This document shows, one piece after another, positions 1-64,000 of a DNA stretch of 64,000 nucleotides (positions are counted from its first letter, which is position 1; every line of letters begins with the position of its first letter). The notes under the pieces were generated by a model, which saw only the letters and a program-made list of their open reading frames with translations, made no database searches and was not told where the DNA came from. The position numbers and the translations under genes were made by a program. Source of the DNA: Daphnia pulex (Eukaryota > Arthropoda > Branchiopoda > Diplostraca > Daphniidae); the NCBI RefSeq assembly GCF_021134715.1, contig NC_060023.1:9114001-9178000 (forward strand), read 5' to 3'.

Positions 1-557
1 GAGAGTGCTGGATCTAGCTCGTTTCTCTATACACACACGTAATCGCATTCACGAACGGTTTGATTACATCAAGAAAAAAACAAAAATGAAGAGCTCGAAA
101 TAACTAAAAAAAAAAATAAAAAAAGAGAAATTTTTACTTGAGAGTCCAGAGGTCGCCAGACGTCTAGTGGTAAAGAAGGAAAAAACGGAATGACTCGATC
201 CATCAACCTGGGCACATAAACAGAGGGGGCCGCCGCTGCTGCTGCTGCTTTCCCGCGTCCATTTTCCAGTTGTGATGTTTTTTTCTGCCGGAACGATTTT
301 CTGTTTTTAAGACGGTCGGCTGCATCAGTTTACTATACACAAGACTGGCGTTCCAGTCATAGCATCGAGGCCGTTTATTCCAGAAACGGAACCATCTGAT
401 AAATGCTAAGCATTACATTGTTGTTGTAAGCGTTGGTGGCAAAAGAGAATCTTCTCCAGTAGAGAGAAAATAACCAAAACGACACACACACAAGGGAAAA
501 CGGAGCCAAGGCAAAAGTGAGTGATGACGTCCATATCGAATCAACAATCAAGTCGGG
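1..557. other. Downstream flank of the SMYD4-like gene
   Basis: No coding region is seen here. On the minus strand this stretch would hold the 3' UTR of the SMYD4-like gene; an AATAAA hexamer in minus orientation lies at 374-379. A short run of GCT repeats sits near 232-250. Confidence 0.5.
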
Positions 558-3164
558 TCAAACATCAACGGCCAGATGGGGACTTAAAGTGGCCGATAGA
601 GCCCAGCAATGCTTCAAAACTTCTTGCGCCATGCTGTACTCTTGGACGGGAAGATGGATGGACGCATCAGAGTCCATGGCCTCCAAATAGCCGATGAACA
701 ATCGAGTCGACTCTTCCAGATGCGGAGGTCCGTCCGGGTAACAGGAGCCGGACGAGAGTGACGAGAAGTTGCCGATATCCCGGTGGATGGGATGATACAA
801 TTCCGGACGATTGATCAGTTTGGGAGCGTCTTCGTAGCGGGGCCAGTCTTGGGTGCAGGCGAGGCAATTGCACCGGAAGTAATACTGCTGGCTCAGTTTC
901 AATTGGCGCTCCTTCTTGTCGTGGGTGGCGTAATGGTAGCCGTAGTTGTCGAGGATTTCATCCCCACGGGCGATCCGCCGGATGGCTCTGACGGCGATGA
1001 CGTCTCCGTAGCCTATAATAACGTTATTAATACTTGTTTATATATTACACTTAATTAACGTTTGAATAAATTAAATTTGTATTACAATCGCGGACAACGT
1101 TGGGATCGCACGAGTGATTGATGAGACTCAAGATGGGCATGGCAGCAGCGCCAATTTCGCAAAGTCTAATCTGCTGCAGTGTTGAAGGGAGATCCGGGCC
1201 GGAAGGCGTTCCGGGAAGAGGAAAGGCCAGATGAGAGATTTCATGGGCGTTGCAGGGGTAACTCTGAATGAGCTGGAGCACAGCTGCCGCCAATATTTCA
1301 TCCGGATCATCTCCTTTCCCGTCACGCTGCTGCTTCTGCTGGATCAAACACGTTAAATAAACAGCCATGACAGCTCTCCGGAAGAGATCCGAAACGGAGC
1401 GTCGAGCCGTGTTGCCAACAAGGCGATGGATGGTGCGTCCGTAATCGGTCGATTCGTACACCTCCCCTCCGGCAGGATTACATCCATCGTCTTCACTGGC
1501 GTCCATAATCCTCTGTCTGCCCACTTTGAGAACCGTCCGCACGGCTAATAATCCGTGATGGCCAACGTTGGTCCCATGAAGAGAGTCGGTCAATCCGCAC
1601 TCGGATTGATGGTAACTGGCCCAGGCTTCATCACGGCACACCGTGCTGCAGAATCCCACCTGTAGAATTTCCCAGGTAAGAAAATAAAAATTATGTCCAG
1701 GTCTCAGATATCCATCTGACAAGCGGTTAACGTGATTTCACACAAGAATAGCCCCACACAGACACATCCAACGACAGAAATAATCTTTCGCTGACATCCC
1801 CGAATAAGATCTCCCGATTATAAAAAAAGGGCGTCTGGAAGGAAAGAAAAGTGAAACACGATCCTAAGAAGAAGAAACCTGAGAGCATTGGTGACATGGT
1901 ACGGGTCCAGGCGTCCAGTGTAGGCAATGATGGCAGTGGGATTCTTTGAATTCCTCCAGCAGTATCGAAGCCAGGGCCTTTTCCACGATGACCGTCGTCC
2001 CTGCAATGTCAGAAAAATATTTTTGAACATAACACGGAGAGAAGGAAAAAAGAGATTTTAACATGACAACAGTGCGGAAATCGATCTTTGACACACACAA
2101 AAGTGTTGTTGTTGCGCGTATACCAGCACTATGCACAACATTACAGCTTCATCGCTTTTCTTTTTTGGGGGTTTCCTACTCTGACATGCACATGGCAGCA
2201 GATTACAGGCCCTTGTCAGGGCCCAGTGGGGGGCCCCTAGTAGTAGGTAGACCCTCGAAAAAAACATTTCATGAGATTTCACGATTAGTTTTCTTCTTTG
2301 AAATGTTTTTTCGAATGTAAATGTATTACAAAGCTCGACGGTCGTTACGTTTTTACCTATTTGAATGTCTTCAGTGGCGACGAGGCAACGACCCCGATCG
2401 TCAGAATCCGTTAGTTCGATTGACGTGGAAGCGGCCGGCAATAGAGCGTTGCTGTCCCGGTTCAAGTCGGGCGCAGTCCTCCGCTTCTTAATGATTTGTC
2501 GTTCGATGGACGCCGCCGCCGATTCGTTTGATTCGCTGACCCCAATCGTTGGGTTGGCGTCGTCGCCCAGTTTGACTATCTTCGAGTTGATGCTAATGAG
2601 TTTGTCCTTGTGAGACTGCTGGGCATTTGTCGTCGTTACGAGCAGCAAATTCCTGGCCAGATTGAAGCTGATGAATGCTTGACGGACGTGTCCCAGTTGC
2701 AGCCAGCAATTACCTTGCCGCTCACGCAACTTGTACTCGAGATGCTTGGGATAGCCGTGGTCAAAGGCCAGCTGAATGTCTCTTAACGAATGGAGCCAGT
2801 CTGACGTGTCGTGGAACACGGCCGAACGATTGGCGTAGGCCAGTGCTAGGGCTTCACCTTCGCCAACGAGGAGACTGCGATTGTAAGAGCTGATGGCTTT
2901 CCAGTTGAGCTTCTTCTGGTAGTAGTTGTTGCCTTCAACTCGGTGACTAGTGGAGAGTTGCTGAGATTTGCAAGGTGTGGAGATTGCCCGCTTGGCCAGG
3001 CTCAGAGGCTCTTGAAAACGAGCTCTGACTGAGTCAAGGGCCAAGACAAAGGAGATTCGCTGAGCATCAGTTGAGCAAGTGGAGAAGCGAGTGGAGATTT
3101 CCTTGACATCACCACTCTTTTCCAGGTCGTGACAGATCTGGGTGAAGAGGCTTTCGAAATCCAT
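558..3164 (-). CDS. SMYD4: SMYD4-like protein-lysine methyltransferase (TPR + split SET/MYND)
   Basis: Four coding exons (3164-2357, 2000-1879, 1659-1086, 1012-558) join in phase to 652 aa, somewhat shorter than vertebrate SMYD4 (about 800). The N-terminal third has a TPR-like helical stretch (YANRSAVFHDTSDWLHSLRD). After EDIQIGTTVIVEK, the start of the SET domain, a MYND zinc finger is split by an intron: CHHC, CHQC, then CSTVC and HQSEC. The SET core shows NHSCDPNV, GDEILDNYGY and a post-SET CNCLAC. All zinc ligands and the NHSC/GYxY motifs are present, so the enzyme should be active; the target is not evident from sequence. The intron 2356-2001 is longer than its neighbours. The ATG at 3164 is the first in frame; an AG acceptor just upstream (near 3195) suggests a spliced 5' UTR. 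The family call is firm; the SMYD4 subtype rests on the TPR-first layout. Confidence 0.88.
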
Positions 3165-6100
3165 CTTCTTTCATCAAGCGCAATAATCCCCTGATTGCAA
3201 CACACCTGCAGAGTCACGGGTTCAAGAATGTTAATAAAGGCTTGTGTTTCTTCTGCACAGCCGGCTGAGGGGCCAGAGAGGTTTCACTGAATGAATTCAG
3301 ACAAAGCCGCAGGGATGACAGATTTATCACACAAGAATAGAAGACCTTTTTTGAGCTTGTGAAGCAATCAGAAAGTCACAGTCAAGCACCAAAACAACAA
3401 CAACAAGAGAGACTGAGCACGTTTTCCACTTGGGTAATCAAGACGCGAGTATTCTCATTCATCACGCTGAAATGGTAACAAGCACAAGCAGCAGCCCGAC
3501 TGGAAGTAATACAGATCCACAAGTCAACACGTTAAACACAACAAAAAAAAGATGTTAATCAAAAAGGGAGGGGGGATTATACGAACATAACCAGCAGACG
3601 TCATGTTGAATCAGTTTTCACATGACCTCGTGTTGGTGGCGCGAGAACTTTTGGCTTGTCCGAATATGTAAAAATTCTGATGAAACACGCCAAAAATGGA
3701 TTTTTCTAACCCTTACTTCTCTTTTTCAGAAAAATTTAAATAAAAATCCCCCACCAAGAATTTTCTTACTCTTCCCCCCTTTAAACAAAAAATTCTTTTC
3801 TTTTTCGTCTGCTATTTACAGACGACCGCTGAGTTGCCACGGTCGTTAAAAACAAACGACACGATGCGGATTTTTGTTTTATTTTCAGCGTCCAGCCGGT
3901 CGGTCCGTCCATCCTCCAGGGTATATATAAATATACACGCAGGATATTTTTTTCTATTTTTATTATGGTGAAACAATTTTTGTTATTTCTCCTGCGCTCC
4001 TGTCCCGGCGCTTCTGGGGTCCCCCCTCCTGTAACAAACGAACATTGTGTGTGTGTGTGCTACAAAAGGAGCTCATTCTTATTCTAATGACATTGTCAGT
4101 CAGTCAGTCAGTTAGTTTTCTTCATTTTTTAAAAAATAAAGTTTTCTAATATTGGTTGGGGGCCCAGCCAAATGTTTCTCTTTCTCTGGTTATCATCGCC
4201 TGACAATATAAACGCAGTCGTCGGTTTCTGGTTATTTGGCCCAGGATGTTATGTCCGTGTCTGTTTGAAATTTTCTTTCTTTTTCCTATTCAGATTTTTT
4301 TCGGTTGTTGTTGTTTCTGTATTTTGTTTTTCCGTGTGTTTCGAGAATTATTATACGAGAGGGAGAGATAGATAAGATTGTTATTTTTTTAGTTATTTTT
4401 CCTCTAGTTTTTATTGTCTGTATTTTATTTTTCAATTTGAAAAATAAAAGAGCTGGAAGGCAAATGAAAAGATCTATCTAAATATTATACTAATGTCTCG
4501 TATTTACATGTTGGCAACATATTTTAGACGTCGTAAAACAATCTCTTTTGATACGAGGAGGAGGAAATTTTTGTGCTTTTTCAGTTATAATAGGAAGTCA
4601 AAACATGGCCGGCAATTACGATTATTAACAAAAAAGGTTTGAATTTGCGCGCGCGTTCCTTTCATATATTTTTATCATTCGGACAAATCTATTATTATTA
4701 TCTGTGCAATGGGAAATTGGCCAGCAACAGCTTCTCGTAAAAACGGTTACACGCCAATCAGCTCCCATCGGAAATCTCTAAATGCTAAAACAACCAATAT
4801 ATTCCCGGCGTGTGTTATATCTTATTATTTTTTTTCTCTCCCATATCTTATCGATGCGGGAGAGGAAAAAACAAATTTCCCGAAAAGCTTTTTTAGCTGC
4901 CGTGTGTTATATGTCGACTGTTGAAAGGGGCTCACGAGCAGCAGAGCGCACGCTAAAAACCCTTAGCGTAATTCTCTTTTTACCTATAGGGTATATATAT
5001 TCCGGGACTTTTGAAATATGCCCTCAGGGTGTCGTCCCGGCGTCCGTTCTTGATTTTCTTCTTCTTTTCCCCCCTCAAGTCTTCAAGAATAAAAACTGGT
5101 TTCTCTCTCTTTTTCTTTATATTCATCCGTTTTTTCCTTCTTATTCTTTTTCCAACGCACCTGGCCCGCCGATGGAACAACCGAGAGCACAGGAGGAAAA
5201 AAATGGCCAGGGGGGCCCTCAGGCTCTTTAGCAGCACCTTTTTCTCTCTCTATCTATCTCTGACGACGACAACGACGAAAAAAGTCGCCCAACCCCACTC
5301 TACCCCGCCCAGGACCACCGAAATGACGTAAAAGAAGGAGGGAGGTGGTGGTAGAAGAAGAAAAAAGAAACAACCTACCTGAGGCTCGAACTCACGTACA
5401 GAAGAAATCAAGGAGGGGGGCTACGGGAAAAGTCTGTGGAAACTCTGGGCTCAGTTGCCCGTCGGACACGGTCTCTATCGGATCGTTTTTAAGAATTATT
5501 ATTTTTTTTAAATTTTCGGTTGTTGTGTTGTTCACGTTCGTTCGTTCGTTTTGATCATTTTGGATAACTTCAGGCCTCGTGTGGAAATTTGTGTTTGATT
5601 TGGTAAACGGATTACCTTTGATTAGTTGATTCCGGGAGGTGATCGTGTGTGTGTGCTGTTTTAGTGGTGTGGTGGTTGAAGGTTGTTGTGTGTGTTTGTT
5701 GTTGCAACAACTCGGGTTTTTTTTCGAGACAGCGAAGGACGCCCAGCATTTATTTGTTCGAAAAAATTTCGGTATTTTTTCGTTACCATATCGAGTGCGA
5801 CTGTGCCGTGTGTGTGTGTGTGTGTTTGATTACATTTTCCAGAAGACTGGTAAGTTTTTTTTTTCAATTCAATTGAAATTTATTTCGAATAAGTGTTTGG
5901 AATATGTCGGCGGTAGACGTATACCTTTGCACGCGTGAATGCCCGTCTTAAGTCAGCTGGCCGTTTCTTTTCGTTCACTGGAGAGAAAGAAACAACGCCA
6001 ACGAAAAAGTTCCATTTGACATTTTGAGTCTTTTAGATATCAAAGAATTATTTTTTTCGACGTGACGGGTCTCTCTCTCTCTCTTCTTCTGTATGTACCG

Positions 6101-9100
6101 TACACGTAATAATAATAATAATGATATCCTTGTATAATCGTCCATTATAGGCCCTAGAGCTAAGACATGAGAGACAGCGGTCGTCGTGATAGCGGGTCCC
6201 CCCCTTTCACTTTGCGTTGACATTGAGACAAATGGCAAATCATTTATCCTCGAAAAAAAAATAAAAATGAAAGAACAAACTTTTTCTTTTCAAAAACACA
6301 CATATGCTGTGTGTGTGTGTGGTAGTTAACTTTTTCTTGTATATTTCTTTCCCCATTCGGATATAATTTTACTTTTTGGGGGTTTTTCTTTTGAATTTCG
6401 ACAAGAGATAACTTGACGCCAAGAACTCGTTCGACATTCTTCTTCCAGTTTTGTTTTTTCTCTCTAGCTAGCTTAGCTCTTATTATAAGTTAACATTCTT
6501 GGAAACGAGCAGGGGGGAACTGGACTTTCAAGTTTTTGGGACGAATTTTTGTTTTTTCAAAATTCGATTTTCTTTATTTTATTTTATTTTTGTAAAAAAT
6601 TACATTTGTGAAATCGAATTATACGACGCACGGTCTAACGGGATGAGATAGTGTCTTAAATAAAAATATGTGTGCAGGGATTTTCTCGGTCGGCCAAAAA
6701 AGAAATCATATAATCCTTTTTTTCTTTCTTTTTGTTCTGTGCTGTGACGTATAAGGCGATGGAGAAGATGAAGAAGAAGAATCCCTTCAACACCTCGCTC
6801 ACGAAATAGCGATGAAATTATTAGCGCCAAAGTGTATTTTCTCTCTCTTCCACACATCAACTAAACCAACTTGGGGGTTTTTAATAGAGCTAGCTAGAAC
6901 TGGTTCCCGTGTGTGTGTGTAATGTTTCATTATATCTAACGTGGCGTACTATTAAAAAAAGCCAGCATCTTCTTTGCCCTGATGCAACTTGACTACTTGA
7001 TGGGAGGTTTGTGAGCTTCATCATCTTCATCATTCGTTCGTTTCTTTTTTCTCTTTCGCCACCAATTATTTTCAATATTAGAGCAACTGTTTGCTGGGCA
7101 TTGTTTTTTATTTTATTTTCAAACAGACGGACGGACTGCTGGCCAGCACACCCAGGCCGACGTTATTAGCCTAATTTTTTTATACATGTGTGTGTGCGCA
7201 CCTCTTCAGATGATGGATGGATCTTAAATGCTTTTTTGATCTATTTCGATCGGACCACCCTCCTCTCTCCTATGCAATGATCATTTAATATAGAAATGAA
7301 ATTCGGGAAAGGAAAACAAATCAACACAACAAACTTTGAGATTTTTTTGGGGTGTTGTTGTTGGTTGTTGTTCTTGTTCTTGTTGTTTTCATTTCGAAAC
7401 CGGCGATCAGGGCCGGAGCTATATAGCCAGACCGAGAGAGTGTTTCATTAACTCAACACTTTTTTACGAGCAAAAAAATTATGTTTGCGGTCGTTCTTTT
7501 TTCTTCTTCTTCCCAATCTCCGTTATATAGGATTGAACGCGTGAAAGAATTTTTCTTCTCCAACCAGAGCCCGTTAAAAATTATTTTTTAAAAAATTCTT
7601 TTAATTTTTTTGAATTTTGGCGCTTTTTGTTTTTTTTGGTGAAAAAAAGATTAGAAAAATTAATTTTGATTCAGTCAACCGTGTTGAAAGAGCCAGTCAG
7701 TTATTTTGTGAGGAGGGAAACGAACGAACAACAACAAGGTTGTTGTTCATTTGGGCGTGGGTTGAACGATTGGGTAATCAGGCGAATAGAAACAAAAAAA
7801 AAATGGGGAAACAAAAGAATAGGGAAACATAATCAACCCGCTCCTTTTCGTGACGGTAGACGATTGACGTCATACCCCGACGCGCGCGTCGTCCCGAAAC
7901 AACCGAACAACACCAAAATTTCTAGCTGAGCTAAAGCTGTGGCACAAATCATCAAACAACAACAACTTTTTTTCGGCTGTTGTTGTTGTTGGCCATTTCG
8001 TCTCCTCTTTCTCTCGTTTTGGTCCCTCTCAAATCGACACATTTTTTCGCCTCTTTTGTTTCGTCTCTCGACACTGAAATTTCTTCTCTCAAATGGAATG
8101 GGAAAAACATTCCGAGAGGCCAAAAACGAACTTCACCTTTTTCTATCGGAGACGACGAAATAATGGCCAGCAAAACTTATTACATTTGTCTATTCTTTCC
8201 ACGACTAACTTGCGTATAATCTTCCTTAGAAAAATTCTGGGCGTCATTTTTGAAACACAAAAAATTCCCGAAATTTCCCACTTGCGTATTACATTGTACT
8301 GACGAGAAAACAAAACGGTTTATTTTTTTATTTTTTCCATCCCCAGAGAGCTGAACAGAAAAATAAAGTTTCAATGGCCATCATTTATCCCGTCGATTTT
8401 CTTATACTATTCTCCCAAAAAGCTTTCCAATAATAGATAAATGTATACCTGGCCCTTTTGTGGCTCAAAAGAATATTGTTATTGATAGGTATAAATACGA
8501 ATAAATACACACACAACACGTTATTATTATACGACATTTTTTGTGCAACAACCGAAGGAAATATATAAAGAAAATAGGAACAAGTCCGGAAACTTTTTGT
8601 GGAAAAAGACGAATTGGCTGGTAGTTTTTCTTCTCCGACTGCAATAATATAAATGATTTCACGGTTTGTTTGCGCGTCTACCATTTTTATTTTCTTTTAT
8701 AACTTTTTTGTTTTTTTTTCCCCTTGGCCAACCTGCGGATGACCGTTGTTGTTGTCTCCCCCGTTTTTATGTCCTTTTTTGTTGTTGTTGCGTCGTTGTT
8801 GTGGCCAGCAGAGCTCAAAAGTGGCCGAAACGAAACTTTTTTTAACTTTGCGGCTCCTCCATCCATCGTGAAAAAAAGAGAAGAAATGGAACATTACACA
8901 TTTTTTTCCAGGCATCAGCGGCATGAGTTATATTTGTAAAAAAAAAACGAACGCATTAGCCAACTAGTCCGAAACCGACCAACTATACTTGTAAGTGTGT
9001 TGACGTGTACCGGAAATATTTCATGGAAAAAAAAAAGAAATTGTATAATCATCATCGTACAGTCTACTATACTTTTTGATCGTCATAAAAAATAAGCTAT

Positions 9101-9974
9101 AGAGTTGAAAGGATAATACAGCAAAGAATATAAGAATTTATTGTTCGTATTATATTAGATGGCAACCGGCGCCGGTGCATTAGCGCAGTCATTAAAAACA
9201 AAAGAGGGTTTCACGTTTTCTCGATTGCCGCACTTTTTCTTTTTTTTTTTGAAAAAAATAAAAAAATATCAAATGTGCCCGGGGGACAAATCACGAGTTT
9301 CCCTATATCCCGAATTTTTATTTTTTAGGGGGAAAGAAAAAATAAATAAATAAATAAATAAATAACCAGGACATTTTTTTTTTTGAATTTTTCCCCTTTT
9401 CTCTTTTTACATTTACGATTTCCTCCAAGGAAAAATAAAAATCAAATTCTAGACACACGTCGAATAAGGCCACGTGCGCTTTTGTAAATATTCATTTTAC
9501 CCCGGCTTGCGCTGGCCATATGCGTTCCATCAATCAACGAAAAAATTTGGTTTATATTTCTTTCTTTTTATTTTCGGGCAGTTCAAAGTTTTCTTTTTCA
9601 AATTCCCGCCCTATATTTTGTTGGGGTTCGTAACCCTATAATATTTTTTTCCGTACGTCATCGATATAGGGAAGCCGCGTCGCGACGCCGTCGATATTTA
9701 AGGGGCGTCTTTCCGTTGTTTTCTATATGTCTGGACTGGATGACGTAATAACAGACAACCGTACAAATCCCCTAGACGAGGAAACAATTAACCGACTCAA
9801 CTACAATATTTTAGTTGTTTCCGTTTTATTCATTCATTTTTTTTTTCTCTTTTTGAATTAAGGTTCAGATACTGTTGTCCGCGCGTGAGTGTGCGACAGT
9901 GATGTGTGGTGCGGAAGTGATTGGCCCCGTCCGCGGAAGAGAAACCTCCGGCACCCATCATCAATCAAGAGGAG
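3165..9974. other. Long non-coding stretch between SMYD4-like gene and dgo
   Basis: About 6.8 kb without a convincing gene; ORFs here are low-complexity. It is AT-rich with homopolymer T/A runs, GT runs (near 4046, 5645, 5812, 6308), a CAGT run near 4098, and AATA repeats (9342-9364). A TATATAAATA box lies near 3924-3933. A strong donor (CTG|GTAAGT near 5850) and a pyrimidine-rich acceptor ending at 9862 would fit a non-coding first exon and a 4 kb leader intron of the plus-strand dgo gene; this is inference. Confidence 0.4.
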
Positions 9975-12900
9975 ATGCGTAAATTCCGACTCGTGGCCGG
10001 ATTGGGTCGCCAGCCGACGCAGCAACAACAACAACAACAACAGACTCAACGAGAACAACGAGAGGTACATGAAAAACAAAATAAATTTGAATGATATAAA
10101 TCCCAAACGAGATTAGAAATGAATTAAATTCAAACCTTCAAAAAGTTGTACACCCCCAAAGGGGTTGGAACGTGTTTCATCGCGGCTTTTGTCCTGTCGG
10201 AGAAAAATGTACAGGCAACCCTTTGGATGATTATACCGTCTACTAGGGTCTGTCTACTATACTACACACCGTGGCGTGTGTTTCTTATATAACCCATTTG
10301 GCCGCCAGATATTTCAGCTTCTCCTTCTATCCCCTTTATTTTTCTCCGAAGAAATGCACAAAGGAGGGCGACTTTTCTACCGAGGCCCTTAATAGCAGAG
10401 CGGCAAATTTAAAAAGCAACTGGGGGGCAACAACAACTACTGTTGTTGCATGTGCCGCCAAGCAACGGCCCTATTTAACCGTAATGCAGGACTTCTCTAC
10501 GTCTCTACCAATGCAACAATGTTGTTGTTACACTTTTCTCAAAGTATAGGGGATTCATTTTGAAACAAAATTAGAAAATCATTTGGGGTTGAATTTTTCA
10601 AATTTTGTTTTCCCCCTCAAATTCAAATCTGGCGGGCAAGCGAATCGAAATAACTCTCGTCAATGTTATAACGGCACGTGTGCGAGTTGAACGGAAGACA
10701 AAAAGAAACCGCAAAAGTGTAGAGATATATACCATTATACGATCCGAGCTCCTATTACAGTTTTCGGTCCGGCGGTCGCCATTATTTAACGTCTATAGCG
10801 AAAAGAAAAAAGACAAAGTTCCGTTAGATATATTTTCATTTCCTTCTTCTTTTATTTATTTATCTTTTCTTTCACACAGGTGGGAATTTTAAATGGCAGC
10901 GGTGGTGGGAGCCGCGTCTTGGGTGTCACCAACGGACCGGAGACGGCCGCTTCACTCCTAGCGGCCGGACTCGACGCTCGGGCCGCTGAATTGGTGAGTT
11001 ATACAAACCTGACAAAATCCAGCAGTTCTCCATTTAAATCTTTCTCCGGCCCTTTTAAAAATGGGAAAGTTACTATTTTTCCTCATTCCTGGGGAAAGAG
11101 AATAGGGCGGAGCCAAGGGTGGGAATGTATTATAATAGCCTTACAAAAATAAAGTGTGTATAATCAAACTAAACACGGTCAAAGTCGATTCGATACGCTC
11201 GCGCCGGGCCCGTTCGTCCTGGAGCTTTTGCGCTCCAGGAATTTCGAATTGTTTTTCTTTTATTTTTCCACCCTAAACATTTTTTTAAAAAAAGAATTAT
11301 AAAATGTTTACAACAAGTGTATCTGTGTGCTATACCACGGACATCATTTTTTTAGATTTGAAAAATAACAAATTCGAATAGAATGGCGTGTTCCCGCCAC
11401 ATTTTTTAAAAAAAGACGCAAGGGCAAAGAGGAAAAAAAAAACAAAAAACGAAAGGAATTTCCGCGTGCACAGCGTTGACTCACGCACACACACGAGAAC
11501 AATAGAAGAAAAAAAAAATTTATTTTATCTTTTTTTTTTGTTTAGTTTTGTTACCACCTCTTTCCGGTTGAACGGCACGCGTATGTGTTTCTTCTTATAT
11601 GTCTTTTCCCCTCCCCCCTTATCTCACTAAAAAAAATTTGGTTTTTTTCTTTGAAAAAAAATAAGAAGTGAAGCGTTTTACGACGATTTGAAACACGCGC
11701 GCTCTTATTACATTTTTCCAGCCGCGCTCCGTCTAAAAGGCAGCTAGGATACCCACACAGCTATAGTCAGCCACTCTTGTCCGGTTATTATCGTTGAACA
11801 CACACGTCGAAAAACACGGCCCCTCTTTCTTGTTATTATTATTTATTTATTTTTCTTCCCTGATTTATTCAAAAAGATTAACACGGAAAATTGCGCATTT
11901 ATTAAATAATTATTTGATTCATTTTAAAAAATCCTTTTTTTTCCGTTGCGCAAAAAATTAGTGTCAAACATTTTTGGGGGGGTCTGATGGATCATTAGCA
12001 TATATCTCACACATATTCAGTAGAGAATCTCTTTTGTTTCCAATCATTGAGAAAACATTTTTTTTTTCATTCTCCCGCCGGATGGGAAGCCGCGTGACCG
12101 TAAGCAGCCGTAACCCGTAACTTTATTTATTTTTCACGTAGTGTCCTACTTTTTCTTGTTTCTTTTTATCCTCCATCCATCGTTTCAGAATTTGATTGTG
12201 GATTCAGGCACTCTGGCTGGCTGGTTGGCTGGTATACTATGTGTTATGTACAGCGCCCATCTGTGTCTACAATCATTTCCGAGATGTGTGTGCATATAAT
12301 AACGTTTGAAAGAAGGTAAAAAAAACGAACGAACTTGTAGAGGCATCATCAGTGATGGCCGGAAGGCAATTCACGAAATGTCTAACCCTTTTATTTGATG
12401 CGTGATACACACTCTAGAAAAATCGAAAGAAACGGCGGGTTATTTTTCTAAACCGAAATATTTTTTCCCATGTTTATTTTGTCGTGAAATAGGGAAGGGG
12501 GAGAAAAAGGGATGATGTTGCATATTAGATCCTTTCATTTTTCATAGGTAAAAATATCTCTTTACTTTTGTTAACTTGTTTCTTTCTTGTCTGTATATCG
12601 TCTACACAAATCTGAACTCGAATGGGTGGTCCTTTTGGGTCGGTCCCAGTTTGGGTCCTCTCTTAACGGTACAGCTATATTTCATCATTTCCCCCCCTTT
12701 ATCCCTTATTCTCTCTCTAGTTGTGTGTAAAAGAGATGAACAGCATACGGTCTAATATAATAATAACGTCCATACAACCAACAATACCTATACCCTGCCA
12801 CAGTCCTGATTACATCTCTCTTAAGGGGTGGTCTCTCTCTTCTCTTCTTTGTTGTTTGTTGTTGTGAGGGTGGAAGAAGATGAAAGAAGAAAAGTTTTTC

Positions 12901-14703
12901 GGGAAAGAGATGGGAGAGAGATGGTCTTTTTCATCATCTATCGATGGCGTGTCGTAATGACCCCGCACTGGGTTAAGGGGCGTGGTTTCTTTTCTTTTTT
13001 ATTTCCAGGTATTATTTCAAAAGAACGGAGCTAGATATTTATAACCACCGCAGGTAATTTTGTCAAAAAAGCGGGAAAACGTTTATTTTCAAAAAAACGC
13101 GCCGCCAAACAATTTTTTTATTTTAAATTTTGAGTGGTGGTGGTGTGTGTGGCGACCCGCCATTTTTTGAACGAAACATGTGTATGATTAGTCGAGAGCT
13201 TTTTGGATGATGATGATGATGATGATGATGACGGCGTCCGTTTTTTTCCCACACAGTGTGTCTCTTCTCTCTGTCAATTTTGTTTCGGTCATTAAAAGAG
13301 TTGTGTGAAGTCAAGAAAAACGGCTGGCCCGTCCAACCCAAACCAAACCCCCGAAAAAATAGAAAAAAAAAAAACGGGCTAAGGATAATCATTGTAAAAA
13401 GTACCGTGAATAAATACAATATCATCCACCCTATACTCGGGTAGCGTTCCATACACGAAAAATATCAGCGGTGATTCTGCTGGGAACGAAAACTGTCCGC
13501 TGCGCTGACTTGAAGAGAAAAAGTTTCCGGTTTGATGATGATGATGATGGTGGTAACCGCTCCCGCGTGATGATGATACGGTTGTTTATTTATTTATAAT
13601 ATCTAAGAAAGAAGAAGAAGACAAAGTTTAGACAGTTGCTCGGGATTTATGAGATTGTATTATTTTTTTATCCGCCGCTTTCGGACCCAGCAGCAATGGA
13701 CACGGGGGGTATGTACAACATTTATTCTAAATAAGATTGGGACTATATACAGCCAAAAGTCGGCTGGGAAAACAGATGGATGCGCGTCGTTAGTTTTTTC
13801 GAAACTCAGACGGGCGGAGCAAATATATAAATATGTGAAACGGGACATCCATCGCGGATAGTCCAGCACCAACGACACGGTCATCATATCGATCCGCTCT
13901 AGTAAGAAAAATGAAATTGGCGCCATTTTTATTTTGAAAAAAATTCTCTTCCGGAATTATTTTGTTTTTTTTGGATAAATGCGAATTTGTTTGTTCCTAA
14001 TTTTTTGTTATTTTCTTCACACACAATTGGAACCGCAAGCTTCGGGATCGTGTGGCTCTCATCATCACGCTGCTGGGCGCCCATCCTCTCTCTCTCTCCG
14101 GCCGTCTAATAATGATTGAACCTATCCGCCGCGCTTTTAAGTTTTTTCGGTTGGGTTTCGGTTGGGTTGGTTGTTGGTGGAGACTTTCTTTTGTGTCTGT
14201 GGCGTGGAATATCATCACACACACACACACACAGACACACAGAATTGTTGCTGTTGTGTAATAGGCCATCCTAAATAGTCTTTCTCTCTCCTTTTTGTTC
14301 TGTTGTGTGTCTATTCTTTTGGCGTGAGTCTCTCATCCGGCCTGGTGTGTCCCTTTTGTTGTTTTCTCTCCAAAGGTTAAAAGGTTTTTTTCTTTCTTTT
14401 TCTCTATACCAAAAAAGTTGCGAGAGATATATAAAGACGAGCTATTACGCCATCACCCAAAAACAGCATTTTCTCTCTCTCTCTCTGTTGTTGTTGGTGT
14501 TGGTGTTGTTGTTGCTCGCCCCGAGAGTCATTTATTCACACATCTGTTTCACCGAGGCGCTAAATTTTGAATCTCCTTTTTCAAGAGTTGGTTGATGAGG
14601 TACCGAAAAGAGCTGCGCGTGAGCTTTGGGATGAAAACGTTTCCGGTCTTCTTCTTCTTCTTCTTTTTTCTCGGTATAAAACATTATGGACAAATCCCCG
14701 GGT

Positions 14704-14742
<39 letters not shown>

Positions 14743-17700
14743 GAAGACGGTGGTAGCCGCCAGCTGTATTAGCGCAGCAGATGAAAGAAGAATCAAGTTT
14801 TTTCTTGATAAAAGAATAGACTCGGTCATTATCACGTTAGACTCTTCTATCCATCGCAGCTATAATCCATCACGATTATAAATATTTTCCTTTTGGTGTA
14901 TAACAACTTTCTTCTTCGTCTTCTTTTCAATCTCTCTTGGTGGAGCAGCTCTGCTGACGGTCGGCCGCGGCTGCTGTTGTTGGTGATGCTCCCCCCTGCT
15001 GAGAATCTCTTTTGATTGGCCGGTGATCAGCGCAACAAACCTGATTGTCTGGCTGTGTTGTTGTTGCACGCTGATCACGCAGCAGCAGCAGCAGCCGATT
15101 TCTATACATAGCCAATTGCTAAATCGACACAAAGTGATTGATTTTCATTATGTATATTCCTCCCCCGGCGCAGCCGTTTGATTTCCACACGTCTACAAAA
15201 ATTTGACGAACACGAAATTCTTATATTCCACCATAATTCTTAAATAATAACAGAAATTTAATTTTTATTTTTTTTATTTTTATTAAATTTGTTCGCCGGG
15301 GTGTCGTGTTTCAAAGTGTTTTTTCTTTTCTTCTTTTATCTTTTTTGGGTTTTTATTTTTTAAACTTGCGGCGGGAAGAGTTCACGACCTCGACTCCTCC
15401 CCCACCGACTCCGCCTCCTCCTGGTGTTTCTCTAATAATCTCTCGCCTTTTCTTCTTTCTTTCTTTCCTCGAGACGTGTTCGTGTAAATATGATTCGGGA
15501 CTGTTGCTCTGTCTGCTGTCGTGAAAAACTAGACGGCCGCAGCGTTTTGTGATGTCGCCGGCAACAGCTCACACACACATAAACCGCCGCAGGATCGGCG
15601 CACAGCTCTCTCCAAAAAAAATTAAATTAAAATTTGTCTAATTTTTTTTCAAAAAGCCCGCCCCTTTTGTAGATCACCTTCCGTGTATTTTTAAAAAAGA
15701 AAGAAATAGAATTAGAATTAAAAACAAAACCGCAAAATGCCAAGGCTTTATAATTTTCGTTTCTTGATTGATGCGCTCATCATCACGTCTTCGCTTAGCT
15801 TCGCCATTTTTATGTTTGAAATTGTTTGACTGCGGTCAAAATATTTTAAAAAATGACGATCGTCTCACTCGCGCGCGAAAAAATGGTGTCGCTCCTCTTT
15901 TTAAATTTTGACGACGAATAAATAATAATGGTGTGAAAATCTGAAGGACTGAACTAAACATTTGGGGTTGACTGTGAGAAATCCCACAGACGTGCCCCAG
16001 ACTACCACGCCCTGACTTAAACACACACACTTGCTCATTCTTCTTCTTCTTATAGTAATATCGTGGAATTAAAAAAAATAATGTTGACACTTATCCGTTC
16101 AAATAATCCGGCTCATAGGTGTATCGAATTTCAGATAAATATTTCGAGATAAGTACTAGTAGCCTCTGGTATAGTTGTCTACTTATAATATTTGTCAAAT
16201 GGTTGATTTTTTGATCCGTGGGCGGAAGGACTTGCTACTTCCGGAAGCCATCCATTTGGATAGTGTTACATCAATTGTGTTTGGTTGTTTTTTTCGCTAC
16301 CGGTTATATTATTTGATGACGACAAGTTTTCTATTTTTCCCCGATATAACTTTGAAACAAGAAAAAGCCTCTCGTCTTTCTCGCGTGTCGAGCGCATCAA
16401 CGGCGGCGGCACACGCCGGTTGGCCAGCCATCATCCGTTGTCCATCCATTTTCATCTTTTTTCTCTCTCTCTCTCTCTTCTCCACTCGGTTAAAACGGGC
16501 GCGCAACAGCCGGATAACACGACACACAGCACATCTCTGTCTCTCATCTTTTATTTAACGGTCATCATCATCCCCCCAGCACCGAATAAGAGAAAAACAA
16601 GTTGAAAGAGAGACTGGAGAATATGAATGGAATATGGAATTTGGTCTTCCGAGTCCCGTTTTGTACCGTACCTGCGAGTCCGTCCGTATAAGCCCCAAAT
16701 GGATAGACGGAAGATGAGGCTGACGGGGGCCGCATCCATCATCACGTTTCTTCTTCTTCTTGGCCCAACCAACGGATGTGCATTTGAATACATATACAAG
16801 GCATCAGCATCAAATCTATGATGATGATCATCAGCAGTGCCACAGCAGCGCCTCCAGCCCGTTATATGATTGTGTGGTTTTTATAGTATACGTCACTTTT
16901 TAGGTTTTTGATTTTTTGGGGGTTTCTTCCGGACGATTCCGGCAACAGGATAAAAAAACAAAAACAGTTATATAGTTGGGAAATATATCTATAGTTTTGG
17001 TGGGGTGTATACAGTATACATATATCTCTCTCCCCTCCTATATAGATGCGTGTGTGTACATTTAAATATTATATACCTGGGTGATGGATGGAGAGGAGCA
17101 CAGAAGGTATAGAAAAAAATAAAAAGGAATAATTTATCAAATTTTTGTTAGAGGGTGTTTTACCTTTAACTTGATTTCTCTTTATCCTATCCCGCATATA
17201 AAATAAAATGGAATAAATCTCATTTTTTTCCAGGGATATATATAGGCGGAAGCCAGCCAATATCGACAATGTTCTTCCCCACCCCATCACCACAAAATTC
17301 TTTTTCCCAGTTCTGTCGTAGAGAGGATCAACTTTTGAAACGGCTTCGATAATAATATCCAGTCGGTAGAACTTCAATAGCATAGTTTCAATATACAAAA
17401 TATACTCAGGCTATCGCACTGTCAGCTGTGTCTGACGTGACCTGAATCCCTACCTATATCCATGTGCATATAATTTACCAGCCGATTTTCACAGTCTTCC
17501 CCTCTGCACATAATATAATACGGTACTAGACAAAGTGAAAGTCTGTACATACCAGACTATGGACTCTCTCTGATCGATGAGGTTTTTTTTCCAACCCTCA
17601 ACTTCCGTAAAAAAATGAATTTTGTTTTTTTGTATTTTTTGGGTGTGTCCCGAACGCTCAAATGTTTTTTAGATGTCGGCGGGTTTTCTGTTTTATCTTA

Positions 17701-20700
17701 TCGACTCCGCCCCACGATTTTTTTGATTGCCGTTAGTTGTTGTTGTTGTGGGGGCTAATAACACAACTATACCATGTGTGTGCAGTTTTTTGTTATTTTG
17801 ATCCACGTTCTTATAATGTGAATAAGCAAAGCTATATGATTTCATCGTCGGCTATTATAGTGATATAGCGTCGTCCGTCTAGTATATATACTATAATAAC
17901 CATTTGGAAAATTACAATTTTCCACTTCAGCCGAGCTCTTGTTGTTGTTGTATGCATAGAACATGATTGGCTAATATATCTCCACGTCGCCTATTACATG
18001 GATTTTTAAAAAAAAAGGGATGGTGCCTGGATATAATCGATTGATTTTTTTTTCTTTCATATCGAATGATGATAATGGCGTTCAAAAAAGTCAAATTTCT
18101 CATCTCTTCTATTTTTGGGGTTTATTTTTGATTACAGGCGTCGGCCACTCCTCTGCAACGGGCCGCAGCCGAAGGCCACGTCGATATCGTCCACCAACTC
18201 CTCAAACACGGAGCTGACGTCAACCACCAAGACGCGCTGGTACGTTGTGTTTATAGATATAATAAATAAATAAATAGAAATACCCAAAATAATATAACAA
18301 CAATCGAAAAAAAGATATGATAATAAGATTCCTTTATTCCAATATATAATTCCCGTATAAGAATGACGCCATCACCGATTTGACGGTTGTCTCTCGCTCG
18401 ATTCGTAACGTTCGTTCGTTTTTTTTTCAATTTTCCCGAATATTCTGAATTATCATCGTCGATGTTGTTGTACGCGTGTGACTATCATTGGAGATTTCGA
18501 TGGCGCGACACATTCTAATTTTCTACGCATCATCCATCACGTTGTTGTTGTTGTTGCGGTTGTTCTCTCTCTCCTGTGTGTGTACAATATAGATAAATGC
18601 CAACAGAAGAAAATAAGAAAATCATTTGATTTCGATACGGAAATGGACGTGGGAAAATTATTAAAAAGAATAAAAAAACAATTTTCTCTGCCAAAAAATT
18701 AAAAGTTCCGCTCTGCTGAGAGAAAATTCTTTTGTTTCTCTGTGTGTGCGGATGAATTCCAAAATAACAAAATCCCTAGAATATATCTTCCATATTATAT
18801 AATACTACATAGGCAACATAGCCCAGTGCGGGGGGAAATGATATTCAAAAGGGCGTCAGTGATGATGATGATGATCTTTATTCTTTTATTCACGCGCTAG
18901 ATTCTCTCTCGCGCCTTTTTTATTATTATTGCACAATCAAACCCGAGTATATCTCTCTCTCACGACCCCGCTATAGGAATGATTATTTCTTTTTTTTCCA
19001 CAGCTGTTGCACTCCATTCTTCTTTTCTTTTCTTTTATTCTTTTGAAACAGACGACCTCATTTTTTGGTTTGCTAAATAGTTCCTATATTACTATATACT
19101 CCCGGCGCCATTTTGAGTCGAAATAACGCCGTTTTGAATAAATAATTTTGAAAAAATTCAAAATGATTTGATTTTTGGTCTAATAATGAACAGCACGGCA
19201 ACAGCGCGTTGCACGAGGCGGCCTGGCGGGGCTACTCGCAGACGGTGACGATCCTGACTCAACAAAAGGCCAACGTCAACGCCGTCAACCGGGCCGGCTT
19301 CACGCCGCTCCACCTCTGCTGCCAGAACGGCCACAACGAAACGTGTCGGGTCCTTCTCTGGGCCGACGCCAATCCCGACGCCAAAAATCACGTAATTTTA
19401 TTCATTCCATTCCATCATTCCATTTCTCAAAAAAAAAAAAAAAAAAAAATCGATATGTAATCAATTTGATCTTTTATTTGTTGGACCGACTAGTATGGCG
19501 ACACGCCGCTGCACACGAGTGGTCGCTACGGTCACGCGGGAGTGATGCGCATCCTGGTCAGCGCCCAGTGCAACGTCTCCGAGCAGAACAAGGTAATTTT
19601 TTAAATTTTAAATTTTAATTTTCAAATTTTTATTTCAAAATTTTAATAATTCTAATTTTGACTTTTTTAATATGTTTTTTTATTAAATCGTCCCAATTTC
19701 TTAATTGAAATGAATTAATTTGATGGGACCAAAAAAACCCAGAACGGAGACACGGCTCTGCACATCGCCGCCGCCATGGGCCGTCGCAAGTTGACTCGGA
19801 TCCTCATCGCCGCCGGCTGTTCCACCAACGTCAAAAACAAGGTATAGACAAAATCGAAAAACAATTTTAAATTATAATGAATTCAATACAATTGAATCTT
19901 GTGTCCATCTCTCTATGCAGCAAGGGGAGTACGCCGTGGATATCGCCCGCCGGAAGGAATTCCACGAGATTGTCGGCATGCTCCTCAAATCGGCTAAGGT
20001 CTCCGCGGCCGGAAGCCTCCACCACGGTGGGGCCGCCGCCCGCGGCTCTTCGTCGGCTCACGCTCACGACCGGAGCAAAAACGGCAGCGCCTCCAAGTCG
20101 ACGAAATCCAAGAGGGTCAAGACGGACAGCGCCACCGCCTCCAGCAAGGACGGAAGTCGCAGCAACTCGGCCAAGCCCAAAGAAAGGAAAAGGGTACGCA
20201 CAATCATAAAAGATAATCATCGCATCCAGCCCCATCATCATAAAATATATTATTATTATTTTCTTTTCTTTGTTTTATTTTTTCGGTTGTGTGTGTGTGT
20301 GACTCGGTTGGGTGGGCGGGCGGGGGAGTGAACCGGATGCATTAGCACACACCGGAACGATCTATACACGCTCACGCGTATCACGATCAACTTTTAACGG
20401 GGCTGGATCTCAAAAGAAATTGTTTGATATAATCGGCCCGTCATTTGTTTTTTGCGGGTTCTCAATTGATCGATCGAAATTTTTCTGGAAATTCATTTCG
20501 ATCATTTCGATCATTTCGATCATTTTTCGATCATCGATCATTTTTTTTTTTACAGAGGAAAGAGAAACACGGATCGCCCAGCAGCGAGTCGGCCGGCAAA
20601 ATGGTGAACGGACTGGTCGTCAACTCGCCGTACGGATGCCACGACAATCCGGAATTGGCCAAGATGCTCCACAAGAAATTGAACGCCCTGCCGGACAAGC

Positions 20701-22581
20701 CGTTGAAGAAAGGCGAGCAATACTTTCTCGATCTGTCCGGCAAGATTCAAAAGGGTCCGGTGGGCGTGCCGACTTGCTACTGCGGCCCGGTCCTCCACCG
20801 ATTGGAGTGCCGACTGGCCAAAGACAAGCAGGAAATCCTGCACCGGCTGGATTCGGCTCATCTGAGGCTGGACGCCAAGATCGACGGGCTGGAGCGCAAC
20901 ACCCAGCAGCAGCTGCAGGGACTCCAGCGGACGGTGGACAGTCTGGGACTGGAGAGCAGCGCCGCCGGATTGCAGCGGGTGCGAAACAGCATCGTTATCG
21001 ACGATCCTGGCCACGCCACTCCGCCGCTGCCCAACTGCCTGGAACTGGCCAGCAATTCGACGCATTCCCACCGCGACTCGGACGAGACGGCCGACGTCCA
21101 CCAACATCCCTGGAACAACAATCAAAAGATGAACAAACCTTCGACCAAGAAGAACAAGAAATCCGCACCTGGAACAACATCCGGAGTGGATGAATATCAA
21201 ATCATCCAGTCATCTCAACCGCCGATCGAGACGGGCCACGAAGTCCAGTACACGATGGACAGGCTGGGACTGGATTCCGGCCAGCAGGAGACGGCCAACA
21301 ACAAGCAGCAAGCCCTCCAGGCACTCAAGAATCGTCTGGCATTGACCAGGATCCAGGAGCAGCTGGAACTGGACGCCATCGTCGAGCACTACGAGCGCCG
21401 GAATCACGTCAACGGCTTCAACGGCCACGGAATCATCGAAGATGCGGAAGAGGAAGAAGAAGAAGAGGAAGAAGAAGAAGAAGATGAAGAAGAAGATGAT
21501 GGAGAGGAAGAAGAATCGGAAGAATCGGAAGATGAAGATTTAATCCTTCCACCTCCGGCCATCATCAGTTCGGAGAAAGCTTCCATGCTCTCCGATTCCA
21601 GGTATTAATGAGTCATTCAAATGCAATTACGTCATGATTGGTTTTTCTGAAACTTTTTTGGGGTTGTTGTTGTTGTTGTTGTTGTTGTTTGCAATTGGAT
21701 CCGGTTGATGGAACGATTGTAAAGGTACGAGAACTACGATTATCCGGCGTCCATTACGAAACCGCTGCCTTCGTACGGATTAACCGCGTCGTCTGCTGGG
21801 GCTCCTCCGCACCACCACCAACCGAGCGGAGGAGGAGGAGGCGGAGTTGCTAACGGTTCCGGGATCCTGACTTACCGCAATTTGCCCTTGCCGCGCTACC
21901 ACCTGGACACGACGACCGGATCGTCGGGGACAGAGTCGACGACGACGACGAAATTGTTTAATGGAATGACGGCCACAACTACCACCGTGGTGGACATTCA
22001 TCATCACGCCGGAGGCGGCGGAGGCAATGGCGGAATCATCCAGCCGGATCATTCGCCGGCCAACAATTTGCTGGGCGTCATTATCGATCCGGTTCTCTAC
22101 GCCCGCCATTTCGCCGGCCATCACGATCTGAGAGTTTATCAAGACGATCAAGATCGACACAACGATTCCGGCTACAGTACAAGGCCCGGAGAAAGTTCCC
22201 AAGGACCGTCTCCGTCCCTGTCAGGTATACGAAAATAAACATTTTTATTTCGTCTAAAAAGATTAACATCTGGAAAAATCAAACCGTTTGCTGGTTATTT
22301 ATCCAGGGCCGGCCGAGTCGACGGAAGGCGACACGACGGCCATCAGCCCTCGATCGACCCGTCGGATGGAACATTTCCAGTCGCATTTCGCCCGCGATTT
22401 GGCCCAGACGTTGCCGGCCATGACCAACGGCTCTTCTTCGTCCAACGGCTATTATCACCACCATCAAAATGGCAATGCCAACAATGGGGTGGTGGCCTAC
22501 CCTCGGGTCAGGTTTGCCGTTCCAGACCATGAGCAATCTCACTTCCCACCGGGAACAATCAGTTCCTCGAGTCTGGTATGA
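9975..22581 (+). CDS. dgo: Diego/ANKRD6-like ankyrin-repeat planar cell polarity protein
   Basis: Ten coding exons join in phase: 9975-10064, 10880-10993, 18138-18239, 19194-19391, 19494-19592, 19743-19841, 19921-20193, 20556-21601, 21725-22224, 22307-22581, giving 931 aa. Residues about 40-240 form ankyrin repeats, mostly one per exon ([80 protein letters not shown]). [13 protein letters not shown] matches the ANKRD6/Diego style. Exon 8 carries a conserved block ([18 protein letters not shown]) followed by a helical region; Diego relatives have such a block after the ankyrins. A Glu/Asp-rich tract follows (21445-21540). In flies Diego is a cortical planar-polarity factor that binds Dishevelled and opposes Prickle. 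Exons 1 and 2 are the least certain: exon 1 holds a CAA-encoded Gln run, and another ankyrin exon could hide in the 7.1 kb intron. If the exon 8 donor is skipped, the frame stops at 21608. Confidence 0.78.
10994..18137. repeat. 7.1 kb dgo intron filled with simple repeats
   Basis: No coding exon is recognised here. Simple repeats include GAT (13208-13231), a second GAT cluster near 13534, CA (14216-14233), CAA (about 14705-14741) and several CT runs. A hairpin with a 9 bp stem (TCCTGGAGC/GCTCCAGGA) lies at about 11218-11241. The ORFs across it are translations of these repeats. Confidence 0.55.
21664..21690 (+). repeat. GTT trinucleotide microsatellite in dgo intron 8
   Basis: About nine GTT units lie inside the short 123 bp intron between exons 8 and 9, upstream of the acceptor that ends at 21724. 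Length variation here would not change the protein but would change intron length and the pyrimidine content before the acceptor. Confidence 0.8.
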
Positions 22582-23149
22582 AACCCAGTTAGTAATTTTT
22601 CATTTCAAAAGAGAAAAAGAAGTTGAGAAATTGGAGGGAAAACAGTTCAAGTCATCGACGACTGTGAAGCCGGTGTTGTCATTTAGATTTTTTGATTGGA
22701 CAATTTTTTTTTTTTTAAGAATAAAAAATATGAATTATTATTATTATGATAACCAGTTCCTTTGTTTGTTTGTTTTTTTTAGAAATAATGTACAGAAATA
22801 TTTAAAAAGAATTGCCATGAGCTGTTATAGTGTCCTGCCAACGTCTTGCTATTTAAAAAATGTTCAGATTTAACGAATGAAATTTTGTGTGATTCAATCC
22901 CCCCTTAATCATTTTTAATTGTGGAGTTTTTTTTTTCTTTTCAATATTTGTAATGTAACAAGTGTCTATGCTAGTTGGTTTCATTTCGTCTCATCTGTTC
23001 ATCCGACATCCGTGTGTATCTTTTGGTGTGGCATGGAAATGACAATTGTTTAAATCAATATATTGATCAAAAGAGTGGAAACAAAAAAAATATTTTCTCT
23101 AAACAAAGTTGATCGACCAATAAGTAATGGGTATTGTAAGAAAAATGAT
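22582..23149. other. Convergent intergenic region, 3' UTRs
   Basis: The dgo and DUF1295 genes end tail-to-tail here. An AATAAA for dgo lies near 22721. No gene is seen. Confidence 0.5.
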
Positions 23150-24196
23150 TTAAGTATAGAGATATGGCACCAACACTGGGGTGTTTTTGAGGTAGGCGCG
23201 GTATTCTGGAGTTTGTCCCCATTTGTGCAATCCGTACTTCTCCAATGGCGGAATGCCAGACATTTGTGTGATGAGGTAACTGAGGAACATTGGGCTTAAA
23301 ATGGTAAGATATTCCCTGTTTTGGAAACATACAACCAAAGTTAATTTTACTTTAATGCAAGTAGATTTCTAATTGTTCATTACCACCATTCGGTGAAGGT
23401 TGAAGAGGCACTAATGAAGAGACCGAACCAGAGGAGAATTTCACCAAAGTAATTGGGATGGCGAGAAACACTCCAGAGGCCAGTGTTGATGAATTTTCCG
23501 GCGTTGGCTGGATCGCTGCGAAATTGACTCTTTTGGTAATCTGCCACAACTTCAGTGGCAAAACCAACTGCCCACATGGTCCAGCCCAGCCAATCGATGG
23601 CACTGAGGGAAGGTTGTTTTCTCTGCATCACCATCATCAGTGACGGAAGCAAAGTGACAATCACCCAAACACCTGAAATTAAATTTTTAATACAAGGTTG
23701 GTTAAATTTAAAAACAAGTTATAGCATAAAAATACCCTGTAGAGTCCAGTAAACAAAAAATACTGATGGGTCTTCTTTGGCATCTTTGAATCGTCTGTCA
23801 TGTCCCTGCTTGAGTACTCGAGAAAACAAGTAGAATCCCAGCCTGTTTTTTTTTGGCAAAGAAACTTGTTAAAAAAAATTTGTAAATGATTAGGGAATAA
23901 GACGTGCTCACCGAACTGCCCAGACGAGGATAGCTGCTGTTTGAATTTTGGCACGAGGATGACCATTGGAGTACTTCTGGTAACCCACAAATGCCAGCAA
24001 AGCAAACGTCGACGAGCCTACAAGAGATGTGAACGTCGTTAAAACACTGCAAGGAGTAAGTGCCACGTATTATTTTATTTTTAATACCTGCCAAATCGTA
24101 GAATTTTTCGGTTTTTAACCAACTTGCCAACCCCCAAAGACTCCACTGGATTCCGAAATCAATTGCTGACAAGTACAAGAATTTGAAGAAACTCAT
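23150..24196 (-). CDS. DUF1295 / steroid 5-alpha-reductase family membrane protein
   Basis: Five exons (24196-24088, 24017-23912, 23842-23736, 23672-23384, 23315-23150) join in phase to 258 aa, the usual size for the DUF1295 group. The C-terminal half has the family signature: GLWSVSRHPNYFGEILLWFG, then SPMFLSYLITQMSGIPPLE and the tail KWGQTPEYRAYLKNTPVLVP. The RHPNY(F)GE motif is the conserved NADPH-binding feature of the reductase/methyltransferase fold. Hydrophobic segments through the protein predict an integral ER-type membrane enzyme that may reduce a sterol or enoyl-lipid double bond; the substrate cannot be told from sequence. It lies tail-to-tail with dgo. The ATG at 24196 is followed directly by a hydrophobic segment, as in relatives. 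Confidence 0.85.
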
Positions 24197-25722
24197 TTTA
24201 GCACACTACAACTATATTCGAGCGATTCAAAAACCGAAATGTGAAATTTGTGGGCGACCAACGATCGTTCGTAACCTGTCAGGTCTCTTATTTATTTACA
24301 TTACATAACGATCAACAGTGTCATCTAGCGAGATTAAATTTAGCCATGTATTTATTCCGTCGTTACATTCACTATTAGCCAAGTGCCTTTCGTTTTAGTT
24401 GCGACTTTAGACTTTACAAGTGTTTCATAATTGATTTAGGGTCAATAATAATTAATTACCACCGCCGTCGTTATCTTTCGTCGAGGATGGCTACGTGAAA
24501 TTTGACGGGTCCGCCTTATTGGGCACCGCGGACCACACGGAATTCGAAATGACTAGCGACTAGCCTACTGCATTCGACTTCACGGTGGGCTAAAAACGAA
24601 AACAAAAAAGAAGCTAAAAACTCTTTCGTGTTTATAATGGCTTAAGGCCAAGCTTTTTTAATGCGCTCCCTAAGCTCGCTGGTTTTTCACCGTGTAAGCT
24701 TTTTTTGCTAATTTAGTGATCACTTAGCATAACTTGACGGGACTCAAGTTTTTTGTTTTCTTTTTTATAATTCTCATTTATTTATTTATGATTTTCTAAA
24801 CTTTTCGACTTTTTGGGACGGCTGTTCACACGAAAGTTCCATTTAGTTGCGTCTCTTGCCAACACATGATTTTCGGTAGATATATATATAAGAGGGGTGT
24901 TGAATAATAGTCATGCGAGTGTGCAGTCAAGCGCGTTTTATGTCTGAGAGCCACCTGAGCGAGAAGACACGAAATGAATTCACTGCGTGGTGATGGCCAT
25001 CCGGAAGGAGGGCGACGAGTCAAGAAAATTCAAAGCTAGAAGAAGAGGAAATGATTATACATTTGAAAAACGCTCGCCTCATTGATTTGAAACGTTGCCT
25101 TTGTAAGTAACCAGACGAATGTCTGTGAGAACCGTGTCGAAGAGCGTCTCAAGGCTAAGAAAAACCAAGTTCACAGTTGTTGTTTGTTTATTTTATTTGT
25201 TTTTTTTTTTTTTGTGAAAATGTTGGACAAACTAAATAACTTTGGCTGATGTCGATGTTGTCGAGAACCGGCCAGACACGATCCGAAAGAAAAACTCTTC
25301 CGGTCGTTGAACTCGAGCAAACTCGTTACACCGACATTTTACTTATATTCCACGCCACAGATGGGCTGTTGTATGGCGGCGTAAAATCTATACATTTTTT
25401 TTATCGTCTGATAAAAAGTTCGTGAAAAGGAATAAAAGAAAAAGTGCCGAGAATCATCCATGCGTAATTGTTTTAGATATTTTATGCTATTGTTTTATTT
25501 CCAGCCGCGTGTGGTTGATCAATCATTTAGAAAATGTTGCTGGCGCACGGTCGATCGTATACATTTGGCTGCTACCACAATTTCGGGGCTTTTTCTTTCC
25601 AAACTCTTCCTGATTGCTATAATAAAATGTTTACCACGGCATTTGCAAATCAGGGAATACTGTTGTTTAATGGCTGACTGTGAACAGTTTTATTTATGGT
25701 ATCCATTTTCTTCTAGGGAAAT
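24197..25722. other. Intergenic, no gene recognised
   Basis: About 1.5 kb between the DUF1295 gene start and the end of the first acyl-CoA synthetase. Short ORFs only, with no family signal and no consistent splice pattern. Confidence 0.4.
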
Positions 25723-28204
25723 TTAAATCGCGCCGTTCAATTCACTTTGCAGCTTTGCGACGAGGTGGTGTCTCAGGATTTTGCCCAACTTGTTGCGCGG
25801 AATGCTCTCGATGAAGCGGACACCTCCCCTCAATCGTTCGTCATCGACAACTTTGTCTGATGTAATTCAATTCATTCGTTAAAAAAAAATGTTCTAGTCG
25901 TATGAAATAATTCCGTTTTCAGACCGTTTGTAAAGTCGATTAATTCCTGTGGGTTGGCAAGCGGTCGACCCTCTTGATTAGTTTTGATGACTACATAAGC
26001 CAGCGGATGTTCCCCGTCGATATCGTGAGGCAATCCAACCACGGCCACGTCTTTTACGGCTGGATGAGTCATCAATTGCGTTTCAATGTTGCTCGGAGCT
26101 ACCTGCAACATTGAATTTGTTCCAGACAGTTTTATATTGCTTGCACTTTAAATGATTTTATAGAAAGACAAGGGGGGGGGGGGCTGACCTTTCTCGCTTG
26201 ATATTTGATCATTTCCTTGTAGCGTCCGATAACAAAGAGGTCACCGTCGGTGTCGTAATAGCCTTGATCTCCGGTGTTGAACCATCCATCAATGACTTCC
26301 TAGAGAAAATTCATTTCATTGACAACTTTTCGATGGCGGTTATTCGCAGTTTCTTACCGTTGGCTGATTGAGATATCCTTTCATGAGAAATGGCGTATTG
26401 GCAACTACTTCGCCGATTCTGCCTGGTCCTAATTTTTCACCGGTATTTGAATCAATAATCTATTTGATTTCATATCGATTTCACTGTTAGAATTTAGGAC
26501 GAGCAGAAACATTTATTGCTCACTATAGTACCCTAATTTTGGCGAAGGGGAAAATCTGACCCGAGGAACCGATTTTGTGACCTGCAAAGTGAAATTTGTA
26601 ACATTAGTTAAGGGTTTCCGTTAAACTAACTAAAAGGTCGCGGTATTACTTTTAATGATTTCTTCTCTGTCGAGCTTGACAGCTGATATCGGTGCCCTAT
26701 CCAGAGTTAGTAACATAGTCTCCGACATGCCGTACATCTGCAAAAAGTAATGAGCAATTTGAATAGAATTACAGAGATTTATAAAATTAATAGCAAGACG
26801 AATTGTTACGCTGATAAGTTTCTGGAGATTCGGCATAATTTCAAATATTTGACGTTCAAATGTCGACAAGGCTGAGCTCCCGCAATAGACGATGGTATCA
26901 ACGCTGCTGAGATCATATCTATTCGTTTCCTTGTGAAGACAAATGCCAGCCATTTCATGTGGGAAAATATTGATCCGTGTAGGCTATTGAATTATTTTGA
27001 TAAGAGAAATTGACATGTATAGATTGTGACAGATAGATTGACCTCTTTGTTCATATTCTTACTTTAATCGTATCAATTCCTTGAAGAAGGCCTTCCAATG
27101 TCGGTACAGTGAAGGTGAAGGCAGTGGCGTGTTCGGCCGTGGCTCTCATGGAGTAAAACAAACCAGAGCCGTGCATCATTGAACCGGTGAACATAAACGT
27201 TTGCCCCGCCAATTCCATCTTCTTATTCCTGCTCTCGGCACACAAAAGGAATTCGCCTTTTTAATAATTGCCTTTGTTAAAAAGGCAGTTTTATGAAATA
27301 GTTTACGACTCACTTGTCATCGGGCGGTCGCAAATAGGGGCTCAGCGAGTAGTGCGTGTGCACGATGCCTTTAGGGATGCCTGTGGTACCGCTGGAATAA
27401 GTGAACCATGCCGGAGCAAGCACGTCGAACTCGAATTCATCTACAGTTTTTATCCAAAAACAAATGACAAAAAAATTCTTTTTGGTTTTTAAATTATGGA
27501 ATTGATTATTGTTAAGCAAACCGTGTTCAAATTTTTCTTGCTGGGGTTCGAATAGTTGCGTAATCGGGATGCAACCTTCTGCCTGGCCAAAGACAAACAC
27601 CTGAATATTCAAGCCCTGGACGGCTTGCAAAACCTTGTCGGCCCTCGGTTCATCCGTCATGATGAACGGGCACTTTGTTTCAATCATTCTACTCCGAATT
27701 TGTTCTTTACCAAAAATAGTTTAGTGATGAATTGATTCTGTTAATTTGAGTGTTGTCATACCGGCAAGTAAACCAACGTCCATTGCGGAACAACTTCCGC
27801 ACGCTTTCCACACGGCAAAGTAAACAATCGGTATTTCGATGTGATTGGCTCCTATAAGTCCTACGACGTCCTTAGGCTGTAATCCCCTTCGGCGAAGCGA
27901 ATTGTAGACTCGATCAATTGCATCCGCCAGTTGAGAATAAGTCATCGATTCTCCCGTCGTTAAATCCGTCTAATCAATTTCCAGAAATGACAAAGTAACG
28001 CAACGCAATCGTCTCTTTTAAATAATATTTTTAAATAAAACTTAAACTTGCCATCCAAGTGATGTCGCCGTGAAGGGCTACATTTTCTCGAATTTTCTGC
28101 ACAATGTTCTCGCCGGTTACGGAAGGAACGTAACGGGACGGATGGAATAGTCCGTCGGTGTTAACGACGCCTTCACCAACTAGTTCGTTGTCGATTATCG
28201 GCAT
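25723..28204 (-). CDS. Acyl-CoA synthetase / 4-coumarate-CoA-ligase-like enzyme, copy 1
   Basis: Twelve exons (28204-28052, 27969-27762, 27704-27522, 27440-27314, 27228-27063, 26983-26810, 26737-26650, 26581-26532, 26459-26358, 26299-26189, 26102-25925, 25856-25723) join in phase to 557 aa, normal for the 4CL/luciferase-like adenylate-forming family. Motifs in order: the phosphate loop [11 protein letters not shown], the A5 motif YGMSET, STGDQ-type [16 protein letters not shown], the hinge GRYKEMIKY, and the C-terminal catalytic lysine in [10 protein letters not shown]. It should make an acyl-adenylate and then an acyl-CoA; the acid substrate is unknown. The C-terminus is NGAI, so there is no SKL-type peroxisomal signal. 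The first intron uses a GC donor (ATG|GCAAGT). The paralog lies immediately upstream in the same orientation. Confidence 0.9.
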
Positions 28205-28609
28205 GATGAGGTCTCTCGGGGTGTGAAGTCGAATACGCTCTCGGTCTAAATGCGCGGGCTCTTTTATGTGTGTGTAGATAAATCACCGAATGACGATGAC
28301 TATTCGTTTTGAAAATGAGATGTGGGAATATGTGGGGAATATGCTGTGATGTGGGCCAGTTGGTCCGTTACGGTTTTCTTATCTGCAATTCTGAATTTTT
28401 CATTTCTGACTTATCTGTTGAAAGGTCAACAATGCTCACAAACGGTCGAATGTTGGCATGAGACTCGATACGTGGATATGAATTCAAGCGCCAATGCATT
28501 GTTCTTTACCGATTTTTGTTAAAGAAGTTGTGCGTGATTTGGTTTTAATGAAGAATTGAGACTGACTGTGAACAGTTTTATTTATGATATCCATTTTCTT
28601 CTAGGGAAA
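28205..28609. other. Spacer between the two synthetase copies
   Basis: A 405 bp spacer holding the promoter of copy 1 and the 3' flank of copy 2. The last 45 bp before the copy 2 stop (from about 28563) repeat the flank found downstream of copy 1 (25678-25722), so the duplicated unit extended past the stop codon. Confidence 0.6.
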
Positions 28610-31072
28610 TTAAATCGCGCCATTCAATTCACTTTGGAGCTTTGCGACGAGGTGGTGTCTCAGGATTTTGCCCAACTTGTTGCGCGGAATGCTCTCGATG
28701 AAGCGGACACCTCCCCTCAATTTTTCGCTATCGGTAACTCTTTCTGAAATTGCCATTATAAGCATGTTTAATGCTTAGTCGTATAAAAATGATTCCATTC
28801 TCAGACCGTTTGTAAAGTCGATTAATTCCTGAGGGTTGGCAAGCGGTCGACCCTCTTGGTTAGTTTTGATGACTACATAAGCCAGCGGATGTTCCCCGTC
28901 GATGTCGTGAGGCAATCCGATCACGGCCACATCTTTCACGGCTGGATGAGTCATCATTTGTGTTTCAATCTTGCTCGGAGCCACCTACACATTTTATTTT
29001 TCCAGCCAGGTTATATTGATTGCTGCTTGCACTTGAAGTGATTTTAGAAGACGCGAGACTGACCTTTTTCGCTTTGTATTTGATCATTTCCTTGTAGCGT
29101 CCGATAACAAAGAGGTCACCGTCAGTGTCGTAATAGCCTTGATCTCCGGTGCTGAACCATCCATCAGTTACTTCCTAAATTACAGAATAATTTTTTGATT
29201 GCTATTATTCAGCATTGAAGAATTGTTCTTACCGTCGGTTGATTGAGATATCCTCTCATGAGGAACGGCGTATTGGCAACTACTTCGCCGACTCCGCCTG
29301 GTCCCAGTTTTTCACCGGTATTTGAATCAATAATCTATTTTTCATATCAATCGCAATATTAGAACAATGTATTCAGTTCTTATTTAATAGTACCTTTAGT
29401 TTGGCGAACGGTAAAACCTGACCAGAGGAACCGATTTTGTGATCTGCAAAATCAAACATATTTTAACAAGATTTAAACTAAGAGGTCACAGCACGGTATT
29501 CTACTTTTAATGATCTCTTCTCTGTCCATCTTGACAGCTGATTTGGGTTTTGGCTTATCCAGAGTAAGTAACATAGTTTCTGACATGCCATACATCTGGG
29601 GGGAAAAAATAAGCAAAGGACATGATGATCAAGAGTTCAGACTCTTCTGAAAAGAATAGCGAAAAAAGTAGTTACGCTGATAAGATTGTGGAGATTTGAC
29701 ATAATTTCAAAAATACGACGTTCAAAGGTTGACAAGATTGAGCAGCCGCAGTAAATAAGGGTTTCAACGCTGCTGAGGTCGTATTTTTCAAGTTCGGGGT
29801 GGATACACATCCCAGCCAGTTCATATGGGAAAATACTAATTACAGTAGGCTAATTGCGAAATGATATGTAGAAAGCAATTATTTATTAGCTAGTTGACTG
29901 ACCTCTTCAATTAATATTCTTACTACCTTAATCAAATTAATCCCGTGAAGAATTGCTTCCAATTTCGGATCGGAGAAGGTGAACATGACTTTATGTTCAA
30001 CCGTACCCCTCGTGAAATTAAACAAACCCGAACCGTGAACCATTGAACCGGTGAACATCAACTTTTGCCCCACCAATTCCATCCGCTCATTCCTGTTCTC
30101 CACAGCCAAATAAATTCTCTTAAATGGGCTTGTTTTTAAAAAGGCAGTTTTATGAAATAGTTTACGACTCACTTGTCATCGGTCGGTCGCAAATAGGGGC
30201 TCAGCGAGTAGTGCGTGTGCACGATGCCTTTGGGGATGCCGGTGGTACCGCTGGAATAAGTGAACCATGCCGGAGCAAGCACGTCGAACTCGAATTCATC
30301 TACAATTTTTATCCAAGAAGAAATGACAAAAAAATTCTTTTTGGTTTTTAAATTATGGAATTGATTATTAAGCAAACCGTGTTCAAATTTTTCTTGCTGG
30401 GGTTCGAATAGTTGCGTAATCGGGATGCAACCTTCTGCCTGGCCAAAGACAAACACCTGAATATTCAAGCCCTGGACGGCTTGCAAAACCTTGTCGGCCC
30501 TCGGTTCATCCGTCATGATGAACCGGCACTTTGTTTCAATCAGCCGATTTCGAATTTGCTCTGAACAGAAATATCCGAATGAAGCAGCACGATTCAAGAA
30601 AAACAATTAAATTTTGCAGATGCATTAATGTACCAGGAAATAAACCAATGTCCAATCCGGAACAACTTCCGCACGCTTTCCACACGGCAAAGAAAATAAT
30701 CGGTATTTCGATGCGATTGGTTCCGACAAGCGCTACGGTGTCCCTAGGTCGCAATCCTCTTCTCCGAAGCGAGATGTGCAATCGGTCAATTGCAACCGCT
30801 AGTTGAGAGTAAGTCATCGATTTCCCCGTGCTTAAATCCGTCTGATAAATTACGATAACATTACAGCGTTCCGTAGAAAGTTCTTTTTCTTTTTTAAACA
30901 TATTTTAATACAAACTTGCCATCCAAGTGAGGTTACCGTGAAGGGCTACATTTTCTTGAATTTTCTGGACAATGTTTTCGCCGGTTATTGAAGGAACGTA
31001 GCGGGATGGATGAAACTGCCCGTCGCTGTCAATGACGCCCTCGCCAACCAGTTCGTTGTCGATTATCGGCAT
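28610..31072 (-). CDS. Acyl-CoA synthetase / 4-coumarate-CoA-ligase-like enzyme, copy 2
   Basis: Tandem paralog of the preceding gene with the same twelve-exon structure, the same GC donor in intron 1 and no frame break that I can find. The adenylation motifs are retained: [42 protein letters not shown] and [10 protein letters not shown], again ending NGAI. The middle region that lines the acyl pocket in this family differs most ([19 protein letters not shown] here, [19 protein letters not shown] in copy 1), suggesting a different substrate range. Exons 3 and 4 are nearly identical between the copies, introns included. Start at 31072: [12 protein letters not shown], matching copy 1. Confidence 0.9.
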
Positions 31073-32094
31073 AATGTCACTAGGAGCGAGTAGAAGTCGA
31101 ATGTGTTGGAAGTTGTGAAAACCTGTCTATTATGGTATACTAGATAAAGATTGTACTTAACGGTAGGCGTATTCAAACAGCTTCACCGACAACTTCACAG
31201 AGAGCCTCACACAGGATATCCACCCACAATAGTCGCAGACAGATGTGGGTATGTTAGGAGCGAGGAAAGGAGGGGAGGAGAACAACGCTGTCATATTGGT
31301 GTATATACTACTCAGTTTGTAATATCCAACAGAATGCACTCTCATACGAAATACACGGGCTCTTTACTGGATGTGAAGATGACGAATGACGCTGACAATG
31401 CGTTGTTGAAACACGTTGGGCTAAGAGGGTCAATTGGTTCCTTGCGATAGCCTTATCTTCATTTCAGGCCCTTATCGGAGAGAACGTAAACATTTTTCAA
31501 ACGATTTGTGTGTTGCTATGAGACTCGCATACCACCTGAAAATTAATTCAAATGACAATTGATCAAATCAACGTCCGTATATGTACTTCATACAAGAGTT
31601 GTTGTTCATGAACTTTTCATAAGGAAGTTTCGGGGGTTCTTGAGTTTGAGTTTTAATGAAGAATGATTCCTTCTCATTGCCTCATTTCCGTGAGACAAAC
31701 TCTTATGGTGTCACTCAATTCTTTCCTGGTGTAGCAACGGGAATGACAACCAGCGGATGTCGTTGATCAGCTGCGGTGTTCTTATTTGTGACTTTTTTGT
31801 TTTTTCCGTAGTTATGATTATTCCTGTAATTCATTTTGATAATTACTTTAGCAGTGCATCATCCTTGGACGCCGAGATTAATTTGTACCCCGGAAAAAAG
31901 AACGAGTCTATAAAACGGAAATGAACTTCCCGGTGCCAAGTTCACTTGTTCGCCACCAGCCATCCTCTATCAACGTCTGCATTGCTTCAATACAAAGGTG
32001 AATTCAATCTAAAAGAAAGAAAGCATAAAATATTGTATAATTTATTTATTTTTTAAAATAAGCCTTACACATTATTTCAACTGTTGATAGGAAA
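31073..32094. promoter_or_regulatory. Divergent promoter region; TATA box of the CUB gene
   Basis: It separates the minus-strand synthetase copy 2 from the plus-strand CUB gene. A TATAAAA box lies at 31909-31915 on the plus strand. A leader exon would follow, with a donor (AAAG|GTGAAT) near 32000 and an acceptor (GATAG) ending at about 32091, four bases before the CUB start codon. ORFs between 31150 and 31450 have no recognisable content. Confidence 0.55.
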
Positions 32095-33985
32095 ATGTCC
32101 AAAGATCGATCCGTAATTGTCATTTTGTTCTTGGTGGTATTCGGATGCTTTCAATTAGCATTCGGACAAAACAGAGAAGATCAAACGGCATATCTGTCTA
32201 CTGGAAGCGGCGGATTAGGCAACAACAGCCAAGCGGACGGAGATAGATCCTCCAAATGTAAGCAGAATTTTTTAAAATTTCTTTTCATTATAAATGAGTT
32301 ATGATTGAATATTTTAGTCATATCTCTCTTCTCGATCGTGCGATTCTCGAACACTCCGTGCACCACATCGACCGGCCTCAACGGAACGTGTTTCACTTCC
32401 TCCGAGTGCTCCAAAAATGGCGGTACTGCTACCGGAAGCTGCGCATCAGGATTCGGAGTTTGTTGTGTGGGTAAAGGATAATAAATTTTTTTTAATAGTT
32501 ACCCTCATTTTACAGCGAACTTAAATTATTCTTTCAATTCATTCTGTAGTTACGATTCAAACTTGCGGACAAACAACGTCGTTGAATTCCACCTACTGGC
32601 AAAATCCCGGCTACACTAATACGTACACTACCGCCGGACAATGTTCACTCTACGTCACCAAATCGTCTTCTGACATCTGCCAATTGAGGTAAAATCAAGA
32701 GCACAAAGAAAAGAAAGTTTCTAATTAATTTACTTACGTTTGTACTTTGACAGATTGGATTTCATTGGATTTACTTTGGCCAATCCAGATACCGCTGCAA
32801 AGTTAACTGCTGGCCAGTGTTTGGTTGACGTGTTCACAGTGACTGGCCAATCCAATACAGTTCCAGCCATATGCGGAAGCAACGCCAATCAGCACAGTAA
32901 GTCAAATAGTTCACCATCACGTAACCACAATTAGATAACCGTTTTTCTTCGTTCTGAAGTTTACATGGACATGACTCCGGGAACGCAAACATTTAGCCTG
33001 AACATGATTCTTACTGGAACGACAACTTCTCGTTTGTGGAACATTCGAATCAGCCAGGTAAATTACTATTCCGTTATAATACGACGTACAAAATGAATAA
33101 AATTTGTTATGTTTCAGATACCTTGTGGAACGTCGTATACTGGTAAATATAATCTCGGCGCTAGTTTCTTCATAGATGAATTTTTAAATCTAAAGAAATT
33201 ATCTGACTCAAAAATGTTCTTTTTTTAATTCTACGTGCTAGCACCTGAAAATTGTTTGCAATATTTTACCGAACCGACTGGAACGATAACGTCATTTAAC
33301 TATCAGTACGCTACTACACCACTAGTACAACACTTGGCGTATCAAGATTACAACATATGCATTCGAACGAACCAGGTATTTACTTTACGGTGTTAAATTT
33401 GTTTAATAGTTGAAATTGATAAATTACCATCACGAAGGGATTCTGTGGCATTTGTTACGTTGCCTGCACGACGGCAGTGACCAATGCTGAACCGGCATTC
33501 GCCATATCCGGAGTAGACACAAATGTCGCTGCGGCAGCTTTTGCTGCAGGCACAACTTCTCTAGTGGACACGGATTGTGGTAACGATTGGCTGCAGATTC
33601 CTTGCGCAACTGACCAGATGAACAGCGTTTACACGAAGGCAAGCGTGGCTTCTCCTACGGGACCGACACTTGGCTGCGTGAACAAACTATGCGGAGTTTT
33701 TTTTAGCGCAGTCACGGCAGCCGCCGCCAGTGCCCCAGTTTACAGTAAGTATCACGTAAACTAGACACAAAGATGTTTTAGACACAAAATAGACATTTTG
33801 GTAATCACCACGTTTTTTTATTTCAAGGTTACACGAAGCCATTTAACATTTACTTCCATACTGACGGCAGTGAGTATGGCATGGCAACTGCTGACGCAAT
33901 AACAACAACTACAGAGAGTTTCGGATTCTGTTTGAGTTATACCCAACAAGCTTGTTCAAGCACCGTCTCCGTAACCAGTGGCTAA
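32095..33985 (+). CDS. Secreted arthropod protein with CUB domains
   Basis: Nine exons (32095-32257, 32318-32470, 32550-32688, 32754-32896, 32960-33057, 33118-33142, 33242-33375, 33438-33744, 33828-33985) join in phase to 439 aa. A signal peptide is clear (VIVILFLVVFGCFQLAFG). A Cys-rich segment follows (CTTSTGLNGTCFTSSEC ... GVCCV), then a CUB domain from CGQTTSLNSTYWQNPGY to the conserved CQLRLDFIGFTLANP. A second CUB-like part begins at CLQYFTEPTGTITSFNYQ and includes YNICIRTNQGFCGICYVAC. This layout is common in arthropod extracellular proteins; ligand and function are unknown. The sixth exon is only 25 nt. TATA box at 31909 and a short 5' UTR intron precede it. Confidence 0.85.
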
Positions 33986-34780
33986 CACTCACTTGCAAAT
34001 AGGCAACTAGACTAATTATTAATGCTTTTTATTGTTCCATTTATTTATCGGCTTTCACGAGATCCATGATTGTACACGTTGCACTTATTCTTTAATAATA
34101 CCGCTTGATAAACCTGAGTAAAATTTCAGTCATTTATTTTTATTTTTTTTCAACTTAATTATATTGATTAATGTTGAACGATTCAAAACTGAAATTAAAA
34201 GTAGTAGTCGTAAAAAAGGTTTCTGAAAATTTGACAATGAGGGGTCCCCGATTCAACCGGAGCTGCGTTGACGACGCATTGAATTTTAAAACATTTTTAA
34301 TTGAATTAAATTTCTGAAATGATTGTCAGTAAATTAAGGAAAATAATTAAAAAAATATTTGTGGTGCATTTTAGCATTTATCTTAGAAATAAAAAATTGT
34401 TTGATCATTGTTGAAATTGGCAACACTGGTTGAATTTGGGACCCTCATTGTCAGTATTATTCGTCGATGGAGCATGTTGTGATTTGTTGGTTGTTTATTT
34501 TCGCACTTTTTTCCCCATGTCTGTGTTGATGGACTATTTGGATAATTTGGGGCAATACTGAGTAAGTTATCTCCATTTATATTATAGGTTTATTTGTAGG
34601 TAGTATGTTTTATTGTAAGTAAAGATAATGTGTTTTGTCAACTTAAAGTTAAGCCCAGTTTACAGCATTTGATATTAAGCGTAACTATTTTAGTAATTTT
34701 TTTTTCTCAAAACAAAGGTGTATTTTTTAATCTTAAGCTTTGCGTAATTTTACATGAAAGCTTATTGCGAAATGTTATTA
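33986..34780. other. Intergenic containing one MITE
   Basis: Convergent 3' flanks of the CUB and glycosyltransferase genes. Apart from the inverted-repeat element at 34232-34453 I see nothing in it. Confidence 0.5.
34232..34453. mobile_element. MITE-like element with about 28 bp terminal inverted repeats
   Basis: The left end starts TGACAATGAGGGGTCCCCG and continues through ATTCAACC. The reverse complement of the right end starts TGACAATGAGGGTCCCAAA and continues through ATTCAACC. They differ by a single-base gap and a few substitutions. The interior of about 165 bp is AT-rich and has no ORF, as expected for a non-autonomous element. A target-site duplication is not obvious. Confidence 0.65.
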
Positions 34781-35881
34781 TTACTCTTTTGATGAATTTG
34801 AATTGGATTTCCAACTGATAAATAACTTGTAAAATCTTGATGCATAGCGGTTGCACCACTCGCTTCTGAATGGACTTTTGTTGTACATGAGATTAAGAAG
34901 AGGTTTGATTGATTCCCACTTATCTGGCATGAAGCCACCAACGAGTAGATGCGTGTCGAAATAATCGCCGAACGAAGATGGCCGAATTTTGTCAGCATTC
35001 CAATTGATACGATCGATCCGCTTGAATCCTTCGTCCGACACCTTGTACACATAATCCTGTGAATTTTGGCTGATCCATTGAGCTACGCGGATGCTCACCA
35101 ATTTCTGATCCAGGTACCAATCCTCAGAGGCGAATATTACGCGATTCTGGACTCGTTCACCAAAGAACTGCTGGAAATAATTCAGAATACTTGCCGAGTC
35201 ATTTGCAGAAGACGAGTTGATATTGATTATTTCTTTCCAGGTAGTTGCGCTAGCTCTTATATGACTCATTGGCAGCATTGGATAGGATTTTCCATTGAAA
35301 GTGAAGGGCTCGCAACATTGGCTGTGCACGAGAATCAATGGCCGATCGATCCCTGGAGGTAAATAATAATGTTCTTTCCTTAAAGGCCACAAATCTGAAT
35401 CGGTTGTAATGATGTGATCGGTTGCTATGCCAGGAAATGCCTTCATGTTGGCCACAAAGATCCTGGCCGTCTGGCTGAGCATCATTCGATTTTCCACTTT
35501 GGCCGGGATGAAGATCACCGTAGCATCCGATTGACTCTCCAGGTGATCGAGGACGTAGGACAGAATTGGGTGGACCCGCCACTCACTTTTCTCGCCGATG
35601 ATCAGGACGATGCTTTCGAAACCGATCCTCTGCCACGCCAGAACAGTTAAAGGAAGGTAAAACACGTAATCGAATCCCCTGTGAGAGTTGTGTTCCGGAG
35701 TGGAACAGCCAAAAACTGCGAAGCGTCTTTCAATTCGATTAGCTGTGGGTGACGAAGAATTACTTTCACCTTCGAAGATTTGCAACAGGGAGTTGGTGTA
35801 ATAAATTGCGCAAATTTTACACACTATAACTACGCTAATTAGTCCTAAACACAATCTCGTGGCTTGTTTTCCGCACAGCAT
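34781..35881 (-). CDS. Type II membrane glycosyltransferase-like protein, single exon
   Basis: One uninterrupted 366-codon frame, unlike its intron-rich neighbours. A short cytoplasmic tail is followed by a signal-anchor at about residues 10-28 (LGLISVVIVCKICAIYY) and a Ser-rich stem, the layout of Golgi enzymes. The lumenal part reads FAVFGCSTPEHNSHRGFDYV, an alpha/beta-like section, and a DxD-type motif in HIITTDSDLWPLRKEHYYLP, which would bind a metal-nucleotide-sugar. Further on are LVHSQCCEPFTF and a C-terminal region with MPDKWESIKPLL. I cannot assign a CAZy family. It is head-to-head with the gene starting at 36575. The lack of introns could mean an old retrocopy; there is no poly-A tract to support this. 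Confidence 0.75.
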   Translation of the reverse strand: MLCGKQATRLCLGLISVVIVCKICAIYYTNSLLQIFEGESNSSSPTANRIERRFAVFGCSTPEHNSHRGFDYVFYLPLTVLAWQRIGFESIVLIIGEKSEWRVHPILSYVLDHLESQSDATVIFIPAKVENRMMLSQTARIFVANMKAFPGIATDHIITTDSDLWPLRKEHYYLPPGIDRPLILVHSQCCEPFTFNGKSYPMLPMSHIRASATTWKEIININSSSANDSASILNYFQQFFGERVQNRVIFASEDWYLDQKLVSIRVAQWISQNSQDYVYKVSDEGFKRIDRINWNADKIRPSSFGDYFDTHLLVGGFMPDKWESIKPLLNLMYNKSPFRSEWCNRYASRFYKLFISWKSNSNSSKE

Positions 35882-36574
35882 CCTGAGCAGTCTTGACTAA
35901 ACAACCGAGCCGCTTAACTTGTTGCTAGGAAATGAGCCAACACAGCGGGCACGAGCTCTTACGAAAATTTCAATAATATTAGTCTCAGTGTTAGTTCTAA
36001 TAGTGGTCCCCATTGCAACTTTTTTCCGCCATCCCGTTTTCACACTTGATACAACTTGGCGTAACGCAATCGATTGAAACTAAATGGGTGTAGTGGGGAT
36101 GTTTCGCCCATTAAGCCATCTTCTTTAGAACTTTTGTCGTGTTCCGTTACACTCGCTCCGTACCTAAAGCACCTTATAAACAAAGAGAGGGCACAGTGGA
36201 CATAAGTATTGTGGGCAGATTTTACTTCTATGAGTTAGTTGATTCTCAAACATCTCCCGGCATTTTTATCACGGACTCGTTAACACGATGCGACAAAGAA
36301 TTTCACAACAGGTAGAAATGCTCCAAGCGGAAATATAATCTAAATTAACATTTCACATTAGTATGTTATATCGTCTTATTGCGGTATTGCCGTTGTCGAT
36401 TGCATTTATTTACAGTGGATCCTTTTGTTGATTCAAGTGTGAAATTGTTGTCGGTAACTACCCGATCTAAAATAGGGTGACAATAAGCGTACCTGCTGAA
36501 TCAACATACAGGTATGACTAATTACACTTATTGCAATCTGGTTTGAATATGCAGTGCGTCTGTTGACGGTAGAA
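35882..36574. other. Divergent intergenic region
   Basis: 693 bp between two head-to-head glycosyltransferase-like genes. It must hold both promoters. No consensus TATA/Inr pair is clear to me. Confidence 0.4.
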
Positions 36575-37795
36575 ATGGGGTGTCTGCCGATGAGTTCGAT
36601 CCGTTCATACCGCTTCAGCTTAGTTTTGTATTTTGTTATTCTAATTGTTCTCGTATTAATTTATTTTCCAGTGATTGACGAATTTAAAAAGGCAATCTAT
36701 GTCGATCGCCGAATGCTATTAATTAAAAAGACACTGATTGCTAATCATTCCAGACACATCAATTCGACTTGTAATGAACATGCGGATTTGAGAGGCCCCC
36801 ATCAAAAAGTGATTGCTTATTCCCTTTACGGCAATTTGACTCAGCCGAATGTAAATCGGAGGTACTTGAAACCTCTGGTGGAAACAGCCGAAACGATCCT
36901 CCGCGTTTACCCAGGTATTTTCCAACATTTTCAAAATTTATTACGTGGAAAACTTATTTTTTTAAATAATTTCTATTGATTCTGTTTAGGATGGAATATA
37001 AGGATCTATCACAATTTAACGAGTCACGATGAATCCTGGCGACTTTTTCGAAAAACTTTTCAGGAAGCCGGAAGCCACATCGATTTGTGCAATGCGACGC
37101 AAATTATCCAGGATCACAAACTGGGGAAAATATTCTCCATGACATGGCGCTGGGTAATAAAAATCAATTGACTTTTATTTCAAATTTCTATAATTAAAAT
37201 GTATAATAAATTCAAAATTTTTAATGCAGTTGCCTTTGCTGGATGACTTGGTGGACACGTTCATGTCGAGAGATGCCGACAGTCCGATAATACGCCGGGA
37301 GGAAGATGCCGTTCGTGAGTGGTTGTCTGGCGATAGAATCTTTCACGTTATGAGAGATCACCCCAAGCACTGCGTTTCAATTCTAGGAGGTTTGTGGGGA
37401 GTCAAACTTGATCACGAACGTTTCAAAATCACCAATGCGGCAAAGAGAATGTTGAAGAAGAATCATTTGCACACCTACGATTACGACCAGACTTTGCTCT
37501 CAAGACACATTTGGCCTATAGCCAGAACTAATGTGGTAATGACGTTTGTAAAAGCAACAACCCATCATTAAAGATAACTTTAATTACGGAATGTTTTATA
37601 TCAATCTGACAGGTGGCTCACGATAGTTACTGCTGTCAATACTTTCCTCCTGCCCGACCATTTCCAACACTCAGAATAGGTGGTGGTTTCGTTGGAATGG
37701 TGGGCGATTTGCCAGCCAATGACAATTCCACAGCTGCTGAATGCCCGCAGCAGTGTCGTCCGAAAAACGCGTCATCTGAGTGGCGGTATTGTTGA
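36575..37795 (+). CDS. Type II membrane glycosyltransferase-like protein
   Basis: Four exons (36575-36914, 36990-37153, 37230-37535, 37613-37795) join in phase to 330 aa. A signal-anchor lies at about residues 14-34 (FSLVLYFVILIVLVLIYFPV). The lumenal domain contains VIAYSLYGN, an ETILRVYPGWNIRIYHN segment, a candidate catalytic RDADSPI near residue 182, and HVMRDHPKHCVSILGGLWGV. These motifs (YPGW, R-D-x-D-S, MRDHP, ILGGxWG) recur in a poorly described glycosyltransferase-like family, as I recall it; the donor and acceptor are unknown. I chose the ATG at 36575; a second in-frame Met follows at residue 6. The 3' UTR (to about 38095) has a displaced copy at 49186-49490. Confidence 0.75.
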
Positions 37796-39357
37796 AAGTT
37801 TAACCGCGATGGATTCCGTGAATGAACAGCTCTATACAGTAAATCATAGTCGTGATATTTGTATACAGTGTGTGTGTGTATGTGTACAGTCATCACGCCA
37901 TCATAAAATTTAGCCAAGTATTCTATGGACTTTATTCTTCATGTTCATCAAGGCTTTTTTATCAAGAACTTGAATTTGAGCGATGTCATTTTACCGGTAC
38001 GCCATATCCATTACATCTCTACTCTCTTTATTTTCTCCATTCCTGGCGGATGTTCTTTTAAAATAAAAAAATACATAAAGACCCTACAGTCACTCTAATG
38101 ATAAAGTTGAATCTGTTTGAGTTTTTGACTCTTTTTGAGTTTGACGTTTATGTTGGCAACTGAGCTACTCGGTCATGCAACCGTGCCAACTCAACATTCA
38201 CAACAACTCCTTCGTTCAAGTTTTTCAAAATGGTGGTCCTGGTCGCCTTTCCGATGGTGTGAACTTCGTAGTCTGTGGTATAAATGTGATTATAGTTACT
38301 CACAGAGTAATCCTATAACTAGGATTATAGCCTACTTGTTTTTTTGTGATTATGGTCACGATTCTCAACGTTCATTTGGTTAGTGTGATTCGTTTTCTTG
38401 TTCTTGTTTTGCTATTTGCCTATTTCTCTTGTAAATCTCTTGTAACCATATAGGAGTGTGTGAGAACTCCTTCAGTGAGAACTCTTTCACCATGATTGTA
38501 ACAATTCTACGTGTGGTAATTTTTTTTCTGCTAAAACTTTCAACCTATTAGTTACTTGCAGAATACTGATCGTGTTCAAGCTCCAACATCAAAGTTGTTA
38601 TTGTGATCCTTTCACCTTTCACTTACCTAAATTTTTGAATAGCTGTAAAGCATAGTTTACTCTTTATTTATTTAGATGTCAACAATTGATTGGTTCTGAT
38701 CAATTTGGATTAACTTATGCTTTCTATTTTAAAAAGAAGAACTCGTCATCAATATTTTACTAATAATTCTTGGAATCTTGACTAGAGTATTTGAATTAAA
38801 GCCCTTGTGTCTTCTTGTGACCTGCTGATGTTGCTAATGCCTGCTGGTCAATCCAATCACTCAACAGTTTTCTATTTATGATGTTGTTTTTATTAAACTT
38901 TTCCATCCCGTAGCATCTACGATTGCACAGTATGTTTTAAAAGAAGGTTCAAATATTTCAGATATTAGACACAGTGTTCAAGAAACCTTTTTTCTTTTAG
39001 GTGGATGATCCCTGATGTTCAGTTTTTATTTGAATGCTGAAATATCTCACTACTCCTGTCTAGTTCTTCCATTTTTCCTATGGGACTGATTGTGTTATGG
39101 GAAGGATTGTTCCAGTGTTTACATTTTTGCAACTTGTGAGAACTTATTGACTGAGAAAAGAGGTTTCTAACAAGGCTCAACTGTGTGTACATCATGAAAT
39201 GAATATAGATTGATCATTTATTTGAAATTTAGATAATAGGTTGTAGAGGAATATTTTTCAAAAAAGCCGACTGTCCTTCAAACGGTTCGAAATGGACGAT
39301 TTATTCATTCACCGAAGAAAGGAGTCAAATTTGGTATTCATTTTTTTAAAATTGGTT
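37796..39357. other. 3' UTR and intergenic region
   Basis: About 300 bp of 3' UTR with an AATAAAA at about 38062, then more than 1.2 kb with no gene or element that I recognise. Confidence 0.4.
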
Positions 39358-39362
39358 TTGTA

Positions 39363-39715
39363 GACCCATCCCCAGCAACGTCAACCGCAGAAGGAAAGGC
39401 CAGTTTGCATGTCCTTCACTTTCGAAGGTCACAGAGATCATTACGTAAAACGTTTCTTGCTGTGGTGTAGAGGTTGGGTGAGAACGGGACGTGTTTTGTT
39501 AAATAACCATTTGGTATTCATTTTGATTTTGTTTGTTTCAGACCCATCCCCATCAGCGACGTCAACCTGCAGAAGGAAAGGCCAGCAGTTTGCATGTCCT
39601 TCCTTCGCGCTCGAAGGTCACGTTGATTTTTACGTAAAACGTGTCATGCAGTGGTGTAAGAGGTTGGGTGAGAACGGGACGTGTTGCTTCATTATCAAGC
39701 AGGTACAATAGCCGC
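39363..39715 (+). repeat. Tandem duplication of an upstream block with AGGTCA half-sites
   Basis: Two copies of a block of about 160 bp, starting GACCCATCCCCA at 39363 and 39541 and ending GGTTGGGTGAGAACGGGACG. Each holds TCGAAGGTCA (AGGTCA at 39426 and 39615). A third, shorter copy begins near 41551 (AGGTCA at 41559). In copies two and three the block runs on into AGCCGCAAGGCTTA and then a TATA promoter, so it is upstream promoter DNA of the tyrosine-rich genes. AGGTCA is a nuclear-receptor half-site; binding is inference. Confidence 0.7.
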
Positions 39716-39747
39716 AAGGCTTAGGAGGTGAGGGTAAGAAAGAGTCG

Positions 39748-39783
39748 TATAAAAGGAGAGAGAAAAGGTGAAAGAAATCAGTC
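39748..39783 (+). promoter_or_regulatory. Core promoter copy 1 (TATA + initiator)
   Basis: TATAAAAGG at 39748 and the arthropod-type initiator TCAGTC at 39778, 30 bp apart, followed by GAGTG. The same module recurs at 40371/40399, 40993/41023, 41304/41332 (degenerate), 41693/41721 and 42281/42307 (degenerate TATAACAGG). Confidence 0.8.
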
Positions 39784-39867
39784 GAGTGCACAACTCCGAC
39801 ACGGCAATAACTGCAGAGCACTATTTGTCCCCAACTCCATACTTTGTTGTATTATCAGTTCGCAAAC

Positions 39868-40369
39868 AATGGTAAATATTTTGTTGTATTACATAGAGTA
39901 TAGTATCTATTTCTATTTTTTTTTTTCGGTTTGATAATATGTAAGTTATTATTTAATATCAATATTTAAATGTATTTACTGTCTAGTTAACTATGGCGTC
40001 GTGCTTCTATTGGGTGTTGTATCCTTGACGGCTGGGTCAACAGCTGCTGTACCGATGTTACATCTTATGATGCCCGGGATAGTTCACCAAAGCCCTGAAG
40101 TATAACTCTGCCCTGAGTTACATCACAAAAGAGCCTGCGGCAATAGACTGAGGCTCCCACACCACTAAGTCACCGGGGTACTACATGACTACGTATGCTG
40201 CCCTTGCATACTTCACCGAGGCTCCCAAAAACTACTCCGCCTCTTAGCTACTATAGTACTACACTGAGGCACCAACTTATTACAACACCGAAGCGCCCAA
40301 TTACTACAACCTAAGCTGTCCAGAGCTACTACACCGACGCCCCGAAGTATTACTCTGCGTAAAAGATGT
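39868..40369 (+). pseudogene. Tyrosine-rich YYT repeat gene, broken copy 1
   Basis: It has core promoter copy 1 and a first exon that ends at the start codon. A G present in the intact copy is missing (ATG|GTAAAT instead of ATGG|GTAAAT). Exon 2 begins after an AG at about 39986 and, read in the ancestral frame, gives VNYGVVLLLGVVSL, the signal peptide. The frame then hits TAA and later TAG codons, while out-of-frame remnants of YYTEAP repeats continue to about 40360. A processed protein is unlikely. Confidence 0.75.
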
Positions 40370-40370
40370 C

Positions 40371-40404
40371 TATAAAAGGAGAGGAAAGGTGGTAGAAATC
40401 AGTC
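40371..40404 (+). promoter_or_regulatory. Core promoter copy 2 (TATA + initiator)
   Basis: TATAAAAGG at 40371 and TCAGTC at 40399, 28 bp apart. It lies 84 bp upstream of the start codon of the only open copy. Confidence 0.8.
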
Positions 40405-40487
40405 GAGTGAGGATCTCCGTCACGACAGCAACTGCAGTGCACATCTGTCACCAACTGCATTCCTCATCGTATAACCAGTTCGCAATC

Positions 40488-40921
40488 ATGGGTAAATATT
40501 CTGTTTTATGTCACTTTTTACTAAATTTTAATATGCCAGTTGTTATTGAATGTTAACGTTTAAATTTTTTTATTGTCTAGTTATTTATGGCGTTGTACTG
40601 CTGTTGGGTGTCGTATCGTTGGTGGCCACTGGTGTGGCGATGTCTCCTGGTTATGGCAGATGTCAAACCACAACGCCACCGCCTTACTACACAACAACAA
40701 CTTACGCAACGACCAGTTACTACACAGAGGCCCCTCAATACTACACTAACAAAGCCCAGGAGTATTACACCACAACGTACGCTGCCCCTAGCTACTACAC
40801 CGAAGTCCAAAAACATTATTCTTCCCCGAGCTTCAACACCAAAGAGCTTGAATACTACACCGTGATCCCAAGTACTACACCACCAAGGCATCGGAGTACT
40901 GTTAACTACATATCATGGTAA
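40488..40921 (+). CDS. Secreted tyrosine-rich YYTEAP-repeat protein (only open copy)
   Basis: Two exons, 40488-40491 (ATGG) and 40581-40921, give 114 aa. A signal peptide (VIYGVVLLLGVVSLVATGVA) is followed by MSPGYGRCQTTTPPP and repeats of the type YYTEAPQYYT, YYTTTYAAPS and YYTEVQKHYSS. Such Tyr/Thr/Pro-rich secreted repeats suggest a structural extracellular protein, for example cuticular or adhesive with tyrosine cross-linking; that role is inference. The last 20 or so residues (VIPSTTPPRHRST...) are in a shifted frame relative to the ancestral KYYTTKASEYY text, so even this copy has a decayed tail. Its stop codon lies within a copy of the exon1/intron1 junction (CATGGTAAATATTCTG). Confidence 0.6.
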
Positions 40922-41242
40922 ATATTCTGTTACATGGAGTTTTAAATATGCCATCTATTGATTATCAAATTTTTTATTGTCTAGACCATACGTATAAAAG
41001 GAGAGAAAGGCGAAAGAAATAATCAGTCGAGTGATCATTGAGTGGCCTCCAAATACTGCATCACCAAGGCACCGGAGTACTACACTACTAAGTACGTTGC
41101 TCTAGCTTATTACACCGAGGCTCCCAAGTATTACTCAGCTCCCAGCTACTACACTGAGGCTCCAACTTACTACACCACCAGAGCGCCTGAGTTGTACACC
41201 ACCAAGGCACCGCAGTACTACACCGCTACATATCTTGGGTAA
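40908..41242 (+). pseudogene. Tyrosine-rich repeat fragment without signal exon
   Basis: An intron-1-like sequence (GTAAATATTCTG ... TTGTCTAG, to about 40984) runs straight into core promoter copy 3 (40993/41023). An open frame at 41042-41242 follows with KAPEYYTTKYVALAYYTEAP and KYYSAPSYYTEAPTYYTT but without ATG exon or signal peptide. It ends at another GTAAATATTCTG junction. Confidence 0.65.
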
Positions 41243-41303
41243 ATATTCTGTTACATGGAATTTTAATATGCCAACTATTGAATATCTAAATTAATTGTGT
41301 AGT

Positions 41304-41520
41304 CATAAAAGGAGAGAAAAGCCGGTTGAAATCAGTATATTGAATATGAATGTTACAATTTTTTTTTATTTTGAGGTCATCTGCGACATGGCAACAACTG
41401 CGGTGCACTATTCGTTACCAACTGCATTCTTCGTCGTACCACCAGTTTGCCATCATGGGTAAATATTCTGTTTTTTACGTGGAGTTGTGAAATGTGAATC
41501 CTGTTTTTATTTGTTAATTT
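41304..41520 (+). pseudogene. Orphan promoter and first exon of a tyrosine-rich gene
   Basis: A degenerate core promoter (CATAAAAGG, then TCAGTA) is followed by a 5' UTR and an ATGG|GTAAATATTCTG first exon at about 41455-41458. No exon 2 follows; the next recognisable sequence is the third copy of the upstream block and a new promoter. Confidence 0.6.
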
Positions 41521-41692
41521 GTCAGTTACAATCGAAAAAATTTGATGTTCACGCTTGGAGGTCAGAAGAAACATTTCGTAAAACTGGCATGCGGTGGTGT
41601 AGAGGGTAGGTGAGAACCGGACGTTTTGCATCATTATCAAAAGGTACAATAGCCGCAAGGCTTAAGAGGTGGATCAGGGTGAGAAATAGTCG

Positions 41693-42200
41693 TATAAAAG
41701 GAGAGAAAAGGTTATAGAAATCAGTCGAGTGAGTATCTCCGACACGGCAACAGTCACTGAATTGCACAACATGTCAGCAACTGCCTTCGTCGCTTTACTG
41801 ATTCTCAATTATGGCCAAATAATGTTACATGGAGTTGTGTATCATATCTACTTTTTTCTTATGTTTTTTAACATGCCAGTTTTTATTGAATGCAAATGTT
41901 TAAATTGATTAATTGTGTAGTAAACTATGTCGTCGTGCTGATGTTGGGGGATGTATAGTCTCGTCCAACTACTGGTGTACTGATGTCTTCTGGGTATGGT
42001 GGGTATGAAACCGCAACGCCGCATGTTACTACACCGAGGCCCCCAAGTACTACACCACCAAGTCTCCAGATTATTACACCACAACTTCGCTGCTCCGGGC
42101 TACTACACCGATTACCCGAAATTTCTTCTTCCCCGAGCTACGCCATTTAAGGGCCGAGTACTACAACGAGTCCCATAATGACAACACCACTACATATCAT
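41693..42200 (+). pseudogene. Tyrosine-rich repeat gene, broken copy
   Basis: It has an intact core promoter (TATAAAAGG 41693, TCAGTC 41721). The first-exon junction is mutated (TTATGGCCAAATA) and the signal exon is frameshifted (AACTATGTCGTCGTGCTGAT, then TAG). Remnants of CYYTEAPKYYTTKSPDYYTT and a final GTAAATATTCTG junction remain. Confidence 0.65.
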
Positions 42201-42280
42201 GGTAAATATTCTGTTACATAGAATTTTAATATGTCATTTATTGAATATCCAATTATACAATATTATTTATTGTCTAGTCG

Positions 42281-42892
42281 TATAACAGGGGAGAAGGCGA
42301 TAGGTATCAGTCGAATGTTTATCACCGACATGGCAACAACTGTAGTGCAGTAGTCGTCACTAACAGCGTTCTCCGTCGTACCACCAGTTTTGAAATCATG
42401 GGTAAATATTTTTTTTTGAGATGTGAATTAGCTCTACATTTATTCTATATTTTTAAATGCCAGTTATTATTGCATATTAATGTTTCAATTGAATTATTGT
42501 TTAGTAAACTATTTTGTCGTGCTGCTGTTGGGTGTCGTTTCGTTGATGGCTGAGTCGACCACTGGTGTACTGATGTCTCCTGGGTATGGCGGACATCAAA
42601 GCACGACGCCGCACTTACTATGGAACATCAACATACGACACGACCAGTTATTACACCGAGACCCCTAAGTACTACACCACCAAGGAACCATAGTGTTACA
42701 CAACTACAAATGCTGCGCCAGCTTATTACACCGAGGTCCCAAGTACTACTCTGCTCCCAGCTACTACACCGAGGCTCCCAAGTACTACTCTGCTACCAGC
42801 TACTACACCGAGGTTCTAGCTTATTACACCACTAAAACAATCGAATACTACACAGAAGTTAACATTGGTAAATATTATGATTTTTTTCATTG
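42281..42892 (+). pseudogene. Tyrosine-rich repeat gene, frameshifted copy
   Basis: A degenerate promoter (TATAACAGG) and TCAGTC at 42307 precede ATGG at 42398-42401 and a good signal exon from about 42505 (VNYFVVLLLGVVSLMAES, then MSPGYGGHQSTTP). A frame slip near 42615 leads to a stop at 42668. Repeats continue in another frame, with YYSAPSYYTEAPKYYSATSY readable at about 42745-42810. Confidence 0.7.
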
Positions 42893-42972
42893 AGATGTGA
42901 AATAACTGTACATAATTTTTTAATATGCTAGTTATTATTGCATATAAATGTTCAAATTATTTTTGTTATCTA

Positions 42973-43741
42973 GTGATCTATGGCGTGCTGCTGTTGGGTG
43001 TTGAATCGTTGATGGCTGTATTGATCACTGGTGTGTTGATGTCTCCTGGGTATGGCGGGTATCAAACCACAACGCCGGCGTCTGACTGCACGACAACAAC
43101 AACATACGCAACGACCAGTTACTACACTGAGGCCTCCAAGTACTACACCACCAATGTTCCAGATTGTTATTCAAAAACATAAGCTGTCCCGAGTTACTAC
43201 ACAGCAGCCCCGAAGTATTATTCTTCCCCGAGTTCCACCACCAAGTCATCGGAGTATTACACAACTACGTATGCAGCGCCAGCTTACTACACCGAGGCTC
43301 CAAAGTACTACTATGCTCTCAGCTACTGCACTGAGGCTCCAGCTTATCACACCACCAACGGTCGAAAACTACACAAAAGTGACAAAGAACTACTCTGCCC
43401 CGAGCTACACAACCCTAACTGAGGCGGCCAAGTATTACGTAGCCTCAACTTTCTACACAACTGCCGCCCCTTCGTAAAATTACGCTGAACCAAAATACTA
43501 CACTGAAGACCCAGTTTGCTACACCACAACCTACGCTACACTCTGCTACTACACCGAAGCTCTGAAGTAGTACACTACGAAGGTACCTGAGTTCTATGCC
43601 ACTACATACGATGCTTCGACCTGCTACACCGAAGCTCTTAAGTATTACTCTGCTCCGAGTTATTACACCACTAAGGGATCTGAATGTTACACCACGACCT
43701 ACGCTTCTCCAGATAACTACAAGGAGGCTTCTAAATACTAG
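42973..43741 (+). pseudogene. Tyrosine-rich repeat gene, longest broken copy
   Basis: The signal exon from 42974 reads VIYGVLLLGVESLMAV, then MSPGYGGYQTTTPAS and a YYTEASKYYTTNV repeat, ending at a TAA at 43182. The first-exon start codon is mutated (ATTGGTAAATATT). Repeat-coding text with several stops continues to a TAG at 43741, and an AATAAA lies at 43800-43805, so this is probably the original 3' end of the array. Confidence 0.7.
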
Positions 43742-44153
43742 ATCTGAAATTGTTTTTCATGTGATTTCACTGAGAATTCTTGTTGAAGTTGTATGAGAAA
43801 ATAAATTTTTATGCGGGTAAACATCTTGTAAAACTTTTCTTAAATCCTTCAAACCTTTTGCCATTGCGAAGTGTTCTCATTGTTTTAGATCTTTCCTAAT
43901 TAACTTATGTCTGACAATTCTACTAAACGACATTCTGAAGCTTGGACGAATTTCATTATCAGATCAAATTACGAGAGAAACGTACTACGTTCTCTAAATT
44001 TTCATAGATGTTAACTGAAAGCATATCTTGAGATAAATAATGTAATATATTACAAGACACAATGAACAAATACTTAAAAAGGAATTGCTGTTTTGTCCCA
44101 CCTCCACCCACAATTCCACCACATTTTACAATCATATACATACATACACTTAA
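43742..44153. other. Intergenic
   Basis: It contains the polyadenylation signal of the array (43800) and otherwise nothing that I recognise. Confidence 0.4.
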
Positions 44154-44154
44154 G

Positions 44155-44437
44155 TTAACCCGTTGGCTGCCACGCCATACAACCCGTAGGTTGCTCTCTA
44201 CTACTCTACGCGTCACGTCTGAAGGATCCATGACCAAGTGGGACTTGCCATTGCTGACAAGTCCGTGCTGACAAGGGAGGGGGGACTGAGGTGCATTGCC
44301 TTATAACAGGCTTGCCTTGCGGCAAATTTTGGGCTTGGCGACTCTCCGACCCCGCGGCTTGTAAGCCACGAGACCGAACAGCGCGGCCCGTGCAGGGGAG
44401 CTAGGGGAGAACAAAGGCGTGGCAGCCGACGGGTTAA
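44155..44437. mobile_element. piggyBac-type MITE with TTAA target duplication
   Basis: TTAA at 44155 is followed by CCCGTTGGCTGCCACGCC; at the other end GGCGTGGCAGCCGACGGG is followed by TTAA at 44434. The inverted ends match in 17 of 18 positions. TTAA duplications with CCC...GGG ends are the mark of piggyBac-family elements. The GC-rich interior of about 240 bp has no transposase, so it is non-autonomous. Confidence 0.85.
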
Positions 44438-44511
44438 CTAACACTAACACAAATATATTACCAACAACAAATGATGATCCGCGCTGACATTTTGGAGATA
44501 CCGGCGACGTT

Positions 44512-45775
44512 TTAGTGTCCATCTTCTCGACGTTTCCTCTGCATTACCTGAATAAAGATAAAACAATTCTTATTAGTGACATGCCAATAAAAGTTACATA
44601 ATATAGATAGAAACAATAGTCAGGTTTTTAAGCTCAAACATTTAAAGATGCAATTTTTTAACTTAAAATCAAGCTTGCAATATTAAGAACAATACACAGA
44701 ACAAAGCTCACTTGCTAGTCTAAAAAAAAAATATTCCGGAAGTAGACCGGAAGTAACCACAGCGCCTCAACCATTGAGCTGTCGTCAAAATAAACCACAT
44801 ATTCGTGATCTCCATGAAATTTGGGGTCGATTAGATGTGATTTAAACGAAATCCAAAATTTGGCCAAAATCGAGAATTTTCCTGAACTATAGTTCAGGAA
44901 AATTTTCGAAACCGGAAGTACGAATACGTAAAAAAGATAACATGAACTTTACCACAAATTCGACGAGGATCACGAATATGTGGTTCTTTTGCACCTCGAA
45001 TGAATATTTACTGAACTACTGACGGAAATGAGCAAAACCGGAAGTAGAAAAAAAAACAAATATCGAAAATTTAACAAGTGAGCTTTGTTGCAGGAATAGT
45101 TATCGTCAGTTATCACTAAATATTTCAACAAAATAACTGCCAATAAATGTTTAAAGAGATGTTGAAAGTAACTGAAATTGACTGTTTTGACAGCTAAAAA
45201 TTATCAAAAAGCCATCTAGCGCTAGAAAAAAGAAACTTCCAAGTAAAACTTCGTTGGCGCGTAAAATGACCTGATTTTGGAAACTATTACACAGCTAACG
45301 CAACTAGACTATCGATAGATAACCTACGAAAATAAGTCAATTGTTGGGTACCTGGGCATAATCCCGTGGTCTGCAGGTGTGTAACAGCGGACGGAATCGA
45401 TCACTGAAGTGGTCCAGAAACTCGCCAATTCGCCAGTGAAGTACAACAAATTGTGTTTAGAAGCAGTGAAGAGCATGCGTCGCGAAGATAAGGATGTTGG
45501 TGGAAGTCCCTCTTCCGTCATGGACAAAGGTCAGCATTTGCACAAGAATCTTCGTGCCAGGACAGCACGATTCCTAAAGAAGCTGCGTGCTCTGTAAAAA
45601 CAAATGTTTTAAATTAATGTAAATATAACAATGAATAAAGCATATAAATCTTTACCTTTTCTAAGAAATACACTGAAATGTTCATGATAAGAACAGGAAG
45701 AGAGAAGAAACCGTAAAAATGGAATTCACAGCAACCAACAGCATAACTCCACATGATGAGATAAACTTCCTGATG
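44512..45775 (-). CDS. Possible C-terminal exons of an unrecognised membrane protein
   Basis: Two candidate minus-strand exons join in phase. Exon 45775-45656 encodes HQEVYLIMWSYAVGCC, then FHFYGFFSLPVLIMNISVYF and LEK. Exon 44547-44512 encodes VMQRKRREDGH and a stop. Donor and acceptor dinucleotides are good, and the hydrophobic segments followed by a basic tail look like a membrane protein end. I could not find a coherent upstream exon: the candidate near 45835-45900 has stops in the needed frame. It may be partial or a relic. The foldback element and the plus-strand ORF at 45381 lie in the intervening 1.1 kb. Confidence 0.28.
44700..45089. mobile_element. Foldback element built on one long imperfect palindrome
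   Basis: Perfect 15 bp terminal inverted repeats (AACAAAGCTCACTTG at 44700-44714, its complement at 45075-45089). A 16 bp inner inverted pair (CCACATATTCGTGATC at 44795 and its complement at 44968-44983). A perfect 30 bp palindrome lies at 44875-44904 (arm AATTTTCCTGAACTA). All three share nearly the same centre (about 44890). Four CCGGAAGTA motifs are spread through it. No ORF. Confidence 0.75.
45381..45597 (+). CDS. Unidentified terminal exon or processed fragment
   Basis: An open frame of about 72 codons from an AG acceptor (near 45380): RTESITEVVQKLANSPVKYN, then KLCLEAVKSMRREDKD, ending in a basic tail (ARTARFLKKLRAL). A consensus AATAAA at 45634-45639 follows the stop. The composition looks like protein rather than chance, but no upstream exon is found and I do not recognise the family. 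The first Met is at 45409. Confidence 0.35.
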
Positions 45776-48700
45776 CTAAAGAAAGTGTTATGAATTATTG
45801 CAGTAGCGTGGTGATAGTGTGTATTGTTGCTTACCTTTATCATCCAGATGATTGACTTTCATCAAACAGATCTGGTACATACATGGCAGATCACTTCACA
45901 CTCTTCATGTCTCTGAAACTCTAGGTAGCAATGGGACAAGGAAATTCTCTACATTATTTACAAATTTATACGAATTTAGAAATAAAACTCTACCTATCCC
46001 TCAGCTGGGTTGTCTTCTAACCAGAAGTAGAAACAGTCATAATAACAAACATGCTGTAGCAGGGTATGCCACCAAAATTGCGAGATTCAGAAAAGATCCT
46101 ATGGTTTATGAGCAAGAATACCTGTTATATGAAAATCTGAATTTTAATGGTCTCGTAGCAGTAATGGGGAAATACCTTATCTCGGCACATTGGTATTCCA
46201 CTATATGTGTGCTTCAAACATGAGTTTTAGGCTTTAGACAGCATGAGGATCTAATGGATGGAAATTGACTGAGCGATAAGTCAACCTGTTGGAATGACTG
46301 ACAGTATGCATCTAGAATTTGAAGAAATGAGTTAGTACAGTATAAAAATAAGGAAACTAGGTCAAGATAAACCTACATAAGTCACGAAGTTCAATTTGGT
46401 ATGTGAAATCACAGGAATATAAGTATAAATAAGCAACCAGTTGTTTCGCCCATTTTGCCTCTTTTTACGATGTAACGATGTAACAACAACAAGGGCGACA
46501 CTAGCGACATCTAGTAATGAGTTTTGAATCCTAAGTTGGTTACACACAGTCACAGCTCAAATTATTGGAGTTCTATTGTCGGTAGTGGAGTTCTACTGTC
46601 AGATGATAAAAATATTGGGGTTCTATTACGGAGATGATGAGGTAACTGTTATTAAGTAATAGATCACACAATCTTTAGCTAATGATTCTTACTGCGTTCT
46701 TGACTAACTGTTTTCAGATAATTCACCTGAAGTGACTGCCACTCAACACTTTGTAGTGATCACACCATTTAGTTTTAATTTAGGACAATGTAAGATTGAT
46801 ACTTTATGGCTTGAAAATTACATTTAGATGTTGTTATAGTTGCTTGGATATTGAGGAGATTGTTGGAATTGAAGACTATTTAAGTAGAATTAGATAAATT
46901 ACAAGAATATATTTCGGTTCTCTTTTTTCAATGACCCCGGTTCCCTAACTAATCACCAGTAATCAACGCCCGTGGTTTATCATGTTTCCACTGTGATAAT
47001 CAGAGAGGTGCTGGTCGAACGGGGATTTGGAGGTTCTCGTATGTTAAATTTGTCTAAGAAATTTATTATGGATACGTTGAAAATGTTGATTTTTATAAGA
47101 ATTTTAGATATAATTTTCTTCATTTTAATATTTATTTACAGTTAATATTTAAAATATTCAACCTCCATTCTTATTCTTCTCAAAAAAGCAGCAAGTTGTT
47201 TTCATCTCTGGTCACAGAAAATATGGTTAAACATGAAAGAAATTACAGATGAAAAACATTCAGTAGCTTTGTTATCAAGCTCCTAAATCGGGAAACATGC
47301 TAGTAGTTGTATTTGTTACAGTTATTTTCTTTTATTAAATAATAAATAATAATAAAAAAAATAATAACGCCATTTGACACAGGAAACATCGATACGGGGT
47401 AAATATTGACAAAAGGAGTGTGCCATAACAAAAAACACTCCACAGCAGCTTATTGACGTACCATTAAATTAAAAAACCGCAAGTAGGATGGTAGTTAGAA
47501 CTTCACTGCAATACCGTATATGGAACAACCTATGAAACAAAGTGAAATGTAATTCAATAAAAATAGACAAGATTGTATGCATAAATAAGAGGTGCATTTA
47601 ACTTTCACATTAACATTTCCCGAGAATATGATAGCTGCTACCTTCAAGTCTTCAACATTTTATCAGAAATCCCGTGAATAAAATTAAGATCAATCCACAA
47701 TCGTTCAAGGATGGTGGACAAAAAGAAATCTTTGGTCAGGAGAGTCGTCATACTCATTTGTGTTTAAAAATTTCTACCAGCAACTATTCCAGATACAAAA
47801 TCGTGAGTCTCCCCGCAAAATCTTACAATCTCAACCGAGTTACCTTCTATAGGGATTCTTCCTGTAGTAAGTAAAAAAAAAACAACTAACCAGGATGCGA
47901 ACAGCTAGCACATTAGATTGCTCAACCAGATTGCACAAAAACCTACAAGTGAAATATAATTTTTAAAATGTCATTAATTAAAACACTACATTTGAGGGAG
48001 CATCAATTGGCACTGCTGCCTAACAACCGTTAAAGGCTTAAATTTACTAAGAAATTCTTCCAGTAACAAACAGATAAAAAAAATAGAAACTGGTGGACTA
48101 GAGAAAATTTTTAACTTAATATTTTAACCATTCAAAAAATTCACTAGCTACTATCCACCAATATTACATCTTCTAGAAATGACAGACTTTGAAAATAAAA
48201 TTTCAATCAAACAACCTTTCCTATGGAGTCTTCCTGCACAGGTAGTGTAGATTTTAATAACCCCTCACATACTGAGGTACAACTTGAAGAATGGGATGGC
48301 TCTCACTGCAGTTAAGACACAAGGTTTAACTACATATTTCGACCACAATGAACAAATAAAATTCCAGTTACTCATTTTTAATCTACAAAAAGATTTTATG
48401 CGACTTTCCCACATCTGGTAGATTAAGATCAGTCCACAAAAAGAAAAAAATTCATTTCCTGTACATAATAATAAATAATTTAAAGTGATTATTCAAATCA
48501 TATGTTAACAAAAGAAAAATCATTGACTTCAGGATAATCAAAACCTAAAAAAAAAGATTCAGTTGTTTCCTCCAAAAATGAATCAACCAGAAAAAAACAT
48601 GTTACTGATTACTGAATCTCAATTGAGTTACCTTCTTCATGGAGTCGTCCTGCACATGTGGTAAGCGAGGTATATTTCGAGATGAATTTGGTAATCATCG

Positions 48701-50226
48701 ACCAGGAACGACCACGTGCTGGGAATGGCACGTCCTCACTGGAATTCAGCCACAAAGATTCAAATAAACATCTGCATGATACCAATTTAACAAATAAAGT
48801 TCTAGTCACCTTTTTTTCCAGATCCATGTATGAACTCAAGAATTTCAAGAAATTCTTACAAAGTTTGACGTGGTGAATTTTTATTTCCCATTCGACGTCT
48901 AGAATAGTCAATTGACAACTGACAACTGACAAGTGAAACTGGTAAGAAACCAATGTTGCCAATTTACGGATCGCCGCGGACGCTGCCTAATAAATGTTTG
49001 GCAAATATTTTTCCAAAAATGAATAACTGTAATTCCTGAAATTAAACTTTAAAAAAAAAAATCTTGTTGGAATATTTAAAAAAAGTTGAGAGCAAGTTTA
49101 TTTTTGTCATAATTCTTTAGCACTTACAGTGCTGGCATACTGGCAGTAGCCCCCGCCCCCCGTACGATGGACGACGAATCTGATTGGCGGTATTATTGAA
49201 ATATTGTTTAACCATTTCACCCATTTGTAATTCCGTGACTGTAAACAGCTTTTTACAGTAAATGGCAGTCACAAGGCAGGCCTACGCCATCATAAAATTT
49301 TGCGAAGGTCTTCTATGGACTCTCTATTCTTCAACATCAAGGCCTTTCGACCAAGGACTTTCAGTTTTAGAACGAAGTCATTACGCCATATACATAACCT
49401 CTACACTCTCTATTTATCCCATTCCTAACGGATGTTATTTTGAAAGAAAAAAAATACACAAAGACCCTATAAACACGCTAATACAAAGGCCTTGGCTTAC
49501 TTATTGAGGTCAAACCCTACACGTTCAACGATTATGTAGAGAGCGGTTTTACGATATGGGTTTCATCATTCGAAACCTCAAGGACAAGAAATTCACGTCG
49601 TGACTCTCGGTGTCCCGTTGGCGTTCACGCTTCACGTTCAGTGTCACGACGAATATTGTTTTGCTGCACGCTCTGAACACGCTTTCAGATCCTTATTTTT
49701 CGATTAATTTGACTCAACGTGAGCGTGATAAATCCAGCGAGTCACACGGGTGTCATGCGTTAGACTCGTTGCACTCACCAAGTTGCGATAACGACATCAA
49801 CTTCATCGCATACGTATAATATCCATTCAAAGCAAACATGATATTTGGTTTCAGCTGGTTTATCACGTCCAACATTGGCCAACTGATCTGTTGAAACCTG
49901 CTACTGACTGCTGTTATTCATAACAAGTTTGAGAAGCGATGACTGGGCTGAGAACGTTCTTTCACTCAAGAAACGTGATACTATATTTCTAATCATATTG
50001 ATCACTTAGCCTAATTCATTGATGGGGAAACAGAAATATTGATTTGTGATTTAAGACAAAGGCCCTTTGTATTTGTGGCTATACAATTCTACAAAAAAAG
50101 TGAACCGTAGACCAATTATTACAACGAAAACAAACGATTGAACTAATGTATTTTTGCTCGTTCCTATACTGAACCAATATTAAATATAGGCACTGTGCAT
50201 TTAGATTTATGTATGTTATTTGATCT
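45640..50226. other. 4.5 kb with no confident gene
   Basis: Apart from the candidate minus-strand exon at 45656-45775, only short AT-rich ORFs are seen. Diverged repeats of one motif (GAGTTACCTTC...GG.TTCTTCCTG) occur near 47838, 48205 and 48620. The displaced 3' UTR copy lies at 49186-49490. The longest ORF (48609-48962, minus) has no recognisable content. Confidence 0.4.
49186..49490 (+). pseudogene. Displaced copy of the 3' end of the glycosyltransferase-like gene
   Basis: Here GGCGGTATTATTGA and the sequence after it align with GGCGGTATTGTTGA and the 3' UTR at 37782-38095. Matching landmarks run in the same order: GCCATCATAAAATTT, TTCTATGGACT, CATCAAGG, CGCCATAT, GATGTT and AAAGACCCTA. 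Indels are not multiples of three, so the shared part is not coding apart from the last codons (WRYY stop here, WRYC stop there). Confidence 0.75.
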
Positions 50227-53200
50227 CTAATAATAAGTCTCTCTTTCAATCCATCCACCGGGATTGTTACGAAGAATAAACTTGCGAATTTCATCGTAGA
50301 TGAAGATGAGGAGAGAGAACGGAAGAGCCGGGCCCCACCAGTTGATCCTGCATTCATGCAAAGTTGTTTTTTTAGTAAATATTCCTGAAGAAATACCCAA
50401 CGAATGAACAAATCCTTACTTGAGCGGGTACATGCGAAGACCCTTGTCCATGCCGGGCGTGTAGCAAAGGAAGCAGGCGACGGCTGTCTCGAAAAAGAGA
50501 CCGAAGGTGAGGACGTGATTGCGCATGCCTTGCTGGAAGAGTGAGTTGCGTCTGGTTTTGCAAATGAGCAAATCAGCCCATTGCACAATAACGATCGATA
50601 CGAAGAAGGCAGTGTGGCAGGTGTACTCGAGTTGCTTGCGGGCATCGTACGTCTGAATGAATTTAGTGGATGAATAAAATTAATGAAATCACAAAAATCA
50701 AATCCAGTGTGACATTTGATTTCTCCTTACCCATTCCTGTCCGTAGGAATCTTCGAGATCGTTGACGGATCGGGAATCCCATCGCTTACGGATACCCAAC
50801 AGCAGGTCGGGCTTGAATCCGTTTTCGGCCATAATGACAAGATAGGTGAAGAAACCGGCCGAAGCTTGCATCATACCAATTTGACCGTAAGCCATGGAAA
50901 TCAATCTAAATTGACATAATAAACAAAATCAGTTTGAAGTCAAATGAAGTGTTAGGGAAATTTAAGCAATTACCTTTCGTTGACGAGTTTGTCAGTGAAT
51001 GGATTACGAGGGCGACGCTTCATGATGTCGGATTCGGATTCTTCGTAGGCAAGAGAGATGGCCGGTACCTGTTGGGAAAACAGTTAGAAATGCGACGTCG
51101 TATTTTGTGTAAGAGAATTCAAAATGATTTACCATGTCGGTACCCAAATCGATACACAAGATGGTGACAGTTCCAAGAGGAAGGGGGATATCAAGCAGAA
51201 TGAACATCAAGAAGGGGGAAATCTCAGGAATGTTGGATGTCAGGGTGTAGGCGATGGACTTTTTCAAGTTGTCGAAAATCAGACGACCCTCTTCAACACC
51301 GGTAACGATGGAAGCGAAGTTGTCGTCCAACAAGATCATGTCAGCGGCCTGTTTGGAGACATCAGAACCGGCAATACCCATGGCAACACCTACACGTTGA
51401 AATAATACAAAAATTTGAATTTGAAAAAATCCTACAGAGAATTGACATTAAGTGCGGGCATATACCGATATCGGCTTTCTTCAAAGCGGGCGAATCGTTG
51501 ACACCGTCACCGGTGACGGCCACAATGGCTCCTCCACGTTGGCAACCCTCGACGATGATGAGTTTCTGTTGAGGTGACGTGCGGGCAAAGACAATCTCCG
51601 TGTGGTAGCGAAGGATGTCGTCGAGTTGGGCCGGGGTCAAGTCACGCAATTCACCACCGTGGACGACGGCGGCCTTGGCGTCTCTCGGGTTGACACGGTC
51701 GACGGGAATGTTGAGACGCTCGGCAATATCTTCGACGGTTTCACTCTCCTCGGAAATGATACCAACTGATCGGGCAATAGCTTTGGCAGTGATAGGGTGG
51801 TCACCGGTAACCATAATAACTGAAACAAAAATAGATTATTAAGAAAAGATTCAAATCAAACGGTTGAAATGAAAAACAATTACCTTTAATTCCGGCGGAG
51901 CGGCACTTGGCGACGGCATCGGGTACGGCGGCACGTGGGGGATCGATCATGGACATGAGTCCGACGAATCGCATTCCGTTGATGGGGAAATTGACTTCAT
52001 CGGCGTCGAATTTGAAGCCTTTGGGGAACTGGTCCAGTGGCAAGTGGAAATCGCAGAAGCCGAGCACTCGCTCGCCGAGACCTCCCAGGCTCATGTAAGC
52101 CGTGTTGAAAGCGTCCTTCAGTTCGTTGTCCAACACCTTCTCTTGCCCATTGATGAAAATGGTCGAGCAGAGATCGAGAATGCGCTCGGGCGCTCCCTTC
52201 ATGGCCATGAAGTAGCGGCCGTCGTTCTTGTCTTCGTTCTCGTGGATCGACACCTGGTACTTGTTGGACGAGTTGAACGGGATTTCACAGACTTTCTTGT
52301 TTCGGCCGCGAATGTTCATGGCATCACCGGTGGCCAATTCGACGCATTTCAACAGGGCGGCTTCAGAGGCGTCACCGTTGACTTCGCGTTTCAAAACGGG
52401 CATGCTCTGTTGGCCCATTTTGAATTCAGCTCGGCTGCACAGGCAAGCGACGCGGCACAAGGCCTTCCATCCCAAACTGGTCTTGTCGTATTGGGCACCT
52501 GCAAACAGAATCACGGATGAAACCTAATACGAATAGAAACATTTTTGTTTTCTTTGAATTTACCGGATTGGTTTTCGCTGGTATCGGCTTCGATAATTTG
52601 GCCGTCGAACCACATATGGGCAACGGTCATTCGGTTCTGTGTCAAGGTTCCAGTCTTATCTGAGCAGATGGTCGACGTGGATCCAAGGGTTTCGACAGCC
52701 TCCAAATTCTTGACCAAGCAATTCTTCTTGGCCATGCGCTTGGCCGTCAGGGTCAAACAGACGGTGACGGTGGCGAGCAGACCCTCGGGTACGTTGGCGA
52801 CGATGATGCCGATTAAAAAGATGACGGCATCGAGCCAGTTGTAGCCGAGAGCGAGAGCGATGATGAAAAAGGAAACTCCCAAGAAGACGGCCACTCCCGT
52901 AATGATGTGAATGAAATGCTCAATCTCCTTGGCGATGGGCGTCTGTCCGGAGCTCAAGCCGGAAGCCAATCCAGCGATGCGACCCATCACTGTGTTGTCA
53001 CCGATGCTGATAATAATACCTTTGGCAGTACCTGAATGAAACAAGAAAAAATTAACGTTTAAAAGTTGTCTCTGTGCAAAATGGTCAGAATTTTGATTTA
53101 CCTTCGACGGCGTTGGTGGAGAAGAAAGCCAAGTTTTTGGTTTCCAGCGGGTTGTCGTGAGTGAATTCGGGAGATCGGCTCTGAGGCTCAGATTCTCCAG

Positions 53201-54201
53201 TCAATGAAGAGTTGTCGACTTTGAACTGGCGGGCCTCGATGACACGAATATCGGCCGGAATACGATCGCCGAATTTGACTTCAACGATATCACCGCGGCA
53301 GACTTCCTCGGCTTTGACTGTCTGCTTTTGGCCATCACGGATGACGAGGGCCGATTGGGGAACCAAGTTCTTGAAGGATTCCATAATCTTGGAGCTCTTG
53401 CTCTCCTGGTAGTAAGAGAAGCATCCGGTAACAACGACGACGGTCGTCAATACAATGCCGAGGTACAACTGCAAAACAAAAAATACAGAAATTCAGAATA
53501 GAAATCAAATAGCTCATCATTTTAAAAATGGTCTGGTTTTTTTAAGACTCACGTTGTCTCCTAGGATGTCGGGGTTCTGGCTGTACTCAATGGCGTAGGC
53601 GACGTAACAGAGGATGGCACCCACCCACAAGAGCATGGAGAAGCCACCAAAGAGCTGCTTGCAAAATTTGACCCATTCCGGCGTCGTTTTGGGAGGAGTG
53701 AGGCAATTAGGCCCATCGCGCTCCAAGTTGGCCTTGGCCTGCGCCGACGTCAAACCCTAAAAATCGTCGAAATAAAACAATCGTATTAATAAACAGTTTT
53801 CGTGGAGGCTTTTTTTAGGTTCGGAAAAACCGGTTTTCCATTTGGGAAAAGAAAATAAATAGCTCCAAGGCGAACGATTAAGTTTTTTTGGTTTTGGGTG
53901 AAGGACTTTGGAATGCTTACGGTCTCCGGATTAACGTTGTGTCGTCTGTAGAGTTCAGCAATTGGGATTTTGTGGTCGTCAATCTCCAACTCTTGCTTCA
54001 AATTGTTCAGATCCTTGGATTTCGTCGCTTTCGACTGCCACAAGATAACAGAAGAAAAATGAATCGTTAATAAAATCACGTGATTACGTCAGTCATGCGC
54101 TGGGGATTTACAGCAGGGTTGTAATGTCGCAACGATAACGAGCTCGTGCTGCACATGAAACGGGGTTTTCTTTCTCACAACCTACATACCTTTTTGCCCA
54201 T
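50227..54201 (-). CDS. Atpalpha: Na+/K+-ATPase alpha subunit
   Basis: Twelve exons (54201-54190, 54034-53921, 53756-53553, 53468-53102, 53031-52564, 52498-51884, 51819-51466, 51389-51133, 51068-50974, 50905-50731, 50652-50420, 50347-50227) join in phase to 1004 aa, full length. It starts [23 protein letters not shown] and ends [12 protein letters not shown]. Key sites: TGES (actuator), PEGL in M4, the phosphorylated Asp in CSDKTGT (near residue 357), KGAPERIL (ATP site), [31 protein letters not shown] and the M5-M6 cation region. It pumps 3 Na+ out and 2 K+ in across the plasma membrane and needs a beta subunit, not in this window. The M1-M2 loop, which helps set ouabain sensitivity, reads [12 protein letters not shown] and differs from the insect form. 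Exon 1 encodes only four residues, so leader exons upstream are likely. Confidence 0.97.
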
Positions 54202-57200
54202 TTTGGCGGTTGAATAAAGTCTGTTTTTGTTTTTTTTTCAGAGCCAAAAAAACAGATCAACAACCTTCCGCCGGATTTCTTCGAATCCTACAGGAGAAAT
54301 GAGCTTCTTTCGCAAGTGGGCGACGATCAAAATCTGTGGTAGACAAGAAATATGATAAGATTCGGCAACATTCCAACTTGCAAGCCAAATGAGAGATGGG
54401 AGGGAGGAAGAAAAAAATAACCAACAGAGAGAGAGAGAGAGAAAGTGAATAAAAACAGACATGGAGAGTGAATGAATGAGAGAAAAAAGAGAGCGATGTG
54501 GATAACTGGATATTGACCCTCGCAGGACGCACCACCAGCCGCCACTGGAGCTCTTTAAACTGCTGGCTGGAGCGCGTTTCAAACGTTCTAATTGTTTCCG
54601 GTGAATCTCAAATCACATCCACACACACACACACACATCCACTTGGATTTTTTGTCTCAAGGTCGTATCCATGCAGATAGTGATCACTTTGTGCGGTTAT
54701 CTTCTGCTTGACGGCCAGGTTGTTGGGTTGCGAGGAAAAACCCAGCTAGCGCAATCCACACACAGAGAAAAACAACTTTGAAACGCAAAATGGCCGGGAG
54801 GGACAATTTACTCTCACAAGTCAACCGGCGTCCGTCCCAGTTTGCGTGGATGGAAAGGAGATGCTGTTCGTGCCGAGGGAGAACCACATTAGAACCTGTC
54901 CTATTGTAAACGCACTGCTACTATCTAGAGCCTAACGTGGTGGTAGTGGTGGCGGTGGCGAGCGAAAATGCAAATGTCCAACAGTTCAACTCTGACGCTT
55001 TCACGTTCTCGTTACTCTTTTTTTTCTTCTCTTTTCCTTCTCTCCTGATATCGTCTTGAGGGCACGTTCGCGTTGCATTGTAATGCTGCATTGTGAAGAG
55101 AGACCTTGTCCAGAGAGAAACTCAAATTATAAATCACAAATTAAAATATACCGTAGCGTGAACGGCTTCATTTACCAACTCTCCGGATGGATCGGCATGC
55201 CCGCGCTCTACACCTTCACTATACTCTACTATAGCAACCAGCACATTATTATTTTAAGTTAGTAACCTAGATTTTTCCTTCCAAAAACCAAATTTGTTTG
55301 CTTTTTCTTGTCTGGAATTGTTTGCGTGCGCCAGTCTATCTCGTCGATTATTTCTCGGAAATAATCGCAATCATCCGAAAATATCACTTGGCAGTGGGAA
55401 AGAAATGATATAAGGACGTACATTGAGAGGCAAGGGAAAACAAAAAGAACTTTCTAACGCGCCGCCAAGGTCCCTTGTCGATCGTTTCAGATTTCGGTTG
55501 ACTCTGTTGCTCTGCCTTTAAGCCTGCTGGATTTTCAGTCACAGATTAGAAAACTGGGTTGTTGAAAAAGAGAAAAAAACCCACTGGTATTATGGCGCCC
55601 TGTCCTCGGCTGGTGAGTGCCAGGTACGCGGGCCATAACCGAATCGAGCCCCATGCCCTCTAACGATGCCCATAACGCATGGAAAAAGGGTCAACCGCTG
55701 GACAAGGCTGTTACACAACACAACAACAACAACAACAAAAACATGGGAAAAACCCAGAAGGAGAGAGACAAAAAAAAAATAAAATAAAAAAATTTTAGAA
55801 ATTGCATGGCCTACCTGGACAGCTGTGTAGAGTGCCGACGCCGCCGTTAAGCTCCGATGTTATAACCCGACGTTCTCGGTGGAACCTGGCCGGCCCTACT
55901 AAGCCGTGGCGCCCGTTCGACTCTCTAATTTATCCCCTTGGTTCCTGCCTCCCCCCAACTCCTCGCACAACTTGGAAGAAGGAAAATAAAAACGGTCCTG
56001 CCCCTCTTGCTCAGCTACACCTCACTCAAGTCGAGTCTATACGCAACGCCCGCCTCAATCCGCACTGATGGACGGCCACCGTTCCTTTCTGGTTCGACTC
56101 TGATCGAGATAAGGGGAGGAGCTGAGCAAGACAAGCCGGGGAACCTCGTCTATATATGCACGGCGATGGGGTAATGAGATGGATTGGCCTCGTCGGGGTG
56201 GGGGGGAGCAGAGTTGAACGCGCATTCAATGTTTGTAAGAGTTGGCGGTGGGTGGGTGGGTGGTGGTGACGACGGCAGATGCTGCTTGAAATCGAAACTG
56301 ATTTAAAGTGGTGCAACTGGCCAATCGCGCCATAAGGAGCCCCTCTTTGACCTCCTCGTCGCCTACGTAATAAACGATTCGATATTGTGTTACTTTCCTC
56401 GTTTATCTATACTGCTCGTCGTTATTTTTTTTTTTTTATCAGCAAAAATTTTAATCTTCGATCCAGGTTGTGTCAAATCACCAAAATGATTTTCAGGCCA
56501 TGTCTATATCTGTATGGGAAAAAAAGTCGCCGAGAAAGTATGTAGATTTAAAGGGCCGAGGTCTAAGCATTATTAAAGAACACGAGCTAAAATAAAACGA
56601 GCATTCGTTGCCCCCAGAGAAAATTTTAAAAGGAAGAAAAGACACACACAAGAGAGAAAGAGAGAGAAATATATATTAAAATATATAGAAAGAACCCGCA
56701 GCAGTTATAAGCAACAGCCGAGGGAAAAAATATTGCGTCATCATTCTTGTTCTAACCCAAAAATGATAGAACACGAATGACAACCAAGGTTTTTTTTTCT
56801 TTCTTTCTATATATTCTTTATTCATTCTTCTTATTCTTTACTCAGCCAGTCATGTCAAGAGTTGTTGCCGGACAAGTTGGCTGTTGTTGGTGGAAGGCTA
56901 TCTTGTTTTGCGGCGATGGGGAAAATTGGGGACACGGGAATTCTGGTTAGATTCGGTTTTGTTGAAGAAACTTCTATACCAAGAGAGCAACAACCAAAAT
57001 AAAATAAAAAAAACTGACAAAATTGGAGAGCAAAAAAAAAAAAATATCCAAAGCTGCCTCCCATTCCCCTCTCCTCAACTGGCACCTTGATTAAGTCGGT
57101 CCCATCTCGATAAAAGATTACCCATGTCCACACACAGCCTTTGTCCCGCTTTCTTTCTAAGGTTTTCCTGCCGTTCACGTACGAGTCTGCGTTAGACCTA

Positions 57201-58467
57201 AAAAACAAAATTCAGGTTTCGATTTTTTTCAGCTTTTATAATGTACGCAAAAAGGAAAACTGAAACAACGGATATTTCAGAACCGGAGGATACCGCATCA
57301 CGCGTTCACCGAGTAGCATCTCGTCGGGAGCGATTTAAAAAATACATATATCATAATTTGAAAATCTAGACCGGTCGAATTTATTCGTCGCCACGTCCGG
57401 GGCAATGCTGCTGCTGCTAATAGACGACTAGAGAGAATTCCCTCTCTCTCGCTCTTTCTGCCGGGAGGAACGGAGCGTCGGGTTGCGCAATATTCAAGCT
57501 CATTCTTTTTTTGATTTTCTCTCTCCTCCATTCTATTTGATCCCAATTTTTGTTCATTCTCTCTTTCTCTCTGTTTCTAGCGTTATGTTACCTTGGCAAA
57601 AGTTACTTTGGGTCGACGGAATCTCTGAAGCCAGACACACACACACACAAGCGCCCTCTTTTTTTGTTACAGCTAGTGTCTCGTATTTGTTCAACCAACT
57701 TTCTCCGCTGTTTGAATCATCGCCTTTTATTTTCGCTTTATTCGCTCTAGTCGAATTTCGTCTAATTTTTAAATAACTCTCAAAAAGTTGGGACGACTCG
57801 GTACGTCGAGGTCTTACGCTCAGGTGCAAAGGGCTCAACCGTGTCATGAAACGCGAGAGATAGATAAAGGAATTAGCGTTGTGGTGGGAAGAAGATAGTC
57901 CCGGGTCGCAATGTAACTAAACAGTAGGTTGACCTTAATTTTCTCTGATGAAATATTCATCTAAATCGTAATCTCACACCTCACCTCTCAACGTTAGTTT
58001 TAGTTTTTTACAATCAACTTTGGCTTATATTCAACAATAATATGAACATGAAGTTTTGGGGAAAAAAAAACAGAAGCGAAACAAGTCACAAACATTGGGG
58101 AGTCTACCAGCGAAGAAAAAAAAAAAGATGGGAGGGGGAGAAAGAACGGAGACACAGGTGACACTGGAGACGAAACGTAAGGGACAAGATTGTAGGGCGA
58201 CACACGATCCGCCGTACAGAAATGATAACAAATTCGCTCCGAATCATTTATAAGGCAACGAACAGCGACGAATAGAAACCACCGGCGTGAACGCATCAAT
58301 CAAACTGGAGGAGTAGGGGGGAGAGATATTGGAGTCGGGGGCATTACGGAGCAAGGAAAAAAAAAACGATTTTGGAATCTTGATCGCGAGTTTTCTCGTT
58401 GGATTCTTCGTACTTTATTGGGGGGATGAAACGCAACGAAAAGGCGAAGATCGGAATCATCTTCACT
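54202..58467. other. Upstream region of the Na+/K+-ATPase gene
   Basis: 4.3 kb between the ATPase start codon and the end of the SNX6-like gene. It is expected to hold the promoter and leader exons of the ATPase, which I cannot place. Simple repeats include GA (54426-54442), CA (54620-54637), CAA (55723-55736) and CT/GA stretches around 56650 and 57420. ORFs here are low-complexity. Confidence 0.4.
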
Positions 58468-60680
58468 TCAGAGCTCTTCTCTTAGGGCGGCGATACTGGC
58501 TTTTAACAGCTGAGAGTGAGTCTGCAACGATTTTGGTTCGATTAAGAATTGTTTTTTTGAAAGATTGAGGACAAAATAAAAATGTTTTTCATTACGTTCG
58601 CGTGTTTCAATTCCAGTTCGCATAGCTCGACGAGGTTCTTTTTGATAGCGGCAACCCTCCGCACTTTGAAATCCATCAATTCTACAAGTGGCGAAAACAA
58701 GAAAAACAGACAAACGTCAGCCTAGAGCGATGATAATTGAACCCGCGTTACATTGCCAAAACAGGTTCTTTTTTAAAGCCGACAATACCTTCTTTCCCTT
58801 TGGCGGACATTTGTTCAAATTTCTCGCACGCTTGATGCTGGGACCATTCGGCCTAATGGAAATCCAATAGTTACTTAAATTAGGACGCTCAATTCGAACC
58901 CTTGGAATTTGATACTAAGCCTAACAAATATTGCCCCAAAGCCTACTTACGTCTGCCACCTCTAAAGCCTTTTGATAACAACGCAGCGTTAAAAAACAAG
59001 ACGAAAAAAGGTTAGTGTGTGTTATGACAGATAACAGGAGTAAGCTTGATTGCACATGTTATAAACGAACTGGTTTAAAACGGTAAAAGCAATTCAGATT
59101 TGAAAAACTTACCGCATGGACGTCTTTATTCTTGGCTCGGGCCTTCTCCAGGGCCCGATTAGCAGCCTCGTAATCGGCCAAGCAACGTAGGCGGCGGTAT
59201 AATAAATTTTTCGCCGCCGTCGTATCGCGCATGTAATAGCGTAGCGTGTCGGAAAGTTTCAGATCTTCATCAGTTGAGACTCTATTTTCAATCTTCTGCT
59301 CAGCATATAAATTAAAAAAAAAAAAAAAGATTTAAACGAAGTCACGCAACCAAGTAGTTGAATAACATGTCATACCCTGGCCTTTTCAAAGATATCAGCA
59401 GATTTCGTGGCAAAACGCTCCAACTGATTTGTGTCGGCCGTAGCCATTTCCAACAAGCACGAGGAGATTTTGATAAAGTGATCCGCCACGTCTAGTCCAA
59501 ACAAAAATTAATAATCCTGCCAAACTCGACAATTTTTCTAACAAATACGTACCTTTATGAGCTTTGGTCATTTTGTCAGCCCTAAGGGTTGCATCTTTTA
59601 ACAGTGAATGATAGTCTAAGAGAAAGTTCTTTTCCTTGTCGAAAAACTCGTCAACGTCCTTTTGTGTAGACCCAAGCAATATCTCGTCAGTCGTTTTAGA
59701 AAACGATCGAAGGAATGTTTCCAGTTTCTCCTTTTTGTTTTTTCCTCGTACGGACAGCTGTGAACATTCAAACGCATTATTTAGAGTTGTTTCTGAAATT
59801 GATTGGCAAGGTCTACTCGTTCATTACATCTTGTTCGTATTCAAGAAAAACACGAAAGTTCGTATCAGCTCTGAATATGGGATGATTCGCCAGTCTGCAT
59901 AAGAAAACTTCATGCATAGCAACTGTTTTTTTGAATGTGGCCAAGTACTCTCTAGAAATTACAAACAAAAAAAAGATTAGGAAAGAGTTTCAAGTTCATT
60001 CGAAACTGAGGTATTACGCTTCTAGCTCTTGCTTCATTTTTTTGAATTCCTCTGCCGTCATTGAACCCTCTCCTTCTCCAAGTTTCTGCAACTTCTCCCT
60101 AGAACTATCAAAGTCTGGTCTGGGGGGTGGTGGCGGGATCTATTACAGGACAGAAACATTATATTTCAGGTTATTGAACTGTTTTAATGTTTACCGTGGA
60201 ACTATTTCAACTCACAATATATCCAGCATATGACTCATTTTCCTCAAAACGATCATGTAGCCAAATGAACTCTTCATGTTGGCGAACAACAGAAAAATCT
60301 TGCTTGACAAAATCTTTCAGAGTTGTCTGTAAAAATGTCTTTGTTTAGATTAGCTGACTTAATAATTACTAATAGTTCAGCATACCTTTGTGTGGACAGT
60401 AAATTTAACCTTTTCTCTTTCACTGAGTGCATCTGATATGTCAACTTGAAGAGTGTTGTCATTCAAGTCAACAGTTTCAGATCTTTCTGACTTTTTCTCC
60501 ACATCTAAATGATTGTTGGAATTTTCCTGTGAGCAAAACATTGAAAGTCTGAATTATATAATTGGACTAACAGTTGATCAAGCATAACGTTTCAACAAGT
60601 TCTAACGTTCGCCAATACGCGAAGTTGGGAACTAATGCAATTAGTTGGACAAGAATACAACACATGAAATTTCATACCAT
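58468..60680 (-). CDS. SNX6: Sorting nexin 6/5-type PX-BAR protein
   Basis: Twelve exons join in phase to 408 aa (human SNX6 is 406): 60680-60678, 60526-60386, 60326-60216, 60139-60018, 59951-59828, 59757-59553, 59491-59376, 59295-59113, 58968-58951, 58852-58789, 58681-58596, 58521-58468. The first coding exon is just the ATG and the ninth is 18 nt. A PX domain spans about residues 30-170 ([46 protein letters not shown]). The BAR domain starts near [20 protein letters not shown] and runs to the C-terminus ([26 protein letters not shown]). SNX5/6 proteins pair with SNX1/2 in the ESCPE-1/retromer coat and pull tubules from endosomes. The SNX5-versus-SNX6 call is by length and overall likeness. 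Confidence 0.93.
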
Positions 60681-61120
60681 GGTTTCTGATGAATAAATGG
60701 GGTTATCACTATTAACAATAATATGAATGGCTAAGACTGGGCAGATTAAAAATTAATGTCGATGACTAAACGTCAAGATCGGAATAAGATCAGACGGCGG
60801 TGGGCGTGTTGGCCACAACACACTAGCGGCAACTGAGAGAACTACGCTCTGTTAACTGGCGTGAATAATGCGCGCCAAGTACAGAATTTGGAATTCCCAT
60901 CAACAATCGAATGTCCCCGTTACCACGCTGTTACCATGGTCTGTTGAAGTAGTGTAGCGGTTTTCACAGTAACTGTGTAATGAACAACATATTATTTTAC
61001 AATTCTAAACTAACGTCAAGATATATTCTGTGCGTTGGCTGGTAAGACAGCAAAGTCAAGACTAACAATTGCATTACAATTGGAGCGCGAAACGATCATT
61101 AATTTCAAGGTTTGCGTCGC
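60681..61120. other. Intergenic, SNX6 promoter side
   Basis: 440 bp between the start of the SNX6-like gene and the stop of the first chitin deacetylase. No gene or repeat recognised. Confidence 0.4.
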
Positions 61121-62800
61121 CTATACGTCCAGCCAAGGATATTCGGAAGGACAAGGCACACAAGATCCCATGTTTTGTTCGCCTCCTGGAACAGACTCAG
61201 GGTAATAACAAACTTGCGGCTCTGGGCACGGCACTGGCTCCCGATTGTTGGACGAAGGATCACAACCAAAAACGTCGTTGTTCGCCATTTGCGCTAACGT
61301 CAGGGGGTTCCTAATCCACTCTATCCCCTGAATTATCGAATAAATAAAAGGGGACATGTTAAACTGTAGAGAATGTAATATGGCGCATATGAACATTTAC
61401 CTTGCTTACTGGGACGAAATAAACATGGTCAAGGCTTAGCAAAAAGTCAATGAATTGTAAGAATCCTTGCAGGACATCCTGGCTGTTGGCGAGCCAATAA
61501 ATGTGTTGATAAATACCAAAAGGTGCTCTAGTTTTGTTATAGCGCTCGTAGTTGAACATAAAGAAGTCAAAAACTTCCGAAGCTGTTAGATTGGCATAAG
61601 ATCTGTCAATGGAAATTCAATGCTACTAAAATTATCCCAGGCTAAATTGATCAGTTTGGAATAACATACGGGAAACAGAGAAAATCAGGCGTGTTGCACA
61701 CGGTACCATTTTCACCGCTTTGAAAATTAATGACGGGGATATCCCATAGACCAGGATGTGTTTCAACACTGCATGGAGGTACCATGCATTCCTGCAATCA
61801 AAGAATACAGGCAACAAGTCCTTTAGGGAAAACTCAAGACTCATTTTTCCTCAAGTGAAATGGGGGTAATTAAATATAAACGAACGTGAGTAACACCGTA
61901 ATCCATTGTAAATGGCCATATGGGGGGATCCATAAAATTTTTGGTCGATAACGAGGAATCGAAATTTATCCCCAAATTTTGCAGGGCGTTGAAAGTTGCG
62001 TCACCACCTGTCTGTAAGTATGGAGTACGAAAGCCCTGTTCCATTTTCAAAAATTGGTCCGTTAACATGTTATACGTGGTGGTTGTAGTGTCATCATACG
62101 AAGTTGTATTAAATACATTACCTGGATTTGATCTATAGGAATATTGCTATAAGTGGTTATGATTTCTCTCTGACGGCCGGCCTCTCTTTCCCAAAATGCA
62201 ATGGAATTATTCATCCAATACGGATAATCGTCTTTATGACTGTAACATATTGCATGGTTTAATTTTCAATCTTAAAACATTTGGAATGTGTTATACCTCA
62301 CACTGTGAGATGCTATTTCATGGCCCCTGTTGAAAAATTCGTTGACTAACTGATAGTTTGTCCCCCCCAAGTGGGTTACGAAAAAAGTCATACCAATGTC
62401 GCATCCTACGGATCAAGTATTAGTTAACTGCAGTTATTTTTTACTATAATGTTGTAATACCGTTGGGATTAGTTCTGTTGCCAAATATCTTTTCGTAGGT
62501 AGGGTACATCCAGTTACTCACAGCATCGTCGAACGTCATGAATACCATTTGCGGAATCTCTTCCGGATTGAGGCCCATCGGAGGAGTTGTGCTCATGCAC
62601 AAACAATCTGGTAGTATGCATGTTGTACTGAAACCGTTTAAGTTATTTTAGTAGTTTTGTAAATCACTTCAGATTTTAAAAATTCGGTGATTAGTATTCG
62701 TGTTTTCTTACCTGTCACAACCATTGGTTTGTTCTAGTGTTAGCGAATGAGTAACATTAAAAATTGCCAAGAGAATTGCCAGATTTTTTATGGAAAACAT
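61121..62800 (-). CDS. Secreted chitin deacetylase (CE4 polysaccharide deacetylase), copy A
   Basis: Eight exons (62800-62712, 62627-62461, 62405-62297, 62239-62122, 62035-61886, 61791-61670, 61602-61401, 61327-61121) join in phase to 387 aa. A signal peptide (IKNLAILLAIFNVTHSL) leads. CE4 motifs are all present: MVFMTFDDAVS (catalytic Asp pair), HEIASHSVSH (metal-binding His), and GFRTPYLQTGGD. The C-terminal Cys-rich part (CPEPQVCYYPESVPGG, GSCVPCPSEYPWL) is shared with copy B. No chitin-binding peritrophin or LDLa domain is seen at the N-terminus, which resembles the short, gut-type insect CDAs; that assignment is inference. The exon 5 start is set by the CAG at 62036-62038 (EQ|GFRTPYL). 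Confidence 0.9.
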
Positions 62801-62981
62801 TGCACACAACTATGGATGAGTTTGATTGCACCACTGATTATAAGATTAACGATAGCTAGCAACACAAAAGTAGACACTGTTCTTTACTCCGACACAGTCT
62901 GTTATCTAACTTTGATTACAGAGCCATAGTAACTTGGGCCAATGAAATTATCGATACTAATTTTGGAAACATTCGATAGTT
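62801..62981. other. Short spacer between the tandem deacetylases
   Basis: Only 181 bp separate the copy B stop from the copy A start codon, so copy A's promoter and copy B's 3' UTR share this space. Confidence 0.5.
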
Positions 62982-64000
62982 TTAGAGAATCCACCATCCA
63001 AAAATTGTCAAAATTGACGAAATGGCCGCAATGACCTCGGGCTGTTTTAGCGCAGCAGCGGACTGAGAAAAGGGAGAAGTGGAGACGGGAGTAGTGGAGA
63101 CGGGAGTAGTGGAGACGGGAGTAGTGGAGACGGGAGTAGTGGAGACGGATCGATCCTCCAGCCATGGATATTCAACAGGACAAGGGACACAAGACCCCAT
63201 GCTACGTTCACCTCCTGGAACGGATTCGTTGTAGTAACAAACTTGCGGTTCTAGACATGGCGCCTGTTCGATGGAGGAAGGATCGCAACTAAAGGGGTTG
63301 TTTACTTTCATCTTTTCCAATGTCATGGGATTCCTTATCCATTCTATTCCCTGTATATTTTGTTTAACAAATACAGTTTCTTAAATTACTGTTTAATGTA
63401 GGACTCTTTTTTGCACGTTACCTTGCTGACCGGGACAATGTAAACATAGTCGAGGGACGTCAAATAGTCAAGAAATTTTACGAATCCTTCGAGAACAGCC
63501 GCTTCGTTTACAATCCAGTAAATATGTTGATAGATACCGAAAGGCGCCCGAGTTTTGTTATAGCGTTCAAAGTTGAACATGAAATAATCAAAAACCTCTT
63601 GAACGGTCAGATTTCCTGATCTAGAATCAATTAAATTTAATTTAATCGCACCAAGATTTAAATTTACACATTAGTTTAGGTTTATTACTTCAAACAGGAA
63701 TCAGCCATACTGCATACCGAACCATTCTGACTGCTTTGCAATGCAACCATGGGAACATCCCAAAAACCAGGATGTGTTTCGTTTCCACAGGGAGGTACCA
63801 CGCAATCCTGTAAAGTACGAACAACAACAAAATTTATCCATCGGCTTAAGTTGAATGAATAGTTAAAACAAAATGTCGAACATGAGTGACGCCGAAATCC
63901 ATTGTGAACGGCCATATGGGTGGATCCATGAATTTTATCGATGGCAACGACGAGTCAAAATTCATGCCCAAACTTTGTAAGGCGGTAAAAGTTGCATCAC
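62982..64000 (-). CDS. Chitin deacetylase copy B, 5' end outside the window
   Basis: The last four exons are seen (up to 64000-63882, about 63807-63690, 63620-63422, 63350-62982). They read DATFTALQSLGMNFDSSLPS and MDPPIWPFTMDFGVTH, then CGNETHPGFWDVPM, FNFERYNKTRAPFGIYQHIY and the Cys-rich part CLEPQVCYYNESVPGGERSM. The catalytic motifs TFDD and HxxxH lie in exons beyond the window. The tail differs from copy A: five VSTTP-type pentapeptides, a small-residue SAAAL, and a hydrophobic end (VIAAISSILTIFGWWIL), which looks like a GPI-anchor signal or membrane tail. Exon boundaries match copy A, including the GTTCG donor. Confidence 0.87.
63077..63149 (-). repeat. 15 bp minisatellite coding for VSTTP repeats
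   Basis: Five tandem units of GTAGTGGAGACGGGA on the plus strand, with small changes in the end units, encode Val-Ser-Thr-Thr-Pro repeats in the C-terminal linker of chitin deacetylase copy B. The near identity of the inner units points to recent expansion. Confidence 0.85.

Follow-up and report, generated by a model that had tools for sequence, protein, structure and literature searches.

The window (the whole 64,000-nucleotide stretch of Daphnia pulex DNA that was analysed) holds, at 39.12-46.53 kb, what we read as one copy of a dispersed repeat unit: an old copy, decayed and with a single arm. Jointly with the conversion of arms proposed for other copies, we give this reading a probability of about two in three. 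Each unit would carry a single gene or a tandem series of genes, encoding a secreted protein under a TATA plus initiator (Inr) core promoter. Unequal exchange within the unit may multiply pieces of promoter, exon and intron, after which many copies would break. Elsewhere in the genome a good share of the units stand in convergent inverted pairs with near-identical arms, which most likely convert each other. As conversion affects whole arms, it could propagate broken and intact copies alike. The window copy has no partner arm and would simply drift.

Six core promoters in the window

Six promoter modules were found on the + strand of the window, at 39748, 40371, 40993, 41304, 41693 and 42281, confirming the count in an earlier note on this DNA; the - strand of the window contained none. 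In 60 dinucleotide-preserving shuffles of the window, with one mismatch permitted per module part, the mean was 0.37 modules and the maximum 2. Exact TATAAAAGG and TCAGTCGAGTG occurred together in four of the six (copies 1, 2, 3 and 5), again as had been claimed. The 26-30 nt spacing given in the same note is correct when counted from start to start but not as a gap, which is 17-21 nt. From TATA to A+1 the distance was 28-32 nt in all six. In the TATA plus Inr core promoters of arthropods, the TATA box lies about 30 nt 5' of an initiator TCAGT. By motif definition, the six modules are each the predicted TATA box and initiator core promoter of a secreted-protein gene.

All features given below lie on the + strand. 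Core promoter 1 (39748..39788) is exact and has a complete upstream region, which includes two tandem copies of an element of about 175 bp, copy A (39329..39495) being 82% identical to copy B (39503..39685). Core promoters 2 (40371..40409) and 3 (40993..41033) are also exact; Y-rich coding sequence lies upstream of the former, while the latter has intron-like sequence 5' and mid-gene Y-rich sequence 3'. Intron-like sequence also lies 5' of core promoters 4 (41304..41342; CATAAAAGG and TCAGTATATTG) and 6 (42281..42317; TATAACAGG and TCAGTCGAATG). The exact core promoter 5 at 41693 follows a partial upstream element at 41574-41627, the two together spanning 41574..41731. Outside the window (locus L009, excluded from this count) the upstream repeat gave 115 matches in 40 of the 45 other loci, at a mean identity of 80%. 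Inside it, two copies of the repeat precede module 1 and a 54-bp fragment precedes module 5; the other four of the six modules lack it.

Gene anatomy and predicted protein

The family gene is, to judge from its translation, one for a secreted Tyr/Thr/Ala/Pro-rich repeat protein, with a signal peptide followed by YYTTKAPEYYTTTYAAPSYYTEAPKYYS-like repeats. A tiny exon 1 (ATGG) appears to be spliced to the signal-peptide exon. Complete genes with predicted splicing were found outside the window at L023 (395 aa) and L034 (444 aa), and they have the promoter type, the ATGG/GTAAAT donor and the C-terminus in common with the window. The product is probably of a structural type. Searched against Pfam, the intact 395-aa protein contained no Chitin_bind_4 domain (PF00379), the domain of chitin-binding CPR cuticle proteins; it matched only Cornifin, at 32.4 bits and under the curated cut-off of 34.8.

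A decayed array of gene copies

The whole unit, comprising upstream region, gene array and 3' region in a single arm, spans 39121..46530. Its limits were set by homology to L043, L044 and L046; the left limit is uncertain (about 39111-39125) and common to L031, L043 and L044, and the right limit is the axis of L044. The 3' region (44055..46530) shows piecewise homology to L046 (85-86%), L043 (87-88%) and L044 (79-88%). No inverted partner arm was found for the window copy: comparison of the window with its own minus strand gave one 35-bp match, elsewhere in the window.

As the earlier note had proposed, the array is tyrosine-rich, with Y-rich coding pieces spread all along it, and is decaying. 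Copy 1 (39869..40105) reads ATG/GTAAAT, one G short of the other copies, which places its signal-peptide exon out of frame and leaves a spliced product of only 14 aa. Copy 2 has exon 1 (ATGG) at 40488..40491 and, at 40581..40921, an exon 2 encoding a signal peptide and shortened Y-rich repeats, for a spliced ORF of 114 aa. Exon 1 of copy 4 (ATGG/GTAAAT, 41455..41458) has no signal-peptide exon 3' of it. Copy 5 (41811..42150) has lost its 5' splice site (ATGGCCAAAT) and carries a damaged signal-peptide exon. Copy 6 (42398..42668) consists of exon 1 at 42398-42401, an intron and exon 2 from 42505; from the ATG at 42398, its spliced ORF of 55 aa has a signal-peptide-like start and then a frameshift. 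Copy 7 (42867..43740) retains intron 1 and the signal-peptide exon without a promoter and continues into stop-bearing Y-rich repeats and the family C-terminus. The array has one terminal AATAAA poly(A) signal (43800..43805), in a sequence context resembling the L034 gene's 3' end; its last base is the coordinate at which the earlier note ended the array.

Copies 2 and 6 both splice in frame, the only ones in the window to do so, contradicting the claim that a single copy has its start codon joined to an ORF. Frameshifts, the lost 5' splice site, promoters fused to coding or intron sequence and the single terminal AATAAA all fit birth-and-death, with truncated or broken copies in the window and full ORFs among their relatives. 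Read from the sequence, the finding of six promoters is in itself ordinary birth-and-death decay. Tandem copies at every stage of decay are what birth-and-death tandem arrays contain; unlike those, the window array belongs to a dispersed, often inverted, repeat family.

It is highly improbable that the array is instead one working gene with alternative first exons and many further exons, although intron 1 is in phase 1 and the promoters recur along the array. The pieces of exon 2 contain frameshifts and stops, the donor of copy 5 is lost and that of copy 1 is one base off. Departures from the family consensus at codon positions 1, 2 and 3 of the signal-peptide exon numbered 8/105, 15/105 and 20/105 in four window copies and 1/84, 1/84 and 5/84 in L016, L023 and L034, all of them small counts.

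A scan at bacterial settings detected no tRNA in the window, and Pfam assigned one domain, a P-type cation ATPase, among seven window ORFs. At gathering thresholds, Rfam matched nothing in the window and L039-L046 but two histone stem-loops, both in L046.

Promoter conservation

We compared the promoters with the rest of the gene, as they had been thought better kept than the coding parts. This was not borne out. In the window, mean pairwise identity of the 50-bp promoter block was 0.71 (n = 6), against 0.74 for the 5'UTR and 0.71 for both intron 1 and the signal-peptide exon, with n = 5 for each of these three parts. Across the family we used 63 non-redundant copies, obtained by removing near-identical ones from a set of 103 that leaves out the window itself, matches starting past query residue 8 and matches without flank. 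Column scores, which were anchored on exon 2 and so are biased in its favour, were about 0.8-0.9 for most TATA and Inr columns, similar to the 5'UTR, and about 0.94 in 9-base windows at the start codon and 5' splice site. Promoter conservation was accordingly rejected as the distinguishing feature, both in the window and across the family. To the eye, the TATA and Inr hexamers look well kept.

The exact TATA and Inr at the usual spacing in four of the six modules would suit promoters that still fire and yield non-coding transcripts. We consider this very unlikely: the block shows no excess conservation, the upstream repeat is missing at four of the six, and all modules lie on a single strand and so predict no antisense transcription. 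The sequence thus lends no support to the suggestion that the promoters have been kept for non-coding or antisense transcripts.

A dispersed family with convergent pairs

Genome-wide, 83 exact modules were found in 133 Mb, compared with 0 for a reversed control pattern. A search with the coding sequence, in which 150 of 2075 first-look candidates were scored, gave at least 172 matches. A shortened form of the gene (about 95 aa spliced) occurs in L026/L027 and L039-L042, on several contigs.

Neighbouring family members often face each other. For the 83 modules, pairs of neighbours no more than 15 kb apart were convergent in 13 cases, divergent in 0 and on the same strand in 5. The 150 coding matches listed, of at least 172, formed 87 clusters: 33 were convergent (+-), 52 one-stranded and 2 otherwise mixed. 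Neighbour pairs within 13 kb among these 150 were convergent in 34 cases, divergent in 2 and same-strand in 27. Eight pairs chosen for being convergent, and hence not a random sample, were all inverted repeats. We then re-examined seven further convergent pairs of 3-kb loci, having first listed megablast matches longer than 1500 bp; six of the seven matched over 2.9-3.3 kb at 98.3-100%. The exception, L013/L016, matched at 69-72% only, showing that convergent genes need not lie on near-identical arms. Inverted pairs may be a frequent feature of the assembly as a whole.

Near-perfect arms can also arise when reads fold back or repeats are misjoined in assembly, and some arms show 100% identity across stretches longer than 3 kb. 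That the palindromes are artefacts of this kind, with only the tandem arrays real, nevertheless seems most unlikely. Where spacers could be separated, in four loci, they were dissimilar and 133-3524 bp long; five homologous spacers and the recurrence of palindromes at one family are not expected from random fold-back.

Arm identity, axes and proposed conversion

Identity between the arms of a locus was 98.2% in L039, 99.4% in L040, 100% in L041 and L042, and 99.97% in L045. Between these five loci, which lie on four contigs, arm identity was 93.0-98.5%. In four of the five palindromes compared the two arms were each other's closest relatives, grouping with 100% support. L039 was the exception: its left arm shares 98.5 and 98.3% identity with the two L040 arms, more than the 98.2% it shares with the right arm of the same locus, and the arm differences of L039 run along the entire arm. 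The spacers of all five are homologous. Closest relationship within the locus in four of five, together with homologous spacers, suggests arm-to-arm gene conversion, by which the arms may keep copying each other.

The position of the remaining differences varied. In L043 and L044 almost all fall in the inner 1.2 kb or so beside the axis and the outer arms are nearly identical (10 mismatches in the outermost 500 bp of L043, 2 in that of L044). In L041 and L042 they are confined to the last 100 bp, which is the spacer itself, and no gradient exists. We had considered a gradient towards the axis in six of seven palindromes, but a recheck of L041-L044 found spread past the spacer only in L043 and L044. 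The inverted spacer of L041 was likewise rejected as proof of crossing-over between arms, as a palindromic unit in the opposite chromosomal orientation looks alike.

The near-identical arms could instead reflect recent inverted duplications, separate at each locus, rather than old palindromes kept alike by conversion. The lack of a gradient in L041 and L042 fits this too: no difference separates their arms outside the spacer, and the palindrome continues into outer sequence unmatched by any other fetched locus, which a simple model of one palindrome followed by dispersal does not predict. Axes also differ between subfamilies, that of L043 corresponding to about 44.95 kb of the window and that of L044 to about 46.53 kb, indicating that palindromes arose more than once. 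Separate recent duplication is still unlikely as the general explanation, since homologous spacers in five palindromes on four contigs imply an inherited axis, and most arm differences in L043 and L044 lie close to the axis. Our confidence in the main explanation, decay of a partnerless copy beside arms that convert each other, is lowered by the limited gradient, by L039 and by L013/L016.

We also weighed spread by transposition, in which the Y-rich genes would be the cargo of a mobile DNA element whose terminal inverted repeats are very long. The shortened versions of about 95 aa on several contigs indicate that spread needs no full-length gene, and a sharp 5' limit is common to four loci (the window, L031, L043 and L044) with dissimilar flanks. 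On the other side, outer limits differ at L040, L045 and L046, the 3' limit is unlike among the window, L044 and L046, inspection of five loci by eye revealed no target-site duplication, and six selected ORFs from five loci contained two histones and neither a transposase nor a reverse transcriptase. Transposition of this kind is possible but improbable. Dispersed units with long inverted arms do resemble terminal-inverted-repeat and foldback transposons; the common ends, target-site duplication and transposase of those elements were not found in the few loci examined.

Relation to known palindromes

Discussion of gene-bearing palindromes has mostly centred on sex chromosomes and asexual animals. 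In Drosophila, inverted pairs of Hsp70 genes are thought to be homogenised by conversion; they comprise a few intact genes, unlike the dozens of units here, in which many genes are broken. The human and ape Y chromosomes, in the portions of PMC7953838 available, carry palindromes of ampliconic genes between whose arms gene conversion acts. So far as those portions describe them, they share with the Daphnia units gene-carrying inverted repeats whose arms evolve in concert. The present units differ in being about 5-10 kb long, with several per contig on a number of contigs, in having many broken genes and in not being restricted to one sex chromosome.

Gene palindromes number 11 to 19 per genome in Folsomia candida and Adineta vaga, according to partial texts of PMC5490193 and PMC7953838; for Folsomia, the broad spread of Ks was taken as evidence against concerted evolution (PMC5490193, same portion). 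The likeness, as far as these excerpts go, lies in inverted duplications that contain multiplied genes and occur in an arthropod or parthenogen; different genes are involved there, whereas one gene family recurs here. D. pulex is named in the available part of PMC7953838 among the species that could not be screened for palindromes. We found no account of this family or its Daphnia palindromes in a literature search that covered subscription journals thinly and drew on portions of PMC7953838, PMC13322756, PMC12102780 and PMC5490193.

A broader interpretation, which we regard as quite doubtful, is that these are self-spreading, gene-bearing crustacean palindromes: the unit would repeatedly form mirror pairs on many chromosomes, and conversion would keep the arms alike regardless of whether their genes function. 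The promoters of both arms face each other, and read-through would therefore give a kb-long, almost perfectly matched hairpin RNA. If so, this RNA could be a source of siRNA against the entire family.

One family with many palindromes of varied age in a single chromosome-scale genome, their genes partly intact and partly broken, would permit direct measurement of arm-to-arm conversion: how fast it runs, how far it reaches toward the axis, and whether it rescues broken genes or spreads them. The lesson of the window itself is modest, in that dead copies with well-kept TATA and Inr can be ordinary decay. Annotation and copy-number work on this genome must cope with a large secreted-protein family, many of whose members are broken.

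Promoter modules and gene structure of the window array

The pattern TATAAAAGG-N17..21-TCAGTC, allowing at most one mismatch per part, was found six times on the + strand of the window (at 39748, 40371, 40993, 41304, 41693 and 42281) and never on the - strand, against a mean of 0.37 and a maximum of 2 in 60 shuffled windows. Four of the six modules were exact, and the TATA-to-start distances of all six (28-32 nt) match the usual geometry of a TATA plus initiator promoter. The six modules reported in the earlier note, including the four exact copies, are thus real.

Copies complete at the 5' end run from the initiator through a leader of ~90 nt to ATGG|GTAAATATT, followed by an intron of ~90-115 nt ending in TAG and the signal-peptide exon. 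This exon 2 opens with a signal peptide (VxYGVVLLLGVVSL-like) and continues as YYTTKAPEYYTTTYAAPSYYTEAPKYYS-like repeats. Elsewhere in this genome, two relatives are complete: with the same splice they encode 395 and 444 aa, and Tyr makes up 27-28%, Thr 21-22%, Ala 14-16% and Pro 12-13% of the mature part. From its sequence, the transcript of this Y-rich family is predicted to be spliced and its protein secreted; a role in cross-linked extracellular material would be a guess from composition. Among 56 other copies, codon differences were somewhat more frequent at third positions (190/1537) than at first (120/1531) or second (136/1540), suggesting that the protein was once under some constraint.

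The seven tandem copies of the window, numbered 5' to 3', are broken or partial. Copy 1 has a donor one base short and a predicted splice product of 14 aa; those of copies 2 and 6 are 114 and 55 aa. The promoter of copy 3 is joined directly to mid-gene sequence, copy 4 consists of promoter and exon 1 only, and copy 5 has lost its donor. Copy 7 is an exon 2 without promoter, with the family C-terminus at its end and then AATAAA at 43800.

Promoter preservation and upstream sequence

Mean pairwise identity within the window was 0.71 for the promoter block, 0.74 for the leader and 0.71 for both the intron and the signal-peptide exon. Across 63 non-redundant family copies, the start codon with its donor, rather than the TATA and initiator, was the best-kept block outside exon 2. 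The 70 bp directly upstream is coding-like at module 2 and intron-like at modules 3, 4 and 6. The family's ~175-bp upstream repeat, a candidate regulatory element, occurs twice at module 1 (tandem at 39329-39685, containing TTACGTAA), partially at module 5 and at no other module. Elsewhere it gave 115 hits, lying somewhere in 40 of 45 other loci and ~80% alike between loci.

Given this coding- or intron-like upstream sequence and the missing upstream repeats, the array appears to consist of pieces that unequal exchange multiplied and that have since drifted. The earlier note's view of the array as decaying was right. Its claim that the promoters are better preserved than the coding parts did not hold, and its interpretation of them was left unsupported, since the promoter block shows no excess preservation and the upstream repeat is confined to module 1 and, in part, module 5.

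The promoters at 40993, 41304 and 42281 lie 1-8 nt from an intron-like acceptor (TCTAG or GTGTAG). Three loci elsewhere in the genome (L011-L013) also show a Y-rich end (...TYHG) running into an intron start, so this odd junction may be older than the window array.

A dispersed family with many broken members

We searched the genome to which the window belongs, 133,188,837 bases in 13 contigs. The extended module had 83 exact matches and its reversed control none. A 108-aa query gave at least 172 matches, a lower bound because 150 of 2075 candidates were scored. The 150 matches listed were spread over 11 of the 13 contigs; 14, counted by eye, lay in stop-free open frames 300 aa or longer, and the remainder had shorter frames or internal stops. 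As the coding search joins no exons, such frames are a rough sign of breakage and not a pseudogene count.

By eye, copies alike in module (identical or nearly so) or equal in frame length recur every ~67-116 kb along C4 (2.64-3.24 Mb), C8 (13.48-13.74 Mb) and C11 (1.98-2.15 Mb), with one gap of 198 kb. This regularity may reflect local spread or long-range homogenisation.

Most convergent pairs compared are inverted repeats

Listed matches frequently appeared as + then -, 4-13 kb apart. They formed 87 clusters (33 convergent pairs, 52 one-stranded and 2 otherwise mixed), with 34 convergent against 2 divergent opposite-strand neighbours. All eight convergent pairs fetched (L039-L046) were inverted repeats, which gives no rate because they were picked for being pairs. 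The shortest arms measured 0.9 kb and the longest at least 4.9 kb, with three of them reaching the edge of the fetched stretch; spacers were 133-3524 bp in the four separable loci. Arm identity ranged from 95.6% in L039, where it was taken across the axis, to 99.93% in L045. Among seven further convergent pairs in 3-kb loci, six matched at 98.3-100% over 2.9-3.3 kb; the seventh (L013/L016) reached only 69-72% in short pieces. The Y-rich family is thus dispersed, with many members broken and a good part in near-identical inverted pairs. One locus, L046 (C10, ~4.30 Mb), also carries histone genes at 50-1361, H2B on the - strand and H2A on the + strand, each with a histone 3' stem-loop; its Y-rich inverted unit lies within ~1 kb of them.

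In four of five palindromes the arms are closest to each other

Five palindromes belong to one subfamily (L039-L042 and L045; on C1, C9, C10 and twice on C11). Their within-locus arm identities were 98.2, 99.4, 100, 100 and 99.97%, compared with 93.0-98.5% between loci, and their spacers are homologous. In four of the five, each arm was most closely related to its partner, with 100% support for the grouping; the exception was L039, whose left arm was nearer L040 than its own right arm. An inherited axis with arms closer to each other than to relatives elsewhere is what arm-to-arm conversion would predict. Pairing would be poorest near the fold, gathering differences beside the axis; in L043 and L044 arm differences fell largely within the inner ~1.2 kb. 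L041 and L042, with differences confined to the spacer, are uninformative on this pattern, and the outermost bins held 15 mismatches in L040 and 10 in L043. An apparent spacer inversion in L041 was discarded as evidence because unit orientation gives the same appearance.

The family itself could have dispersed by segmental duplication or by transposition. In L041 and L042 the palindrome extends into outer sequence that had no match in any other fetched locus. Gene-conversion palindromes are a known phenomenon; a dispersed family with many broken members and near-identical inverted pairs is a setting that appears new within the open-access literature searched.

The window unit and its surroundings

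Homology of the window to L043, L044 and L046 extends in pieces over ~39.12-46.53 kb, past both ends of the interval first noted (39748-43805). The left limit of this unit is common to four loci and its right limit falls at the axis of L044. The axis of L043 maps to ~44.95 kb, where an imperfect inverted repeat lies close by (44788-44990). As these axes occupy different positions in the unit, palindrome formation happened more than once. Self-comparison revealed no inverted partner of the window unit within the 64 kb.

The 3' region of the unit contains a 283-bp element (44155-44437) whose inverted ends (TTAACCCGTTGGCTGCCACGCC / GGCGTGGCAGCCGACGGGTTAA) are bounded by TTAA and differ by one mismatch; we take it to resemble a piggyBac-type MITE. 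Elsewhere in the window, a direct repeat of ~2.5 kb (80% identical) occupies 25674-28208 and 28562-31076. A P-type cation ATPase piece (Pfam PF13246), presumably from a Na/K-ATPase alpha subunit, lies on the minus strand at 51804-52523. A diverged direct repeat (68%; 61128-62004 and 63157-64000) is adjoined by a tandem array at 63072-63148, in which a 15-bp unit is present in 5.1 copies.
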